From contig OZ035962.1 in assembly GCA_964034945.1 (NCBI GenBank), positions 65,622,274 to 65,686,273 of the forward strand: 64,000 nucleotides of DNA, in the 5' to 3' direction. Origin of the DNA: Chrysopilus asiliformis (lineage: Eukaryota; Arthropoda; Insecta; Diptera; Rhagionidae). Of the stretch, positions 1 to 64,000 are shown one piece after another. Position 1 is the first letter of the stretch; every line of letters begins with the position of its first letter. The position numbers and the translations under genes are program-made. Below the pieces are notes generated by a model. It saw only the letters and a program-made list of their open reading frames with translations. It was not told where the DNA came from and did no database searches.

Positions 1-90
1 AATGCATTAAGGCAAATTGGTAGTAGCGTTTCTGCATGCGTAGTTGTTTATTTATTAGTTAAATTGTTTATTTATTAGCGTGTCTTTTTA

Positions 91-426
91 TTGTGTGATT
101 TTTGTGATTTCAATAGTTTGGTAAAAATAGCAGATTGTTGTGTAATCGATAGCTTATTAAAACAATCATTTAATTCGCGATCTTTTTCAGAAAAACAAAA
201 TATTCTTGATCGCGGGAGACCAAAACCAAAGTTAAATATAACAACAGTAAATAAAAGTTGTACGAGACGATTTTCGGTCAAAGTTTACGAAAATTTTAAT
301 TGGCTTTGCGGTTGTGCAAATAAGCAAAAGTTATTTTGTTGGCCTTGTTTACTTTTTTCGAAGGATTACAACGTTTGGCAATCTGTAAGTTACAGCTATT
401 TAAATAATTTTCATAAAGCTGTTTAA
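91..426 (+). pseudogene. TTF-type zinc-finger N-terminus of a hAT/ZMYM1-like transposase
   Basis: An open frame of about 111 residues includes DRGRPKPKLN near residues 41-50, then RRFSVKVYENFNWL and the pattern CGCANKQKLFCWPCLLFS. The spacing W-L-C-G-C...LFCWPCLLF is characteristic of the TTF zinc finger found ahead of the DUF4371/hAT catalytic region in ZMYM1-like proteins of transposon origin. The frame stops at about 424 with no catalytic domain following, whereas full proteins of this kind are 600-800 residues. It is best read as the first part of a broken transposase. A domesticated zinc-finger exon is possible, but no splice-linked partner was seen. Confidence 0.6.
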
Positions 427-480
427 TTAGCAATTCTGTAAATATTTTATTTTATAACTGTATTTTTTATACAAAAAGAT

Positions 481-840
481 CATCAATTTACTTTTTCTCT
501 CGATTCGGATATATAAGTGTCTCGAATTAAAAACAAACACATTATAATTTCGTAGTCTGGGGATCAAAGATCGGATGCATTTTTCATAATCATAAAGTAC
601 AAGTTATTTTAGTGTTTTGAACTTTTTATTATTTTATTGTCATTCATTTAAGTAGCTAACGAGAGATGTATTTTTGCACAACCCAAAAAATACCTTTATT
701 AATAACATAAAAACCTTAAGTTAGCAATTAAATTCCAAAAAATTATAATTTGCATCCCTAGCTTCAAAACTTACGCCACGCCCCTGATGTATATAGATAA
801 AAGTTAATTGTATCGACCCCTCCGTGTAAGACGGTTGCAG
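481..840 (+). repeat. Dispersed repeat, second copy near 60690-62340
   Basis: Blocks around 482-615 and 651-770 recur in the same order at about 60690-60865 and 62046-62150; for example AAGTAGCTAACGAGA followed by TATTTTTGCACAAC occurs in both places. The distant copy is split by a younger 0.5-kb element and other insertions. No coding sequence is visible and the class is unknown. Confidence 0.5.
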
Positions 841-1085
841 CTTCACGTTATTCAATGTCCGCGTACGATGAAGGGGTCCCAAAATTGATAATATTTGGGC
901 TCGCTACGATCCAGCCCGTATAAAACACATGATTAGTAATAAGCAGTGACAACCTAGCCATTAAAGAAAAGTAGAACAAATTTATTTATATTATAAATTC
1001 CTGGATTTTTTTTAGGGGGTGGGGGAACCTGGTTTGAGATTCCAAGGGGTCCAGCCCACTGAGTTTGGGAACCACTGCTCTAGAT

Positions 1086-1489
1086 GATATGTTTAAGTGG
1101 CTGATTAATTTCAAAACATTCAAAAAATGTTTTGACTGTTAAAATCAAGTTAAACGATTTTTTATCGTTGTAAATTCTGATTGTTTTACAATTTTTTGGA
1201 TTATTTTCTAAATGTTGGCAATGGGGTATAAGAATTAGAACATAATGGCATTCGGGGATATGCTACACAGCAGTGTTGAGCAAAATTCAATCTGATTAAT
1301 GATTGGAAACTAATGATTAAAAAATATAATCAAAATTATTTTGATTTGTGATTGAATTGCTCAGTCATCATAATCATGATTTAAAAACTATGTTTTATGA
1401 TTTTTTTTGTATATATTTTTGTAATAAATCCTGAAACAATGAACCAACCAATAAAGAATTATGATAAAAAGCAACTTTAATGCCATAAA
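1086..1489. other. Non-coding spacer
   Basis: No gene is visible. At 1271 the sequence CAGTGTTGAGCAAAATTC followed by AT-rich ATTAATGATT-type repeats resembles the left end of the hAT-type palindromic elements at 24350 and 27644, but no matching right end or target duplication could be found. Confidence 0.4.
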
Positions 1490-2447
1490 GGCCATAGAGG
1501 GATAAGGGAACAAAAAGTGCCCCCAGAGATAGAAGCTTGAAATTTTTTTCGTGAGTTGCCACCATTACAACAAATAATTTCCCAAAATTTCAATCCAAAA
1601 AAACAAGTAGTTTTGGAAAAAAATAAAACATAATTTTTAAAAAAAAATTCTAGCTCCGTAATGGGTTAACCGATTTTAATGAAACCGGTTCGAATGTTTT
1701 CGTTGAAGAAAATTGTATTTAACCTTATTTGTAGAGAATTTTATTGTGATTAATTTATCTGAATCTCTAAAAGACGTACAACCCGTACAAAGTGAGATAA
1801 ACGCAAAAAACTGATTTTTGGGACCTTTGACCTTGAATAACTCACGACGCCGGCGCAATTTTGGAATGTACTTTTGGGACGTTGTTTGTTATGTGAAAAT
1901 AAAGGTATGTGCAAAAATCCAGTTACCTAGGATTTTTAAAGAGGTTAAATCCTAATTTCCCTGGATTATGTAGTCCACAAATTGATTCATCTTTCACATA
2001 ATGATAATGTGACTACCTTCACATTTTATTTTTTTTGAATGTGAAGTACCTCTCCGATTGCCCTGATTTTTTTTTTGTTTTATAAGTAAGGGATTAAGGA
2101 GTTTTTGGGAGAAAAATAGAAGTGGTGCGGAACCGCTAAGTTACCGTCGTAATTTTTTAAAAACAAAAAATATTTTTTTCTAACGGTTCCTCACACTTAA
2201 TTTTTTTTCTATAATTTTTTTGAAAACTATGACTTTCAACGAAAACATTCGAACCGGTTTCATTAAAATCGGTTAACCCGTTACGGACCTAGAATTTTTT
2301 TAAAAAAATTATGTTTTTTTCCAAAACTACTTGTTTTTTTTGATTGAAATTTTGGGAAATTATTTGTTGTAATGGTGGCTACTCACGAAAAAAATTTCAA
2401 GCTTCTATCTCTGGGGGCACTTTTTGTTCCCTTATCCCTCTATGGCC
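1490..2447. mobile_element. Fold-back element with ~220-bp inverted ends
   Basis: The left arm (1490-about 1713) begins GGCCATAGAGGGATAAGGG, and the right arm (about 2237-2447) ends in its exact reverse complement. Matching continues through the GGGGGCAC and CCGGTTCGAATG blocks for over 200 bases with few differences. The ~520-bp interior has no significant reading frame. The structure fits a non-autonomous fold-back/MITE. No convincing target duplication was found, so the superfamily is open. Confidence 0.75.
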
Positions 2448-2900
2448 ATTGTTTATATATTGAGGAAGTTTTCATTTTCTTTTCTATTTTTGTATGCAAT
2501 TTACATGATTTAAATTTTTGTTAAACCTCAAATAATGAGCAATATATCCATATTGGAAACTTACAGTTGTTATTTTGCAGATCTGTGATTATAAGAAAAC
2601 TTTTGAAAAATAGCGCCAAAAGCTGATTTCAAATTGCTACACACCGATTATCAAGTCGCTCCAGGCGACTGTCTAGGGACTCCCATAAAAACAAAAACAA
2701 AAATCGAAACTCGCCTAAACTGGCAAAAGTTCGTCTAGGTAACTTCCAAATAGAAACGTAAAGAGTGAAAAGTTCATTGCACTCTTTTGAAGAGAAAACC
2801 ATACTTTTTGCCTATCCTGGGATGTTAAACGCATTTTTCATTTTTCCATAAAGAGTATTTGTGGATAGAAATTTTACTGTTTCGGCATATCATATGCCTA
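2448..2900. other. Non-coding stretch, probably protease intron
   Basis: No reading frame or RNA gene was recognised. It lies upstream of the first visible protease exon (3255), which begins with a splice acceptor in mid-codon, so this DNA is probably within that gene's intron. Confidence 0.4.
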
Positions 2901-3008
2901 GATCTGACATTGCTACTTTTACTGCGTTGCACGAAGAAAAACTGTCAGAAAAACTGCAGCGGCTGCAAAAAATTGGCGTGCAGCGCAGCGAAAGTAGCCA
3001 TATCTGAT
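2901..3008. repeat. Small ~108-bp palindromic element
   Basis: GATCTGACATTGCTACTTTT at 2901 is mirrored by GTAGCCATATCTGATC ending near 3009, and the GCGTTGCACG / CGTGCAGCGC blocks also pair. It would form a hairpin with ~33-bp imperfect arms. It is a small MITE-like remnant with no coding content. Confidence 0.6.
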
Positions 3009-3127
3009 CATTAATGGGTTTAAAATTGACTAAATGTGTCTAGGTTGTCTATACCGTAACTTCGCCACTGAATACAATAATTTAATACAATCTACCAATT
3101 CTCCTATCATCAATTCTCGGCAATGGG

Positions 3128-3156
3128 GCACAGGGAACGCGTTTCGTTCCCTGTGC
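3128..3156. repeat. Perfect 12-bp stem-loop
   Basis: GCACAGGGAACG, a five-base loop, then CGTTCCCTGTGC. The stem is perfect and GC-richer than its surroundings, and it lies about 100 bases before the splice acceptor of protease exon A. Its function is unknown. Confidence 0.6.
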
Positions 3157-3254
3157 GTAATTAATAAGCCAGATCGAACTATTCTTATGCAAGTTACTAA
3201 CTGTAGACTAAATACATGTCAAATAACATATTAAATATCCTTTTGTTTTTATAG

Positions 3255-3549
3255 GTTATCGTACTTCAGCGCGATTAGTGAGCGATGAAACATGCCTCAG
3301 ATCAAAAGATATTTTTTTTACCTTAACTTCTGAAACAACCATTTGTGCTGGCGACAGAAATGGTCTCGGACCGTGTTCAGGAGATTCAGGCTCTGGCTTA
3401 TTATTAAAACAAAATGGACGGTGGGCAGTTCGTGCAGTTGTCGCAACGTCATTAGTTACTGCTGATGGAAAGTGCGATTTGAATGAATATCTGGTTTACA
3501 CTGATGTTTCTAAAGTCTATGCATGGATACAATCCAATCTCCCGAAATC
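3255..3549 (+). CDS. Protease domain A, C-terminal exon (partial)
   Basis: The exon follows the acceptor TTTTTATAG (ending 3254). It completes a Gly codon and continues YRTSARLVSDETCLRS, then TTICAGDRNG, GPCSGDSGSG with the catalytic Ser, and ends VYTDVSKVYAWIQSNLPK. It matches the last exon of domain B in phase and sequence (ARRTSAKIV... in B). The His- and Asp-bearing exons must lie more than 3.2 kb upstream, since nothing like them occurs in 1-3254. It ends at a phase-2 donor (TC|GTAATG, 3550). If that is not spliced, TAA at 3551-3553 would end the protein. Confidence 0.85.
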
Positions 3550-6500
3550 GTAATGAATTTGAGATTTTTACTATAAAGCATTAAAAGATGATAAATTTAA
3601 AAAAATGTAGCTTCTGGGAAACTGACGAGATATTAGATGCTGCTTTAGAGGTTTGCGGTAGAAACAACGAAACTGATCCTGAACCACTGAAGGAGACTTC
3701 ATTAAGGCCTGGTGATTGGCCATGGTTGGCAACATTGTATCGTCGAACTGCTCGATCCCTAAAATATTTGTGCATTGGAACTTTAATCAGTTCGAGGGCT
3801 GTCGTGACAGCAGCACATTGTCTTCATCGACTGGATGAACCCTTAATGGTTAGCGATCTTGTGGTACAGTTGGGGCAAAGCAACATTCGAGACTGGAATG
3901 AAAATTCAGTAATATCACCTGCAATTAAATACTATGACATCCATCCTAGTTTCACTCCACCCTGGAGTTCTATGGGTGATATTGCTTTAATTGTATTCAG
4001 GGTTGAAATAGCGTAAGTGTTTTACTTTTTTTTTGAAATTTTTGTGGCTGTAATTATGGTTAAACATTTCTACTCCGGACACTCTGCTCTATAACTATAA
4101 CACTTTTTACATGCTTAACGAATTCACTACCACCGAGTAAAAAAACTCAAACCACAGCCCAGGATTTTTTTGGGTAACACGACACCAATTGAAATATACT
4201 CTACCTGTACAGATTTAGAACATTCTAAACAAGCAAAAAAACCCAAACTGTCAAATATACATATATTTAACCGAATGTAATAATTAGTAATCTGCAAGAA
4301 TAACTTAACCAAATCTCAGAGTTCTTTAAAAAATTGAAAATCAAAGTCAATAGCTCAAAAATACAGGCTATATTCTTTACCAAAAAAAGATCGCTGAATA
4401 AATTGCCAGACAAAACAATTAAAGTCAAGATATCAAGATATCCAATGGTTTAAATCTGTTAAATATTTAGGCGTACTTTTAGATACGAAATTATATTTCC
4501 ACGAACATATTAACCAAATTTCTATTAAAACTCTAAAATTTAATAAAATACTATACCAATTAAGTAATAGAAGATTTAGCCTCAGCCAAGAAAATAAACT
4601 CCGATTATACAAAACAGAAATGCCCCTATAATGCAGGTCCCCATTCTGGTGCATTGGCTCACATTAAGAAACTGCAAGTAGTCCAAAATAAATGTTTAAA
4701 AACAATTCTGAATTTATCATGGGACTACTCGACAAAAATGTTACATAAGCCTTTGGAATTAACAGTCCAACAGGATACTAAGACGCTGTGGGATAAATTC
4801 ACGACAAGATGCCAATCATTAGATTTAAGTTTTAGTTATCCATTAGTTCATAATAAAGGTTTTTTTTTTCTATTTTCCTTAAAGCAATTATTCCCATCAA
4901 AGTAATTTATTTGCTAAGGCTAATATTAGATCAGAAGCTGTAAAGACAATTGTTTGACCTCTCTCACAAAAACAAAAGTTTGTAAACTCACAAAATTATA
5001 ATCATACTAATATATAAAAAAAAACACTTTAAAAAACAAGTTTTATAACCTTATACACTTTCAAAATGCACTAAAAAGTAAAAAACAAGTTTAAAGTTTC
5101 ACAAAAAATGTTTTTATAAATTGCGTGTTGTTGTGAAAATATAAAGTGTGCTGCGTTGCACAGTATGAAACCGCTATTACAGATTCAAGAGCAAATGCAA
5201 CGTCACACACTTTATATTTTCACAACAACACGCAATTTATAAAAACATTTTTTGTCAAACTTTAAACTTGTTTTTTACTTTTTAGTGCATTTTGAAAGTG
5301 TATAAGGTTATAAAACTTGTTTTTTAAAGTGTTTTTTTTATTTTTATTTTATACTTTTTAGTCTTGAATTAGCCTACCAAAAACCTCCAGAAAAGATCTT
5401 TCGCGGGAAATTTGAGCAAAAGGAAACTCAAAGGAAACTCTTTGCAGGACATTCCGTTATCATTACAGAATTTTAAATATCAGAGTCGGAGTCAGCGGTC
5501 CCAAAAACCCCTAAATGAGTTTTTCCCCGGAAAATGTGAGCAAAACCGATACTCACGTTATTCTTACAGGACATTCCATTATCCTTACAAGGATGAAGTA
5601 GTAAAAATATTGAACTTTCACCGGAACTACGCAAGGTGACAATATTTCATCTTCCTAGGTTGCATAGTTTCGGAGATATAAGATTCCAAAGATTCCAGAG
5701 ATAGACACATAGCCAGCCAGCCACATAGGTCGCGACAAATCAACTTAATAGAAAGTGTATAAAAATGAGTTGGTGTCTGTCTGTCTGTTCCTCTTTCACG
5801 CAAAAACGGCTGAACCGATAGACTTGAAATTTGGCATGAGTGTCTGTGGTAGTTCTGGTTCCAACATAGGCATACGGAAAAGTAGCGCGAGGAGTGGGGG
5901 AGTAAGGGGAGGGGGTAAAGTGATTCCGGAACTTAGTTTTTGCGCTATGTTACTCTTTCGCGGGGAAACTACTGAACCGATTGGCCTGAAATTTGGCATA
6001 GATGTTCGTCGGGGGTCCAGCCCCAATGTAGACCCATTAAAAAGTAGCCCAAGATGTGGGGGAGTAAGGGGAGAGGGTAAAGTATTCTCGGAACTTAGTT
6101 TTCCCTCTATATTACCCTTTCACGGGGAAACTACTGAACCGATTGCCCTGAAATTTGGCATAGATGTTCGTCGGGGGTCCAGCCCCAACATAGACCCATT
6201 AAAAAGTAGCCCCAGAGGTTGGGGAGTAAGCGGAGGGGGGGTAAAGTAATATCGAATGCGAGTGCTGGAATTTTGTGTTAGTTTGTTAATCATTTTCCCA
6301 AGAGAAAAAACTAACGAACAGCATGCAGGCTACCCAATTTTTAACCAACTGAATTTAGTTTTCCTAAGTTTTTTTTCTGTTCACGCTTTTAGCCGGGCGA
6401 AGCCGGGTCCAAATTCTAGTATCATATACATATATCGATCAATTTTGATCTGAATTAATGTGCAATTACAGATTTACGAATCACATTCAACCGGCATGTC

Positions 6501-8464
6501 TATGGTCTGGCAATATTGATTTTAGTGAAGGTGAATATGGTTATGTTGCTCGATGGGGTACAAATGATGGTAAGAATTTAAATAATAATCTTATTGTGTT
6601 AAAAACAATTTAAGAAAAAAACGAACACAAAATCTAAATAATTCAGCTCGCAGAACATCAGCCAAAATTGTGAATGTAGCAACTTGTCTGCGATCAAGTT
6701 ATGGTTTTGCACATTTAACGTCGAATACAACACTTTGTGCTGGTGACAAGAATGGTGTTGGTCCCTGCTCAGGGGATTCTGGTTCTGGACTTTTAGTTAA
6801 ACGTGGTGACCAGTGGATGCTGCGTGGACTTGTTGCGAGTGCATTAACATCTCTAGAAGGAATTTGTAATCTCTATGAGTACATCGTTTACACGGACGTT
6901 TCTAGGACAATTGATTGGATCAAATCTGCTCATTTAAATATCAAAAAATTGGACTCTTCGTAAGTAAATATTGTTACGTTCTTTTACAAAGTATAATATG
7001 GTATTAATGAAAAATTCCGACCTCTTAATTTTACCTAAGAAACATTTCCCGTGCACTCTTGAGTCGATTTGATCATTGCTACAAAAATTTACTTTTGTCT
7101 GTCAGTCTGTTAGCCTGTTACTCTCCTAGTGTCTAGTCAGTATGTGTACATAATTTCTCAAAAACTAATAGTGCTTGGTCCTGGAATGGGGCGATCCTAT
7201 CAATTTTTTGTGGAAATCCGTTATCCAGAAGTAACCAAAATGCCGGCTTTTTAAGAATCTCAATTAAATTTTTCGCGATTTACGCCAAAACTAGGAGTAG
7301 AGTTTGGGTAGAGTTGGAGATCATAAAATTTTCTACATTTTTTTTACTAGAGCTAAATTATCTCAAGCCGTTATCGTGATACCATTATTTAAAAAAAAAA
7401 ACAGTTTTTTGCAATTATCTCAACAATTTTATTGAAAAAATACTGTTTTTTGAAAAATTTTCGAAACTTATGCACTTTTGGGAAAAATGAATATAATACA
7501 ATTTAAAGGATATACAATTTTAAATATTGCAGAGGAAAATTTTGTGTTGATCACAACCGATATTTTTTCTCTAACTTAATTTAGATATCTATCGTTGCAC
7601 TCATCACAATCGGATGGCATATGTGGTCAAGTAGATTCATATTTCAACTTGCGGCCCTTAGCATTTGGAGGTGTCGAAATTCAACGAGGAATTTGGCCAT
7701 GGCTGGTAGCAATTTACAGAGTTCGTCGGGATACAACAAATTTTCAATGTGGTGGAACGTTAGTTTCGAAAACTGTTATCATATCAGCAGCCCATTGTTT
7801 TTATGATAGAGAGGGACAATTAAATAGCAACAACATCATAGTTTATTTAGGATTACACGAATTAAACAAACGAAATGAGTCTGGAGTTATTTCTCCGTCT
7901 GTTAAAGATATTATTATACACAGTGGTTTCAACCTGGGTAGGCAAGTAAAGGATGCTGACATAGCAATCATCACATTAAATCAGCCAATCAGGTAAAGCC
8001 ACAACAATAAAATATTGATTTCAATTGAAATAAATTATTTGGTTTTTAGTTACACGGATTTCATTCGACCCGCTTGTATTTGGAACACCCCGGAAACTTC
8101 ACAGGATCAAATTGGATATGTCGTTGGTTGGGGTCAATATGAAGCAGCAGAACTTTCTGAGCGACCTCGTCAAGTGTTTGCTCGAATCGTCGGGACCGAA
8201 GAATGCCTTCGATCTAATGAAGTATTCGCGCAAATAACCTCCAATAGAACATTCTGTGCGGGCAATCGAGACAATTCAGGACCATGTAAGGGTGACTCTG
8301 GAAGTGGTTTACTAATTGAGCATAATGGAAAATGGTTCCTTCGTGGAGTCGTTTCAACCTCATTATCGCATCCCTTGTCACAGATCTGTAATCTTCGAGA
8401 GTTTGTGGTGTACAGTGATGTCGGTCAATTCAGAGATTGGTTAAACGAAGCTACTCCTACATAG
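3255..8464 (+). CDS. Tandem-domain (polyserase-like) gd-type S1 serine protease, 3' part of gene
   Basis: Six exons join in one frame: 3255-3549, 3611-4012, 6472-6569, 6647-6959, 7585-7992 and 8050-8464. Together they give 1931 nt, i.e. two carry-over bases plus 643 codons including the TAG stop. They encode the C-terminal part of one trypsin-fold domain (A) and two complete domains (B, C). All three carry GDSGSG rather than GDSGGP at the active serine and a Gly where trypsin has the S1 aspartate, as in gastrulation-defective-like insect proteases. The A and B domains look as if they end in TAA, but each TAA lies in a splice donor (TC|GTAA), and the next domain begins at an acceptor in the matching phase. 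Domains B and C have no signal peptide of their own. The protein is probably secreted; its start lies left of the window. The alternative, three separate genes, is unlikely because only 61 bp separate A from B. Confidence 0.72.
3550..3610 (+). other. 61-bp intron (or stop plus spacer) between domains A and B
   Basis: It begins GTAATG, ends ATGTAG and contains in-frame stops. Splicing joins TC to C as a Ser codon and keeps domains A and B in frame. Its length is nearly that of the 57-bp intron in domain C and equal to that of the piggyBac intron (61 bp), so the size is normal here. The polypyrimidine tract is poor, so inefficient splicing and retention are plausible. Confidence 0.6.
3611..6959 (+). 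CDS. Protease domain B, complete (three exons)
   Basis: Exons 3611-4012, 6472-6569 and 6647-6959 give about 271 residues. Visible elements in order: CGR near residue 16 (likely the activation-peptide Cys), WPW at 37-39, TAAHC with catalytic His near 70, GDIALIV with catalytic Asp, IQPACLW, CAGDKNG, and GPCSGDSGSG with catalytic Ser. The triad is complete. Two features are odd: no R-I-V-G-G activation site (KETSLRPGDWPW instead), and VARWG where VVGWG is usual. Splice phases agree at both internal junctions (GC|A and G|CT). The first internal intron is 2.46 kb of inserted repeats, the second only 77 bp. The last exon ends at the strong donor TTC|GTAAGTAA. Confidence 0.8.
4325..4905 (+). pseudogene. 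Jockey-like LINE reverse-transcriptase C-terminal fragment
   Basis: Inside the long domain-B intron. Broken frames read KYLGVLLDTKLYFHEHIN, then LSQENKLRLYKT, then IKKLQVVQNKCLKTILN, the order seen downstream of the RT core in Jockey-clade non-LTR elements (the YLGV...D.L.W..H motif, then the LQ..QNK..R.I segment). Stops and frameshifts separate the pieces. No 5' part is present, as expected of a 5'-truncated dead insertion. Confidence 0.75.
5013..5341. mobile_element. Fold-back element, ~138-bp arms
   Basis: The left arm 5013-5150 (ending AATATAAAGTGTG) and the right arm 5206-5341 (starting CACACTTTATATT) are almost perfect reverse complements around a ~55-bp GC-richer loop. It is non-coding and lies in the domain-B intron. 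No clear target duplication was seen. Confidence 0.75.
5346..5745 (+). repeat. Degenerate tandem-unit repeat (GACCCC/CTTACAGGAC family)
   Basis: It has two diverged ~120-bp units with CAGAGTCGGAGTCAGCGG, CCCAAAAACC and TTACAGGACATTCC, related to units at 24280-25640, 39430-39850 and 51839-52331. It ends with CTTACAAGGATGAAGTAG, shared with 25622. It is a non-coding dispersed repeat with internal minisatellite structure. Confidence 0.6.
5748..6420 (+). mobile_element. Non-autonomous repeat with CTGT microsatellite and ~140-bp units
   Basis: It starts ATAAAAATGAGTTGGTG with (CTGT)n, then three ~140-bp units each containing GAAACTACTGAACCGAT and TGAAATTTGGCATAGATG. It ends near 6391-6420 with CCGGGCGAAGCCGGG followed by CTAGTAT, i.e. 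a short hairpin ahead of CTAG. That tail suits Helitron/Helentron-type elements; the assignment is inference. Inverted copies lie at about 50030-50342 and 55058-55470. A long open frame across the units is a by-product of the repeat. Confidence 0.55.
6985..7575 (+). repeat. Dispersed repeat (ATGGGACGATCCTATCAA family) filling the B/C intron
   Basis: Nearly all of intron 6960-7584 is one repeat copy: TTCCGACCTCTTAATTTTAC, a CTGT stretch, GGAATGGGGCGATCCTATC and GTGTTGATCACAAC in order. The same order is found at 27561-30285, 43285-43770 and, in part, 62155-62270. It is non-coding, and it ends about ten bases before the splice acceptor of domain C. Confidence 0.65.
7585..8464 (+). CDS. Protease domain C, complete (two exons, end of gene)
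   Basis: Exons 7585-7992 and 8050-8464 flank a 57-bp intron and give about 273 residues. Visible elements: CGQ near residue 14, PLAFGG near 25-30 where trypsins have IVGG, WPW, CGGTLVS, SAAHC with catalytic His near 71, DADIAII with catalytic Asp, FIRPACIW, VVGWG, and GPCKGDSGSG with catalytic Ser, ending in a short tail before TAG (8462-8464). All triad residues are present and Gly sits at the S1 base, so a small or hydrophobic P1 preference is more likely than Arg/Lys. Unlike domain B, there is no intron after the GWG segment. The exon starts at the phase-2 acceptor AATTTAG, matching the donor at the end of domain B. Confidence 0.85.
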
Positions 8465-8470
8465 AATAAA
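8465..8470 (+). terminator. Poly(A) signal candidate
   Basis: AATAAA directly follows the TAG stop of the protease. Further AAATAAAT-type motifs occur near 8616 and 8689, so the used site may be later. Confidence 0.4.
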
Positions 8471-8947
8471 CAAATGGCTGCCATATAAAGTAAGAAGTTG
8501 GGAATTTTTTTACAAGTTTTTTTTTGCATAATTCTGGTTTTATAAATTAGTATATTAAATTTCAATGATTTATATTTAAAAATAGTGTAGTTAAAAGAGG
8601 GCATACTTTTTTTTAAATAAATTTCAATGTAATCTTACATCAAAAATATTTTTGGTAACCGCTATCAGGTGTTCTCTTTTTGTAAGCCAAATAAAAATTT
8701 CTAAGGAAAATTCTGAAGATTTATGAAAATATCTAATGTGTTCCTGAGCAATTTATACTACAACCCAACAATAAAAATATTATAGCTTATTATAAAAATA
8801 AGAATTATTTTAATCTAAAGTATCTCGATAACGGTAAAAAATATCGATAACGGTAAAAGGCAAAAATGTGGAGAATTTTAATATCTTTAATTCTTCTTCT
8901 AACTATTTTTTCGAGAAATCGTTAGTTTGTAAGCAATTTGCAAATCG
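8471..8947. other. 3' flank with a repeat fragment
   Basis: About 8815-8945 is an inverted fragment of the repeat seen at 29900-30110 (paired CGATAACGGTAAAA, CGAGAAATCGTTAG and GCAATTTGCAAA blocks). The rest is AT-rich with no gene. Confidence 0.45.
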
Positions 8948-9085
8948 GAAGCAAACATAACCCGTGCTCTTCGCGGAATACCGATCGATATGCTTGAAAG
9001 AGTGGCCGAAAATTGGACCCACAGAATGGACCATTTAAGAGTTAGTCATGGGCAACATTTGAAGGAAATTCTCTTTAAACATTAA
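8948..9085 (+). pseudogene. Mariner-like transposase, C-terminal tail
   Basis: The frame reads EANITRALRGIPIDMLERV, then AENWTHRMDHL, and ends in a stop at 9083-9085. The pattern I..IP.DML.RV.ENW..R is the usual C-terminal end of mariner/Tc1-superfamily transposases. Nothing of the catalytic domain precedes it, so this is a small relic. A related tail is present in the copies at 19367 and 40674. Confidence 0.65.
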
Positions 9086-9719
9086 ATGACATGAACCAAA
9101 CTAACAACTTAAATAAAGATTTTCTTCAATATATTAATTATGTGTTTTATTTAAAAAAAAACAGCAAACTCTTATTGGATCACTCTTTACAATTCTCCTT
9201 TAGATGATATAAAAAAAAATGTGATAAGGGAGATTTTTCCACTTTTTCAAATTATGCATATATGTAGGTTAAAGTTATAATTTTCCACATTTAATACACT
9301 TTTTATTAATTTCACTTTGTGGTAAGGGTGTTTTCAGTATTCTAGCCTTATTTTCATTTCCACGTATCCGATTGACTTGAAATCTTGCACACATAATATA
9401 CAGTACGGAATTATAATATTCTGTTAACCAAATGGTCAAATTCGGACCGGAAGATGCTGTATTTTTTCTACACATTTTAGAAAAGAAAGTGTTTGGCTTA
9501 GATGTCAGATGTTGCAGCATGGATTTGTTTAGATGCAGCATTCATACACTGCACGGTAAAAATTTTTTGTCTAAATTTTCAACTTCTCTCAACTTTTTCA
9601 AGTTTAAACCGAAATTTTCAACAGAATAGTTGAAAATCCTATATCCCAAGCGGATAAACAGTTCATGTACAAGCAATTTTCAACAAAAAAATTGAAAGAT
9701 TGTACATAATGGTATAGAT
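9086..9719. other. Non-coding AT-rich stretch
   Basis: No supported gene. ATCCGATTGACTTGAAAT near 9366-9383 is shared with repeats at 21055 and, inverted, at 25685. Short frames here lack codon structure or recognisable motifs. Confidence 0.35.
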
Positions 9720-10815
9720 CAGTGACGTTTCTTCTAAGGTGCGAGGGTGTTCACTGCACGCCCTACTGAAATCCAATATGTATCGGAAATCTATTGTTAA
9801 TTAATTTATTTTTTTTGTGCCAATTCTTTCGACAATTTACCAATGGCAATGGTTGCCTAAAGCACCCGCACCCTACATTACCAACCTGTTTCTTTATCTT
9901 TCGATCAACCAAGTGTTCTCCACTTTACAGCGAACCAAAGTAAAAATTGCTTGCGGCCTTCTTTCCTACTCGCCCCTCAGCGAAACACACTCGAAACGCA
10001 ATACCGACTCTTTCGGTCGTTCGACCGACTCGAATGTTCTCCAATTTACAGCGCACCAAAGCAAAGTAAAAACACATATGACTAAGTAAAAGTCTATAAT
10101 AAAAAACGTTTCACCACACACAAAGGTCACAAGAAGCAACCGCGCACAACGATGAATTTGGGTGCTCCAGAAAAAGCCGCACGGCGAACCGATGCGATGT
10201 TGCTTGCTGCTGGCCGCGATGCTGCGAAACCCGACAATAGAAAACCGACCATCGTATGGCCGTTCGGCTGACATGCGTGTGGGTGTGTGTGCCAAGCAAA
10301 ACAGCAATATTGCTTGCTCATCAGCTCAGTCGGTTTCTGATTTTACAGGTGTTTAGTTGGCTTTTGTGTATGAGAAATAATTAATTTAATATTATGGCTT
10401 GTGAATGCGGATGCGCAATCGAAAAATTGTTTGAGAAACCATTTTCTCAATTAAATATCGATAAGACTCCTGAAGGTGGTCACCATCGTGACTTAAACGT
10501 TGAACGGTTATAAATAAAATAACACAACACATAAAATATGCTTTTATTTAACATCCGATAAATCCAATTTTCGGACCGATTAGCTTAAATATCATACAAA
10601 AATACAGAAATACGGTCGACTTAAGTACATAAAAATAAATGAGTTATATTACACAATTTTAATTTGTTTTGAAAAAAAGAAAACAAAACCAAAAAATTTA
10701 AAAAGGAAGAAAAACGTCCCCGACGTGATCCTGGATAAAACTAAGAGTAGACGTCTATCATTTAACAGAAACTTAATATTGAACACCCTACTGAAAGCAG
10801 CACGCCACGTCACTG
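9720..10815. mobile_element. hAT-type element with perfect 8-bp target duplication
   Basis: The left end CAGTGACGTTTC is at 9720; the right end ACGTCACTG finishes at 10815. Both sides carry GTATAGAT (9712-9719 and 10816-10823), an exact 8-bp duplication as expected for hAT. Subterminal ACCCTACTGAAA / GCCCTACTGAAA blocks are also present, but as a direct rather than inverted match. At 1.1 kb with only a 39-residue reading frame it is non-autonomous. Confidence 0.85.
10394..10513 (+). pseudogene. 39-residue frame inside the hAT element
   Basis: ATG at 10394 opens MACECGCAIEKLFEKPF and the frame stops at 10511-10513. It may be what remains of the start of the parent transposase, but no family signature is long enough to prove it. 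No later exon was identified. Confidence 0.25.
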
Positions 10816-11349
10816 GTATAGATGTACAACAAAACGTTTAAATTAAAATAGTGTACTTTTCCATCATTTGAGGTTTAAAAATTCATTTTACTCCTGATTG
10901 TAAAGAAACTGACTCTTTATAGGTAGATTATAAACTCGTTAGTAGAATTTTTCACTTGCAAACAGTTGAAAAAATCAACTTTTAAGCCCTTGAGATCGAA
11001 ACCTACAAATCGTGAGAGGCAGAAAAACCTTTTGTGGATTCATTCTTCAATAACAATATATAGCTCTTGCTTTAGAGCAACACAAAACTTTGAATACTTT
11101 CATTGACAAATCCAGAAGACTTTTGGTCAGGGGCCACTTCATGTAAAATTTCTTCGACCAGAAAGTCGAACGATTTTTTTAGTCGAAGAAAATTAATATT
11201 GGGTTCATGTAATTCCTTCGACCACGAATAAGGCATTGCCTAATGTCGTATATACTAGAATCCGACAATTAGGCCATTTAAGCTGTCAAAATCGAAGAGT
11301 CGCGCAAAAGTATTTCCAATTTTCTGTGGTCACGGAAAAAAATTAAAAA

Positions 11350-11664
11350 ATGTTTTTTGACACTGAGAGCAGTGATGAGGAGGTTTTAAAGGACTTAACG
11401 GCTGAAGGAAGACGTCTTAGGGATATTAGCAACCCTTTAGCATTGGCAGAAACAGAATATGATTATGAGAAATATGAATATTTCTTAGATGTGAATTGTG
11501 ATTCTTTGAAATATTTCAGCTTTAAAATGAGGTTTAGCGTTTCCAAGGACATTTTTAGCTACATTTTAAACACGATTGAGACACCAATAACCAGTAGAAA
11601 CACCAGTGTACCAACAATAATAAAGTTAGCAACGACTTTAAAATTATTGGCCATTGGCAACTAA
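11350..11664 (+). pseudogene. Harbinger transposase-derived nuclease, N-terminal remnant
   Basis: The 104-residue frame begins MFFDTESSDEEVL, continues RRLRDISNPLALAETEY, and ends with the FRFSVSKDIFSYIL-like segment and IIKLATTLKLLAIGN. R.LRD.SNPL, the F.(L/V)SKD.F helix and the KL...L.FLA.G segment are the usual start of HARBI1-like nucleases. A stop follows where the protein should continue into the DDE core, which is missing. Confidence 0.75.
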
Positions 11665-11839
11665 CAAACATTTTTGGGCGTGATTGATACCGGTGGACGG
11701 AAGTTGCTTCTCTTGGCTTACTTTATTGGAATTCGCCTTGAAATCAACGCATTATATATAAATTTCATATTAAATCATAAATATAATTAAAGTTTTTCGC
11801 AAAAAATGCCACTATACATTTTAACCCTCTAGTAGGCAA

Positions 11840-11857
11840 GTGTATCTACAGATACAC
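11840..11857. repeat. piggyBac left subterminal palindrome
   Basis: An 18-bp palindromic GTGTATCT..AGATACAC, repeated near the right end at 14507-14524. Its position just inside the terminal repeats suggests a transposase-binding repeat; this is inferred. Confidence 0.6.
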
Positions 11858-12296
11858 CTTACGTTATTCTAATTAACAACCCCGTTAAAAAAATTGTTTG
11901 CCTTTCCTGAGATGCGGTTTCATTCTCAAGTCTCTACTCTTTAAAATGGCGGTAATTTCGCCTCTCCCGAACATTCCATTTTGTGTCAATCTTCAAGTGA
12001 AGCAAAAAATTTGCGCTGAGTTAAAGAAAAAAATATTTTTGAAAGTGAGAAGTTTTTGGGGATTAAAAAAATATATTAATTGTTGAAAGTTCAAGCTGAA
12101 AAAATTATTGGTAAATAAAAAAATAATATATTTCAAAATACTTTTTTTGTTTCGTGAGTGGAATGTGTAAAAAAGAAATGACAGGCAATTTAATATAGTG
12201 TTTCTGTAGACACACGTGCCGGTTTGTGTGTAATTTTTGTATTGTGTGGTTTGAAATGTATACGTATCACAGTTCCGTTGTTATTTGCTTTCAGAA

Positions 12297-14447
12297 ATGT
12301 CTTCCAAAAGAATATTAGAAATGTTGACCGATGATGAAATAAGGGAAATGATGATGGACCCTTTACCATATTCCGACGAATCGGAATCTGATGATTCGGA
12401 CGTCGATTTCGATGACAATAATGTTGATCCGGAATGGCGAATTCCCGACGAAGAATTAAGTGATTGTGATGAAATTATGAAAGAGGAACAAATTCTCGAC
12501 GCAGAATTAGATAAAGCCGTCGAAAACTTAGGTAGTGCGTCGTCAATGGGATTTTTAAACCAAGCTATCAATTTGAGCCTAAATATAAGCAATCTAAACC
12601 TTTTTGTTCCACCGTCACCAGTATCAGGACCATCTCAACTTGAAGCACAAACTTTAATTCCCACATCAGAGACATGTATTGACCTACCAGGTAGGCCCAT
12701 GAAAAGACCTCGGTCACCGCTACCGCAATATGATCATGACAGTCCACAAATAGACGCAACTTCTAGTGAGTTTTTGGGGGATGTAAAGGATATCGTTATA
12801 TCATCAGATGAATTCAAAAAAATTTTATGGAAGAAAAAACACTTACAGCTTCATAAGAACGCTGTGGTTTACCAAAATTCGTCCCAGCTGCCTGATAGCT
12901 ACAAAGAGTTGAAAACACCACATGAATGTTTCAATTTTTTTTTCACAAATGAGCTGTTTCAGATGATTGCAGAGAACACTAATCTGAATGCACGATCAAC
13001 AGACATTAACACAAATTTTACAGTTACGGTAACGGAAATTAGACAGTACATTGGAATACTAATATACATGTCACTGTATCGTTATCCAACAGCAGAGCAT
13101 TATTGGGGTGAACATTCATTCGAAGCTATAAGAACAACAATGACTTCGAAGAGATTTTTTTTGATTCGTAAACACCTGAGCTTCAGCGATAATTCTTTAA
13201 TCAAAAAGAAAGGTCAGATAGGGTACGATCCGCTCTTTAAAATTAAACCCGTTATTGACGTTCTAAACATACGTTTTGATACTGTGCCAAAACAGCCTCG
13301 CCTGTGTATAGACGAACAGATGTGCGCAACCAAAATGAGGTACCAATTGCGACAATATATGCCCAAAAAACCTCATAAATGGGGATTCAAACTGTTTGTT
13401 TTGTGTGATTCGAATGGATTTTCCTATCGATTTGAAGTTTATACTGGCGCGGGTGACAATGTTGTGCTTCCAGGAACACCAAATTTAGGTGCAACAGCGA
13501 ATGTTGTTGTTCGTTTGACTCAAACCGTTCCCGATTTCGTCAACCACATAGTTTATTTTGACAACTTTTATACATCTTTGCCTCTCCTTGTATATCTTAG
13601 AAGTCGTGGAATATATTCGCTTGGTACTATTCGCCGAGACAGAATTCCAAATTGTAAATTACCGGCTGACAAACAATCAGGTCATATGAAAAGAGGCGAA
13701 TCATTAGAATTTGTTGGAACTGCATATGGTATCGACATAACAACAGTGCAGTGGAAAGATACAAAACACGTAAGATTAGCATCCACTTATGTTGGAATAA
13801 AACCTTTTTTATCATCTGATCCCGAACTACCACCAAATAAAGCAACTAGGTACGATAGGAAGCAAAAAAAGTTCTTGGAAGTGGATTGTCCACGAATCAT
13901 AAAAGGTTACTCATTATTACGTTTGAACCAATTTTTATTTGAATATTTCTATTTGTTTTTTATTAGAGTACAATTATCATATGGGTGGAGTTGACCTTTT
14001 AGATGGTTTAATTGGACGATATCATATCCGACTTAGGACAAAAAGTTTTTCGCTTCGCCTTTTTTACCATCTTATTGACCTATCCTTAGTCAATTCATAC
14101 TTACTTCATAGAAGAATTCATGAATCAACACTTGAGCTTGCAGACTTTCGAACAGCTGTAGCACAAGTGTTATGCAAATATCAACCTATTGGAAAAAGAC
14201 CTGTTGGTAGACCATTATCCCAAAAAGTTACTACACAAGGTGCAAAAAAAAAACCTATTTGCCTTCCGATGAAACAAGATTTGACAACACTGGTCACTGG
14301 CCTGACTTTGTCCATCGAAGCGACAAAAAGATGTGCAAATTACCTGGGTGCAGATCCAGAACACAGGTTGTTTGCACGAAATGCAATGTTAGTTTATGTT
14401 TGACTCCAGATAAAAAATGCTTTTCAGTATTTCATCAAAAGCCATGA
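12297..14447 (+). pseudogene. piggyBac transposase, one frameshift from intact
   Basis: Start ATG at 12297 (MSSKRILEML), then an acidic N-terminus as usual for the family. Exon 1 runs to 13905 and exon 2 from 13967, joining K-E-YNYHMGGVDLLDG in frame. The likely catalytic Asp residues are D339 (CIDEQM), D422 (YFDNFY) and D546 (GGVD). Exon 2's frame ends early at about 14403, but the C-terminal cysteine-rich finger (CKLPGC...CTKC...CL) is intact in the +1 frame to 14447. The frame is lost at an A10 run at 14243-14252, so the lesion is a one-base indel in a homopolymer. About 696 residues would be expected otherwise. It could be a real break, an assembly error, or ribosomal slippage. Confidence 0.88.
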
Positions 14448-14506
14448 ATAAAATGTCTTTAAAAAATACACACATGTATTTCTTTTTCGTACTACTACCC
14501 CGGCAA

Positions 14507-14524
14507 GTGTATCTCTAGATACAC
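14507..14524. repeat. piggyBac right subterminal palindrome
   Basis: GTGTATCTCTAGATACAC, matching the left copy at 11840-11857 except for two central bases. Both are preceded by GGCAA. Confidence 0.6.
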
Positions 14525-15022
14525 TCCCTTTTTCCACCCACTGGAAGCTCAAACAACTACCTAGGGACAAAAGGGTTTCCGTTCTGGGTTTCCTGAAGCA
14601 CAATTAACCTGCTCTAATTTTTTCTCTTCAAACAAAAATTGGCCTACTAGAGGGTTAACAAATATCTTCAGCCAAAACTTTTCTTCGACCTGCTGGACGA
14701 ATGATATTTCACCATCGACTAAATTTGATTTTATCGTTCGACCAAAAAGGTCGAAAATTTGATACATGAACCCAATTTCGGAAATAGTCGAAAAATTGTG
14801 GTCGAAGTAAGTTACATGAAGCCACCCCAGATTGCTAGTTTAATAAGGTCTTTCAATAAGGATGCTCGAAGTTTGTTAGGTTAGAGCGGCCATGTTGTTA
14901 AAGCAACATCTGTCAAATTTGTTGTGAATTGTTCAGTAGTGTATGGCAAATCACCATGGAAGGTTAAAACGTTGAACAAGGTGTGCAAATCATAAATTTT
15001 TATTTTCAAAATCAGTGCTCCG

Positions 15023-15178
15023 TTCGAGAAACGTTCCGCCAAAAAAATCATCTTTAGCGACGTGGCTCATTTTTGGATGAATGGATATGTGAACAAGCAA
15101 AATTGTCGGATTTGGGGCGATACCAATTCACACGAGATACACCAGCACCAAATGCATCCCGAGAAAGTCACTGTTTGA
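15023..15178 (+). pseudogene. Mariner-like transposase fragment, central DDE region
   Basis: The frame reads AKKIIFSDVAHFWMNGYV, then NKQNCRIWGDTN, then MHPEKVTV, followed by a stop. IIFSDEAHFWLNG.VNKQN.R.W and H..KVTVW are the first-Asp block of mariner-superfamily transposases; here E after SD is V. The downstream catalytic blocks are absent. It is a decayed relic immediately right of the Harbinger element. Confidence 0.7.
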
Positions 15179-17090
15179 CCGTCCCAGGAAATCAATCCCA
15201 GAATATAAAAGATATTAAAAAATATATTAATAACATGAAAAATGCGGTAAAAAAAAACTCCTTTGTTATTGTAATAATTAATACAAAATGAACTCGAACA
15301 ATTGATGGCCAACAAACTCCAGAGGGAAAGTGTTATTTACAACAAAAAGGTTGTTAGTTTATTAAAAAAATTATAGGAGACGAACCGGATACAATTGAGA
15401 CGAAAATAGAAGCATTTTTTCAATAAAATCAACTGATCAATTGAATAATTTGCAATCCCGCCTATTAAATAATGATTTCGCTGCAAAACTGGTAAGTTGT
15501 AAATCTGCGGCGCTTTAATGTTCAGCCGTCTCCAATAGAAAGTGCTTTCCGGTTACAGACGAGTTGATAGTTGAATATAACTGGAAAGAGATTGCAGGAA
15601 AAAAAATCATTGGAAGATAAAAAGATTTTTTCACACAATTATTTTCGTAATACATATAAACGTAACATATTTTCAAATATTAATCTATTTTTAAAATAAT
15701 TTCAGATGCTTGTGATGGTCTTATCTCCAAACCGGCATATGTAAGCTTATTCAGAATTGCATAGGGAAATCGCCGGCGTATCGTCCACACTTTTAACAAA
15801 ATATACTGTATGGGCAGCTTGTCGCGTTTCAGACCAATTTTTTCGTCGCGTTTCACACCAATTTTTTCAGGTTGTTGGCCGTGCGATATCTGTATGTTTA
15901 TACAATTTGTGCCCAGACATAATATTATTTTAAGTTTCAAATTATTTCAGTGGTATATTTAAATTTGCATAGTATATTAAGTTTTACATCAAAAATTATT
16001 TTCAATTTTAAAAAGTATGTAGCAATAGCAACAGGAACAGGTAAATATTATTTTTATTTAGTGTATTTATCCTTAAATGACATTTGGACGCAGTGGTACT
16101 GCTTGTAGAATGGATTTACATACTTGTAGAATAAATGTAACTATATTTAAATTTAAAAATGTATCTAGACTAGTCAGGTTAAAGTTAAATCCATATGTTG
16201 TAACGCATTTATTAAGGCACATAAAAAAAATTAATAAAAATGGTATTTTTTGTTAAAACACAAAAAGTTGAAAAATAATAACAAGTTAAGTTAATTGTGT
16301 TTATTTTAAATAAAGAATTTTTACTAATTTTTAATTCTCTAAAAAGATACAAATGCGAGTGGACATTATTAAAACTTGAATACACTTTAGAAAAGTAAAA
16401 TAGTATTTTTTTTACATAAACTTTTAAATACGTATTTACATTTACAAATTTAGTTATATATTATCAACACCGTTTAAGTAACATTTAAAAAATAAGTATA
16501 CTATTTGTATATTAAATATTTTTACTTACAAAAAGTATTTTTAATTTTTGATTAAATGCAAAAAACAACCAAAACAATATATGCGATTCTAATTTTACTA
16601 CTGTAATTTGTTTTTCATAAGTGCTATCTAATTGTTTTCACGTGTTCTCGCTGTAATTGATGGTTTTTTGCAGAAAATTCCAAAAGTTGCCCATCGCGCA
16701 ACCTAATTGCCCTCGGGTTTTCGTAAATTTGTGTCGTATGCGCGTATTACGACTGATTGTGGAACAACTCCTCCTTCCTCTTGTGAAAATGCGTATCCAT
16801 CTACGTAAAAGTATAATAATTAGTATCATTGTATAGAAGAACATTCAGTTATCGTCATTTTGGGTAACATACTAAATATTATAAAAAATAAAAAAACCGA
16901 AAATAATCTTAGAAAACCTAATGTATTCAAGAAAATTCCTATCAATAATTTGTATAATTAGTTTGTCATGTGAAAGTTAATACTTCATAATTTTAGGAAT
17001 ATGAATAAAAATCGAGAACGCCACTATTTTTTACGGTTTTTATCATTATTGGAAAGGTTTTTACAAGCAAAAAAACTGACTCCGAACAAC
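15179..17090. other. Non-coding stretch with minor coding scraps
   Basis: A ~40-codon open stretch at about 15293-15430 (LEQLMANKLQ...GDEPDTIET) looks like degraded protein code but I cannot assign it to a family. The rest, including AT-rich 15950-16600, shows no gene, RNA or element ends that I can support. Confidence 0.35.
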
Positions 17091-17381
17091 TAGAGTCCGA
17101 TCGAAGGTCAGTTTTTGGTCGAAGCCCAACTTCGGTATTTTTCTTAACCTTCGACCGAAGCCGAAGGTTTGCATAAAAGCTGAGATGAATGTTCACCGTT
17201 AGGAAAACAAATGCGATTCTATTGAAATTTTTTTTCCGTTAAAAATAAATCAAATATTTGAAAATTTACAAAACTAAAGCACAAACAGTACCCATCAATA
17301 ATAAAGGAAAACTTTTTAACATTTTGGAATCTGAAAAATTGTTATAATCAGTAAACGGGAGACGGAAAATTTGTACTCTAA

Positions 17382-17985
17382 GCGACATGTCACACTGGCC
17401 ATCAGCTCCTGCAACTGACTGATCCCGACATCAGTTGCCCATGTAATCCAATGGCGCATGGCACACTGCAAAAAATGTGACACGCAGCTGACTTTTTTGA
17501 ACTGACCTAAATGTAGCTGATATCAGGAACATGTCAGGTAGTTTCTAATGTCATTTTTGTTAGATTAAATAAAATATAAGGATAATTTTCAATATTTTTT
17601 TCGTCTGGCGGTAATAACTCTCTACTTCATATAATATTGACTTTAAAATAATTACTAGTTGGGGACATCATAAAATTTTGAAAAGTCTGTTTAACTAATA
17701 AACTTTTGAACAAGCGAAAATAAATACGATGTCCATCGAATAGGAGAAATTAAACATAGGAATCGTACAAGGTGTAGGAAAAGGTAGATGCTTGTACGAT
17801 TGCACAGATTCAGTTTTTTTAGCAGAGAAATAAGGAGAAGTTCTTCCTCCGAGTCCGACATTTTGACGTTTGAGGTCAGCTGATCCCAGTTCAGTGTGCC
17901 ACGATCGAATCAGTTCCTGCAGCTGCGCGACCTGATGTCGGGATCAGTCAGCTGCAGGAGCTGATGCGACAGTGTGACATCTCGC
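17382..17985. mobile_element. MITE, PIF/Harbinger-like (TAA duplication)
   Basis: The ends GCGACATGTCACACTGG and CAGTGTGACATCTCGC are inverted repeats. Inside them CATCAGCTCCTGCA.CTGAC pairs with its mirror for over 50 bp. TAA flanks both sides (17379-17381, 17986-17988), a PIF/Harbinger-type 3-bp target. It is 604 bp and non-coding. Confidence 0.7.
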
Positions 17986-18780
17986 TAATGGTTTCCCTAC
18001 AACGCGCTTCTAGACAGTTGGTTTTGGAAAATTAAGAAATTCAATTGCAATAAATCTAACAAAAAAATCATGTGTAAAAGTCATTAGGGAGTAGATTTCC
18101 TCTAATTTCCTGTAATTTTTTTTTGGGTCTCATAAATTTCGCCTATTTTTATGTCCTATTTTTAAGACATTACTAATTTATTGAACAAAAATATTGGAAA
18201 AAAACTGGCTGCAGTGTCTCTTAATGGAGACGAAATGTTTCCGTGATTTTTTTTTTAATTGATGAGGAAATTTCACTAGCAAATAAATCATTTCCTATGA
18301 TCCACCGTTCACCAAATACGAATTTTTAGAAAACTTAAGTTTCAGATAAAAAAAATACGCCAAATTTTTGTTTTCATTGCATTCATATTTGCTAGTTCCC
18401 TTGCACCTTCGAGTTCGCCCAGACTTTCGGCCTAATTTTGGCCGAAAATGTGATTTTGGGCCGGATGTGGCCGGATCTGATCGAAAAACATTCCATATGA
18501 CGAACTAGTCTGATCGGAAATAGAAAATAATAGGAATATTTCGATCCTAAAAATTTAAATTTGATCCGCGCGGAACATTTAGAAATAATTCTGTTTCCTA
18601 ATGAGAGCATGATTTTTTTGGTAGATAGTGAAAGTTGTATTGCAAAACAACAAGTTTTCCGTCTCCAGTTTACTGATTATGACAATTTTTAAGAAATCAA
18701 AATGTTAATAAAATTTTCCTTTATTATTGATGGGAATTATTTGTGCTTTGGTTTTCTAAATATTAAAATGTTTCTATTAT

Positions 18781-19366
18781 TATACCCGTATGGTGAAACC
18801 AAAGGGTATATTAACTTTGCTTTACCGTTTGTAACGCCAAGATCCCGTCATCACACACAAAAATGAATTACACCAGTGTGTTTAGAATGATAAAAAAAAT
18901 TGAATTTTCCATGTCCGTCCGTCTGTCTGTCCGTCTGTCCGTCCGTCTGTCTGTCTGTCCGTCTGTCTGTGGCGCGGATTGCGGGCGCACGGATTGAGCT
19001 AGAGACTTAAAATTTTGCACAGATCCGTTTTTCGTAAAATGTGAGGCTAAGTTCGTTAATGGGCAAAAATGGACCATTAGGGGGGGTACCCCCCATACGA
19101 ACGAAATCGTTTTTTGTGAATATCTCAAAAACGGTGCATCTTATCAAAAAAGTCCAAGAACAAAAATTATTTAGGATATGATTCTACATAAAACTCCCAT
19201 ACATCAAAATCCGATTGGAATAAATTTAAAAAAATCTTATTGGAAAGTTTGACTTCAAATTGGAATTTTGGTACAACTGTTCGAATTTTGATACGAATAT
19301 CACCATACGGGTCTCCAATGATTGCCACATTGGCAATTATAGCTTTTGTTATGTTTTTTTTTAATA
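18781..19366 (+). mobile_element. Helentron/DINE-like repeat (family A), copy 1
   Basis: Family A begins TATACCCGTATGGTGAAACC and has a GTCC/GTCT microsatellite core and a GGCGCGGATTGCGGGCGC block. It then carries the inverted subterminal motif TCACCATACGGG (here ATATCACCATACGGG) and a stem-loop ending (ATTGCCA...TGGCAATTATAGC) before TTTTGTTATGTTTT. Subterminal inverted repeats, a microsatellite core and a 3' stem-loop are the plan of DINE-1/Helentron-derived elements; the match to that class is inference. It is non-coding. The mariner at 19367 lies directly against its 3' end. Confidence 0.6.
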
Positions 19367-19878
19367 AAGGGTCTTTCAACAAGGACATAACAATTTTGTA
19401 TTTTAATAAAAACGCACCCTCAAACTTTTTTTATTATCTGGCAATAGTAAAACATCAGTTAAGGTTTACATTTTTATCATGGTGAAGTTGACGAAGAAGC
19501 AATGTCACACAGCTGGTCAAACAATTGATCTATTGAAGGAGAAGTTCGGTAATCGTGTAATATCGAGAAATGGTCCGGTCGAATGGCCATGTTAAGTCGT
19601 TGGTTTATGCCAACAAGCCAACAACGTTAGAGGAGCTCAGGAATAATATCGAACGCGAAATTGCCAACGTTCCGGCCGATATGTGTGGAAGAGTGCTGGA
19701 AAATTGGCTCCAAAGAATCAATCAGCAAACGTGCTCGCGGTGGCTATATGAACGACATCGAATTTCATACTTAAATGTAACATGTCCACTACACCTGGAA
19801 TAAATTTCAATCCGATATCTCAATTATTCTGTGTTTTATTTAAATACAAAATTGTTATGTCCTTGTTGAAAGACCCGA
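19367..19878 (+). mobile_element. Mariner-superfamily deletion derivative, copy 1
   Basis: The ends AAGGGTCTTTCAACAAGGAC and GTCCTTGTTGAAAGACCCGA are inverted repeats extending through ATAACAATTTTGTATTT. TA flanks both sides (19365-19366, 19879-19880). It is 512 bp with only both ends of a transposase gene left. Confidence 0.88.
19479..19803 (+). pseudogene. Mariner transposase, N-terminus fused to C-terminus by deletion
   Basis: ATG at 19479 reads MVKLTKKQCHTAGQ, then TIDLLKEKFGNRVISRNG, then GPVEWP. It next shifts frame into [32 protein letters not shown], and a stop at about 19803. The catalytic centre between these parts is missing, as expected for an internally deleted mariner that keeps its ends. 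Confidence 0.8.
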
Positions 19879-19984
19879 TAGAACCGCAATTGCAGTAAAC
19901 ATTCATCTCAGCTTTTGTGCAGTTTAAGAAAAAAGCCGAAGTTCGGCTTCGACCAAAAAGTAACCTTCGGTCGGACTCTAATAA

Positions 19985-20369
19985 TAACTCTTTGGGCTCA
20001 TACTTTCCTAAAAACTCGTGTGGAATTCTGTAAGGTGGACGGCGATAGTCGATTCTACCTTTAAAAAGTTTTCAATCACTTAAGGCCAGAATATTTAGAT
20101 GGCACTTTGAAATAAAAAAATGATTTTTAATTATTTAGGTTTTTAATAATTATGCGTTTTCAGTGACTTTACAAACCAATAGGTGTGGTGATTTTTGAAG
20201 AAAAGGTAAATCATGTGATAATAAGAAGTAACACGAATTTTTAAAAAATAGTTAAAATTGTCATGAATTCAAGGAATATTTTTTTTTCATTAAATTTCTT
20301 GTTGATCGTTTTTTTTTTGTAAGCTTTCTGGAGCTGTGCTGGTAGGCTTTTCGGTCCGTTCACTTGTTA
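19985..20369. other. Non-coding spacer
   Basis: AT-rich with poly-T runs. No gene or element end was recognised. Confidence 0.35.
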
Positions 20370-20838
20370 GGGGTATTCATATTTACGATTAAAATAGCTG
20401 TTATCGTCGTAAAATAGTATTATTTGTTAAAGTTTTGCTCCAAACCGTGACCGCATTTTTTTTTTTGGCTGTAGTAAAATCGAAAAGATATTCATATTTT
20501 CCCTCACATTTCTTCACTTTATCTGTTTTTTCTTTTCGGAAACCACTCTAATTCTTTTTACTGATTACAAAATCACTTAAAACACTAAGCATTACATATT
20601 CTAATAACTTGAACACCATTTTTAAACACCTTTTGTATTAATTAACAATAAACTAAAGTTGTCAAATATGAGCGAATTGCTAAGCTAGGTATATTTTTGC
20701 TTATTTCAAATATTTACCCAAATTTAATATTTTACACCAATACATAAAATATTGTGTTAAAGTTGCAAAAAATATTGCCGTGTATTTTGTTGTAACTTTA
20801 ACAAATAATACTATTTTAATAGCAAATGTGAATACCCC
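20370..20838. mobile_element. TA-flanked MITE (GGGGTATTCA ends)
   Basis: The left GGGGTATTCATATTT and right AAATGTGAATACCCC form ~50-bp imperfect inverted repeats that include TATTATTTGTTAAAGTT and its mirror. TA flanks both ends, compatible with Tc1/mariner-type insertion. It is 469 bp and non-coding. Confidence 0.7.
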
Positions 20839-20989
20839 TATTGAATAAGAAAGCTAGTTTTGTAACTTTTTGTGGTGAGAGAATATAACCACAGAAAGAA
20901 AAAAAATTTCTTTTAAAAGTGTGATTTTTGGTGTAACAATAGTTTTTTCTTCATGTTTTTTTGCCAACTAAATACAATGTGAAGTTGTT

Positions 20990-21190
20990 CGTTTTAAAAG
21001 CTTTTATTTGATTTGCTTTCGTATCTGTGCGTTTGTCTGCCAATTGTAATTTATCCGATTGACTTGAAATTTTGCACACATACATAACTCCCATGATAAC
21101 ATATTTTTTTCACTACTTCGTCCTTGTACGGATAACGGAAGGTTCTGTTAGGATAACGCCAGTCACATGTAACCTTCGGAATTCCACCCC
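20990..21190 (+). repeat. Dispersed repeat (ATCCGATTGACTTGAAAT family)
   Basis: AAAAGCTTTTATTTGA, TCCGATTGACTTGAAATTTT and CTACTTCGTCCTTGTA occur here in order, and inverted in the same order at 25610-25790. Confidence 0.6.
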
Positions 21191-23797
21191 TGATTTCATG
21201 AACTGCTGAAAATTGTGCTAAAGTATCTTAAAAAAACTAAAGTCTACCAACTCGCCAATGACCCTAAACTATTTATCTAAGCAGAGAAGCTCAGAAACAA
21301 TTTATTATGTGACACAAAACTTAACATTACGATACAAAATTCCAGATTTCATTTTTTTAATTGTCGAAATAAATACGCATTCTAATAGGTTTTTTCAACA
21401 AAATGTACGTAAATCGATATTTTACTAGATTTTTGAATTAAATAAATTCCTTTAGCTAATTTTTGAAATAAAAATCTAGTAAACATATTTTGAATATTTT
21501 TTTCTTTTGGTTGGAGTAGGTTTTTTATGCACAAAAGTCTGATAACTGAATTTGTATTTCACATTGACTTAACAATAGATTTAATAATATTTATACTAAT
21601 ATAATTTATTAATAGTGAATGTTGTGCATTGTTGAATAAGTCTACCCTTTGGGTGGTAAAAAAATTGTGTATCTATGTCACTGTTTTACTAACTACGTGA
21701 AAAGCAAATCGAAAAAATTGATGTGAATAAAATAGACTTTTGCTTTCTGATTATTAGATTAATTTCCTCATAACTATGAACAATTTTTGATGGAGATGTT
21801 ATAAATATGAAAGTTTCTTATATGGTATGCAAATTAAAAACATTTATTAACATTTTATCCAAGAGTCTCGTCGGCAGAATATACATAAGTATGTCGATAA
21901 CATGCCGTGTTTAGTTCATTCAAGGCTGGTAGTACGAATAATAAACAATTTCACGTCATAGTACAATAGAATAACCATAATCAAATAATTTTTATAGTTA
22001 AAGGCAGCAGTCTTGATATTTTTTACGATTTTAGGCGAACAACAACACAGGAATTCCGTATTTAAACATTTGATTTCTCACTTTCTAATGTTTTATAAAG
22101 TGCTTATATTTCATTCATTAGACTTTATAAATAGGATAGGATTTACTGTATTCGGTAAATTATAATATTAATGTTTGACTGCTGGCCGGTTCGTGGTCCA
22201 ACCCCACATTTTCCTGGGATCTCCTATCATTTCGAAGGGATTAAGGAGGTCCAATAATTTTGTTTTGAATTTTTTTTTTTAAATTTTGCATATTAATGTA
22301 TATTAAAGTACGACGTCCATGAATAGTTTCATTTTTTCAGATTTTCAAAGTGGTATGATGTGACCAAAGAATTTTAAAAAAAGTTTAATTTGCCTTAAAT
22401 GAAATTATTGGTAATAAAAGTCTTCTATGAGAATTATATATCATTAGTTACTACATTACAGTGTTTTATTTTTTTTTAGGAATATTGATTTTCTGATTTA
22501 CCAGCAAAAGTGTATTTTATTCAGACAATAATATTTATAATGGATTTTTTGAAGTGTTTTTACCCATTTTTATTAACAAGTGAAACAGAAATAATCTTGA
22601 AGCTAGATCTAGTATGACAAAGGCAATGAATTAAATGTTCAACACTAATGCAAATGTTATGTTTAATACTATATATTACTTTGAATCATGTGGACAAATA
22701 TGTATATAATACACATTTATCTAGTGATAATCATATCAAAAATAATATCGTTGTACACATATTCTGGTTTCTAATAAGATAGCTGTCTAATATAAATTTT
22801 TAGAATTGTTCGTATACTATTTTTTAATTGTGAGTTAAAAAAATTTCATCATGTTATACTAGGAAAATTTGACGACTTTTTTGTTTGGCGTAATATTAAA
22901 TACTCACGGGATAACTCGAGTTCCGTATCAATTCTGGTGTTTGTACGTCGACTAAACACACTACGGACGTTCCTTAGTAGTCTAGCGGTTTCTGTTAATC
23001 TGTAATTTTATTTTACGGTTTTTGGTTCCAATTTGTTTATTCGATATTTTTTTTCAATCTTTAGTTAATTTATGCTATTGCAATTTTCAGATAGGGGACT
23101 CAAAATCATGTTAATTTGTATTTTTCGGTTGCAATTGTAATAACAGCAGGATAATTTAAAGGAATTTAAGAAGCCAAAATTAAAAAAAAAATGTTTTTAT
23201 ATATATTTATATATTAAAAATTCGGAAAACATTTTTAATCGTTTTTGTATTTATGTATTATTGAATAGTCAGTTTATAAGTTATTTCAGAAATGTCTAGC
23301 AAATAATTGTTATTTATAAGATTCTTGAACTCTTACTTATCACCAATACTTGTTACTAATTTAACAATATTTTAATTGAACAGTTTTAATGTGAATGATT
23401 TTTACAATGATTTACAAAATGAAGTTATGTTTAAAATGATACAATAATAACTTTTACAGTTTTTAAAAATATTTTTCCATGCATATTTTTTAATTGCGTC
23501 GCGATTTGGTCTACATTATGCTGCTATCAAGGTCCTGGCATTAAAATAAGTGGGCAAAAAAGTGGGATGATCTGATTAGAGAATTTTAAAAATCTTTCAT
23601 CTTCATGGCAGGACAAATCGAATTTAAATAATAAACAAAATACTTTATGCTAAAAAGTACAAAAGTTTATAAGTAGCACGGTAACTTTGTATTTGAACAT
23701 AAAGTAAATTTCTCTTAGACAGTCACCACACGGACAAAAAAAATTAAAAAATAATTTTTAAAAATGATTTTATTTAAAAAAAATTGCACTGAAAAGG
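21191..23797. other. AT-rich non-coding region
   Basis: About 2.6 kb with no gene, RNA, tandem array or element terminus that I can support. Reading frames are short and of low complexity. Confidence 0.5.
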
Positions 23798-23811
23798 GAA
23801 AAATAATTTTT

Positions 23812-23905
23812 TGGGCGCTATGTATCAGAAATAAAAGCAAGATAATTTTTTTTTATGCTTTATCTCGCTTTTATTTCTGATACAAAGCGCCTGAAAAATC
23901 CTTTT
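23812..23905. repeat. Imperfect hairpin
   Basis: GGGCGCTATGTATCAGAAAT near 23814 pairs with ATTTCTGATACAAAGCGCCT near 23890, around a short poly-T loop (AAGATAA / TTTATCTCGC). It is a ~94-bp palindrome, probably a MITE core. Confidence 0.6.
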
Positions 23906-23959
23906 TAGTCATTTTGTATTTGATTAGTATGACTAATCATCCAAAACTAAAATGATAAT

Positions 23960-24268
23960 GGCTGCGTTCAGACGAGGTTGAAACTGGTTGACTTCACCAA
24001 GTTTCCACTCGATTTTACGGGCCAGACGCTATCGGGTGTATGCGGGGAATTTACCTGCTGGCTAGGCCGGGTGAACTTGGTTGAAAACACATACACACAT
24101 AGAGTTCAATGGTGAGGGTTCACAAAATTTTTCTTGCTACATGCACACATTGACATAGCATGTGTAAATATACTGCAGCGCAAAAGTTGAAAAACACTAC
24201 GTGACAACGCAAGCAGGGTTTTTCACCCAGAGTAACTCGGTTGATTTCACATACGTGAGAACGCGACC
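23960..24268. mobile_element. MITE with AAT duplication
   Basis: The left GGCTGCGTTCAGACGAGG and right CGTGAGAACGCGACC ends are imperfect inverted repeats, flanked by AAT at 23957-23959 and 24269-24271. It is GC-richer than its surroundings, 309 bp and non-coding. A 3-bp duplication suggests a PIF/Harbinger-like origin. Confidence 0.55.
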
Positions 24269-24271
24269 AAT

Positions 24272-25790
24272 AACATCCTAACAGGTCCTTCCGTTATCTT
24301 TACAGATTTCTTAATGTCAGAATTTTTGCCGATCTCAAAAACCCCCAGACAGTGTTGGGCAAAATGTGATTAACAATTAACGATTAATCAATTGTAATTG
24401 TAAATTTCTGCAATTGACAATTAATTAATTGTTAATTGTTTGATCAATCATTACTAGTACAATTAACAATTAAATCTTATGAACTTTAAAAAATCAAAAT
24501 CCCGAATTTTTAACACCTTTTAATTAAGGGTTCTGAAAAAGCAAAATTAAAAAGGATTTATCATTTATAAGGGTCGTGCACCATATTTGGTTCCTATTAA
24601 AAATTTTGCGTCAAATAGCAGAAGAAACGTGATTTTTAAATTTGGGAAGTATCTATCCGATAAAAGTAAGGAATCGCATGCAAAAGGAAATGCCGAACAT
24701 CAATCACCGTTTAAACAAATAATCACAAAAAGTTTAAATCTAAATTGAAAATTGTTAGTTTTTTTTGAAATTTTACATTCAATGTACAATTTTTTTACAG
24801 GCCCTTGTTTTTCAATTTTTAATCAAAAATTTAATTACAAAAAATTTAATTGATTGAAAATTTAATTGCAATTTAGGGTTTTGGAAGTAAAAGGGTTCAA
24901 GTGTACTTTTTTAAATAAATGATCTAAGTGCAGATTATCACACCTACAGGATACCCTTACTTGGGGATAAAATGATGTAATGTATAATAATGTTTTTTTG
25001 CCTTTAAATAACACTCAAATATTTGCATAGTTTCCGAAACGTATGAAATTTTGAAATTTAATTTAACTTTAAACCCATTTATCTCGGAACTACAAAAAGT
25101 GCACTTGAACCCTTTTACTTCTAGGCCCCTCAATTAATTTTATTGCAATTGAATTTAATTGCAATTGAATTAATCGTATTCTGCAATTAACATAAATTAA
25201 TTGCAATTAATTTAATTGCAAATCTGCAATTAAATTTAATTGCAATTAAATTTTCAATCAATTGATTAGTCAATTGAAAATTTAATTTATTGATGCCCAA
25301 CACTTCCCTCAGATGAAATTTTTCCCGAAAATAATGAGGAAAAGGATAATCACGTTATCCTTACAGGACTTTCCGTAATCTTTACAGACATCTTTGTGTC
25401 AGAATCGAATTTGCCGATCCCAAAAACCCCAAGATGATATTTTTCCGGAAAATTTAAGGAAAAGGATAATTATTTTATCCTTTCAGGACCTTTCGTTATC
25501 CTTATGAACTTTTTAATGCCAGAATCGAAATCAGCGACCCTAAAAACCGCCAGAATAGATTTTTCCCGGAAAATTTGAGGAAAAGGACAATCACGTTATC
25601 CTTACACGACCTTTTATTATCCTTACAAGGACGAAGTAGAGAAAATATTTTATTGTGATCGGACTTACGTATGTGTGCAAAATTTCAAGTCAATCGGATG
25701 AGCGGAAGTGAGTCAAAATTGGATTGCAAGATTTGAATCTGACAAACAGACACGGAGGCAAGCTAAATAAAAGCTTTTAAAAAACATATT
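24272..25790 (+). repeat. Minisatellite-type dispersed repeat split by a hAT-type element
   Basis: Diverged ~120-bp units (CAGGTCCTTCCGTTATC, GCCGATC.CAAAAACCCC, CCCGGAAAAT) at 24280-24349 continue at 25306-25640. They run into an ATCCGATTGACTTGAAAT-family tail (inverted) at 25640-25790. The interruption is the 956-bp element at 24350-25305. Confidence 0.6.
24350..25305. mobile_element. Palindromic hAT-type MITE
   Basis: The left end CAGTGTTGGGCAAAATGTG is mirrored at the right by GATGCCCAACACT(T). The flanks CCCCCAGA (24342-24349) and CCCTCAGA (25306-25313) are an 8-bp duplication with one change. The interior is AATTGATT/TTAATTGC-rich and largely self-complementary. It shares the TTGGGCAAAATGT end with the 27644-29468 element. 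Confidence 0.7.
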
Positions 25791-27560
25791 CTTTTGTTTG
25801 AGGAAATTACGATTGCTTTAAATATCATACAAAAATTTTAAATGCATGGAAAAACAATTACATTTTTGTCATATGTTTCTATAGTATTTGATACATTACA
25901 AAAAATAATGATTGAAATAAAAATAACAACAACAGCAGTGACCATTAAGCGAATGTTACAATGTATAACTAAGCAATAAAGTGCAAACGATATTTTAGTG
26001 TCATTCATCGTGTTGATTTTGTAAATTGACAGTGTTGTATAAATTTCTAACATTTAATTACATATAAGATATGCGTGTGATTGCCAATATTGCTTTGTTG
26101 CATGTTTTTAATTAATTTATTACTTACACCTGATTAAAGATCCCAATGCATGCATTGTACTGAAGAAAAGTGGTAGGATTGATATTTAAAATATATTAGT
26201 TCATAAAAATTTAGCTTAATACATAATTTAAAATTCCGATGAACAATCATTTAAAATTTTGCTGATATTAAATTTATTCAATATAAATTCTTATTACATG
26301 CATACAATAATTTTTATTTACGGAAGAAATTTTCTAATATAACTGATTTTTTTTGTTAAATGTCCAATACATCCTGTTGTAAGTTTCTGACTATTTCACC
26401 ATAAAATAAGAAAAGCAATGGATAGATATAACAGAGTAAATAAAAATAAAACTGATACGAAATCAAGTAAAAATGATTTATGGTTCAACGTAACATCCAA
26501 TACAACATCAATATACTGAACTACTTAAAAATAAATAAAAAATTAGAAATCTCTTTGGTTGAAGAATTATAAATGTTAAATGAAAATCACAGAAATAAAA
26601 AGCACATCTTTGGATTTACCAACGGATATACATTCTTTATAATGAATTTAGTTTATTTATGTAAATCATGCAAATGCTTTGTGGCAATATTTGGGAATAG
26701 TTATATGAACATAAATATATATGTATAAATGCCTAAACGAACATGCTGGACAAGAAATCTTCAGCCGATTTTTTTACGAATATTATTTTTATAAGAAAAA
26801 TAATTTCCATTGTTTACAATTTCAAGTTTATTTAAACTTTGCAATACATATATGTATATAAAAGATAATAAAAAAAAATTCTTAATACAAAAAAAAAAGA
26901 GATTGTGTTCTTCAAAAATTAGTTAAGAGTTTGAATTCATTTTAAGTACAATAATATTGGAGTTACATACTAAAAAAATTAGATATACATAACCTAAATA
27001 AGTTTTTGAAGTTTTTCAAAAGGCAAGCATTTTATCTAACTAACTGTAACTAATCAAATTATCTATTGCAACGGTCATCGATCAAATACAGTGAAAGCAA
27101 CCATAAACGAACACAAGCGGTCCCAAGCCTTCTAACCGTTTAAGAAAATTGTTCGTTTGTAGGAAATTTTGCCATTATACTTCATTTGGGAGCGTTTAGA
27201 TTCACACGTTTTTTATTTAAATAATAATATGTAATTTAGAAGTTGATAAAACGTAAATATTTTATCACATTTTTTGCTTCTGGCCTATTCTCGAATAAAA
27301 ATTAGTAAAAAATACAAAACAATAAAATACTTCATACATACAACATCAGGTCATACGAGACAAATACACTATAAATATGATATAATCTATATAACCCTAT
27401 CTGCTATCTCAAAATACCAGAGTTATTAGAAAATCCAAAGAAAGAGCGAAATCGGTATATCAAAAACTTGATAAATAAGTTAACATTTTCAAATATATTA
27501 AAAATGCTTAAATCGTATTATAGTTCTTATGCAGTCTACAAATTATTTTTACTTTCTTCT
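25791..27560. other. AT-rich non-coding region
   Basis: No gene, structured repeat or element end was recognised across about 1.8 kb. Confidence 0.5.
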
Positions 27561-28046
27561 ACGGAGTATAATAAAGTATTGTATTCATGAAAAATTTCGA
27601 CCTCTTAATTTTGCCTAAAAAACATTTCCCGATCACTCCTGAGCAGAGTTGGGCAAAATGTAATTTAATTAATAATTAAATTACTTGTAATTGAATTACA
27701 TGTAATTGAATTACTTTGTAATTGCAATTACATGTAATTGTTTTTGTTTTTAATTACAAATAATTTAATTACAAGTAATTATTTTTCATCAATTACAAAG
27801 TAATTGAATTACATGTAATTGCAATTACAAAGTAATTCAATTACATGTAATTTAATTACAAGTAATTCAATTACACGTTTAATTACTTAAATAAAATTGG
27901 TAACTAAATTGAATTTCCACCGTTCTAAAAAAACCCGGTTTCTGAAACGGCGACATTTCAGGTTTTAAACTCATAGTAATTGCTTAAGCAAAATTTAAGC
28001 AGTGGTGAAGTTTGCTTAGCAATGCTGATTTGCTTTCCTTTGTGTT

Positions 28047-28613
28047 TCTTATACAGGAAAATCGATTTCTTTTTTTTGGAAAATAGTACGGAGCAAAATA
28101 AAATTAGGGAGGAAATTTCTGAACAGCACATGACTTTCTTATACAACAAAAAAAAAATTTTTTTTTCAGGAAAATACCCTAGAGCAAAATAAAATTAGGG
28201 AGGAAATTTCTGAACAGCACACGACTTTCTTATACAACAAAAAAAAATTTTTTTTCAGGAAAATACCCTAGAGCAAAATAAAATTCTCGAGGCAATTTCT
28301 GAACAGCACACGACTTTCTTATACAACAAAAAAAAATTTTTTTTTCAGGAAAATACCCTAGAGCAAAATAAAATTAGGGAGGAAATTTCTGAACAGCACA
28401 TGACTTTCTTATACAACAAAAAAAAATTTTTTTTTTTCAGGAAAATACCCTAGAGCAAAATAAAATTAGGGAGGAAATTTCTGAACAGCACACGACTTTC
28501 TTATACAACAAAAAAAATTTTTTTTCAGGAAAATACCCTAGAGCAAAATAAAATTCTCGAGGCAATTTCTGAACAGCACATAACTTTCTTATACCACAAA
28601 ATTCTATATCCAA
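28047..28613 (+). repeat. Tandem array, left arm (six ~110-bp units)
   Basis: Six units contain GAGCAAAATAAAATT, GAGG.AATTTCTGAACAGC and GACTTTCTTATACAACAA, each separated by A8-9/T8-10 tracts. Two subtypes alternate, AATTAGGGAGGAAATTT and AATTCTCGAGGCAATTT. Confidence 0.8.
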
Positions 28614-28675
28614 ATCAACATACAAAATAAAAAACCCGTGTCTTTAAAATAGCGTATTTTTATATTTAAGAATCG

Positions 28676-29055
28676 ATTTTTTGTGGTATAAGAAACTCAT
28701 GTGCTGTTCAGAAATTGCCTTGAGAATTTTATTTTGCTCTAGGGTATTTTCCTGAAAAAAAATTTTTTTTGTTGTATAAGAAAGTCGTGTGCTGTTCAGA
28801 AATTTCCTCCCTAATTTTATTTTGCTCTAGGGTATTTTCCTGAAAAAAAAAAATTTTTTTTTGTTGTATAAGAAAGTCATGTGCTGTTCAGAAATTTCCT
28901 CCCTAATTTTATTTTGCTCTAGGGTATTTTCCTGAAAAAAAATTTTTTTTTTGTTGTATAAGAAAGTCATGTGCTGTTCAGAAATTTCCTCCCTAATTTT
29001 ATTTTGCTCCGTTACTATTTTCCAAAAAAAAAGAAATCGATTTTCCTGTAAAAGA
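28676..29055 (-). repeat. Tandem array, right arm (four units, inverted)
   Basis: Four reverse-complement units of the same family (GTGCTGTTCAGAAATT, TTTTATTTTGCTCTAGGG). The arms differ by two units, so the palindrome is asymmetric. Confidence 0.8.
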
Positions 29056-30285
29056 AACACAAAGGAAAGCAAATCAGCATTGCTAAGCAAACTTCACCAC
29101 TGCTTAAATTTTGCTTAAGCAATTACTATGAGTTTAAAACCTGAAATGTCGCCGTTTCAGAAACCGGGTTTTTTTAGAACGGTGGAAATTCAATTTAGTT
29201 ACCAATTTTATTTAAGTAATTAAACGTGTAATTGAATTACTTGTAATTAAATTACATGTAATTGAATTACTTTGTAATTGCAATTACATGTAATTCAATT
29301 ACTTTGTAATTGATGAAAAATAATTACTTGTAATTAAATTATTTGTAATTAAAAACAAAAACAATTACATGTAATTGCAATTACAAAGTAATTCAATTAC
29401 ATGTAATTCAATTACAAGTAATTTAATTATTAATTAAATTACTTTGTAATTAATTACGCCCAACTCTGCTCCTGAGTCGATTGGAGTCATATTTAAAAAA
29501 TGTCTTTCTGTCTGTCAGTCTGTCTGTCAGTCTGTGTACAAGATTTCTCAAAAACTAATAGAGCTAGCGCCATGAAATTTTATAGGCATGTTGGGTCCTG
29601 AAATGGGACGATCCTATCAACTTTTGGTGGAAATCCGTTAACCGGAAGTATCCAAAATGGCGGTTTTTCAAAAATCGCAATTTCGTTTTTCTCGATTTAC
29701 TCCCAAACTACGCGTTTTTTAGTGGCCTTAAGTATGACAAAACTTGGAGAAAATAAAATTTCCCACACTTTTGTCTTTAGCTATAACTCGATATCTCCAC
29801 CTGTTATCGAGATAAACCGTTATTTCCAAAAAAACAGTTTTTTGCGATTATCTCGAAAACTAACGGGTTTTTGCTGACTGAATGTATGAAGTGAATTAAT
29901 GAGAATGGCATTCTGCACAATTTTGTTTCTTACCGTTATCCGTTATCTTTTACCGTTATTGAGATATTTTCATTAATATGTAAAAAATCATATGTTTGCG
30001 AATAATTTGCAAACTAACGGTTTTTCGACAAATCAGTTAAAAGAATAATTAAAGATGTTAACATTTTCTACATTTTTGCCATTTACCGTAAATTGATATC
30101 TTTTACAGTTCTCAAGTTATCTCAAATTTTGTACGTTTTTGATATTTTTGAATAAACCAAGAATTTATTGGGAGGTCGTCTTAGGTTGACAACGCGACAG
30201 GGCTCTAGCGTAAATTGCGCAGGGTCGTAGATTTTGTAGAAGAAAGTTTTGTGTTGACCACAACTGATATTTTTAATTATTACAT

Positions 30286-30832
30286 TAAGTAATAACATTT
30301 AATGAAATGTTGTACGATTTCAATTTACCGACTTATGTGGTTTTAAAAATGAATATTTATATGACAGCACATGCTATCAATAATTTGTAAAAAATAGCAA
30401 TACGGGCATAATTTTATTTTGCAGCTACCAACTTCAGGGTCGATTTGAAATGTTTGGGGATTAACTCTGGATTGCCTGTTTGTTTGTCATACAGCTCAAA
30501 ATCACGACACGAATGTGTAGCAAAGCGGAGCAATATTCCGATGAACACGTAGTAAAATACTGCACAACATCCATTTTGTTGCTAAAGATTTTACAATGTT
30601 TTTAGGATAATTTGACGTCGTTGATTCTGATTCTGCGAGTGGTTTGGCCAGATTGGCTCTAGTTTTCGAGAGGAGTTTACAAAAGATTTTTCTATGTTCG
30701 AAAAAATTCCATATAAAACGAGAATTTTTATTTTTGTTGTTGCCGTGGATATTTCAATCATTTAAGGGTCATTTTTACCCTTAAATGAATAATTTGACAT
30801 CGTCTAATCCGAATCTGGAAATAGTTTGGCTG
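30286..30832. other. Non-coding, one dispersed repeat
   Basis: TAATTTGACGTCGTTGATTC near 30610 and a diverged copy near 30790 form a direct pair also related to 50840-50860. No gene is seen. Confidence 0.4.
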
Positions 30833-31495
30833 GGGTTTTATCATGTATCTCGAATCGAAAATCAAATCGACTCGAACGCCGTACTCGAAAACGAATTGCA
30901 TTGGTATCATGTAAAACTTTCGTTTCGAGTAAAATGTACTGCCATAAATTAATCGAAAACAAGGAACCTGCTGGTAGCTTGATAAATTCGTGCTTATATT
31001 TAGCTGTCAATATAAGCTATACGATTTCAAATTGTTTACTAATGTTTCCGTTTTTTTGTTGTTGAAAAAATAATAAGTGTCGGGCATTTTCAAGTGTCGA
31101 GATATCAGTGATCAAAGTGATACCGGCCAAAGGATTATCAGAAAATCTGTACGGGATAAAAGTGTTCCGTTAGCGGTGCCTCCAAAATGGTATACAAAAT
31201 GATAAAATGGAGTTATAGGATGTGTTGATGGAACACACATCAACATTATTGGACCAAAGGACAACGAAGATTTATATTTCATTTATATTTAGTATTCAAA
31301 ATACCCTTAAATGAAATAAAAAAAACATTAAAACTACTCATATTTCGTTTTCGAGTTTCAAATCCGACGACTGGAACCTATTCGAGTAAATTTCCGAAAA
31401 TGAATGACAAATATTTGATCGAAATCGAGTTAGCTGATACCGTTTCAGAAATTTCCGTACATTTCACTTTCGATTCGAGTTCCCTGATAAGGCCC
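30833..31495. mobile_element. PIF/Harbinger remnant (CTG duplication)
   Basis: The ends GGGTTTTATCATGTATCTCG and TTCCCTGATAAGGCCC are inverted repeats, with CTCGAATCGAAA / TTTCGATTCGAG just inside. CTG flanks both sides (30830-30832, 31496-31498). This matches the CAG/CTG (CWG) target of the Harbinger at 11131. It contains a piece of nuclease code. Confidence 0.7.
31209..31286 (+). pseudogene. Harbinger nuclease, first-Asp block
   Basis: The frame reads GVIGCVDGTHINIIGPK followed by DNEDLYFIY. G.IGC.DGTH..I..P is the hallmark first catalytic Asp block of Harbinger/HARBI1 nucleases. Only about 26 codons survive. Confidence 0.8.
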
Positions 31496-31498
31496 CTG

Positions 31499-32657
31499 GA
31501 CTCACTCTAGTTTTTTCAAATTTCAAAAACTACAATAAACTCAAAAACTACAACGAACTTGAGGAACCCAATGGTACATTTCACGCCAAAATTGTTCCAA
31601 CAGTTCCGGAGATAGCAGGGGAAGGGTTTGCAGCCGAAGAAAGGGGTGGGCGTGAACTTTCCTTAGGGAAAAATTTCAAAATTGCTCCAATGGTTCAGGG
31701 ACCTTATGATAAGCATTTTTTTACGATATTAACTAATTATCAGTTAAAAACAAAACTTACAATTAGTCAAAACTTCAATTAGTCAATGATTTACACTCGT
31801 AAATTATATTTCCACGTTTTTCAGTTACTCCTTTTTCTTTGAATTTTCTTGTGGCAATGTTTACAAATTTGTAGAAAAAACCAAAATCGTGCTTGAGATA
31901 GCAACTGTAGCGTTTTGAAATTTTGAATTATTGCTAATAGTTAGAATAATTATGTCGTATATTGAATACTAATGTAAGTGCAATAATTTAAAAAAAAATT
32001 ACGTAATAATAACTACTTTTTACGCGATCATATATAAATAACAACAAATATATTGTACTAGATTATTTTTTATTGATTTCGTTTTTTGACTTGAAAACTC
32101 TAGACTTGCTTGCCTTCTAAAATTCATAAATACACCGCGTATATATCCTAATATCATTCTTTAAGCAAAGCGTATTAAAATTATAATTTGTGCAGCTTTT
32201 GTAGCTTGGAAAACTGATTGATAATACGAAAATTATTTATTATTTTATTATTTATTAGTGTCACGTTTTTTGTGCTCAATTTAAATGTTGAGTTTAAAAG
32301 TAGTTGTAAGTGGAGCGTAAAAAGTGTTTTTCAATAAGTTTTGCGTTTATTAAAAATATTTTTCAAGACTACAAAAAGTGTTTTTTCTTCTTTCTTTTAA
32401 ATTTGACGATCAAAATAAACACAATATTCTACTCTATGTCTCGTTGTATACATCATATTTTATTTACATATATATATATTATAGGCACTAGATTTTTATC
32501 ACAGTTGATATAATAAATAAATGTTATTGATTATCAAAGTTTTTTTTACTATCTTAAGATTTATTACGTATAGTTTTCGCTGTAAAATGTTAACATTTTT
32601 TTTGTTCTTTGTTTCAAACTTGTGTTTTTATTTCTCTTCAAAAAATGGTTTGTATTA
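31499..32657. other. Non-coding DNA downstream of the flippase gene
   Basis: No gene is seen. It should include the 3' untranslated region of the minus-strand ATPase, whose stop is at 32658-32660. On the minus strand, AATAAA-like motifs occur within the next few hundred bases (for example TTTATT at 32624-32629 and 32508-32517 read on the other strand), but the used site is not certain. Confidence 0.4.
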
Positions 32658-32760
32658 CTATATGTGCAAACTTGTTGCTGTTGTCTGTGGTGTTGTCCAA
32701 GCTGGTTGCGGTTCAATCACGTTGGTGCGCCTCCAAGTTAGTCCCACCGGATCACTTCTA
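32658..32760 (-). CDS. ATP8A: Flippase candidate last exon (C-terminal tail)
   Basis: Acceptor TTACTTCAG (reverse strand) is followed by 34 open codons, [20 protein letters not shown] then [13 protein letters not shown], and TAG at 32658-32660. The phase fits the 38114 donor (TC|T, Ser). The composition is coding-like and the mirrored strand is unremarkable. It is unlike the common ATP8A tail that I know (YAFSQ...), so it could be an alternative or lineage-specific end; 5.35 kb separates it from the previous exon. Confidence 0.5.
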
Positions 32761-35700
32761 CTGAAGTAATAGTAATATTTAAGAAATTCCCATATTCAAA
32801 AGTCAATAAAAAATATAGAAAGTTCATTTAATATGAGCTGACATTGATTTTTTGTATCGTTGTCATTTCGTAATATTTTTCCTTTTTTTCTAAGCAAATT
32901 TATTTAATAGTTAATCATATCATATAATAGTTAAAGAAGATTTCGTTTTGTCACGAACAAGGAGGAAAAACAGCACTCGTTTACCAAACGGTGTTTTGAA
33001 AAGTGTTTTTATCAAATCCCATGGTCATGTGAATTTTTAAGCTGAAAAGTGGCCAGATTTTTCTTTTGTTGCAAATATAGTACATTTTTTTGGTTTCATT
33101 ATATTGTTAAAATCATAACAATCTCAAAAGAAAAAAAATATTTACAAACAATATATATAAAAAATATTTAAGAAAAATACTTTTACATAATTTCCTTTCG
33201 TCTAATATTGTTTCTAATAAACGTTTGTAATAAAATAACACAAAATTTCATAGAAGAGGATTTTGAACAAATGTGAATGTTTTGAAAAAAAAAAAAAAAT
33301 CTTTTATGAACATATAGTTTTTATTGTTTTATATTTATCAGATGAGAAATACAAATCTATTTTTTTAAATTAAAATAAAAGCTACGCCACATTTTTTTAC
33401 ACTCGTAATTCTGCATATGGCATTGGTAAAAATGAACAGATTCGTTGGATATAGTTGTACTTTTTCAATTGCGATCTGGAACAACGAATCAAATTGTAGT
33501 ATTATAGATTTGGAAAATGTTATTTATCTTACGAAGCAACAAAAATGTTAGTTACGATTTAGATAAATATTGGGCTCTATTCTGTAATTTTTCGTGACAT
33601 TTTATGAAAATGAAATTTTTTCTTCATAAAATGAAAATAAAAGTTTTCTGAAAATCATATTCTGTGATGGCATTATAAAATTTTTTTTTACGAATTATTA
33701 TTTCCACAATTTCGGATTAAGTAATATTTCGCAGGGTTTTCGACATATCGTTTTTATAAATTTTATACGCTATTACTCTTTAGCACGCGAATTTCACAAC
33801 ACAAATATTAAATTACATTCATAAAAGATGTTAAAATTACTATAAAATAATCTACCGAGGTTATTCTATGTTTTGGCCCATAACAGGACAACTTTTATGT
33901 TATAAGCCATAACATAACATAAAATTTCACATCCAGAATAGAATTTCAGAAAATTTGTCTATTTTAAAACTTAAAATATCATAAAATGATAAAAAAATCG
34001 GTAGAATAGGGCCCATTATCGTGTTTTTGAAATTTCAATTATCACCTTCTCGGAAACAACACAATGAAATTGTTTAGCAATAGCTCAATGACTAATAAAT
34101 TATAGTTAATACAAATCAATTACTACTGGATTTCAATTCAAATAGATATTTTTCAATCGAAAATAATAAATGAAATTCGATATCCTGTAACTATTAAATG
34201 TATTTTGAACATATTTTTGATATTTCGGTATGTAGAAACAGATCTTGGTAATTTCAATATTATACCATGATTGATTGACAATAGTGTAAGGTTGCGAAGT
34301 AATTTTTCAGAGATCAAAAAGTTATTAACACTTTTTTGCTATAAGCAGTGTTAAATTGAGTAGAACAATTTTGTTAAAGGTAATTTTTAACTTTTTGATA
34401 TAAACAGTTCGAATTAGAAACATTTTCGCGAAAAAAAACTCGCGTACATCCTTATACCAATGTATACAAAATCGCAAAACTATACTATTTTATAATTTAT
34501 AAGTGCTAAAAAGTGAACGATTTGCGTCGCAGGCGAAATTTTTCTGATCTGAATCGATAACTATAATGAAAAGCTCAAATAAAAGACGATAATAGTACTA
34601 ATGGTGGCTCTAAAATAGAGTAGCCTCTACTTTTAAACACATAACTGGCTCTCTGAAAAAATATTAAGTGTCTCTTAAGGTTTCAGTACAGCAATGAAGG
34701 GAATAATCATCGAAGGAATACTTTATTTTTCAGACTTTTTATAATTATATAAAGAATAAAAACTTTTTAAGATTCTACAAAGAACTTTTTATTTTATTTT
34801 TATAATATCAGCAGCTTAGGGGAAGACCCTTTAATACCGAAGCACAGCTCAGGATAGTCGGAAGAACGAAAGACGAAAGGAAATGGCGGTTTATGTTCTC
34901 CTTGAACTTCTGCGGGTTATAGTCCGGCGGAACACATCGGATGGTAAATCGTTCCAAAGTCTTGTTCTTCGCGGAATGAAAGAACTCCTAAACTTTACTG
35001 TACGAAAAAGGGGAGGCTCAAGAAAGAAGTCATGCGCGCGTGCAGCTGCAGGAGAGGGTCTAGGGAAAACATACCGTGGAGGAATAGGTTGGGAAATTTC
35101 GGTGGTACATTTCCCATGGAAATAGATATCTATAGAATATGCTGAGTACCCCAACAGAGCGACGATGCTCGAGAGACGGTAATAAATCTGTCAAAGACTT
35201 GTCTCCAATTAGTCGGATCGCACGTTTTTGAATTCGGTCCAGCAGTTGCAGGACAGTTTTTGGAGCTCCCGCCCAAATGTGCGAATTGTACTCAAGTCTC
35301 GGTCGAATGTAGGTCTTGTAAATGCTGAGCATGTCGATTGGCGGGAAATATTTTTTGCAGCGTCCCAGAAAGCCTAGACACTGCGACGCTTGCTTTGCTA
35401 TTTTAAAAATATGGTCGCTCCATTGGAGCTTCTCATTTACTTCGATGCCCAACATTCTAATCTTTTTAGATTCACTAATAGACTCACTCATAAATCCGAC
35501 CGTTTCGGGAGATTTTTCGCATTTCATCGATAACAGCATTGATTGGGTTTAATTCCGCACGATTGATTCTGCTCCAAGCCAGAATTGTTTTTAAATCTGA
35601 ATTCAAAGATCTAATTTGCTCACTGCGTTTCAATCGAACTGCAATGGCGTTCGATTCTGCAGGTGAGCCGAAATGGTAGGAGGCGTCAAGGGAGCTGTCG

Positions 35701-38700
35701 TCTGCGAAACAGTATAGCGGATTGAGAGTGAGATCCAGCTAACATAAGCACCAAACCAAACATGTACCAAAATAATTTCAGAAATAAATTACAGGTAGCT
35801 TTTAAAAATAAGCTATTATCCTTTAAATTTTTTTTTTATAGTCAGGTGGATAAAAAAAAACAAGACTTTTAATATCGTGTTCAAAAGTAGCATAATTATT
35901 AAGAAAACCATATCGCCATCCTTGATATTTTAAGTGCATAGCAAAGAAAACGTATTAGCGTGTGCCGCCAACGGCGATGATGATTCTCTCTCGTTTTTTT
36001 TTTCTAATTGTTTATAGCTCCGATATAATTGCATATACAATCTAAACGAATGCTCGGGTATTTATTTTGATTGCATGACGTAAAAAAGCGCTCTCTGCTA
36101 GACAGTTAAATTAAATGATTGGGTTTTTGTTTTTAATACTTTTCATTGAAATAATTTTAGCTGCATTTAGCTGGATTTAAAATGAATGGTTAAGTATTTC
36201 CCAATGGGAACTTTTGTCATCCCTTACTTGATAATCGGTTATTTCTTCGAAGAAAATCGTAAGAACTTACAAATGTAACGGGTTGTAAAGCATAAAGTAA
36301 TGTCTCAGTCAGAAATTTGTTATCACTTACGGGATAATCGATGCTTTCATCGAAGAGAATTGTAAGTTCTTACAAATGTAATGAGTTGTAAGGGAAGAAG
36401 TAATTGCTCAGTGAAAAAAATCCTTAGCCCTTACAAACGTAATGGGGTGTATGGGAAAAAGTAATGCCTTGAAACACGAGATAGAAACCATTCACGTTTT
36501 AACTCGCATTGTTAATTGACTTCGGTGGCCGTATTCGTTTGCGAGTGGACTTCAAACCCAGGGATCTCGGGTTCGAATCGCGGGGTGAACAAATGTTTTT
36601 CAACATTTAATAATACGTAAGAAAATATATTTATAATTTGTTGAAGAATTATATTTTTTTTTAAATGATAAGTGCATACTTGTAATGCATGAATAAAATG
36701 CTTACATGTAAAGTTGCTAGTAAGGCCTTACTTAAGGCCTTGCGGACATTCCTAAGTAAAAGTAATCGATGTGGTAACTGGACGAGTAATCAATGGTCAT
36801 TACTTTTTCCGATTACGTAAGCGATTCAATAAGCTCTAAATCCCCACTGGGTTATTTTTACTACTTTGTCTTTTTATTCAAATAAAAAATATTTGATATT
36901 GGAGTATAATTCAAATAAAAAACATTGAATTTGGAGCATAAATGAGAATTATTTAAACCAAATGACGGTTTTTGATTCTACTACATGTCCGATTTCCTTC
37001 ACTGATGGAATAGCACGAGCATTGTCATAGCCTCTAACATATGAAAGTATTTTTTTTTAACATATTAGATATCCTAAAGTTTAAAACAAATTTTAAAGTT
37101 TCCGTTCACATTTGTTCAACCCTTCATAAATTGTCTTGATTGAACTAATTTTTGAATTTCTGAATTCTATACATTTAATATTACCTAAAAACTAATAAAA
37201 GCAATATTTTATTTAAAAAATAGCATATTTACAATGTTTTAGCACTCTAATATTAATGACAGTAAATTATCACTGTCATTTTCATAAGTATATCACGTTT
37301 TAAAATAAATAAATAAGTTTGTTTTCGATTGTCAAAGTGCCATGCAGAACTAATGTTTCAAATCTATAATACTAAGAATTCAACGACATATCTAAGAATT
37401 CAACGACATAAAAACATTTTTCCATGAACGAAAAATACACATTGTAAATAAAAAAAATTATCGACCGTGCACACTAATACAATTATAACTTCCCAAAACA
37501 TACTACTTGATTTATAAACTCAAAAATTTTATTGAAAAATTGGGTGAACTATGAATATATGCTAACTTATGCAAAGGAATTCGTATCAGTTTTTACCTAA
37601 AATTTATTAAAAAAGGAAAACAATACTGTATTGAAAAAGAAACAAGTATCAAAAGTCGATAAACTTGTGTCAATTAAAATATTGCATTTTATTTTAATAT
37701 TGTTAAATTATCATAAAATTGTTACTAAAATTTAAATGGAAAATGTGTATTATTAGTAAATAGTACGAAAACAATAAATCAATAGTGAAAAGATATGAAT
37801 ATTTAAAACTGTTTTTTTAATTTTTTTTTTGTTGACAAAAATAGAAAATAAACGAGTGATTATTGTTTCTGAATTGTGGAGCAAAACAATCAATTATAAA
37901 AACACAAAATATCGGAGTTTTTATTATGGAAAAGATAATAAGAATACTATAAAATAAACTAGTAGTGAGAATGATCTTGTAGGACAAAACGAATATATAT
38001 TTCTTAAAAAAAAAAGTCAGTTACAAAAAAAAAGAAATCATTTTAGTATTAGGAAACAGTAAATTTGTGACAAGTATTATTTTTTATATTTAAATAGGGA
38101 CAGTAGTACTTACGAAGATCTTGATTCTCTCATAACATGACCTGGATCGTGTTTTTTAATTTCAGATTCCCGTACCGCTTCTGTCAATGACTTAAATACG
38201 GTATTGTGAACTCTATGAAGAAAAAAATAGCTCATTAAATTGTTTTTTATACAAAATTTTTAATAACTTACAACTTAAAAACTACATCAATCAGCAACGT
38301 AGCAATTGGTATAATAAATAATCCCAGCCAAAACATTGGTGATGAAAATAACAATTTGTCCATGCCCAAAAACACAGCTCCGACGGGAATTGTGGGCCAG
38401 ATATTACTGTAAACAAATATGAAAAGGAACCAAAGCATGATCGAGCCCCAAATCGAACAATGTGTTAACATATTCCAAGAGTTTGTGATTAACCCGGCCT
38501 TTAAACATACGGTAACCACGACGTACTACAAAAAAAAAAAAATAGAAAAACCAAAATTAGTATTTTTTCTTATTAGGTATTATTATGTTTTATTTCTGAT
38601 AAAGAAAAACGTTTCCCTATAACGTTTTTTCCAAAGGTTCTGGGGATGCGCTTTATTTACAGTTGGCATTATACAGTTAATGTATACAGTTATTCTGCCC

Positions 38701-41700
38701 TAGCTGCCAGCAAAGCTAGTAACGAATTTAATTTTAACTGGATATTTGAGACAATGTATCTTCTATACTAATAAAAATTGCTAACATTTTTTTATATTTT
38801 AAACAGAGCTCCGATTTGGGCGTTTTTTCGCTCCGGTTTTCTGTTTCGATCTTTAGTTTTTTCGGTTCAGATTTTTAAATAACCTTAAATTGAAAAAGGG
38901 AAAGTAAAAAAATTGTATATTAAATTTATTCCGTTTTTACCTTTAGTAAACAGTGCCTTTTACATGGTAGTTATGTAAAAATTAAATAACACATGCCGAC
39001 ATGCGGATTTCAAAACTATTTCAACGTTGTTTTTATTTTGAGTACATAAATTACTCTAAATCGAGTGCCGTTTACAGATTTCGGCTATCACATCAGATTC
39101 CTACATCAACACATTATTTTCCTACATCACATTAGATTTTCTTACTACTATATTTTTATAAACTGTGAAAGAAAAGACAGCCAGAATTTGATTGAATTAG
39201 CGGATTCAGGATTTTTTACGAAAAAAAAATATATCGCATACCTAGATTAAAACAGCGTCAAATCAAAAATTTAGATTTTTTAGTTTATGTGGAACAATCT
39301 ATGTATATATAAAAATGGAAGTTTGTCTGTTGGTTGGTCTGTTTGAGATTACAAAACTCACAAACTACTGGACCGATTTTTACGCGGTTTTTTGCGAAAT
39401 GATCTGCGTTGCCAGGAGCAGGTTTTTAGCTAGGTTAGATTTTCAAAATTCGAAACAAAAGGTCCTATTAGGATAACGCAAATATCCTTTTTCTCATTTT
39501 TTCCGGGAAACATTGCCATTATGGGGTCGCTGATCACGAATCCGGTATTAGATTTTCAAAATTCGAAACGGAAGGTCCTGTAAGAATAACGAAAATATCA
39601 TTTTTCCCATTTTTCCCCGGAAAAATTGGCACTATAGGGTTTTTGGGGTCGTTGATCACGGCTCTGCTGTTGGAACTTCAAAATTCTAGACGGAAGATCC
39701 TGCGAGTGTCCTTTTTCCAATTTTTCTCGCAAAAACTGGCTTTGGGAGGTTTTCAGGATTGCTTATCACGAAACTGGTGTTGGAATTTCAAAATTTCAAA
39801 ATTCGAAACGGAATGTTTTTTCACAAAAGTTTTTAAGTTATTTATGGTTTTTTGGCATTCTAAAATTTATGCAAAAAACTTTAAGCTGGCAACGAAGGGT
39901 CTGCTAGTATCTAAAGCAGGCCTCGGCACCATATATGTAGTGATTTACTATTACTCGAAGAAATTTTATGTTTCTTCATATACTATAACACGAAATGAGA
40001 AAACGCATCTTTTTCATTTTTTACGCTCTTTCGCTTTTGATGGAGACGTTTAGGAACAGTGGACTACACAATTTATCATGATGCGATTACAAAAAAATAA
40101 TAAGTTCCGTCGTGCAAAAAAAACTTGTGGGGACGTATTTCCGGTTCTGTGCTTAGCAAAACATGCGCTACATTTCATTTTGTTACCTGATAGGACAGCT
40201 GTTGTAATGGCGTTCTAGATTGAATTTTTTATTCGACATGTAACTGCAAACTACGGTTATCATTATTTGTGGTTATTAAATATTTGTTTTCCCAATCACA
40301 CGACATAGTATTTGAATTTGAATATGAGCGCTTCATAATGGAAAATGAAAACTAAAAAAATCGAATTTCTGAAAAAAATTTCGTACGTCAGTGTACTTTG
40401 GGAAGCAATTAGGGTTTTGGGGAGCAAATGTATACATCCGCACGCATCAACAACAGAAATTATACTGAATGACTGTCGTAGGCTCGCTCCGTCGATTGTT
40501 AGTCAATCGTTTGATTTCGGCTGCCGAAGTGGCCGTCGTCTACCAACACGTATCATTGCGTTGGAGAATCGAGTAAAAATGTTCATACATTGATTGTATT
40601 CTCGTAAAATTTGAATAAAAATGTTATCGTTGTGAGGAGCCAGACGAGCCAAGGAGTGCCGAGCTCTGATCTAAAGGGTCTTTCAACAAAGACATAACAA
40701 TTTTGTATTTAAATAAAAAACAGAATAATTGAGATATCGGGTTGAACTTTATTCCAGGTGTAGTGGACATGTTACATTTAAGTGTGAAATTCAATGTCGT
40801 TCATATGGCCACCGCGAGCACGTTTGCACGGATTGATTCTTTGTAGCCAATTTTCCACCGCTCTTCCACACGTATCGACCGATATTGTTCCTGAGCTCCT
40901 CTAACGTTTTTGGCTTGTTGGCATAAACCAACGACTTAACATAACCCATAAAAAGAAATCCAACGGCGTTAAATCGCATCAGCGAGGTGGCCATTCGACC
41001 GGACCATCATTTCATTCATCATTTCATTCATCATTTCATTTCATCATTTTCATTATCATTTCATCGGACTCAGAATTTCGGTAGTAAGTTTTAATAATTT
41101 CCAAACGTTGCTCGTTCGTGAACTTCACCACGATAAAAATGTAAACCTTGACTGACGTTTTAGCATTGCCAGATCATAAAAAAAGTTTTAAAGTGCGTTT
41201 TTATTAAAATACAAAATTGTTCTGTCCTTGTTGAAAGACCCGATATATAAAAAACAAATAAACAATGTTTGTTTATGATTAACATACCAATGTTTTACTA
41301 CGTTTGTAAAAACCACTTCATATCTCTTATGCAACAAACCTTTTTAATGTACATAATTCACTTTCTTCATGTTAATTAGAAAATACTTATTTTATGAAAT
41401 ATAAGAAAATAAATAATTACAAATTACCGTATAAACAATGTTGCCTAGCACTAAGTATCCACCGCATTTTCCGTTACCCCAAATCACTTCTGTCTCATAT
41501 GCCAGCATTGGAAGCCAGTAAAGCATACTTGAATGTATTAATGCGTTTATAATCCACACCCAAAACACTTTAACATTAAATAATTTTGCACTTTGAGATG
41601 GTTTATATAAAGCTGGATATTTCAACATAGTTTCAGCTGAACAAACTTTATCAAACAATCCCATTGCAAATGGTGGTAGTGCAGTAAACACAACATTATA

Positions 41701-44700
41701 TAAACCAATAGTCCATCGCTCAAATAAAATTTGTCCCGACCTGAAAATTTATGATTACGAATTATTTAAAGTCCTTTTGTTGAATTTAAAAAAATATTTA
41801 CCATCCCGAGTAAATTGCAAACCACAGTTCTATCACGTAAAGACATACATTTTTATAAAAACTATACAATATCAGTTTGCACATTCGGCTATAATTCCAA
41901 GCTCCATGTACAAGTAAAAGACGAAGCAAGAACCGAAACTGAAATATATAATAAATGAATTTTTATTTATCTTATTGATTAAATCCGATTGTGTTAATAA
42001 TTTGTTAAGGATTCTTCAATCAATTTCTTTTAATAACTTTGCTTTAATCAAGTTTGAATATCTTCTAAGCAAATATGCCTGTTGCTCATTCAAATTCAAT
42101 ATTACTTTTATAATTTATCCTTGGTCATTTGATAGTAAATAATATAAACTTCTTAGAAAAAAGAAATTTTATGAGTGGATGGAAAGGAAGCAATAATGAA
42201 ATAAATCTATATATAAAAATACTTGTGCTATAGAATAATCAGATGCACACGCTGCTTGCAATCCTTCGGCTCCAGATATTCCGACACCAACGTGGGCTTT
42301 TTGAATCATAGCCACATCATTAGCTCCATCGCCGATAGCTAAAGTGACGCACTGAGTATTCGTTGTGACAAGATCAACAACCTAGAAAAAAAAATACAAA
42401 TATATAGAAATTTTAGATAAATTAAAATTTTTTATTTTGTTTTTTCATATTTTTATAATTTTTTATCTATACATATAATAAGTCTGTAATTCTGTCTGTC
42501 TGTCGAATTTTGTTCCGGCATCACGTGAAAACTGCACAACCGATTTCGACGAAACTTTGCACACACGTAGAGTTACTAGCAGAATAAATCATAGGCTACT
42601 TTTTATTGACCTCCCCCCTCTTCTTCGATACCCCTCCCCAGATAACTTTCGAACCGTTCAACCGATTGGGGTGCGGCTTCCACTAATAGAGAAGTCATTC
42701 CTCAGGGAAATTTTTCGCCCACTAATAGCTACTCCCTCCCCTCTCGGTAAACTATGAATTACATCAGTGTGTTTAGTAAGAAAAAAAAGTTGATTTTTGC
42801 ATGTCCGTCCGTCGTCTGTCTGTCCGTCCGTCTGGGGCGCGAATTGCGGGCGCACGGATTGAGCTAGAGACTTGAAATTTTGCGCAGATCCGTTTTCCGT
42901 AAAATGCGAGACTAAGTTCGTTAACGCTTTTGCGAATATCTCAAAAACAGTGTATCAAAATCCGATTGGAATAAATTTTAAAAAATCTTATTGGAAAGTT
43001 TGACTTCAAACTTGAATTTTGATACAACTGTTCAAATTTTGATACGAATATCACCATACGGGTTTCCCATAATGGCCAGTTTGGCAATTATAGCTTTTGG
43101 TTTGTTTTCTCCATCACGCCAAAATAGTTCAATCCATTGCGATAAAATTTTTGGCTGCGTAGCGGTTCGGGGCGCAGCCCCTAGTATTGAAAATATGTCC
43201 ACAAACAAAGCATTACTTGCATTGACTGAGATCGTCGTTTTGCTTGCAAGTCACATTTTGCTTGCAAGTCACTTTTGTTTCTTATATAATAAATAATTGT
43301 ATTCATAAAGAATTTCGACCCCTAAATTTTACCTGAAAAATAGCTCCTAAGTTGAATGAAGCATTTTTTCAAAAATTTCTTTTTGTCAGTCAAGATTTCT
43401 CACAAATTACTGGAGCTAAGAACATTAAATTTTACAGGGATGTTTGATAGTGGAATGGGACGATCTTATCAACTTTTGCTAAAAATCCGTTAACCGGAAG
43501 TAACTAAAATGGCGGCCTTTTGAAAATCCCGCGATATACTCCGAAATTACGCGTTTTTCAGTAATCTTATGTATGGTAACAGTAAAATTTTCTACACTTG
43601 TGGGTTTTACGATCCAAATATATCGTTATTTAAAAAAAAATCAATTTTTGCGATTGATTTTTTCTCTCGGGTTTCGGTGATTCAATGTATGGAACGAATT
43701 GAAGAAAATAATATTTCCCACGTTATCCGCTATCTTATACCGTTATTGAGATATTTTCATTAAAAAGTAAAAATCTCTAATGTGAACAGCACATGACTTT
43801 CTTATACAAAATCTACGTTTATGTGCTATCCACATCAGATATTTTTACTTACGTTTATAGCAGGATATACATATTCGGATCTAGATGCATTTTGAAAAAA
43901 CGTCAACTCATAATTGATAGATTTTACTCAAAGTAGAATTTGAAAAAAAATTTACAAGTCCTTGTTACAGAAATTTTATAACCAAAATTTTCATATTTAC
44001 CTCTGCTTTTTGCATGGGCGATACTCGGCAACAAATGACAACACGGCATGCTGTACAAAGCTCTAAGAAATCTCTGCGTAGATCACAACTAAGAGCATAC
44101 TTGAGTGTTTTACCATCCACTATTAGGGCGACATTGCTTTCTTTCGCACACTGGTCCCGAAAATCGCCACAATGTTTTTGAATGCATTCGCGTGTATTCT
44201 ACATTAAAATTAATTTTAAAAAAAACTTAAAATTTAATTACATGTAAAATATTTACATCTAAACTATCCTCATTTAATATAATCAAGTCCATATTCTGAG
44301 ATATTAGTTTACAGGAATAACCAATGTTTATAGCAGTCTCTTGTTTATCGCCTGTCAGCACCCAAATATAAATATCGGCTTTAAGTAAGGCAGCTATTGT
44401 TTCAGGTACACCTTCTTGCAATTTATCTTCGATTGCTGTTGCGCCCAATAGTCTTAAATTATTTTCTATTAAGTTTGCCGCATCCTCAACCTTACGCTCC
44501 CGATATTGCATCGCTGTTGATGCTTTATGGTAAGTCTCCTTCCACTCATTATATACATCATCTGGTATTAGAGAAACCGCACAGCATAATGTTCTCAGTC
44601 CTTCAGTGGCAAATTCCTCTAGATGGCGAAGAGTAGCTTCCCGAAAAGCTTGTCCTTCAGGTGAGAGACGTTCATAAATAACTGTATCAGCTCCCTTGCA

Positions 44701-46604
44701 ATATAGTTTTATTTCGCCTGCTTCATTTCTTACAATTACCGACATTCGTTTACGGGTCGATGTAAACTCTAGAACATTGAGAATTTCATATCGTTCTCGT
44801 TTTCCAAGGGCGTCAATTTCAACGCATGATGGTGTTCTTGTATCAAAAACATACCCGAATTTCTGTGCACCATGTACTAAAGCACGTTCGTCGGGACTAG
44901 CAGCGTGATAGGTAATTGTTCCATCATCATTTTTTTCTGGTATAACCGTATGACAAACAGCTAATAATGTGAGAAATTCCTCAATAATTGGTGCGGTTTG
45001 ATGATTACTCTTTATATTCTGAACTAATAAAGTTTGCTCTGGTGTATCTTCAGTCATATAGACAAATTGCGCTATCGAACACTTTTTAAATTCCATAATG
45101 TTACGGGTTAAAGTACCAGTTTTATCTGAGAATATATATTTCACCATGCCGAGCTCCTCATTAAGATTTGATGTTCGTGCCATGGCAGGCGTATCAGATT
45201 CCTCATGGTACATTTCAACATCGAAATTTATAAATATTGCCTTTAAAAAGGATATGAAAAAATTTCAATAATAAATTATGTTAGTCCATTTAATATATAG
45301 TTTAGTTTATCAATAACTCAACGAAATAGAACTGGTTGTTTGTTGCTTTACAAGTTAATGCACAGTCCGATTTTTTTATTATTTGTTTTTCAATGAAAGA
45401 CCTTTGCTTTTTAATTACCTTGGGACAGCCTTTACTTTTAGTAAGATTAAGACTTGTAAGAGGACAGGGAAAAGAATAGGTATTTTTTCCTACTCAAACA
45501 ACTGTTGTGAGATGTCGTTTTGTCGAACGGACGGTCAACATTTCCATTTATTTCAATGCTGGGTTCGTTTTGTAATAATAATGATATTTTGAATTTAAAG
45601 ACTTATGGCGAATTAGAATCACAAATTTTGACTATCACCCTAACTCTGAATGGCGAACTAGCCGACAAATGTCACATCACGGCCATTTTGGTATTTTTAT
45701 TGGCCAGTGTAGTGAAATGGGTAAATTTTTCGATAGGTCTGTCACCGCCAAATTGGTATGTCTTTATAATAGAAAATGTTTTAATCCATAAAAGAAAGGA
45801 TTTTTTGATTTGATTTTTAAAACATAACAAAAGCTATAATTGCCAATCTGACAATCATTGGAGACCCGTATGGTGATATTCGTATCAAAATTCGAACAGT
45901 TGTACCAAAATTCCAGTTTGAAGTCAAACTTTCCAATAAGATTTTTTGAAATTTATTCTAATCGGATTTTGATGTATGGGACTTTTATGTAGAATCATAT
46001 CCTAAATAACTTTTGTTCTTGGACTTTTTTGATAAAATTCACCGTTTTTGAGATATTCACAAAAACCGTTTTCGTTCGTATGGGGGGTACCCCCCCTTAT
46101 GGTCCATTTTTGCCCATGAACGAACTTAGCCTCGCATTTTACGAAAAACGAATCTGCGCAAAATTTCAAGTCTGTAGCTCAATCCGTGCGCCCGCAATCC
46201 GCGCCACAGACAGACGGACAGACGGACGGACATGCAAAAATTAATTATTTTTATCATTCTAAACACACTGGTGTAATTCATTTTTGTATGCGATGACGGG
46301 ATCTTGGCGTTACAAACGGTAAGGCAAAGTTAATATACCCTTTGGTTTCACCATACGGGTATAAAAATTAATATTTTGTGAAATTAAACTGTTTTTAGGT
46401 ATCAGGGGGCGTTTTTTTTTGTGTGACTGAGAAGGTATTTTTATCAGGTTACTCTTTTGCCATTTTTATACCCGTGAAACCAAAGGGTATATTAAATTTG
46501 CCTTACCGTTTGTAACGCCAAGATCCCCTCATCACACACAAAAATGAATTACACCAGTGTGTTAGAATGATGAAAAAAATTGAATTTTGCATGTCCGTCC
46601 GTCC

Positions 46605-46635
<31 letters not shown>

Positions 46636-49600
46636 GCGCGGATTGAGCTAGAGACTTGGAATTTCACGCAGATTCGTTTTTCGTAAAATGCAAGGCTAAG
46701 TTCGTTAATAGGCAAAAATGGACCATTAGGGGGGTACTCCCCATACGATCGAAAACGTATTTTGCGAATATCACAAAAACGGTGCATCTTATCAAAAAAG
46801 TGCAAAAACAAAAGTTATTTAGGATATAATTGTACATAAAACTCCCATACATCAAAATCCGATTGGAATAAATTTTAAAAACTCTTATAGAAAAGTTTGA
46901 CTTCAAAATGGAATTTTGATACAATTGTTCACCGTTCACTTAAATCCCCATACGGGTTTTCAATAATTGCCAGATTGGCAATTATAGCTTTTGTTATGTT
47001 TTAAGTAAACATTACACATTTTGACTGGCGTATACAATCGAGCGTTTGTAAGGCGCCTCTTAGAACACTTCGCAAAAATTTGTTGATATTATTTAATGGG
47101 AAAAGCTGCCTAAAAATGTTCACTTATAGAAGTTTTTCCCGAAATAGATAGAAAAAATAACAATCTATAAACTTACCTGTAAAAACCGAACTAATTCAAG
47201 TGTCACTTGAAGCGAGATGGGGATTAAATTATTGTATAGAATTATAAAAGTTAGAAGATTATATCCGAAATTTTTGCTTAAAACATCTGAAATATAATAT
47301 AATTACCAATTAAATGTTTGAAAAAAATATCAATAATAAAACATTACCTGCAATACCGAGATACCAATCACTTTTGAAATGGTTTCTAGTCCAAATTTCG
47401 TTGAAAATGGCACTAACAAGGCATAGAACGATAAGAATCATAAATAACATCAAAATCTGTGTATTAGTCAGTCTATCAACGGTTGAGCGCTTTAATGGCG
47501 CTGAGGTAGAGTTTCTCATAAGTTTTGTATCATGCCCAGTGTAAATGACGACTCCAAATATCCACGAGGTGTTGCGTAAGACAGCTCCACGCAGTAATAT
47601 TTGATCAGGCCCGATTGGGACCGATCTGAAAATTCAATAACAAAGTATAAAAATTAACACAGCGACAAAAAAGTCAATATGTTTAGTTACATCTTTTCAT
47701 CTTCCTTAAGAACACCGTTAAATTCATATAAATGCCTATTTGGTAGCTCACATTCAAGTGTTCCCTTGAAATGATTTAAATCCTTTGTCTCAAGAAGTTT
47801 TGCTGTTGAAGGAACACCTTGACGGATTTTAAGATTCGTTTCTCCATCCAAATTCGCAGTTTCAATGAATGACATTCCCTGCGGTTCACTAAAAAATACA
47901 CAAACAGGTGAGAAAATTTGATAAAAAGTGTGAAAACCAATCCACCGATAAAAAATATAGCTTAATCCCTCTAGCGGTGATTTCTTAAATAATTACTATA
48001 TGATAAAAAGTTTGGTATAGTTTTAAAGTCAATATAATGGGACATCGGTTGGATTCTTTTTAAAATTGGTAAAGCATAAACTCAGTTTAATGTTAAAAAA
48101 AACACAGTTTAATATTAAATAAACACAGTTTAACCAAATTTTTACTGGGATTTTACTGGGGAAAATAGTAAATATTCTTTTTTTACTGTTTCCCCAGCAA
48201 AATTTATTACACGGCTTTTCCCCAGCAAAATTTATTACACGTTTCGGGAATTACTGATCTTTTCCAGTAATTTATTGTATACTAGCTTGCAAGGACCCGG
48301 CGTTGCCCGGATAGTAATAAATTTTTGAATATGAAAGAACCCTTTTTATACCCGTATGGTGAAACCAAAGGGTATATTAACTTTGCCTTACCGTTTGTAA
48401 CGCCAAGATCCCGTCATCGCACACAAAAATGAATTACACCAGTGTGTTTAGAATGATGAAAAAAGTTGAATTTTCCATGTCCGTCCGTCTGTCTGTGGCG
48501 CGGATTGCGGGCGCACGGATTGAGCTAGAGACTTGAAATTTTGCACAGATCCGTTTTTCGTAAAATGCGAGGCTAAGTTCGTTAATGGGCAAAAATGGAC
48601 CATTAGGGGGGTACCCCCCATAGGAACGAAAATGTTTTTCGCGAATATCTTAAAAACTGTGCATCCTATCACAAAAGTGCAAGAACAAAAGTTATTTAGA
48701 ATATGATTCTACATAAAACTCCCATACATGAAAATCCGATTGGAATAAATTTTAAAAAATCTTATTGGAAAATTTGACTTCAAAGTGGAATTTTGATACA
48801 ACTGTTCGCTGTTCACTTAAATCACCATACGGGTTTTCAATAATTGCCAGATTGGCAATTATAGCTTTTGTTATGTTTAAGTTATGCAGTAATTATATTT
48901 CAAATAATTTTTTTGGTTTGACGCACTGTTTTCAAGGAAGTTGCAAATATTTTTGACGTGGATACGTCTCGGATTTTGATTTACAAATTAGAAAATCGGC
49001 TTGCTGCCATGATAACTTGTGGTGGTAGTTTGTGGTGACATCCGAACAGAAACTGTGTTATAAGATCCTGCCTACACTAAAGCATTGTTTAGGGTATTTT
49101 GTTATGTTAAACTATTTTCACTGCCGCTGTTATGCTGTGTTTGCTGCTTGTAGTACAGATTTCACATTTATACTCTTTATGTTTTCTTTGTGGTATTGAA
49201 TATTTGCAAGAGGCTCAGGAAAGAGAATACGACGAAGTATGTTGAGGTTGAGTGAGAGCTTTTACTCTTGATTGTTTCTCTTCTCTATATGGGTTGTTCT
49301 GGTTCTGGAAATTCATTTTACTTGATTGCCCAGTGTTTCCTTTAATTTCTGTATACGAGTTGTGTGAGCAGGCGGATTGTGTTAAGACTGTAAATTGAAA
49401 TTGCTTTGTTGTTTTTATCGTGTAATTTTATTTTATTTTGATTTTTATTTGTTTTTCATCTATGGGCGTTTTCATGAATGCAAATTCTGCAAATAACACA
49501 AAAGATTTTGATAGTAATAAACCCAGTTATATGTTATTCATTTAGTTAGTTTACTTTCGCAAATTACTGAACAACTTAAGTATTACGGGGAGATGGAAGA

Positions 49601-52600
49601 AAATGTTTCGTGCAATTTGCGCAACTTCCGAGTATATTTATGAAAATGCCCTATAAAATTTTCGAATTAAACATTTGTTCGTTGTGTTGCAAGTGAAATT
49701 TGATTTTTAGGTACAAGATGCCTTCGAAATTCACCAAACGGAAAGGCACATCCCGTAATGGACACCTTATACGTTCAATATATTGAACAATATTTTGGTT
49801 GTGTTCAATATATTGAACGTGTAAGGACTATATTGAAGCAAAAATATTGAAGCGATCCATACGATTTTGAATACCCATCAATATATTGAAGCAAAAATAT
49901 TGAACGTGTAAGGCAGGTCTAAACGTAACATTACGGTCAATCAAATTGTTTCTTTAGTTTCCTTTTCACTAAAATTTCTTACTTAAATATCTATTGGCGA
50001 TCGTTGTACGCGGATCCACGTCTTCTGGCCGTCTCTGCGAGACAGACACCTTGCTTTTTAATGGGTCTATGTTGGAGCTGGACCCCCGATGAACATCTAT
50101 GCCAAATATCAGGCCAATCGGTTCAGTAGTTTCCCCGCGAAAGAGTAACATAGCGCAAAAACTAAGTTTCGAAATCACTTTACCCCTCCCCTTACTCCCC
50201 CTACTCCTCGCGCTACTTTTCCGTATGCCTATGTTGGAACCAGAACTACCACAGACACTCATGCCAAATTTCAAGTCAATCGGATCAGCCGTTTTTGCGT
50301 GAAAGAGGAACAGACAGACAGACACCAACTCATTTTTATACCCGTATGGTGAAACCAAAGGGTATATTAGATTTGCCTTACCGTTTGTAAAAATAAAAAA
50401 AAATTTATTTTTATATAAAAGTTTTATTTTTGCTTGTTGATTTATTATAAATTTGTTTTACACAGGGACGGGAAACGAAATAAAAAATCGTAACGTTATA
50501 CATTTCGTTACGTAACGAAATTGAACTTTTATTTCGTTGCGTTATTTCGTTTTGTAACGATAAAAAATATCATTTCGTTACGTTATAACGTTATATTTCG
50601 TTACACATTGTATGGAAACTGAAAACAAAAAAAAACGCACTTTAATAATAGTTTGTCACAAAGTAATTCAGTTCAGTTTCCATAAAAATAAATTCTATAA
50701 AAAAATAATAAAAATAAATTCTATAAAAAATAATAAAAGCAAAAAGAAAATACAAATAAAAACAAAAAAAAATAAAATAGTGATTACTAAATTAAAAAAT
50801 CGACATTTTGGTCAATATCAAAGATATAGAATTTTAGGCTATTTTGACGTCGCTGATTCTGAGTCGCACTTAGCTTTCGCGAAATTCACTCTACTCCTGG
50901 AGTTACTAAAAAGAAAATATTTTCGATACCAACAAAGTTGCTTGAAAGATTTCCTTTTTCGTATCTGCAGAAATAGAGGGAATCGGGCCAAAACAAAATC
51001 CGATTTATGTAAGGGCCACATCTATCAGTTTTCCATCAGTCGCAACTGTTACGGTACTCGTCAGTTTTCCATCAGTTTTTTACATCCAATTAAGCGTTCA
51101 CATCTATCAGTTGCGACTGACAGTTTTTTATGAAAATTTTCGCTTCATTTTGATTGTAGAGATCAAAAAATACCGGTGGATAATAAAGAGAGAGTATGTG
51201 TATGCATTATTATTGCATTAAGTTCAAAAAATAATATTTGGTTCTATTCTAATACGATGACTGAACTGACGCGAACGTTCACACCAATCAGTTTCCCATC
51301 AATTTCCCAAAAACTGATGGAAAACTGATAGATGTGGCCCCTACATTAAATCAAAATACGATTAAAAATACTACTCCAATATTTTTAATTACAGTAATCC
51401 CCCGCTTTACGGACGGGATGCGTTCTACGGAAACTGTCCGTATATCGAAAATCCGTAAAACGAAACCTATTTTAGTATGAGATTGTACTGGGAATAAATA
51501 GATGTGTTCCAATCAATAGAAATGTCCGTAAAAAGAAACCTATTTTAGTATAAGATCGTATTAAAAATAGATAGATGCGTACCAAAAAAATCCGTAATAC
51601 GAAACAGATTAGTATAATATACTAAAATGATTATTTAACCACTAGAATAATGAGAAAACTATATAATTATAGAAAAAAAAACATGTGTGTGCAGTGCACA
51701 CGCGGTAGAAGTGAAACCTTAGGAAAACTAAACAGCGAGAGAATGAGACGAATGCGGTATCAGGTGTGGGATAGTTATAGCGTTTATTTATTATAATATT
51801 GGTACCAAGTTCAAAAGTCATATTATATTTTTATTGAAAATCTAATACCGGATTCGTGATCAGCGACCCCAAAAACCCTAAAATGCAAATTTTTCCGGGG
51901 AAAATGGGAAAAAGGATATTTTCATTATCCTTACAGGACCTTCCGTTTCGAATTTTGAAAATCTAATACTGGATTCGTGATCAGCGACCCCAAAAACCCC
52001 ATAGTGCCTATTTTTCCAGGGAAAAATGGGAAAAAGGATATTTTCATTATCCTTACAGGACCTTCCGTTTCGAATTTTGAAAATCTAATATCGGATTCGT
52101 GATCAGTGACCCCAAAAACCCTATAGTGCAAATTTTTCGGGGGAAAAGTGGGAAAAAGGATATTTTCATTATCCTTACAGGACCTTCCGTTTCGAATTTT
52201 GAAAATCTAATACCGGATTCGTGATCAGCGACCCCAAAAACCCTAAAATGCAATTTTTTCCGGGGCAAAATGGGAAAAAGGATATTTTCATTATCCTTAC
52301 AGGACCTTCCGTTTCGAATTTTGAAAATCTACATAGCTAAAAACCTGCTCCTGGCAACACAGATTATTTTGCAAAAAACCGCATAAAAATCGGTCCAGTA
52401 GTTTTTGAGTTTTGTAATCTCAGGCAGACAGACAAACAATAAAACATCCATTTTTATTTATATACGAGTAGATATGTATATATTGCAATTTATGACGAAA
52501 CATAATTTATCGCCTCCTCTCTCCGCTTCCTCCCTCCTATCACTTCTCCCTTCTCCCCTTTCCCTTCCCGTAACCCGCCCTCTTCCCCTTCCCATCAATC

Positions 52601-55600
52601 TTGTTTACGATAAATTGACTGGCACCCATCTGTATTCTATCTCTTTTTCTCGTAGGCTAAAATATCCTATCACTTTTTACTGTCGTTTCATCGAGTTTGA
52701 AATCACTCACAACGCCGCTAAAGAAGTTTTCACTTCAAAAATATTTATACTACTTGAAATGGAGCATAAATCAATTGAATATGTTAAAACCAACAAAATA
52801 TTATGGGACAAATCATGCCGTGGACAAAAAAACGTAGCTGTTTCTACTTAGGTTTCTGCTAGTTTCGTCCGAATTCAAATTTCATTGTGGGACAGAAAGC
52901 AGATTCTGCTTCTGCTGCTGCTTCTGCCTCTACTGCTTCTGCTTCTGCCTCTGCTGCTGCCTCTGCCCAATTGGAGTTCTCGCTTAAGAATAGCAAATAG
53001 ATTTTTTAAAAATACACCGCACTGCAGTTTTTTATTGCCTTTTTTTAATTCTCTTTTGTGTATGTATACACAAAATGTGTCAGAAATTTCGGAGAAATTA
53101 AGTATGTACATTTACAATAAATACAACATAATTATGGAGGACTTTTTCTTGATTTTTTTCTGTGATTCAAAAAAAAAATTTTTTTTGTCCGTAATAGCGA
53201 ATTTTTTTATCCGTATAGCGAATTTGTTCCTATATTAGTCATGTCCGTAACTTCGAATTTCCGTAAAACGAGCGTCCGTATAGCGGGGGATCACTGTATA
53301 TTTTATGCAGGTGGCAGGTCTGTGGGGTTATATTTGATGAACTTTTGTGGAAAATTTCACAAAAATATTATACTGAACAAGACAAGGAAAAATTAATAAA
53401 TAACGAAAAAAACGTAATATTTTTTTTCGTTTTTCGTTACGTTTTTCGTTATTGTAACGGAATTTAATTTCTATAACGTTATAACGTAATTATGAAGAAA
53501 TAGCCCGAAAATCATTTCGTTATTTCGTTACGTTACGATAACGTTTCCCATCCCTGGTTTTACATGTTAATTTTTGTGTGATTTTATTTTTATTTAAAAA
53601 GTAAATAATAAATAAATTATTCGCAGTAATTAATATTATTTATTAAAGAAATTTATTTTGATGTATGGGAGTTTTATGTAGAATCATATTTTAAATAACT
53701 TCTGTTCTTGCACTTTTTTGATAAGATGCACCGTTTTTGAGATATTCGCAAAAAACGTTTTCGTTCATATGGGGGGTACCTCCCCTAATGGTCCATTTTT
53801 GCTCATAAACGAACTTATGACGTTTTCGACTGGCAGATTCAGGGCAGATTCAGAGCACGCTCTACCCCAGTTTAGAGCAAGGTATTTCGAGCAGATCTCG
53901 AGTAGATTTCGAGCACCTCTGCTTGGGAGTCGAGCATTTCTCAAAGAACAAGAAGAAGCATAAAACAAATTAAAATTAATTTTGATATATTCCCCTTAAG
54001 TTGACACTGCACTAATATATTTCTGACCAAATGAAATTCTTCTTCACTAGATGAAGAAGAATCCAAGAAATCAAAATCATAAATATCTTCCATTTACGAT
54101 TCCACACGATTTTGTTAGCCTTAACCTCAAAAGAGCAACTCAAATCTGACTACATTAGGCAGATCACAAAATTGCTCGAAAAATGCTCTTTTAGTGCTCG
54201 CATACGGAGTACTTGCGTCACTCGAACACGTAACTCTTTTTCGAGCGATCAAAAAATCTCAGTCGAACACAAGATCTCAGAGTGAGCAAATTTAGAGCAA
54301 CTTCAGAGCAAAAAGAGCATGCCAGTCGAAAACGCCATTAGCCTCGCATTTTACGAAAAACGGATCCACGCAAAATTTCAAGTCTCTAGCTCAATCCGTG
54401 CGCCCGCAATCCGCGCCACAGATGGACAGACAGACGGACGGACATGCAAAATTCAATTTTTTTTTATCATTCTAAACACACTGGTGTAATTCATTTTTGT
54501 GTGTGATGTCGGGATCTTGGCGTTACAAACGGTAAGGCAAAGTTAGTATAACCTTTGGTTTCACCATACGGGTATAAAAATTTGGCATGTCCGTCTGTGG
54601 CGCGGATTGCGGGCGCACGGATTGAGCTAGAGACTTGAAATTTTGGGCAGATCCGTTTTTCGTAAAATGCGAGGCCAAGTTCGTTTATGAGCAAAAATGG
54701 ACTATTAGGGGAGGTACCCCCCATATGAACGAAAACGTTTTTTGTGAATATCTCAAAAACGGTGTATCTTATTAAAAAAGTGCAAGAACAAAAGTTATTT
54801 AGAATTTGATTCTACATGAAATTCCCATACATCAAAATCCGATTGGAATAAATTTTAAAAAATCTTATTGGAAAATTTGACTTCAAAGTGGAATTTTGGT
54901 ACAACTGTTCGAATTTTGATACGAATATCACCATACGGGTTTTCAATAATTGCCAGATTGGCAATTATAGCGTTTGTTATGTTTATATATTAGTACTAGC
55001 TTGCATAGCCGTCGTTGCCGGGTTAAGTTTTTCAATTTTTTTATGGTCTATGTTGGAGCTAAACTTCAGGCCAATCGGCTCGGTAGTTTCCCCGCGAATG
55101 GGTAGCATAGAGGGAAAACTAAGTTTCGAGATGATTTTACCTCCCTCCCTTTACTCCCCCACCTCTCGGGCTTCTATTTAATGAGTCTATGTTGGGGCTG
55201 GACCCCCGACGAACATCTATGCCAAATTTCAGGCCAATCGGTTCAGTAGTTTCCCCGCGAAAGAGTAACATAGCGCAAAAACTAATTTTCGAAATCACTT
55301 TACCCCCTCCCCTTACTCCCCTCACCCCTCGCGCTACTTTTCCGTATGCCTATGTTGGAACCATAACTACCACAGACACTCATGCCAAATTTCAAGTCAA
55401 TCGGTTCGGCCGTTTTTGCGTGAAAGAGGAACAGACAGACAGACACCAACTCATTTTTATATATTAGTATGATGATGATTGGATTATGATAAGAGAAGTA
55501 TGAAATAAATATCATACATACAATTTTCAAAACGCTCCCATTTGTAGTCTTTCGTTCTGCTCCTAACGAGGGATTGAAATTAATGGAAAATAAAAATCAC

Positions 55601-58600
55601 TCTCTAAAGCGTGTCGGGAAATGATATTAGATGTGCCGTGGTAAACATTTCAAAAAGCTATTTAATAATTCTTTCAGGATTTTTTTTTAAATTTTTTCAT
55701 TATAAATATTTTATACACAATTTTTTTATATTTTCTTTTGTGGTGTGCCCCGGATTTCCAGAAAAAAAATTGGTGTGCCGTATGCAAATAAAGGTTGCGG
55801 AGCACTGCTCTAAAGAACGAAATTCGGCTCTTCAGTAAAACGCTCCCAAGAACGAGAACGAAATTATGGTTTTTACGTTCTTGCTCTTAAGATCTTTATA
55901 TTTGCGTTTTGTTTTTACGTTCTCTGACAACATAACTTTAATGCTGGGAGCGAAATATCGCCCTCTTACTAATGAAATACATATTTATATATGTGTGTGC
56001 ATCATACCCAACAGCCATCGCTCGAGGCTCTCATTCATTTTTATGCGAGACTCACAAACCGCTTTGAACAAGGAGCGAAAACTTGAATAGAAACAATTTC
56101 GGTTTTAAGTTGTGGTGGAGAACGAAAAATGTGCATCGATCGTTCCGACTCTTACGAACAGTACCGCGGAGCTAAAAAACTTCTCTCTTTAGAGAACGAA
56201 AGAGAAAGCATAAAAAAATGCACACAAAGAAAGCATAAAAAAAATATAAATGTGAAATCTATACTACAAGCAGCAAACACAGCATAACAGCGGCAGTTAA
56301 ATTTTAGATTTTGATTTAAAAAAAATAATTGAACATAGTTTAACATAACAAAATACCCTAAACAATGCTTTAATGTCGAGTATCATTGATTGAAAATTTG
56401 TTATCATCAAGCAGATTTTCTAATTTGTACCAAAATCTAAGACGTATCCACGTCAAAAAGTGAACAAATTGACCGATTCCAAAGTTTTTCTTCTGGTATC
56501 TATGGAAATTTTACACGAAATTTGAAAGATTTCATGAAAATCGGTCAATTTTTACTCAAGTTATAAGGCTTAAAAGACAATCAAAAAAGGGTAGCAAAGC
56601 TGTTTCCTTCCTTATAGTATAGGATCTGACGAGTTGATGCTGTAAAGTTTCAGCTCAATCAGCCAAGTGGTTTTAAAGTTGGAGATTTTTAAAGTGGGTA
56701 ATAAAGTTTTTTTTCTGGATTTTTCATCAATTTTTTGACAAGTCAATCACACAAATCGACGTTATTTTTGTTTTTGTGAAAATGCAAATGTTACCTCGGG
56801 ATTTTCGTTAATAATTATTGTCTGAAATTTTGAAACAACTGACGGGGACGCAGAAGTTAGCTTTTTGTGGTATCTAGTTGAGGAACTGAATCTTGAGTAA
56901 AAGTTGATCGATTTTCATTAAAACTTTTTCTTTTAAATTTTCCACAGACCCACAAATACCAAAAAATAAAATAGAATCGGTCCATCCGTTCACTTTTTAT
57001 TGAAGTTATTGTAGCTAAAAAAGATTAAACAGCAGTTTCTTTAAAAAGTTACGTAATTGTCAGATTGGAATTAATAAAAAGGCGCCAGTGAGAATAGTTG
57101 ACTCACAACAAAATTGTAGTACGATAATGCTTCATCATCGTAGATAAAATTGTATTATAACAAAAATATTGAAGCAGAATAAATTAGCGAATAAAATCAA
57201 TCTGGCCAGACGTCCTTGAGACACTTTATCTGTGAGTTGTTAGATCGGGAGAATAGTATCTTTAAGAATTGAATTTAAAAGTATGTACACCAATACCTCA
57301 CTTTGCGTCGTGGTTACGTTCCAAAAAAAACACGACGCAAATTGAAACGACGCAAAGTGAGTTATGATTTTCTATAGCAAACCATGTAAAGATCGAAGAT
57401 AGGTTCCCGGGTTACGAAAATACTACTTTTTAAAAAGAAAATTGAACAAAGTAAACATTTAAAAAACAAAAATAATATAAAATTTTATTATTCTCTTTTA
57501 AAAAAAAAGAACAACACACTAATTGAAACTGAACTCTAAAATTAGCAAAACAAAGTGAAAATAAAACTGTATTAAAATTGGGTTGATTTTCAGTTAGAAA
57601 GGGAATCCCCGAGTTTTGATGGCATGGCGCAATTAGAAAGAAAAATCGTGCCATCTTTTAGAAAAAAAAAGAAAATTTCAAAAAAAAAAATTAAAGACTC
57701 GAACCCAAAACAACGCAACTTCACGCACAGTGAAAATTAGTACTAATTCAGCAGCGACGCAACTTCGAAAAAACGCAAAACGAAAAGACGCAAAGCGAGG
57801 TATTGGTGTATTGAAAACAGTTTACACAATTGATACACAATTATTACACAATTTATTCCATCATCCACTGATTCATAAATATTATGCTTATCAGAAGCAG
57901 GTTTCTGTAACTCGCGAAAAGTACGTAATTATAGTGATTCGATATGTAAAATGAGCGGAAATCGGGTTTTCTCGATTATACCACAGTAGAGTTGTTTCGA
58001 TTCAGAAAATTCTATGAATCGAATAAACTTCTTACTTACTTGAAATCTGTCAAATTGAATACGACTTATATAGATTTACAACTTTAGTCTATTTTCGCAC
58101 ACTTTTTTTGAAAGAACACTAAAATAAATTTATCTTTTTTTTGCACGATTCACTATTTCAAAGCACGAAAATAATATCATTTTTATTGATATCATTATTT
58201 TTCTCTGTAAAAAATACACTAATACTCGATCAACACACGAAATAACACATTTAATTCATTTTTTACAAAAATTTCTTTAAAAAACTATAAAAATAACTTT
58301 AATATTATTTACAAATTTTTTGACAACTGTCATTTCCAATACTTTTCCATGATTTTGAAAATTCACCACAGTTTACTCACCACTCACCATAGCCACATTT
58401 TTACAGTTTTCAGAGTTATCAAAATATTGAAGCAAAGAAATATTTTTTCGAAGCAACACAAACACTTCCATCGAGCTATTGTATTCGTTTGGTGTTTTTG
58501 ATCTGAAATATCATCGGAAAACATATATGTAATATTATTGTTGTCATCATAGTTTCCATTCTCTCTAATGTTGTGAAATTAGATGTGGAAGAGAAATCAA

Positions 58601-60460
58601 ATGGAACGTCGCACACTGGTTCGAGATCGTTTTCCATTGGTTAAAATTCTATATTTTTTGATCCATTGAAAATTTTTAAATGCGGTTTTTTATTGAATGG
58701 AATGGATAAACTTTATTTTTCATAAATATGATTTTTTGTTATTATTATTATTAAATTTTTGTAAAATTGTATAAGTAGTTAAACATAGTGTATTTGTTAA
58801 AGTAGATTTTACTAGTAACACGAAATTAAATAACAATTTAACTAAAAATGGCTTATCAAATCATACATATTTCATTAAAGCCTGGAATACAATTGGCCCG
58901 AAACAACATTTACGGCGACAAAGTTGTCCTCCGCACACTTTGTTGTTTCAAACGTCATTTGCTTTTCATTTGATTTTGACAATGGGATGGTGAGCCACAT
59001 ATAATATTCTTTTGACAAAGTTGGTCGGATCGATTGTATGCAGAAGCATAGGCTGATATGAGTTTAAAATTTGAAATATCGCCTTAAATGTATTTAATCT
59101 ATAATTTGAGAGGGGTTTTGTGTTTCTTGTATTAATTTTTTAGCTTCTTCATCTAATTCCAAATGTGGCGATTTCCATTGGTGTCGAATGCTCGAAACGA
59201 ATGGGTCTGATGTTACGAGCAATATGTTAAATAAGTCTTCATTTGCGCTATTCCTTGACATTTTCCTGGTGTTATGTCTCTGAAATACCCGTAGTCTTTA
59301 TTCCTTTTTTCTTGAGCTTCTTCTGATAGATTTCCAAGTGGTAGTAGATTATTTCTGATGATGTCTTCGCCATGATATAATATTTTGTGGCATATTTCTC
59401 CATGGATAATTCTTGTTATATATGTTATATATTGCAAAACAGTAGAAGTTCTTTGTTTAAATTATGTTATAATCAATTAAATCGGTAATTTCATGGTCAT
59501 ATTTAAAATTTGGCTTAGTATACTAATTTCGACCAATCTTCACCAGAATATCGCATGGATTAGTGGTAAAGTGCCCGGAATACAAACACGCAAATAGAAA
59601 TACAAAAAACTGCATGGACATGGGATCGAATCCCGGTCGCGACTTGATTTCTTTTTTTCCATTTGTGGATATTTTTATGTCTTTATTATTCGAAATATGG
59701 AAAGTAATGAATAAATATGAGCGTTTTGAGCGAATTGCATCCTTGAATTTGGTGTTTTGATAAACTACTTTAAAAAAGCTTTGCCCAATTTACTTTGCAA
59801 AGTACTTTACACGCTTAAACGTAGGACATGGGTATTGAAAAACAAAATAGAACCACTGTACTTTCAAAGTACTTTGAAAAACTACCAGGAAAGCATCTTT
59901 AAAGCACTTTTTTTCCTACTGGGGTTTAACCATTTATTAATTTGTTAGTTTTACCAAATCATAGCAAATTAATGGCGTTGATTGTAAAACAAAATAAAAA
60001 GCCTAAATGTAACGCCGTATAAAATCGCAATCATAAACTTTGTAAAATTATAATACCTTGATGCCAGTAATACTAAGTCAGCGGGAAAAAATTTATTATT
60101 TGGAATTTTGACGATGTCACCCACACATAGCTGCTGCCATTTGACCGATTTCCATGCGCCATCTTTCAATATTTCCACTTCGCGATGATTAATCTCATCA
60201 TCAGCTCGATGTCGTTTCTGTTTGAAATAAATAAATATATAAAGAAAAAGAATCTTTTGGAATAAAATATACTTACAAAATCTTCTACAATTTCCTTGAT
60301 TGCGCTTACAGCTAGTATAAAAATCAATGGAACTAAAGTCGTATAACGTCCCGTTGGCGATACATCAGGAATTTGTTGAAGTAGAGCGATTAATAAGAAA
60401 AAACAATTTGAATAACGCCTAAACTGCTCAAACAGGAACGACGGCAAAAAGCTTAAAAAA
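32658..60460 (-). CDS. ATP8A: P4-ATPase phospholipid flippase, ATP8A type (N-terminus missing)
   Basis: Thirteen exons, in order of transcription: 60460-60277, 60217-60057, 47888-47691, 47625-47348, 47286-47177, 45240-44257, 44198-44001, 42381-42223, 41938-41802, 41740-41428, 38525-38272, 38212-38114 and 32760-32658. They have consensus splice sites and agree in phase: 3178 nt, i.e. one carry-over base plus 1059 codons with the stop. Hallmarks: [15 protein letters not shown] (ATP8A), DGET, PISL in TM4, DKTGTLT with the phosphorylated Asp, [19 protein letters not shown] and GDGANDV. Such proteins use ATP to move phosphatidylserine/ethanolamine to the cytosolic leaflet, usually with a CDC50 partner. 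About 1058 residues are visible; the start exon or exons lie beyond 60460. Introns are swollen by transposons, the largest being 12.2 kb. The last exon is less certain than the rest. Confidence 0.92.
32761..33571. other. Flippase last intron, AT-rich part
   Basis: No element end or reading frame that I can support. Confidence 0.4.
33572..34014. mobile_element. MITE with ATT duplication
   Basis: The left GGGCTCTATTCTGTAATTTT and right AGAATAGGGCCC ends are inverted repeats, with CATTTTATG/CATAAAATG inside. ATT flanks both ends (33569-33571, 34015-34017). It is 443 bp, non-coding and probably PIF/Harbinger-like. Confidence 0.7.
34015..34819. other. Flippase intron, no feature seen
   Basis: AT-rich; nothing recognisable. 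Confidence 0.4.
34820..35745 (-). pseudogene. Non-LTR retrotransposon RT fragment (3' end)
   Basis: On the minus strand, [11 protein letters not shown] (the Y/F-ADD catalytic box) near 35730 is followed by a diverged linker and [20 protein letters not shown], then [49 protein letters not shown], and [14 protein letters not shown]. This order is the 3' part of CR1/Jockey-group LINE reverse transcriptases. Frame changes occur near 35140 and 35530. It is 5'-truncated and dead, lying in the last flippase intron in the same orientation as the gene. Confidence 0.85.
35746..36194. other. Flippase intron, no feature seen
   Basis: No gene or element end was recognised. Confidence 0.35.
36195..36860 (+). 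mobile_element. SINE-like element with tRNA-type B box and ~110-bp units
   Basis: 36208-36470 holds about two and a half units (GATAATCG, CGAAGA.AAT.GTAAG, CTTACAAA.GTAA.G). Then a tRNA-like stretch (36524-36590) has GGTTCGAATCG as B box and TGGCCGTATTC as a weak A box. It ends near CCCCACTGGGTTATTTTT (36842-36859), and its start near 36198 is CCCAATGGGAA, an imperfect mirror of that end. The end motif recurs at 59908. The class is uncertain: a tRNA-derived SINE or a DNA element that swallowed one. Confidence 0.45.
36861..38113. other. Flippase intron, AT-rich
   Basis: No gene; the only repeat is a short direct one, CTAAGAATTCAACGACAT, twice at 37373-37407. Confidence 0.4.
38114..38212 (-). 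CDS. ATP8A: Flippase exon after TM10
   Basis: Codes [20 protein letters not shown] then [10 protein letters not shown], the cytosolic segment following the last membrane helix (compare the TAFKTLVDEVQE-type region in ATP8A). The acceptor CTTCATAG and donor TC|GTAAGT are strong. As in the protease gene, reading through this donor meets TAA at once. Confidence 0.85.
38272..38525 (-). CDS. ATP8A: Flippase exon, TM8-TM10
   Basis: Codes [18 protein letters not shown] (end of TM8), the TM9 segment [23 protein letters not shown], and TM10 [20 protein letters not shown]. It is in phase with both neighbouring exons; a 59-bp intron (38213-38271) follows it. Confidence 0.92.
38526..39295. other. Flippase intron, no feature seen
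   Basis: AT-rich; no element ends were recognised. Confidence 0.35.
39296..39912 (+). mobile_element. Minisatellite-bearing dispersed element, copy in + orientation
   Basis: It starts TATATAAAAATGGAAGTTTG with TCTGTTGGTTGGTCTG, then ACAAACTACTGGACCGATTT. Three diverged ~120-bp units with GATCACGAATCCGGTATTAG and CGAAACGGAAGGTCCTG follow. It ends with GGCAACGAAGGGTCTGCTAG. The copy at 51839-52470 is inverted and has four units. The CTAG-type end suggests Helitron/Helentron ancestry (inference). Confidence 0.6.
39917..40668. mobile_element. hAT-type element with exact ATCTAAAG duplication
   Basis: The left end CAGGCCTCGGCACC and right end GTGCCGAGCTCTG are imperfect inverted repeats. ATCTAAAG at 39909-39916 and 40669-40676 is an exact 8-bp duplication. 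It is 752 bp and non-coding. The right duplication overlaps the first bases of the mariner at 40674, which dates the events (see findings). Confidence 0.85.
40674..41243 (-). mobile_element. Mariner-superfamily deletion derivative, copy 2
   Basis: Same ends as the copy at 19367 (AAGGGTCTTTCAACAAAGAC; GTCCTTGTTGAAAGACCCGA), with TA at 40672-40673 and 41244-41245. It is 570 bp and keeps slightly more of the transposase than copy 1, plus a short CATCATTTCATT tandem stretch at 41008-41063. Confidence 0.88.
40755..41135 (-). pseudogene. Mariner transposase remnant (copy 2)
   Basis: On the minus strand, the N-terminal part and [20 protein letters not shown] then LEELRNNI and the C-terminal tail can be followed in broken frames. 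The FL.GYVK..VY segment near the third catalytic residue survives here but not in copy 1. The catalytic core is otherwise missing. Confidence 0.7.
41428..41938 (-). CDS. ATP8A: Flippase exons, TM5-TM8
   Basis: Exons 41938-41802 and 41740-41428 with a 61-bp intron. They code [39 protein letters not shown] (TM5), [20 protein letters not shown] with LPPFAMGLF (TM6), [20 protein letters not shown] (TM7), and [12 protein letters not shown] at the start of TM8. Y.N..FTALPP and GQ..FERW are diagnostic of P4-ATPases. Confidence 0.93.
42223..42381 (-). CDS. ATP8A: Flippase exon, P-domain hinge (GDGANDV)
   Basis: Codes 53 residues, [20 protein letters not shown] then [20 protein letters not shown] then [20 protein letters not shown] binds Mg at the phosphorylation site. 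The donor is CACAA|GTATTT. Confidence 0.95.
42471..43188 (+). mobile_element. Helitron/Helentron-like non-autonomous element, carrying a family A insertion
   Basis: It starts near ACATATAATAAGTCTGTAAT with CTGT repeats and CACAACCGATTTCGACGAAA. It ends in the hairpin GGGGCGCAGCCCC (43169-43181) followed by CTAGTATT, a CTRR-type end after a stem-loop as in Helitrons. A 5'-truncated family A copy (about 42753-43107) interrupts it. It lies in the intron between flippase exons 42223 and 44001. Confidence 0.55.
42753..43107 (+). mobile_element. Family A repeat, copy 2 (5'-truncated and internally deleted)
   Basis: It begins at ATGAATTACATCAGTGTG, skips the GGACCATTAG block, and ends GGCAATTATAGCTTTTGG. 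A 355-bp remnant compared with ~580 in copy 1. Confidence 0.65.
43285..43790 (+). repeat. Dispersed repeat (ATGGGACGATCCTATCAA family), third copy
   Basis: TTTCGACCCCTAAATTTTAC, TGGAATGGGACGATCTTATC and AACCGGAAGTAACTAAAATGG in order. Its end joins GAACAGCACATGACTTTCTT (43783-43802), a scrap of the tandem unit found in the 27644 element. Confidence 0.6.
44001..44198 (-). CDS. ATP8A: Flippase exon, P-domain (66 codons)
   Basis: Codes [45 protein letters not shown] and [24 protein letters not shown] is the conserved P4 motif ahead of GDGANDV. Phase 0 at both ends. Confidence 0.95.
44257..45240 (-). CDS. ATP8A: Flippase large exon, P and N domains
   Basis: 328 codons. Order: [33 protein letters not shown] (phosphoryl acceptor Asp), a short N-domain insert, [39 protein letters not shown] (ATP binding), [22 protein letters not shown], and [16 protein letters not shown]. 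All catalytic motifs are intact and no stop interrupts it, so the gene appears functional. It is one unusually long exon among many short ones. Confidence 0.97.
45241..45819. other. Flippase intron, unassigned
   Basis: GC-richer patches near 45500-45700, but no motif or element terminus that I recognise. Confidence 0.35.
45820..46367 (-). mobile_element. Family A repeat, copy 3 (inverted)
   Basis: It reads from AACATAACAAAAGCTATAAT to CCATACGGGTATAAAAAT, the complete reverse complement of the family. It retains the GGGGGGTACCCCCC block and the GACGGACAGACGG core. Confidence 0.7.
46464..47001 (+). mobile_element. Family A repeat, copy 4
   Basis: It runs from TTTTTATACCCGTGAAACCA to TTGGCAATTATAGCTTTTGT. 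It is near full length, but the start lacks GTATGGT. It faces copy 3 across about 100 bp. Confidence 0.7.
47177..47888 (-). CDS. ATP8A: Flippase exons, A domain and TM3-TM4
   Basis: Exons 47888-47691, 47625-47348 and 47286-47177. They code [20 protein letters not shown] (DGET dephosphorylation motif), [57 protein letters not shown]3 [17 protein letters not shown], and TM4 [19 protein letters not shown] with the P4 PISL motif. All junction phases agree. The first exon here follows a 12.2-kb transposon-filled intron. Confidence 0.95.
47889..48280. other. Start of the 12.2-kb flippase intron, unassigned
   Basis: Short direct repeats (AACACAGTTTAA, and CCCCAGCAAAATTTATTACACG twice near 48192 and 48223). 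No gene. Confidence 0.4.
48281..48310 (-). repeat. Helitron-like 3' end (isolated)
   Basis: ACTAGCTTGCAAGGACCCGG followed by CGTTGCCCGG. On the reverse strand this is a CCGGGCAACGCCGGG hairpin leading to CTAGT, as expected of a Helitron-type terminus. The rest of that element is not identifiable. Confidence 0.4.
48343..48878 (+). mobile_element. Family A repeat, copy 5
   Basis: It starts TTTTATACCCGTATGGTG and ends GCCAGATTGGCAATTATAGC plus TTTTGTTATGTTT. The microsatellite core is shortened to GTCCGTCCGTCTGTCTG. Confidence 0.7.
48945..49185 (+). repeat. Dispersed repeat, inverted partner at 56235-56462
   Basis: GACGTGGATACGTCTCGGAT, ACAAATTAGAAAATC, GTTTAGGGTATTTTGTTATG, GCCGCTGTTATGCTGTGTTT and GCTGCTTGTAGTA occur here and, reversed, near 56462-56235. 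No coding content. Confidence 0.6.
49464..49651. mobile_element. 188-bp MITE (TAT duplication)
   Basis: GGGCGTTTTCATGAATG on the left and TTTATGAAAATGCCC on the right, with TAT at 49461-49463 and 49652-49654. Confidence 0.6.
49765..49913. mobile_element. Small palindromic element rich in CAATATATTG
   Basis: CCTTATACGTTCAATATATTG on the left is mirrored by AATATTGAACGTGTAAGG on the right, with an internal GTTCAATATATTGAAC palindrome twice. It is about 150 bp. Confidence 0.5.
50030..50342 (-). repeat. GAACCGATTGGCCTGAAATT repeat, inverted copy
   Basis: Two ~140-bp units plus the ACAGACAGACACCAACTCAT end, the reverse of 5748-6050. It abuts a truncated start of family A (TATACCCGTATGG, 50337-50390). 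Confidence 0.6.
51012..51341. mobile_element. TA-flanked MITE (GGGCCACATCTATCAG ends)
   Basis: The left GGCCACATCTATCAGTTTTC and right GAAAACTGATAGATGTGGCC are perfect 20-bp mirrors, flanked by TA at 51010-51011 and 51342-51343. Confidence 0.75.
51839..52331 (-). repeat. Minisatellite, four units of 121-122 bp
   Basis: Units start near 51839, 51960, 52082 and 52204, each AATCTAATACCGGATTCGTG, CAGCGACCCCAAAAACCC, AAAAAGGATATTTTCATTAT, CTTACAGGACCTTCCG. They are almost identical, unlike the diverged units of the copy at 39430-39850. Confidence 0.9.
52332..52475 (-). repeat. Terminal part of the minisatellite-bearing element
   Basis: CTGCTCCTGGCAACACAGAT, AAATCGGTCCAGTAGTTTTT and GCAGACAGACAAACA, the reverse of 39296-39430. 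Four open frames across this region are repeat by-products. Confidence 0.6.
52900..52975 (+). repeat. Simple repeat (TTCTGC/CTCTGC)
   Basis: Imperfect hexamer and trimer repeat of about 75 bp inside the pogo-like element. Confidence 0.8.
53655..54576 (-). mobile_element. Family A repeat, copy 6 (inverted), split by a Harbinger MITE
   Basis: TGATGTATGGGAGTTTTATG to GCTCATAAACGAACTTA (53817), then resuming at 54341 with GCCTCGCATTTTACG and ending CCATACGGGTATAAAAA. The interruption is 53818-54337. Confidence 0.75.
53818..54337 (-). mobile_element. PIF/Harbinger MITE (TTA duplication)
   Basis: TGACGTTTTCGACTGGC and GCCAGTCGAAAACGCCA ends, with TTA at 53815-53817 and 54338-54340; the uninterrupted family A sequence has a single TTA there. 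Many GAGCA/TGCTC motifs lie near both ends. The minus strand from 54093 opens [20 protein letters not shown], an acidic start like that of Harbinger nucleases, so this is probably a deletion derivative. Confidence 0.8.
54577..54983 (+). mobile_element. Family A repeat, copy 7 (5'-truncated)
   Basis: It joins the end of copy 6 head to head at TTTGGCATGTCCGTCTGTGG and runs to TTGGCAATTATAGCGTTTGT. Confidence 0.65.
55002..55470 (-). mobile_element. GAACCGATTGGCCTGAAATT repeat with Helitron-like end, inverted
   Basis: CTAGCTTGCATAGCCGTCG and TTGCCGGGTTAAG mark the 3' end (read on the other strand). Three ~140-bp units and ACAGACAGACACCAACTC mark the opposite side. It corresponds to 5748-6420 in full. 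Confidence 0.6.
55610..55807. mobile_element. 198-bp hAT-type MITE
   Basis: Flanked by exact 8-bp CTCTAAAG duplications (55602-55609, 55808-55815). The right end GGTTGCGGAGCACTG is hAT-like; the left end is diverged. GTGTGCC motifs occur near both ends. Confidence 0.6.
56235..56462 (-). repeat. Dispersed repeat, partner of 48945-49185
   Basis: Reverse copy with an extra ~35-bp TTTAGATTTTGATTT insertion next to GCCGC. Confidence 0.6.
56463..57287. other. Flippase intron, unclassified repeat-like DNA
   Basis: Paired phrases such as GAAAATCGGTCAATTTTTACT and AGAATCGGTCCATCCGTTCA suggest an old repeat, but no ends were found. Confidence 0.35.
57288..57808. mobile_element. Pogo-like MITE (CACCAATACCTC ends)
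   Basis: The left CACCAATACCTCACTTTGCG and right CGCAAAGCGAGGTATTGGTG are inverted repeats, with TA at 57286-57287 and 57809-57810. ACGACGCAAA-type motifs recur near each end, much as CCGTAAAACG does in the element at 51392. Confidence 0.75.
57811..59104. other. Flippase intron, no gene seen
   Basis: AT-rich. AAATATTGAAGCAAAG at 58428 resembles the element at 49765. No supported element ends. Confidence 0.35.
59105..59437 (-). pseudogene. Fragment of an unassigned, probably transposon-borne protein
   Basis: On the minus strand a frame reads [40 protein letters not shown] and NKDYGYFR. It then slips one frame to [30 protein letters not shown] and [19 protein letters not shown]. The two halves join sensibly, so this is real coding sequence with one frameshift. 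I recall similar text in multi-copy arthropod proteins, but I cannot name the family. It lies in a flippase intron. Confidence 0.55.
59553..59930 (+). mobile_element. tRNA-derived SINE candidate
   Basis: A-box TGGATTAGTGG near 59560, B-box within GGGATCGAATCCC near 59622-59634 (paired T-arm stem), then a ~290-bp body ending CCTACTGGGGTTT (59911-59923). A 20-30-bp excess between the boxes and the lack of a closed acceptor stem exclude a working tRNA. The end resembles that of the element at 36195-36860. Confidence 0.55.
60057..60460 (-). CDS. ATP8A: Flippase exons, TM1-TM2 and start of A domain
   Basis: Exons 60460-60277 and 60217-60057 with a 59-bp intron. They code [21 protein letters not shown]1 [22 protein letters not shown]2 [20 protein letters not shown], then [20 protein letters not shown] and [20 protein letters not shown]. 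The acceptor TTAATTTACAG before FLSF means one or more upstream exons carry the start. Confidence 0.95.
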
Positions 60461-60883
60461 CTGTAAATTAAAAAAATAATAATGAATATTAAGTTTTAAT
60501 ATCAAATGATGAAATTTTGAGTTGTATGAATAAAACACTGAACATGTTTATATTCCTCTTTTTATGGCAAATCCTTTAATTAGTGTGAATAAAATATGAA
60601 CAAATAATTTACTCCAGAAGCAGGTGCTGATACTCATATTTTTGTATCACATTTATTCTGACAATTGAAGAATTTGGTCCAAAAACCACTAATTTACTTT
60701 TTCACTCGAGTCAAAATATATAAATGACTCAAATTAAAAGCAACATGCGAAAACACATTAGAATTTCATAGGCTGGACTCGAAAAACGAATCAAATTAAT
60801 TAGAATAGCGTTAAATAGGAATTTTTGAAAAAAAAAACTTTTTCATAATCATAAAATACAAGTTTATTTTTACTGCTCTGATC

Positions 60884-61379
60884 TTTTTATACCCGTATGG
60901 TGAAACCAAAGGGTATATTAAATTTGCCTTACCGTTTGTAACGCCAAGATCCCGTCATTACACACAAAAATTAATTACACCAGTGTGTTTAGAATGATAA
61001 AAATAATTAATTTTTGCATGTCCGTCCGTCCGTCTGTGGCGCGGATTGCGGGCACACGGATTGAGCTAGAGACTTGAAATTTTACGCAGTAAAATGCAAG
61101 GCTAAGTTCGTTAATGGGCAAAAATTGACCACTAGGGGAGTACCCCCCCATACGAACGAAGACGTTTTTTGCGGTGGATCTTATCAAAAAAGTGCAAGAA
61201 CAAAAGATATTTGGGATATGATTCTACATAAAACTCCCATACATCAAAATCCGATTGGAATAGATTTTAAAAAATCTTACTGAACAGTTTGACTTGATAC
61301 AACTGTTCGCCGTTCACTTAAATCACCATACGGGTTTTCAATAACGGCCAGATTGGCAATTATAGCTTTTGTTATGTTT
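60884..61379 (+). mobile_element. Family A repeat, copy 8
   Basis: TTTTTATACCCGTATGGTGA to GCCAGATTGGCAATTATAGC plus TTTTGTTATGTTTA, with internal deletions next to TACGCAG (61084) and near 61170. Confidence 0.7.
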
Positions 61380-61399
61380 ATTATTTTTCATAACACATG

Positions 61400-61900
61400 C
61401 ATCGAAAATATGCCTTTCGATGCCTCCGTAGCGGGTCGAAAGTTGCGTTTTCGGCCCTAGGGGCGAAAGTGCGATTAGCAGGCCAAAACTGTGTTTTCGC
61501 GACGTTTATGAATGAAACTGAACGAGTGAAGTTGGCTGTACGAGCGCAGTGTGATTTGATTTAGTTGCGCATTGTCGATTTCCATTTTTTGTTATGTTGA
61601 TTTTTCATTTCAGTGGGGAGAAAAACTGAAACAGCATTGCACTGCACATTGTATTTTGCGTGTGATTTAGTTGAGCATTACCGATTTCCATTTTTTGTTA
61701 TGTTGATTTTTTATTTCAAAGGAAAGAAATTTAAAAATTAAAATCTGTTTTGACCAACATTTCTTAGTAATAAAACGAATTTATAGAATATAGTTGTTTT
61801 GTTTCTTTTAAAAATTCGCTTCGCCCCCCAAACCCCCTTTTGCATTACTCTCCAATACCAAAATCGCGCTTAAATGGCATCTCAAGGCATATTTTCAATG
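61400..61900. mobile_element. Element with 25-bp inverted ends (CATCGAAAATATGCC)
   Basis: CATCGAAAATATGCCTTTCG on the left, CAAGGCATATTTTCAATG on the right. It contains a tandem pair of ~65-bp units (GTGTGATTTAGTTG...TTTTTGTTATGTTGATTTTT) at 61548 and 61661. The duplication is unclear. Confidence 0.5.
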
Positions 61901-62453
61901 AATTTGTTATGAAAAATTGTATATTGAACTCGGAGCGGAGTCACCGATTTCACTCGTGTGATAATCGCTTCGCTCGTGCAGCTAACTTCACACTCTTGAA
62001 ATCGTTGACTTTCGCCTCTTGTTGCGTAATATACTATTGTTCTCATTAATCTAAGTAGCTAACGAGATGGATATTTTTGCACAACACAAGAAAAGACGTT
62101 AAGTTGGCACTATAATTCCAAATAGTTAAAACTTCCATCCCAAACTTCTATACCCACAGAGCCATGAAATTTTACAGGGATATTTGGTCCTGAAGTGGGA
62201 CGATCCTATAAACTTTTGGTGGAAATCCGTTGACCGGAAGTGACCAAAATGGCGGCTCAAATTTATTCATGCAAACGAAGGATTTGGTCCAAAAAATTTT
62301 TTTGGTATAATTATATCGGCGCCTCCGTGCAAGACTATCGTATCTCTCTCGGACTGTCAAAATTTTGATGTTTTTTTAAGTACGGTAAAACATTAATATT
62401 GGTAATAATTTTAGTTATTTTTTGCTGATTTTGGAAGAAAGTTGTACAGTCTG

Positions 62454-62832
62454 CAATTGAAAACCTCAGTGCAAAAACCGGTCATCTCCACTTTTTGAAA
62501 ATTTTCAGGAGAGTAAAAAACATATTAGCGTAAGATTTTTGGTCTATGACAAAAATCACAATTCAAATCCAGCATGTGATTTTACATAATTTTAATTTGA
62601 AATAAAGATTTTTAAATTTTTATTGGAAAAGTTATACACAAAATTCTGCGTCAATCTATGTAAAACAATGCTTTCTGTCGTCTCCTTTTCTTTAATATCT
62701 TTTTACACATTCCTCCCACAAGTCCGGGATTTGCACCCAATTGCCGGACTCGTTTATGCTTGCATTTGGTATCAATAACTCATTTGCGTAAAAAGTGGAG
62801 ATGACCGCTTTTTGCACCGAGGTCTTCAATTG
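62454..62832. mobile_element. MITE with ~44-bp inverted ends
   Basis: CAATTGAAAACCTCAGTGCA / TGCACCGAGGTCTTCAATTG and inner CGGTCATCTCCACTTTTT / AAAAAGTGGAGATGACCG. CAATTG may be the target. It is 379 bp and non-coding. Confidence 0.7.
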
Positions 62833-63473
62833 TGAAACCCAAACATCTGAAAAAAGCTAACGAGTTTTTTTAGTGATATTTTAACATTGAAAAATGTTGT
62901 AAGTCTAGATACGATATTAATGTAGCCTTGCATGGAGGCGTCGATATGCTTTTTTTCTTAATCAAAGAATTAAAATAGAGAACATTTAAAATTACACACA
63001 TAACTAAATTCATTTTTTGTATATACTTTAATTCACTATACGATAATTCGGTGAGCCAAATTAAACCGCTCCTTCCCCCCACAAATAGAGAGATATTTTG
63101 CGATTTTCTCGAAAGCGATTTTTTTTTTTTTTTTTCAAAATCACATTTCATAGAGTTCTATGGGACGGTAACAGCTTTCGAATGCAAAAAACCGCATCAA
63201 AAGCAGTAGATGTCGATCTTACATATTTCGTTACATATAACATATTACGGTTTTTGAAGGGATTTTAATACCTTGATTATACCTAGTCTAGTCATAAAAA
63301 TTGATGCCAAATGAGAACACATTGATATCTTTCAAAACTTTTTTTTCTATTATTCGGAAAGGCCGCCATTTGATTTAACACCAGCCCTCTAACGATGAAG
63401 TCAATAGGAGGGCAAAATACTCGCTCGATCTATTGGAAAGCTGTCTAATACTGTGGTTAGGTTCCTTCTTCAA
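62833..63473. other. Non-coding, no feature seen
   Basis: No exon resembling an ATP8A N-terminus was found here on the minus strand. Confidence 0.4.
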
Positions 63474-63815
63474 CACGGCAAAAAATCTTGGAGTGAATTC
63501 CAATCAAAACTGGATTACGGTGGACCTATATGTAATCCAATGGAAAATTCTAATCCAATAATTTGGATTGGAAATTTTTATAAATTTATTTTTGGTTTAA
63601 TTCAGTATTGAAGTCTAAAATTTTGATTAAATTGTAGACATTAATGTTAAAAGTACTTAAGTTCGATACATAATAAAAAACTGAAATGACTGCAAAAAAG
63701 GCTAAAATATTTTCAAAAATTCGCATGTATTAAATTCCAATCCAAAATACGTATGTATTAAGATTTCGTCAATATAATTTTTGGATTGAAAAATACTCCA
63801 GGATTTTTTGCCGTG
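63474..63815. mobile_element. MITE with CACGGCAAAAAATC ends
   Basis: CACGGCAAAAAATCTTGGAG on the left and CTCCAGGATTTTTTGCCGTG on the right, with AATCCAAT-rich subterminal repeats. It is 342 bp. No clear target duplication. Confidence 0.7.
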
Positions 63816-64000
63816 AAGGATTCAATGTTGGTGCGTGTTGCACACCATATTCTCTAAAACAGATCATACTTTATAGCCCACCAAGTTGAGCAATGGATTT
63901 CCAAAGGACCACTCTTCGGTTCTGATGAAATCATGAATTTGATTTTCAAGCAAAGTTTTTGGTCATTTGGCTTTATGAACCAGAGCTGAATTCTGTTGAA

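What the first reader, a model, noticed from the sequence alone, without database searches (positions are those of the whole stretch)
3255..8464. A polyserase-like gene: tandem gd-type protease domains in one polypeptide
Seen: three S1 protease domains follow each other with only 61 bp and 625 bp between apparent stop and next domain, no signal peptide or promoter space, and six exons that stay in one frame (1931 nt = 2 + 643 codons). Known: insect S1 proteases usually have one catalytic domain; tandem catalytic domains (polyserases) are rare. Inference: this is a multi-protease chain, possibly cut into separate enzymes or acting as linked active and regulatory units.
Basis: partly seen in the sequence, partly recalled or inferred. 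Interest (0 to 1): 0.78.

Follow-up and report, generated by a model that had tools for sequence, protein, structure and literature searches.

The report
Three-in-one insect protease gene family
The window holds most of a fly gene that strings three protease units into one secreted protein; the same gene occurs about eleven times in this genome, and in most copies only the last unit still looks like a working enzyme, so the first two probably control or aim it.

Summary
The six window exons splice in one frame; the 61 bp and 625 bp gaps are phase-2 GT-AG introns. Domain A is cut by the window edge: in the host genome the gene continues upstream with two more A exons and one signal-peptide exon.

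Eleven loci on the same chromosome carry the same A-B-C order. Nine fell out of the aligner with one intron-phase series; in R7a and R7b I re-read the A-B junction by eye. A, B and C each form one clade, so the triple was copied whole. Of 22 domain junctions, 17 are 49-69 bp and none holds a signal exon; three gene-to-gene gaps are 1.4-1.85 kb and each holds one.

The catalytic triad is intact in C in 11 of 11, in A in 2 of 11 and in B in 3 of 11; the window copy keeps all three. Only C has a zymogen-type N-terminus. The domains are of the gastrulation-defective (gd) kind, without its GD_N domain.

Best reading: a secreted polyserase with a catalytic C domain and two regulatory protease-fold modules. 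No RNA or protein data were available.

The parts
3255..3549 (+). domain A, last of three exons (C-terminal part with the catalytic Ser, GPCSGDSGSG)
   Evidence: preceding A exons at C3:65613989-65614359 and C3:65620475-65620572, signal exon at C3:65609844-65609937, all upstream of the window
3550..3610 (+). A-B junction intron, 61 bp, phase 2, GTAATG..TGTAG; its first in-frame codon is the apparent stop TAA
   Evidence: weak sites; same position and phase in the paralogues
3611..4012 (+). domain B exon 1 (linker, TAAHC His, GDIALI Asp)
4013..6471 (+). intron in B, 2459 bp, phase 2, filled with repeats (144-nt-arm inverted repeat 5017-5339, 162-bp tandem repeat 5878-6248)
6472..6569 (+). domain B exon 2 (98 nt)
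6570..6646 (+). intron in B, 77 bp, phase 1; domain A has an intron of the same phase at the same place, C has none
6647..6959 (+). domain B exon 3 (catalytic Ser, GPCSGDSGSG)
6960..7584 (+). B-C junction intron, 625 bp, phase 2, GTAAGT..TTTAG; its first in-frame codon is the apparent stop TAA
   Evidence: no signal-peptide exon inside
7585..7992 (+). domain C exon 1 (linker with ICGQ, PLAFGG activation-type site, SAAHC His, DADIAII Asp)
7993..8049 (+). intron in C, 57 bp, phase 2
8050..8464 (+). domain C exon 2 (catalytic Ser, GPCKGDSGSG) and stop codon TAG
   Evidence: AATAAA at 8465

Best explanation
The window holds six of nine exons of one secreted three-domain S1 protein of roughly 830 aa: signal peptide, then S1 domains A, B and C, without a GD_N domain. 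It is one of at least 11 paralogues that descend from a single three-domain gene. Shown from DNA: domain order, frames, intron phases, one signal exon at the 5' end, co-descent of A, B and C, purifying selection, and where the triads are kept. Inferred: after secretion, cleavage at the L|AFGG-like site frees the N-terminus of C and makes C the working protease; C stays tied to A and B through the Cys just before the site (ICGQ) and the Cys of the RPAC motif, the Cys1-Cys122 link of chymotrypsin numbering (recalled). A and B, which lack a zymogen-type N-terminus, serve as regulatory or substrate- and partner-binding modules. In the window copy their triads are still complete, so weak or special activity of A and B is not excluded.
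For: One frame over six exons in the window and over eight in the genome. The A-B-C order in 11 loci, seen by tblastn and by spliced alignment; phase series 2,1,2,2,1,2,2 in 9 of 11 as found, and in R7a and R7b after re-reading the A-B junction by eye. A, B and C clades 100/99, 99/94 and 100/100 (again 100/99, 100/96, 100/100). Signal exon with start ATG in 10 of 11, its best donor of any phase being phase 1 in 10 of 10, against phase 2 at both domain junctions. Junction introns 49-64 bp in 9 of 11 (A-B) and 52-69 bp in 8 of 11 (B-C); none of 22 holds a signal exon; three gene-to-gene gaps of 1396, 1708 and 1847 bp each hold one. Triad: C 11 of 11, A 2 of 11, B 3 of 11. Median dN/dS over paralogue pairs: A 0.38 and B 0.46 (55 of 55 pairs each), C 0.19 (52 of 55 with dS defined). 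Two C1 loci examined show a dead first and a live second domain, joined by phase-2 introns of 54 and 150 bp.
Against: No transcript or peptide. The A-B splice sites of the window copy are weak. The spliced aligner was given the window's own chain as query, which favours that order (the tblastn map does not). R7b has an in-frame stop in A exon 1 and R3a shows no in-frame ATG in its signal exon, so 2 of 11 copies may be broken. R1-R2 and R4a-R4b are recent pairs (dS about 0.1-0.3), so the loci are not 11 independent cases. The R1-R2 dN/dS for B is 0.78. The regulatory role of A and B and the activation of C are inference.
Confidence: 0.72

Rival explanations
1. Three neighbouring single-domain genes, each with its own promoter and signal peptide, that look like a chain because they lie close together.
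For: In-frame stops follow A and B if the introns are retained. Ordinary one-domain gd-like genes exist in this genome (C1:91163860, GD_N plus S1 in one 482-aa frame).
Against: 17 of 22 domain junctions are 49-69 bp long and none of the 22 holds a signal exon by my criteria; in the window copy the B-C gap of 625 bp holds none either. Real gene-to-gene gaps in three loci are 1.4-1.85 kb with a new signal exon. Junction phases are conserved across loci with synonymous divergence around 1.
Confidence: 0.04
2. One gene with choice: B and C are alternative cassettes, or junction introns are retained or B is skipped, so the gene yields A-only, A-B, A-C and A-B-C proteins.
For: Both junctions are phase 2, so A to C skipping stays in frame. 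Retention stops the protein directly after B in 11 of 11 and after A in 6 of 11. The weak A-B sites of the window copy would suit regulated retention.
Against: Direct joining of the signal exon to B or C is out of frame: the best signal-exon donor is phase 1 in 10 of 10, the B and C acceptors are phase 2. No RNA data, so minor isoforms stay open.
Confidence: 0.15
3. The window copy is a true triple enzyme: A, B and C are all active, either within the chain or after being cut apart as in human polyserase-1.
For: His, Asp and Ser are present in all three domains of the window copy and of its near-copy R2, and in B of R3b. In human polyserase-1 three domains are released and the first two are active (PMC1435904, passages).
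Against: A and B lack a zymogen-type N-terminus in 22 of 22. Triad losses in A and B on different branches show that the chain does not need their activity elsewhere in the family.
Confidence: 0.1
4. The window copy is a decaying duplicate without a product.
For: Repeats fill its introns; the A-B splice sites are weak; two of the other ten copies show a likely defect, and one further C3 match has seven stops.
Against: About 800 codons are open with all three triads intact. R1-R2 dN/dS is 0.49, 0.78 and 0.46 for A, B and C, below 1, though on few changes.
Confidence: 0.07

Closest known systems
Human polyserases 1, 2 and 3 (PMC1435904, abstract and passages seen)
   Same: Two or three S1 domains in one translated chain; in polyserase-2 only one of three domains is active and the domains stay in the chain.
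   Different: In polyserase-2 the first domain is the active one, here the last is the conserved one; the domains here are of the gd kind; polyserase-1 is membrane-bound with an LDL module, here there is only a signal peptide.
Tenebrio molitor polypeptidases (PMC11172050, passages seen)
   Same: Insect chains of two or three S1 domains with active and dead units mixed; L# activation sites; the same paper lists GD-domain peptidases with L|V.. sites and Gly at position 189.
   Different: Most carry Sushi domains before each unit and have the active unit first; here there is no regulatory domain between units and the active unit is last.
Single-domain gd / gd-like serine proteases (GD_N PF16030 plus S1), e.g. 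C1:91163860 in this genome and Drosophila gd
   Same: S1 domains fall among dipteran gd-type domains (97/94 for B and C; 95/88 for the C-terminal part of A, B and C); conserved GPC.GDSG and C(D/N)L..(Y/F) motifs.
   Different: No GD_N domain; three S1 domains instead of one.
Mythimna gene models with two gd-type S1 domains (P0002-P0005, P0007, P0122)
   Same: Two S1 domains in one predicted chain; a GD_N match in five of the six.
   Different: The Mythimna domains fall outside the dipteran gd clade that holds the window's B and C (97/94), so the tandem arose separately; two domains, not three.
Phlebotomus argentipes LOC132261647 (P0001), best hit
   Same: Two gd-type S1 domains in one gene model, about 44% identity over 40% of the query.
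   Different: Order GD_N-S1-GD_N-S1 with a second signal-like stretch inside; I read it as two fused gene models (inference).

Membership tests
polyserase / polypeptidase (tandem S1 domains in one chain) | two or more S1 domains encoded in one open reading frame after splicing | tested here: met
   642 aa in the window, about 800 aa over A-B-C, in frame in the window copy and without stops in 10 of 11 loci
polyserase / polypeptidase (tandem S1 domains in one chain) | translated as one polypeptide (cDNA or protein) | not testable with these tools
polyserase / polypeptidase (tandem S1 domains in one chain) | at least one domain with an intact triad | tested here: met
   C in 11 of 11; window copy has all three
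gd (GD_N plus S1) family | N-terminal GD_N domain (PF16030) | tested here: not met
   10 GD_N matches in the genome, all on C1, none on C3; no GD_N HMM hit in the window's first 3.6 kb or the arrays. One weak tblastn hit (E 0.008) in an intron of R7a was not confirmed by the HMM. In 10 of 10 joined loci the signal exon leads straight into A
gd (GD_N plus S1) family | S1 domain of the gd clade | tested here: met
   B and C inside a 20-row all-dipteran gd clade (97/94); A, B and C inside the same kind of clade (95/88), on 97 columns
gd (GD_N plus S1) family | role in the embryonic Toll cascade (Drosophila gd) | not testable with these tools
   no expression or genetic data
independent tandem single-domain genes | each unit has its own signal peptide exon | tested here: not met
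   one signal exon before A in 10 of 11 (R3a has a similar stretch without ATG); none in 22 of 22 junction introns

The most novel reading that the evidence does not exclude
A lineage-specific family of built-in pseudoprotease regulation: two protease-fold modules fused in front of a live gd-type protease have replaced the GD_N prodomain, have lost catalysis at least twice each, and are kept by selection as the control or targeting part of the enzyme. The window copy preserves the triple-triad state, so the change from enzyme to regulator can be tested among copies of one genome.
Probability: 0.35. Interest if true: 0.7.

Novelty: new variant of a known kind. Interest (0 to 1): 0.5.

Why it matters
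Pseudoprotease domains are common in insect immunity and development, but what a dead unit does for a live one is hard to test when they sit in different proteins. Here 11 copies of one gene in one genome keep the last unit alive while the first two lose catalysis to different degrees, with two copies still triad-complete throughout. That is a ready series for asking when and why a protease domain becomes a regulator. It also shows how a tandem unit can become a chain: phase-2 donors at the end of A and B lie across the place where the stop would be if the intron were retained.

Tried and rejected
Separate genes and alternative 5' cassettes were considered and disfavoured (see rivals). D0, an extra S1 frame upstream of R5 and R6, looked like a fourth domain; its motifs (GDGG in place of GDSG, long CGRR.. 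lead) make it a neighbouring protease homologue of the clip-type SPH look (recalled resemblance), and it was found only beside R5 and R6. My enumeration of alternative B-C splice pairs returned nothing because I gave the wrong frame; it was not repeated, since one search finds the pair. My tree of the C-terminal part has 97 columns for 54 rows and resolves little. In some searches no non-gd outgroup was included and the root is for drawing only, so the depth of the A+B branch is not settled. In one search the branch of C1_47_d1 is long (2.06) and its place unsure. Structure prediction was not tried: the tool states that it takes only letter-for-letter translations, and these proteins are spliced. 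Rfam and ARAGORN found nothing in the window. Paper searches: 26 papers held 3 of 5 terms, 20 listed; 15,704 held 2 of 4 terms, 20 listed; 0 papers; 1 paper holds both 'polyserase' and 'gastrulation defective': PMC11172050; 15 papers; 9 papers. None of the listed titles describes a three-domain gd-type chain; that is a statement about listings in an open-access library, not about all print. Homologue searches list at most 120 rows each of 225, 51 and 427; searches scored only the 7991 and 7993 candidates sharing most words.
Full report
WHAT IS IN THE WINDOW. They are 3255-3549, 3611-4012, 6472-6569, 6647-6959, 7585-7992 and 8050-8464, with GT-AG introns of 61, 2459, 77, 625 and 57 bp, 1931 nt in all, that is 2 bases plus 643 codons including the stop. 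Pfam gives three Trypsin stretches. In the 64 kb, tblastn with the three domains and 120 homologues finds S1 coding sequence only at 3257-8464. Domain A is incomplete here: only its last exon lies in the window.

THE GENE IN ITS GENOME. The window is C3:65622274-65686273 of a 429 Mb assembly in 42 contigs. Spliced alignment with a script of my own places two more exons of A upstream, at C3:65613989-65614359 and C3:65620475-65620572, and a scan finds a signal-peptide exon at C3:65609844-65609937. The gene thus spans about 21 kb and has nine exons, six of them in the window. The joined start reads MELLKIIQVKTITPVLIAFVFCFGSSQN and goes into domain A within a few residues; which of three possible acceptors is used in the window copy is open.

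ELEVEN COPIES. A genome search with the first exon of C gave 79 matches at E up to 0.001, a lower bound by the tool's own note. I fetched eight regions of C3 and mapped S1 exons by tblastn: the order A-B-C with short gaps recurs in 11 loci, called R1 (the window), R2, R3a, R3b, R4a, R4b, R5, R6, R7a, R7b and R8. Spliced alignment with the window chain as query gave the intron-phase series 2,1,2,2,1,2,2 in 9 of 11. In R7a and R7b the aligner placed the A-B junction oddly; read by eye they have a donor ACC|GTATGA and an acceptor TTTCTAG|A of phase 2, with introns of 285 and 2490 bp. R2 is a recent inverted near-copy of the window gene about 0.8 Mb away (dS 0.08-0.11), and R4a-R4b are also recent (dS 0.11-0.28), so the copies are not independent.

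WHY ONE CHAIN. First, A-B introns are 49-64 bp in 9 of 11 and B-C introns 52-69 bp in 8 of 11; none of the 22 junction introns holds an ATG frame with a hydrophobic stretch and a usable donor. Second, where two such genes stand in a row (R3a-R3b, R4a-R4b, R7a-R7b) the gap is 1708, 1396 and 1847 bp and each holds a new signal exon. Third, the best donor of the signal exon, scored over all phases, is phase 1 in 10 of 10, while the acceptors of B and C are phase 2, so the signal exon cannot join B or C directly in frame; skipping of B would stay in frame. Fourth, A, B and C form three clades of 11 (100/99, 99/94, 100/100), as expected if a three-domain gene was copied whole. Against: the A-B sites of the window copy are weak when scored alone, the aligner query was the window chain itself, and there is no RNA.

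WHICH DOMAINS WORK. His, Asp and Ser are all present in C in 11 of 11, in A in 2 of 11 (R1, R2) and in B in 3 of 11 (R1, R2, R3b). Fisher's test of last against earlier domains, 11 of 11 against 5 of 22, gives p = 2e-5, but the rows are related, so this is only a guide; the tree needs at least two losses of the catalytic His in A (R4 pair; the R3-R5-R6-R7-R8 group) and two in B (R4 pair; R3a with R5-R8) (my count). C has an L|AFGG-like sequence or close variants in 11 of 11; none of the 22 A and B domains has it. Drosophila gd rows lack it too. A and B are still constrained: median dN/dS over paralogue pairs is 0.38 for A and 0.46 for B, against 0.19 for C. Two copies look damaged: R7b has an in-frame stop in A, R3a shows no in-frame ATG in its signal exon.

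KIN. With 53 rows including non-gd proteins, B and C fall in a 20-row clade of dipteran gd-type domains (97/94), apart from the two-domain Mythimna models. On the C-terminal part A and B are sisters (98/89), and they share a phase-1 intron that C lacks. The genome has 10 GD_N matches, all on C1 and none on C3; C1:91163860 is an ordinary one-exon GD_N-S1 gene. Of three more C1 loci examined without GD_N, two (L028, L037) are two-domain chains with a dead first and a triad-complete second domain joined by phase-2 introns of 54 and 150 bp, and in the 6 kb fetched for the third (L038) only one domain was seen. The second domains group with C (96/93). The C1 arrays near 101.3 Mb, the rest of 47.8 Mb and of 7.7 Mb were not examined further.

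DATABASE. The best hit of 225 proteins is a Phlebotomus model with 44% identity over 40% of the query. Among the 151 proteins scanned locally, none joins three gd-type domains (P0021 shows three pieces that I read as two domains). So no independent annotated copy of this triple was found. One search, with B alone, gave 427 proteins, 120 listed, best identity 43%.

HOW IT PROBABLY WORKS. Shown: gene anatomy, co-descent, selection, triads. Inferred: secretion of one chain; activation of C by cleavage after the Leu before AFGG; C held to the rest by the chymotrypsin-type Cys1-Cys122 bond (recalled); A and B acting as binding or restraining modules. The S1-pocket residue 189 is Gly in A, B and C of the window copy, as in the GD-domain peptidases tabulated for Tenebrio (PMC11172050, passages), where specificity is not assigned. 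Whether A and B of the window copy still cut anything is open.

STANDING. Tandem S1 chains are known: human polyserases (PMC1435904, abstract and passages) and seven Tenebrio polypeptidases (PMC11172050, passages). This is a new variant: gd-type, no GD_N, two earlier units mostly dead and the last one live, multiplied in one genome.

Noticed in passing
window 12255-14400: Transposase frames (Pfam DDE_Tnp_1_7, piggyBac type by my recall) in two pieces: 12255-13991 and 13927-14400 match successive parts of the profile.
   Followed up: partly
window 41395-60364, minus strand: Exons of a phospholipid-translocating P-type ATPase (PhoLip_ATPase_C, Cation_ATPase; E1-E2_ATPase below its cut-off).
   Followed up: partly
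window 1487-2450 and 5017-5339: Fold-back repeats: arms of 142 nt (96% complementary, 680 nt apart) and of 144 nt (97%, 35 nt apart), both inside introns of the protease gene.
   Followed up: no
window 5878-6248: Tandem repeat of period 162 bp, 2.3 copies, in the B intron; similar translated phrases appear in frames near 50 kb and 55 kb.
   Followed up: no
C3:66446485-66464556 (R2): Inverted near-copy of the window gene about 0.8 Mb away; exon 3 of its domain B differs more from the window copy than the rest, which could be a local conversion.
   Followed up: partly
C3:108085977-108086360: A match to C exon 1 with seven in-frame stops, probably a dead copy.
   Followed up: no
C1:101.32-101.38 Mb, 47.78-47.82 Mb, 7.71-7.74 Mb: Further arrays of gd-type S1 exons, some with GD_N pieces nearby; only parts were fetched.
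   Followed up: partly
R5 1803-2738 and R6 4652-5620 (C3:113.03 Mb, C3:86.47 Mb): One-exon protease homologues with GDGG in place of GDSG, about 60% identical to each other, upstream of the R5 and R6 chains.
   Followed up: partly
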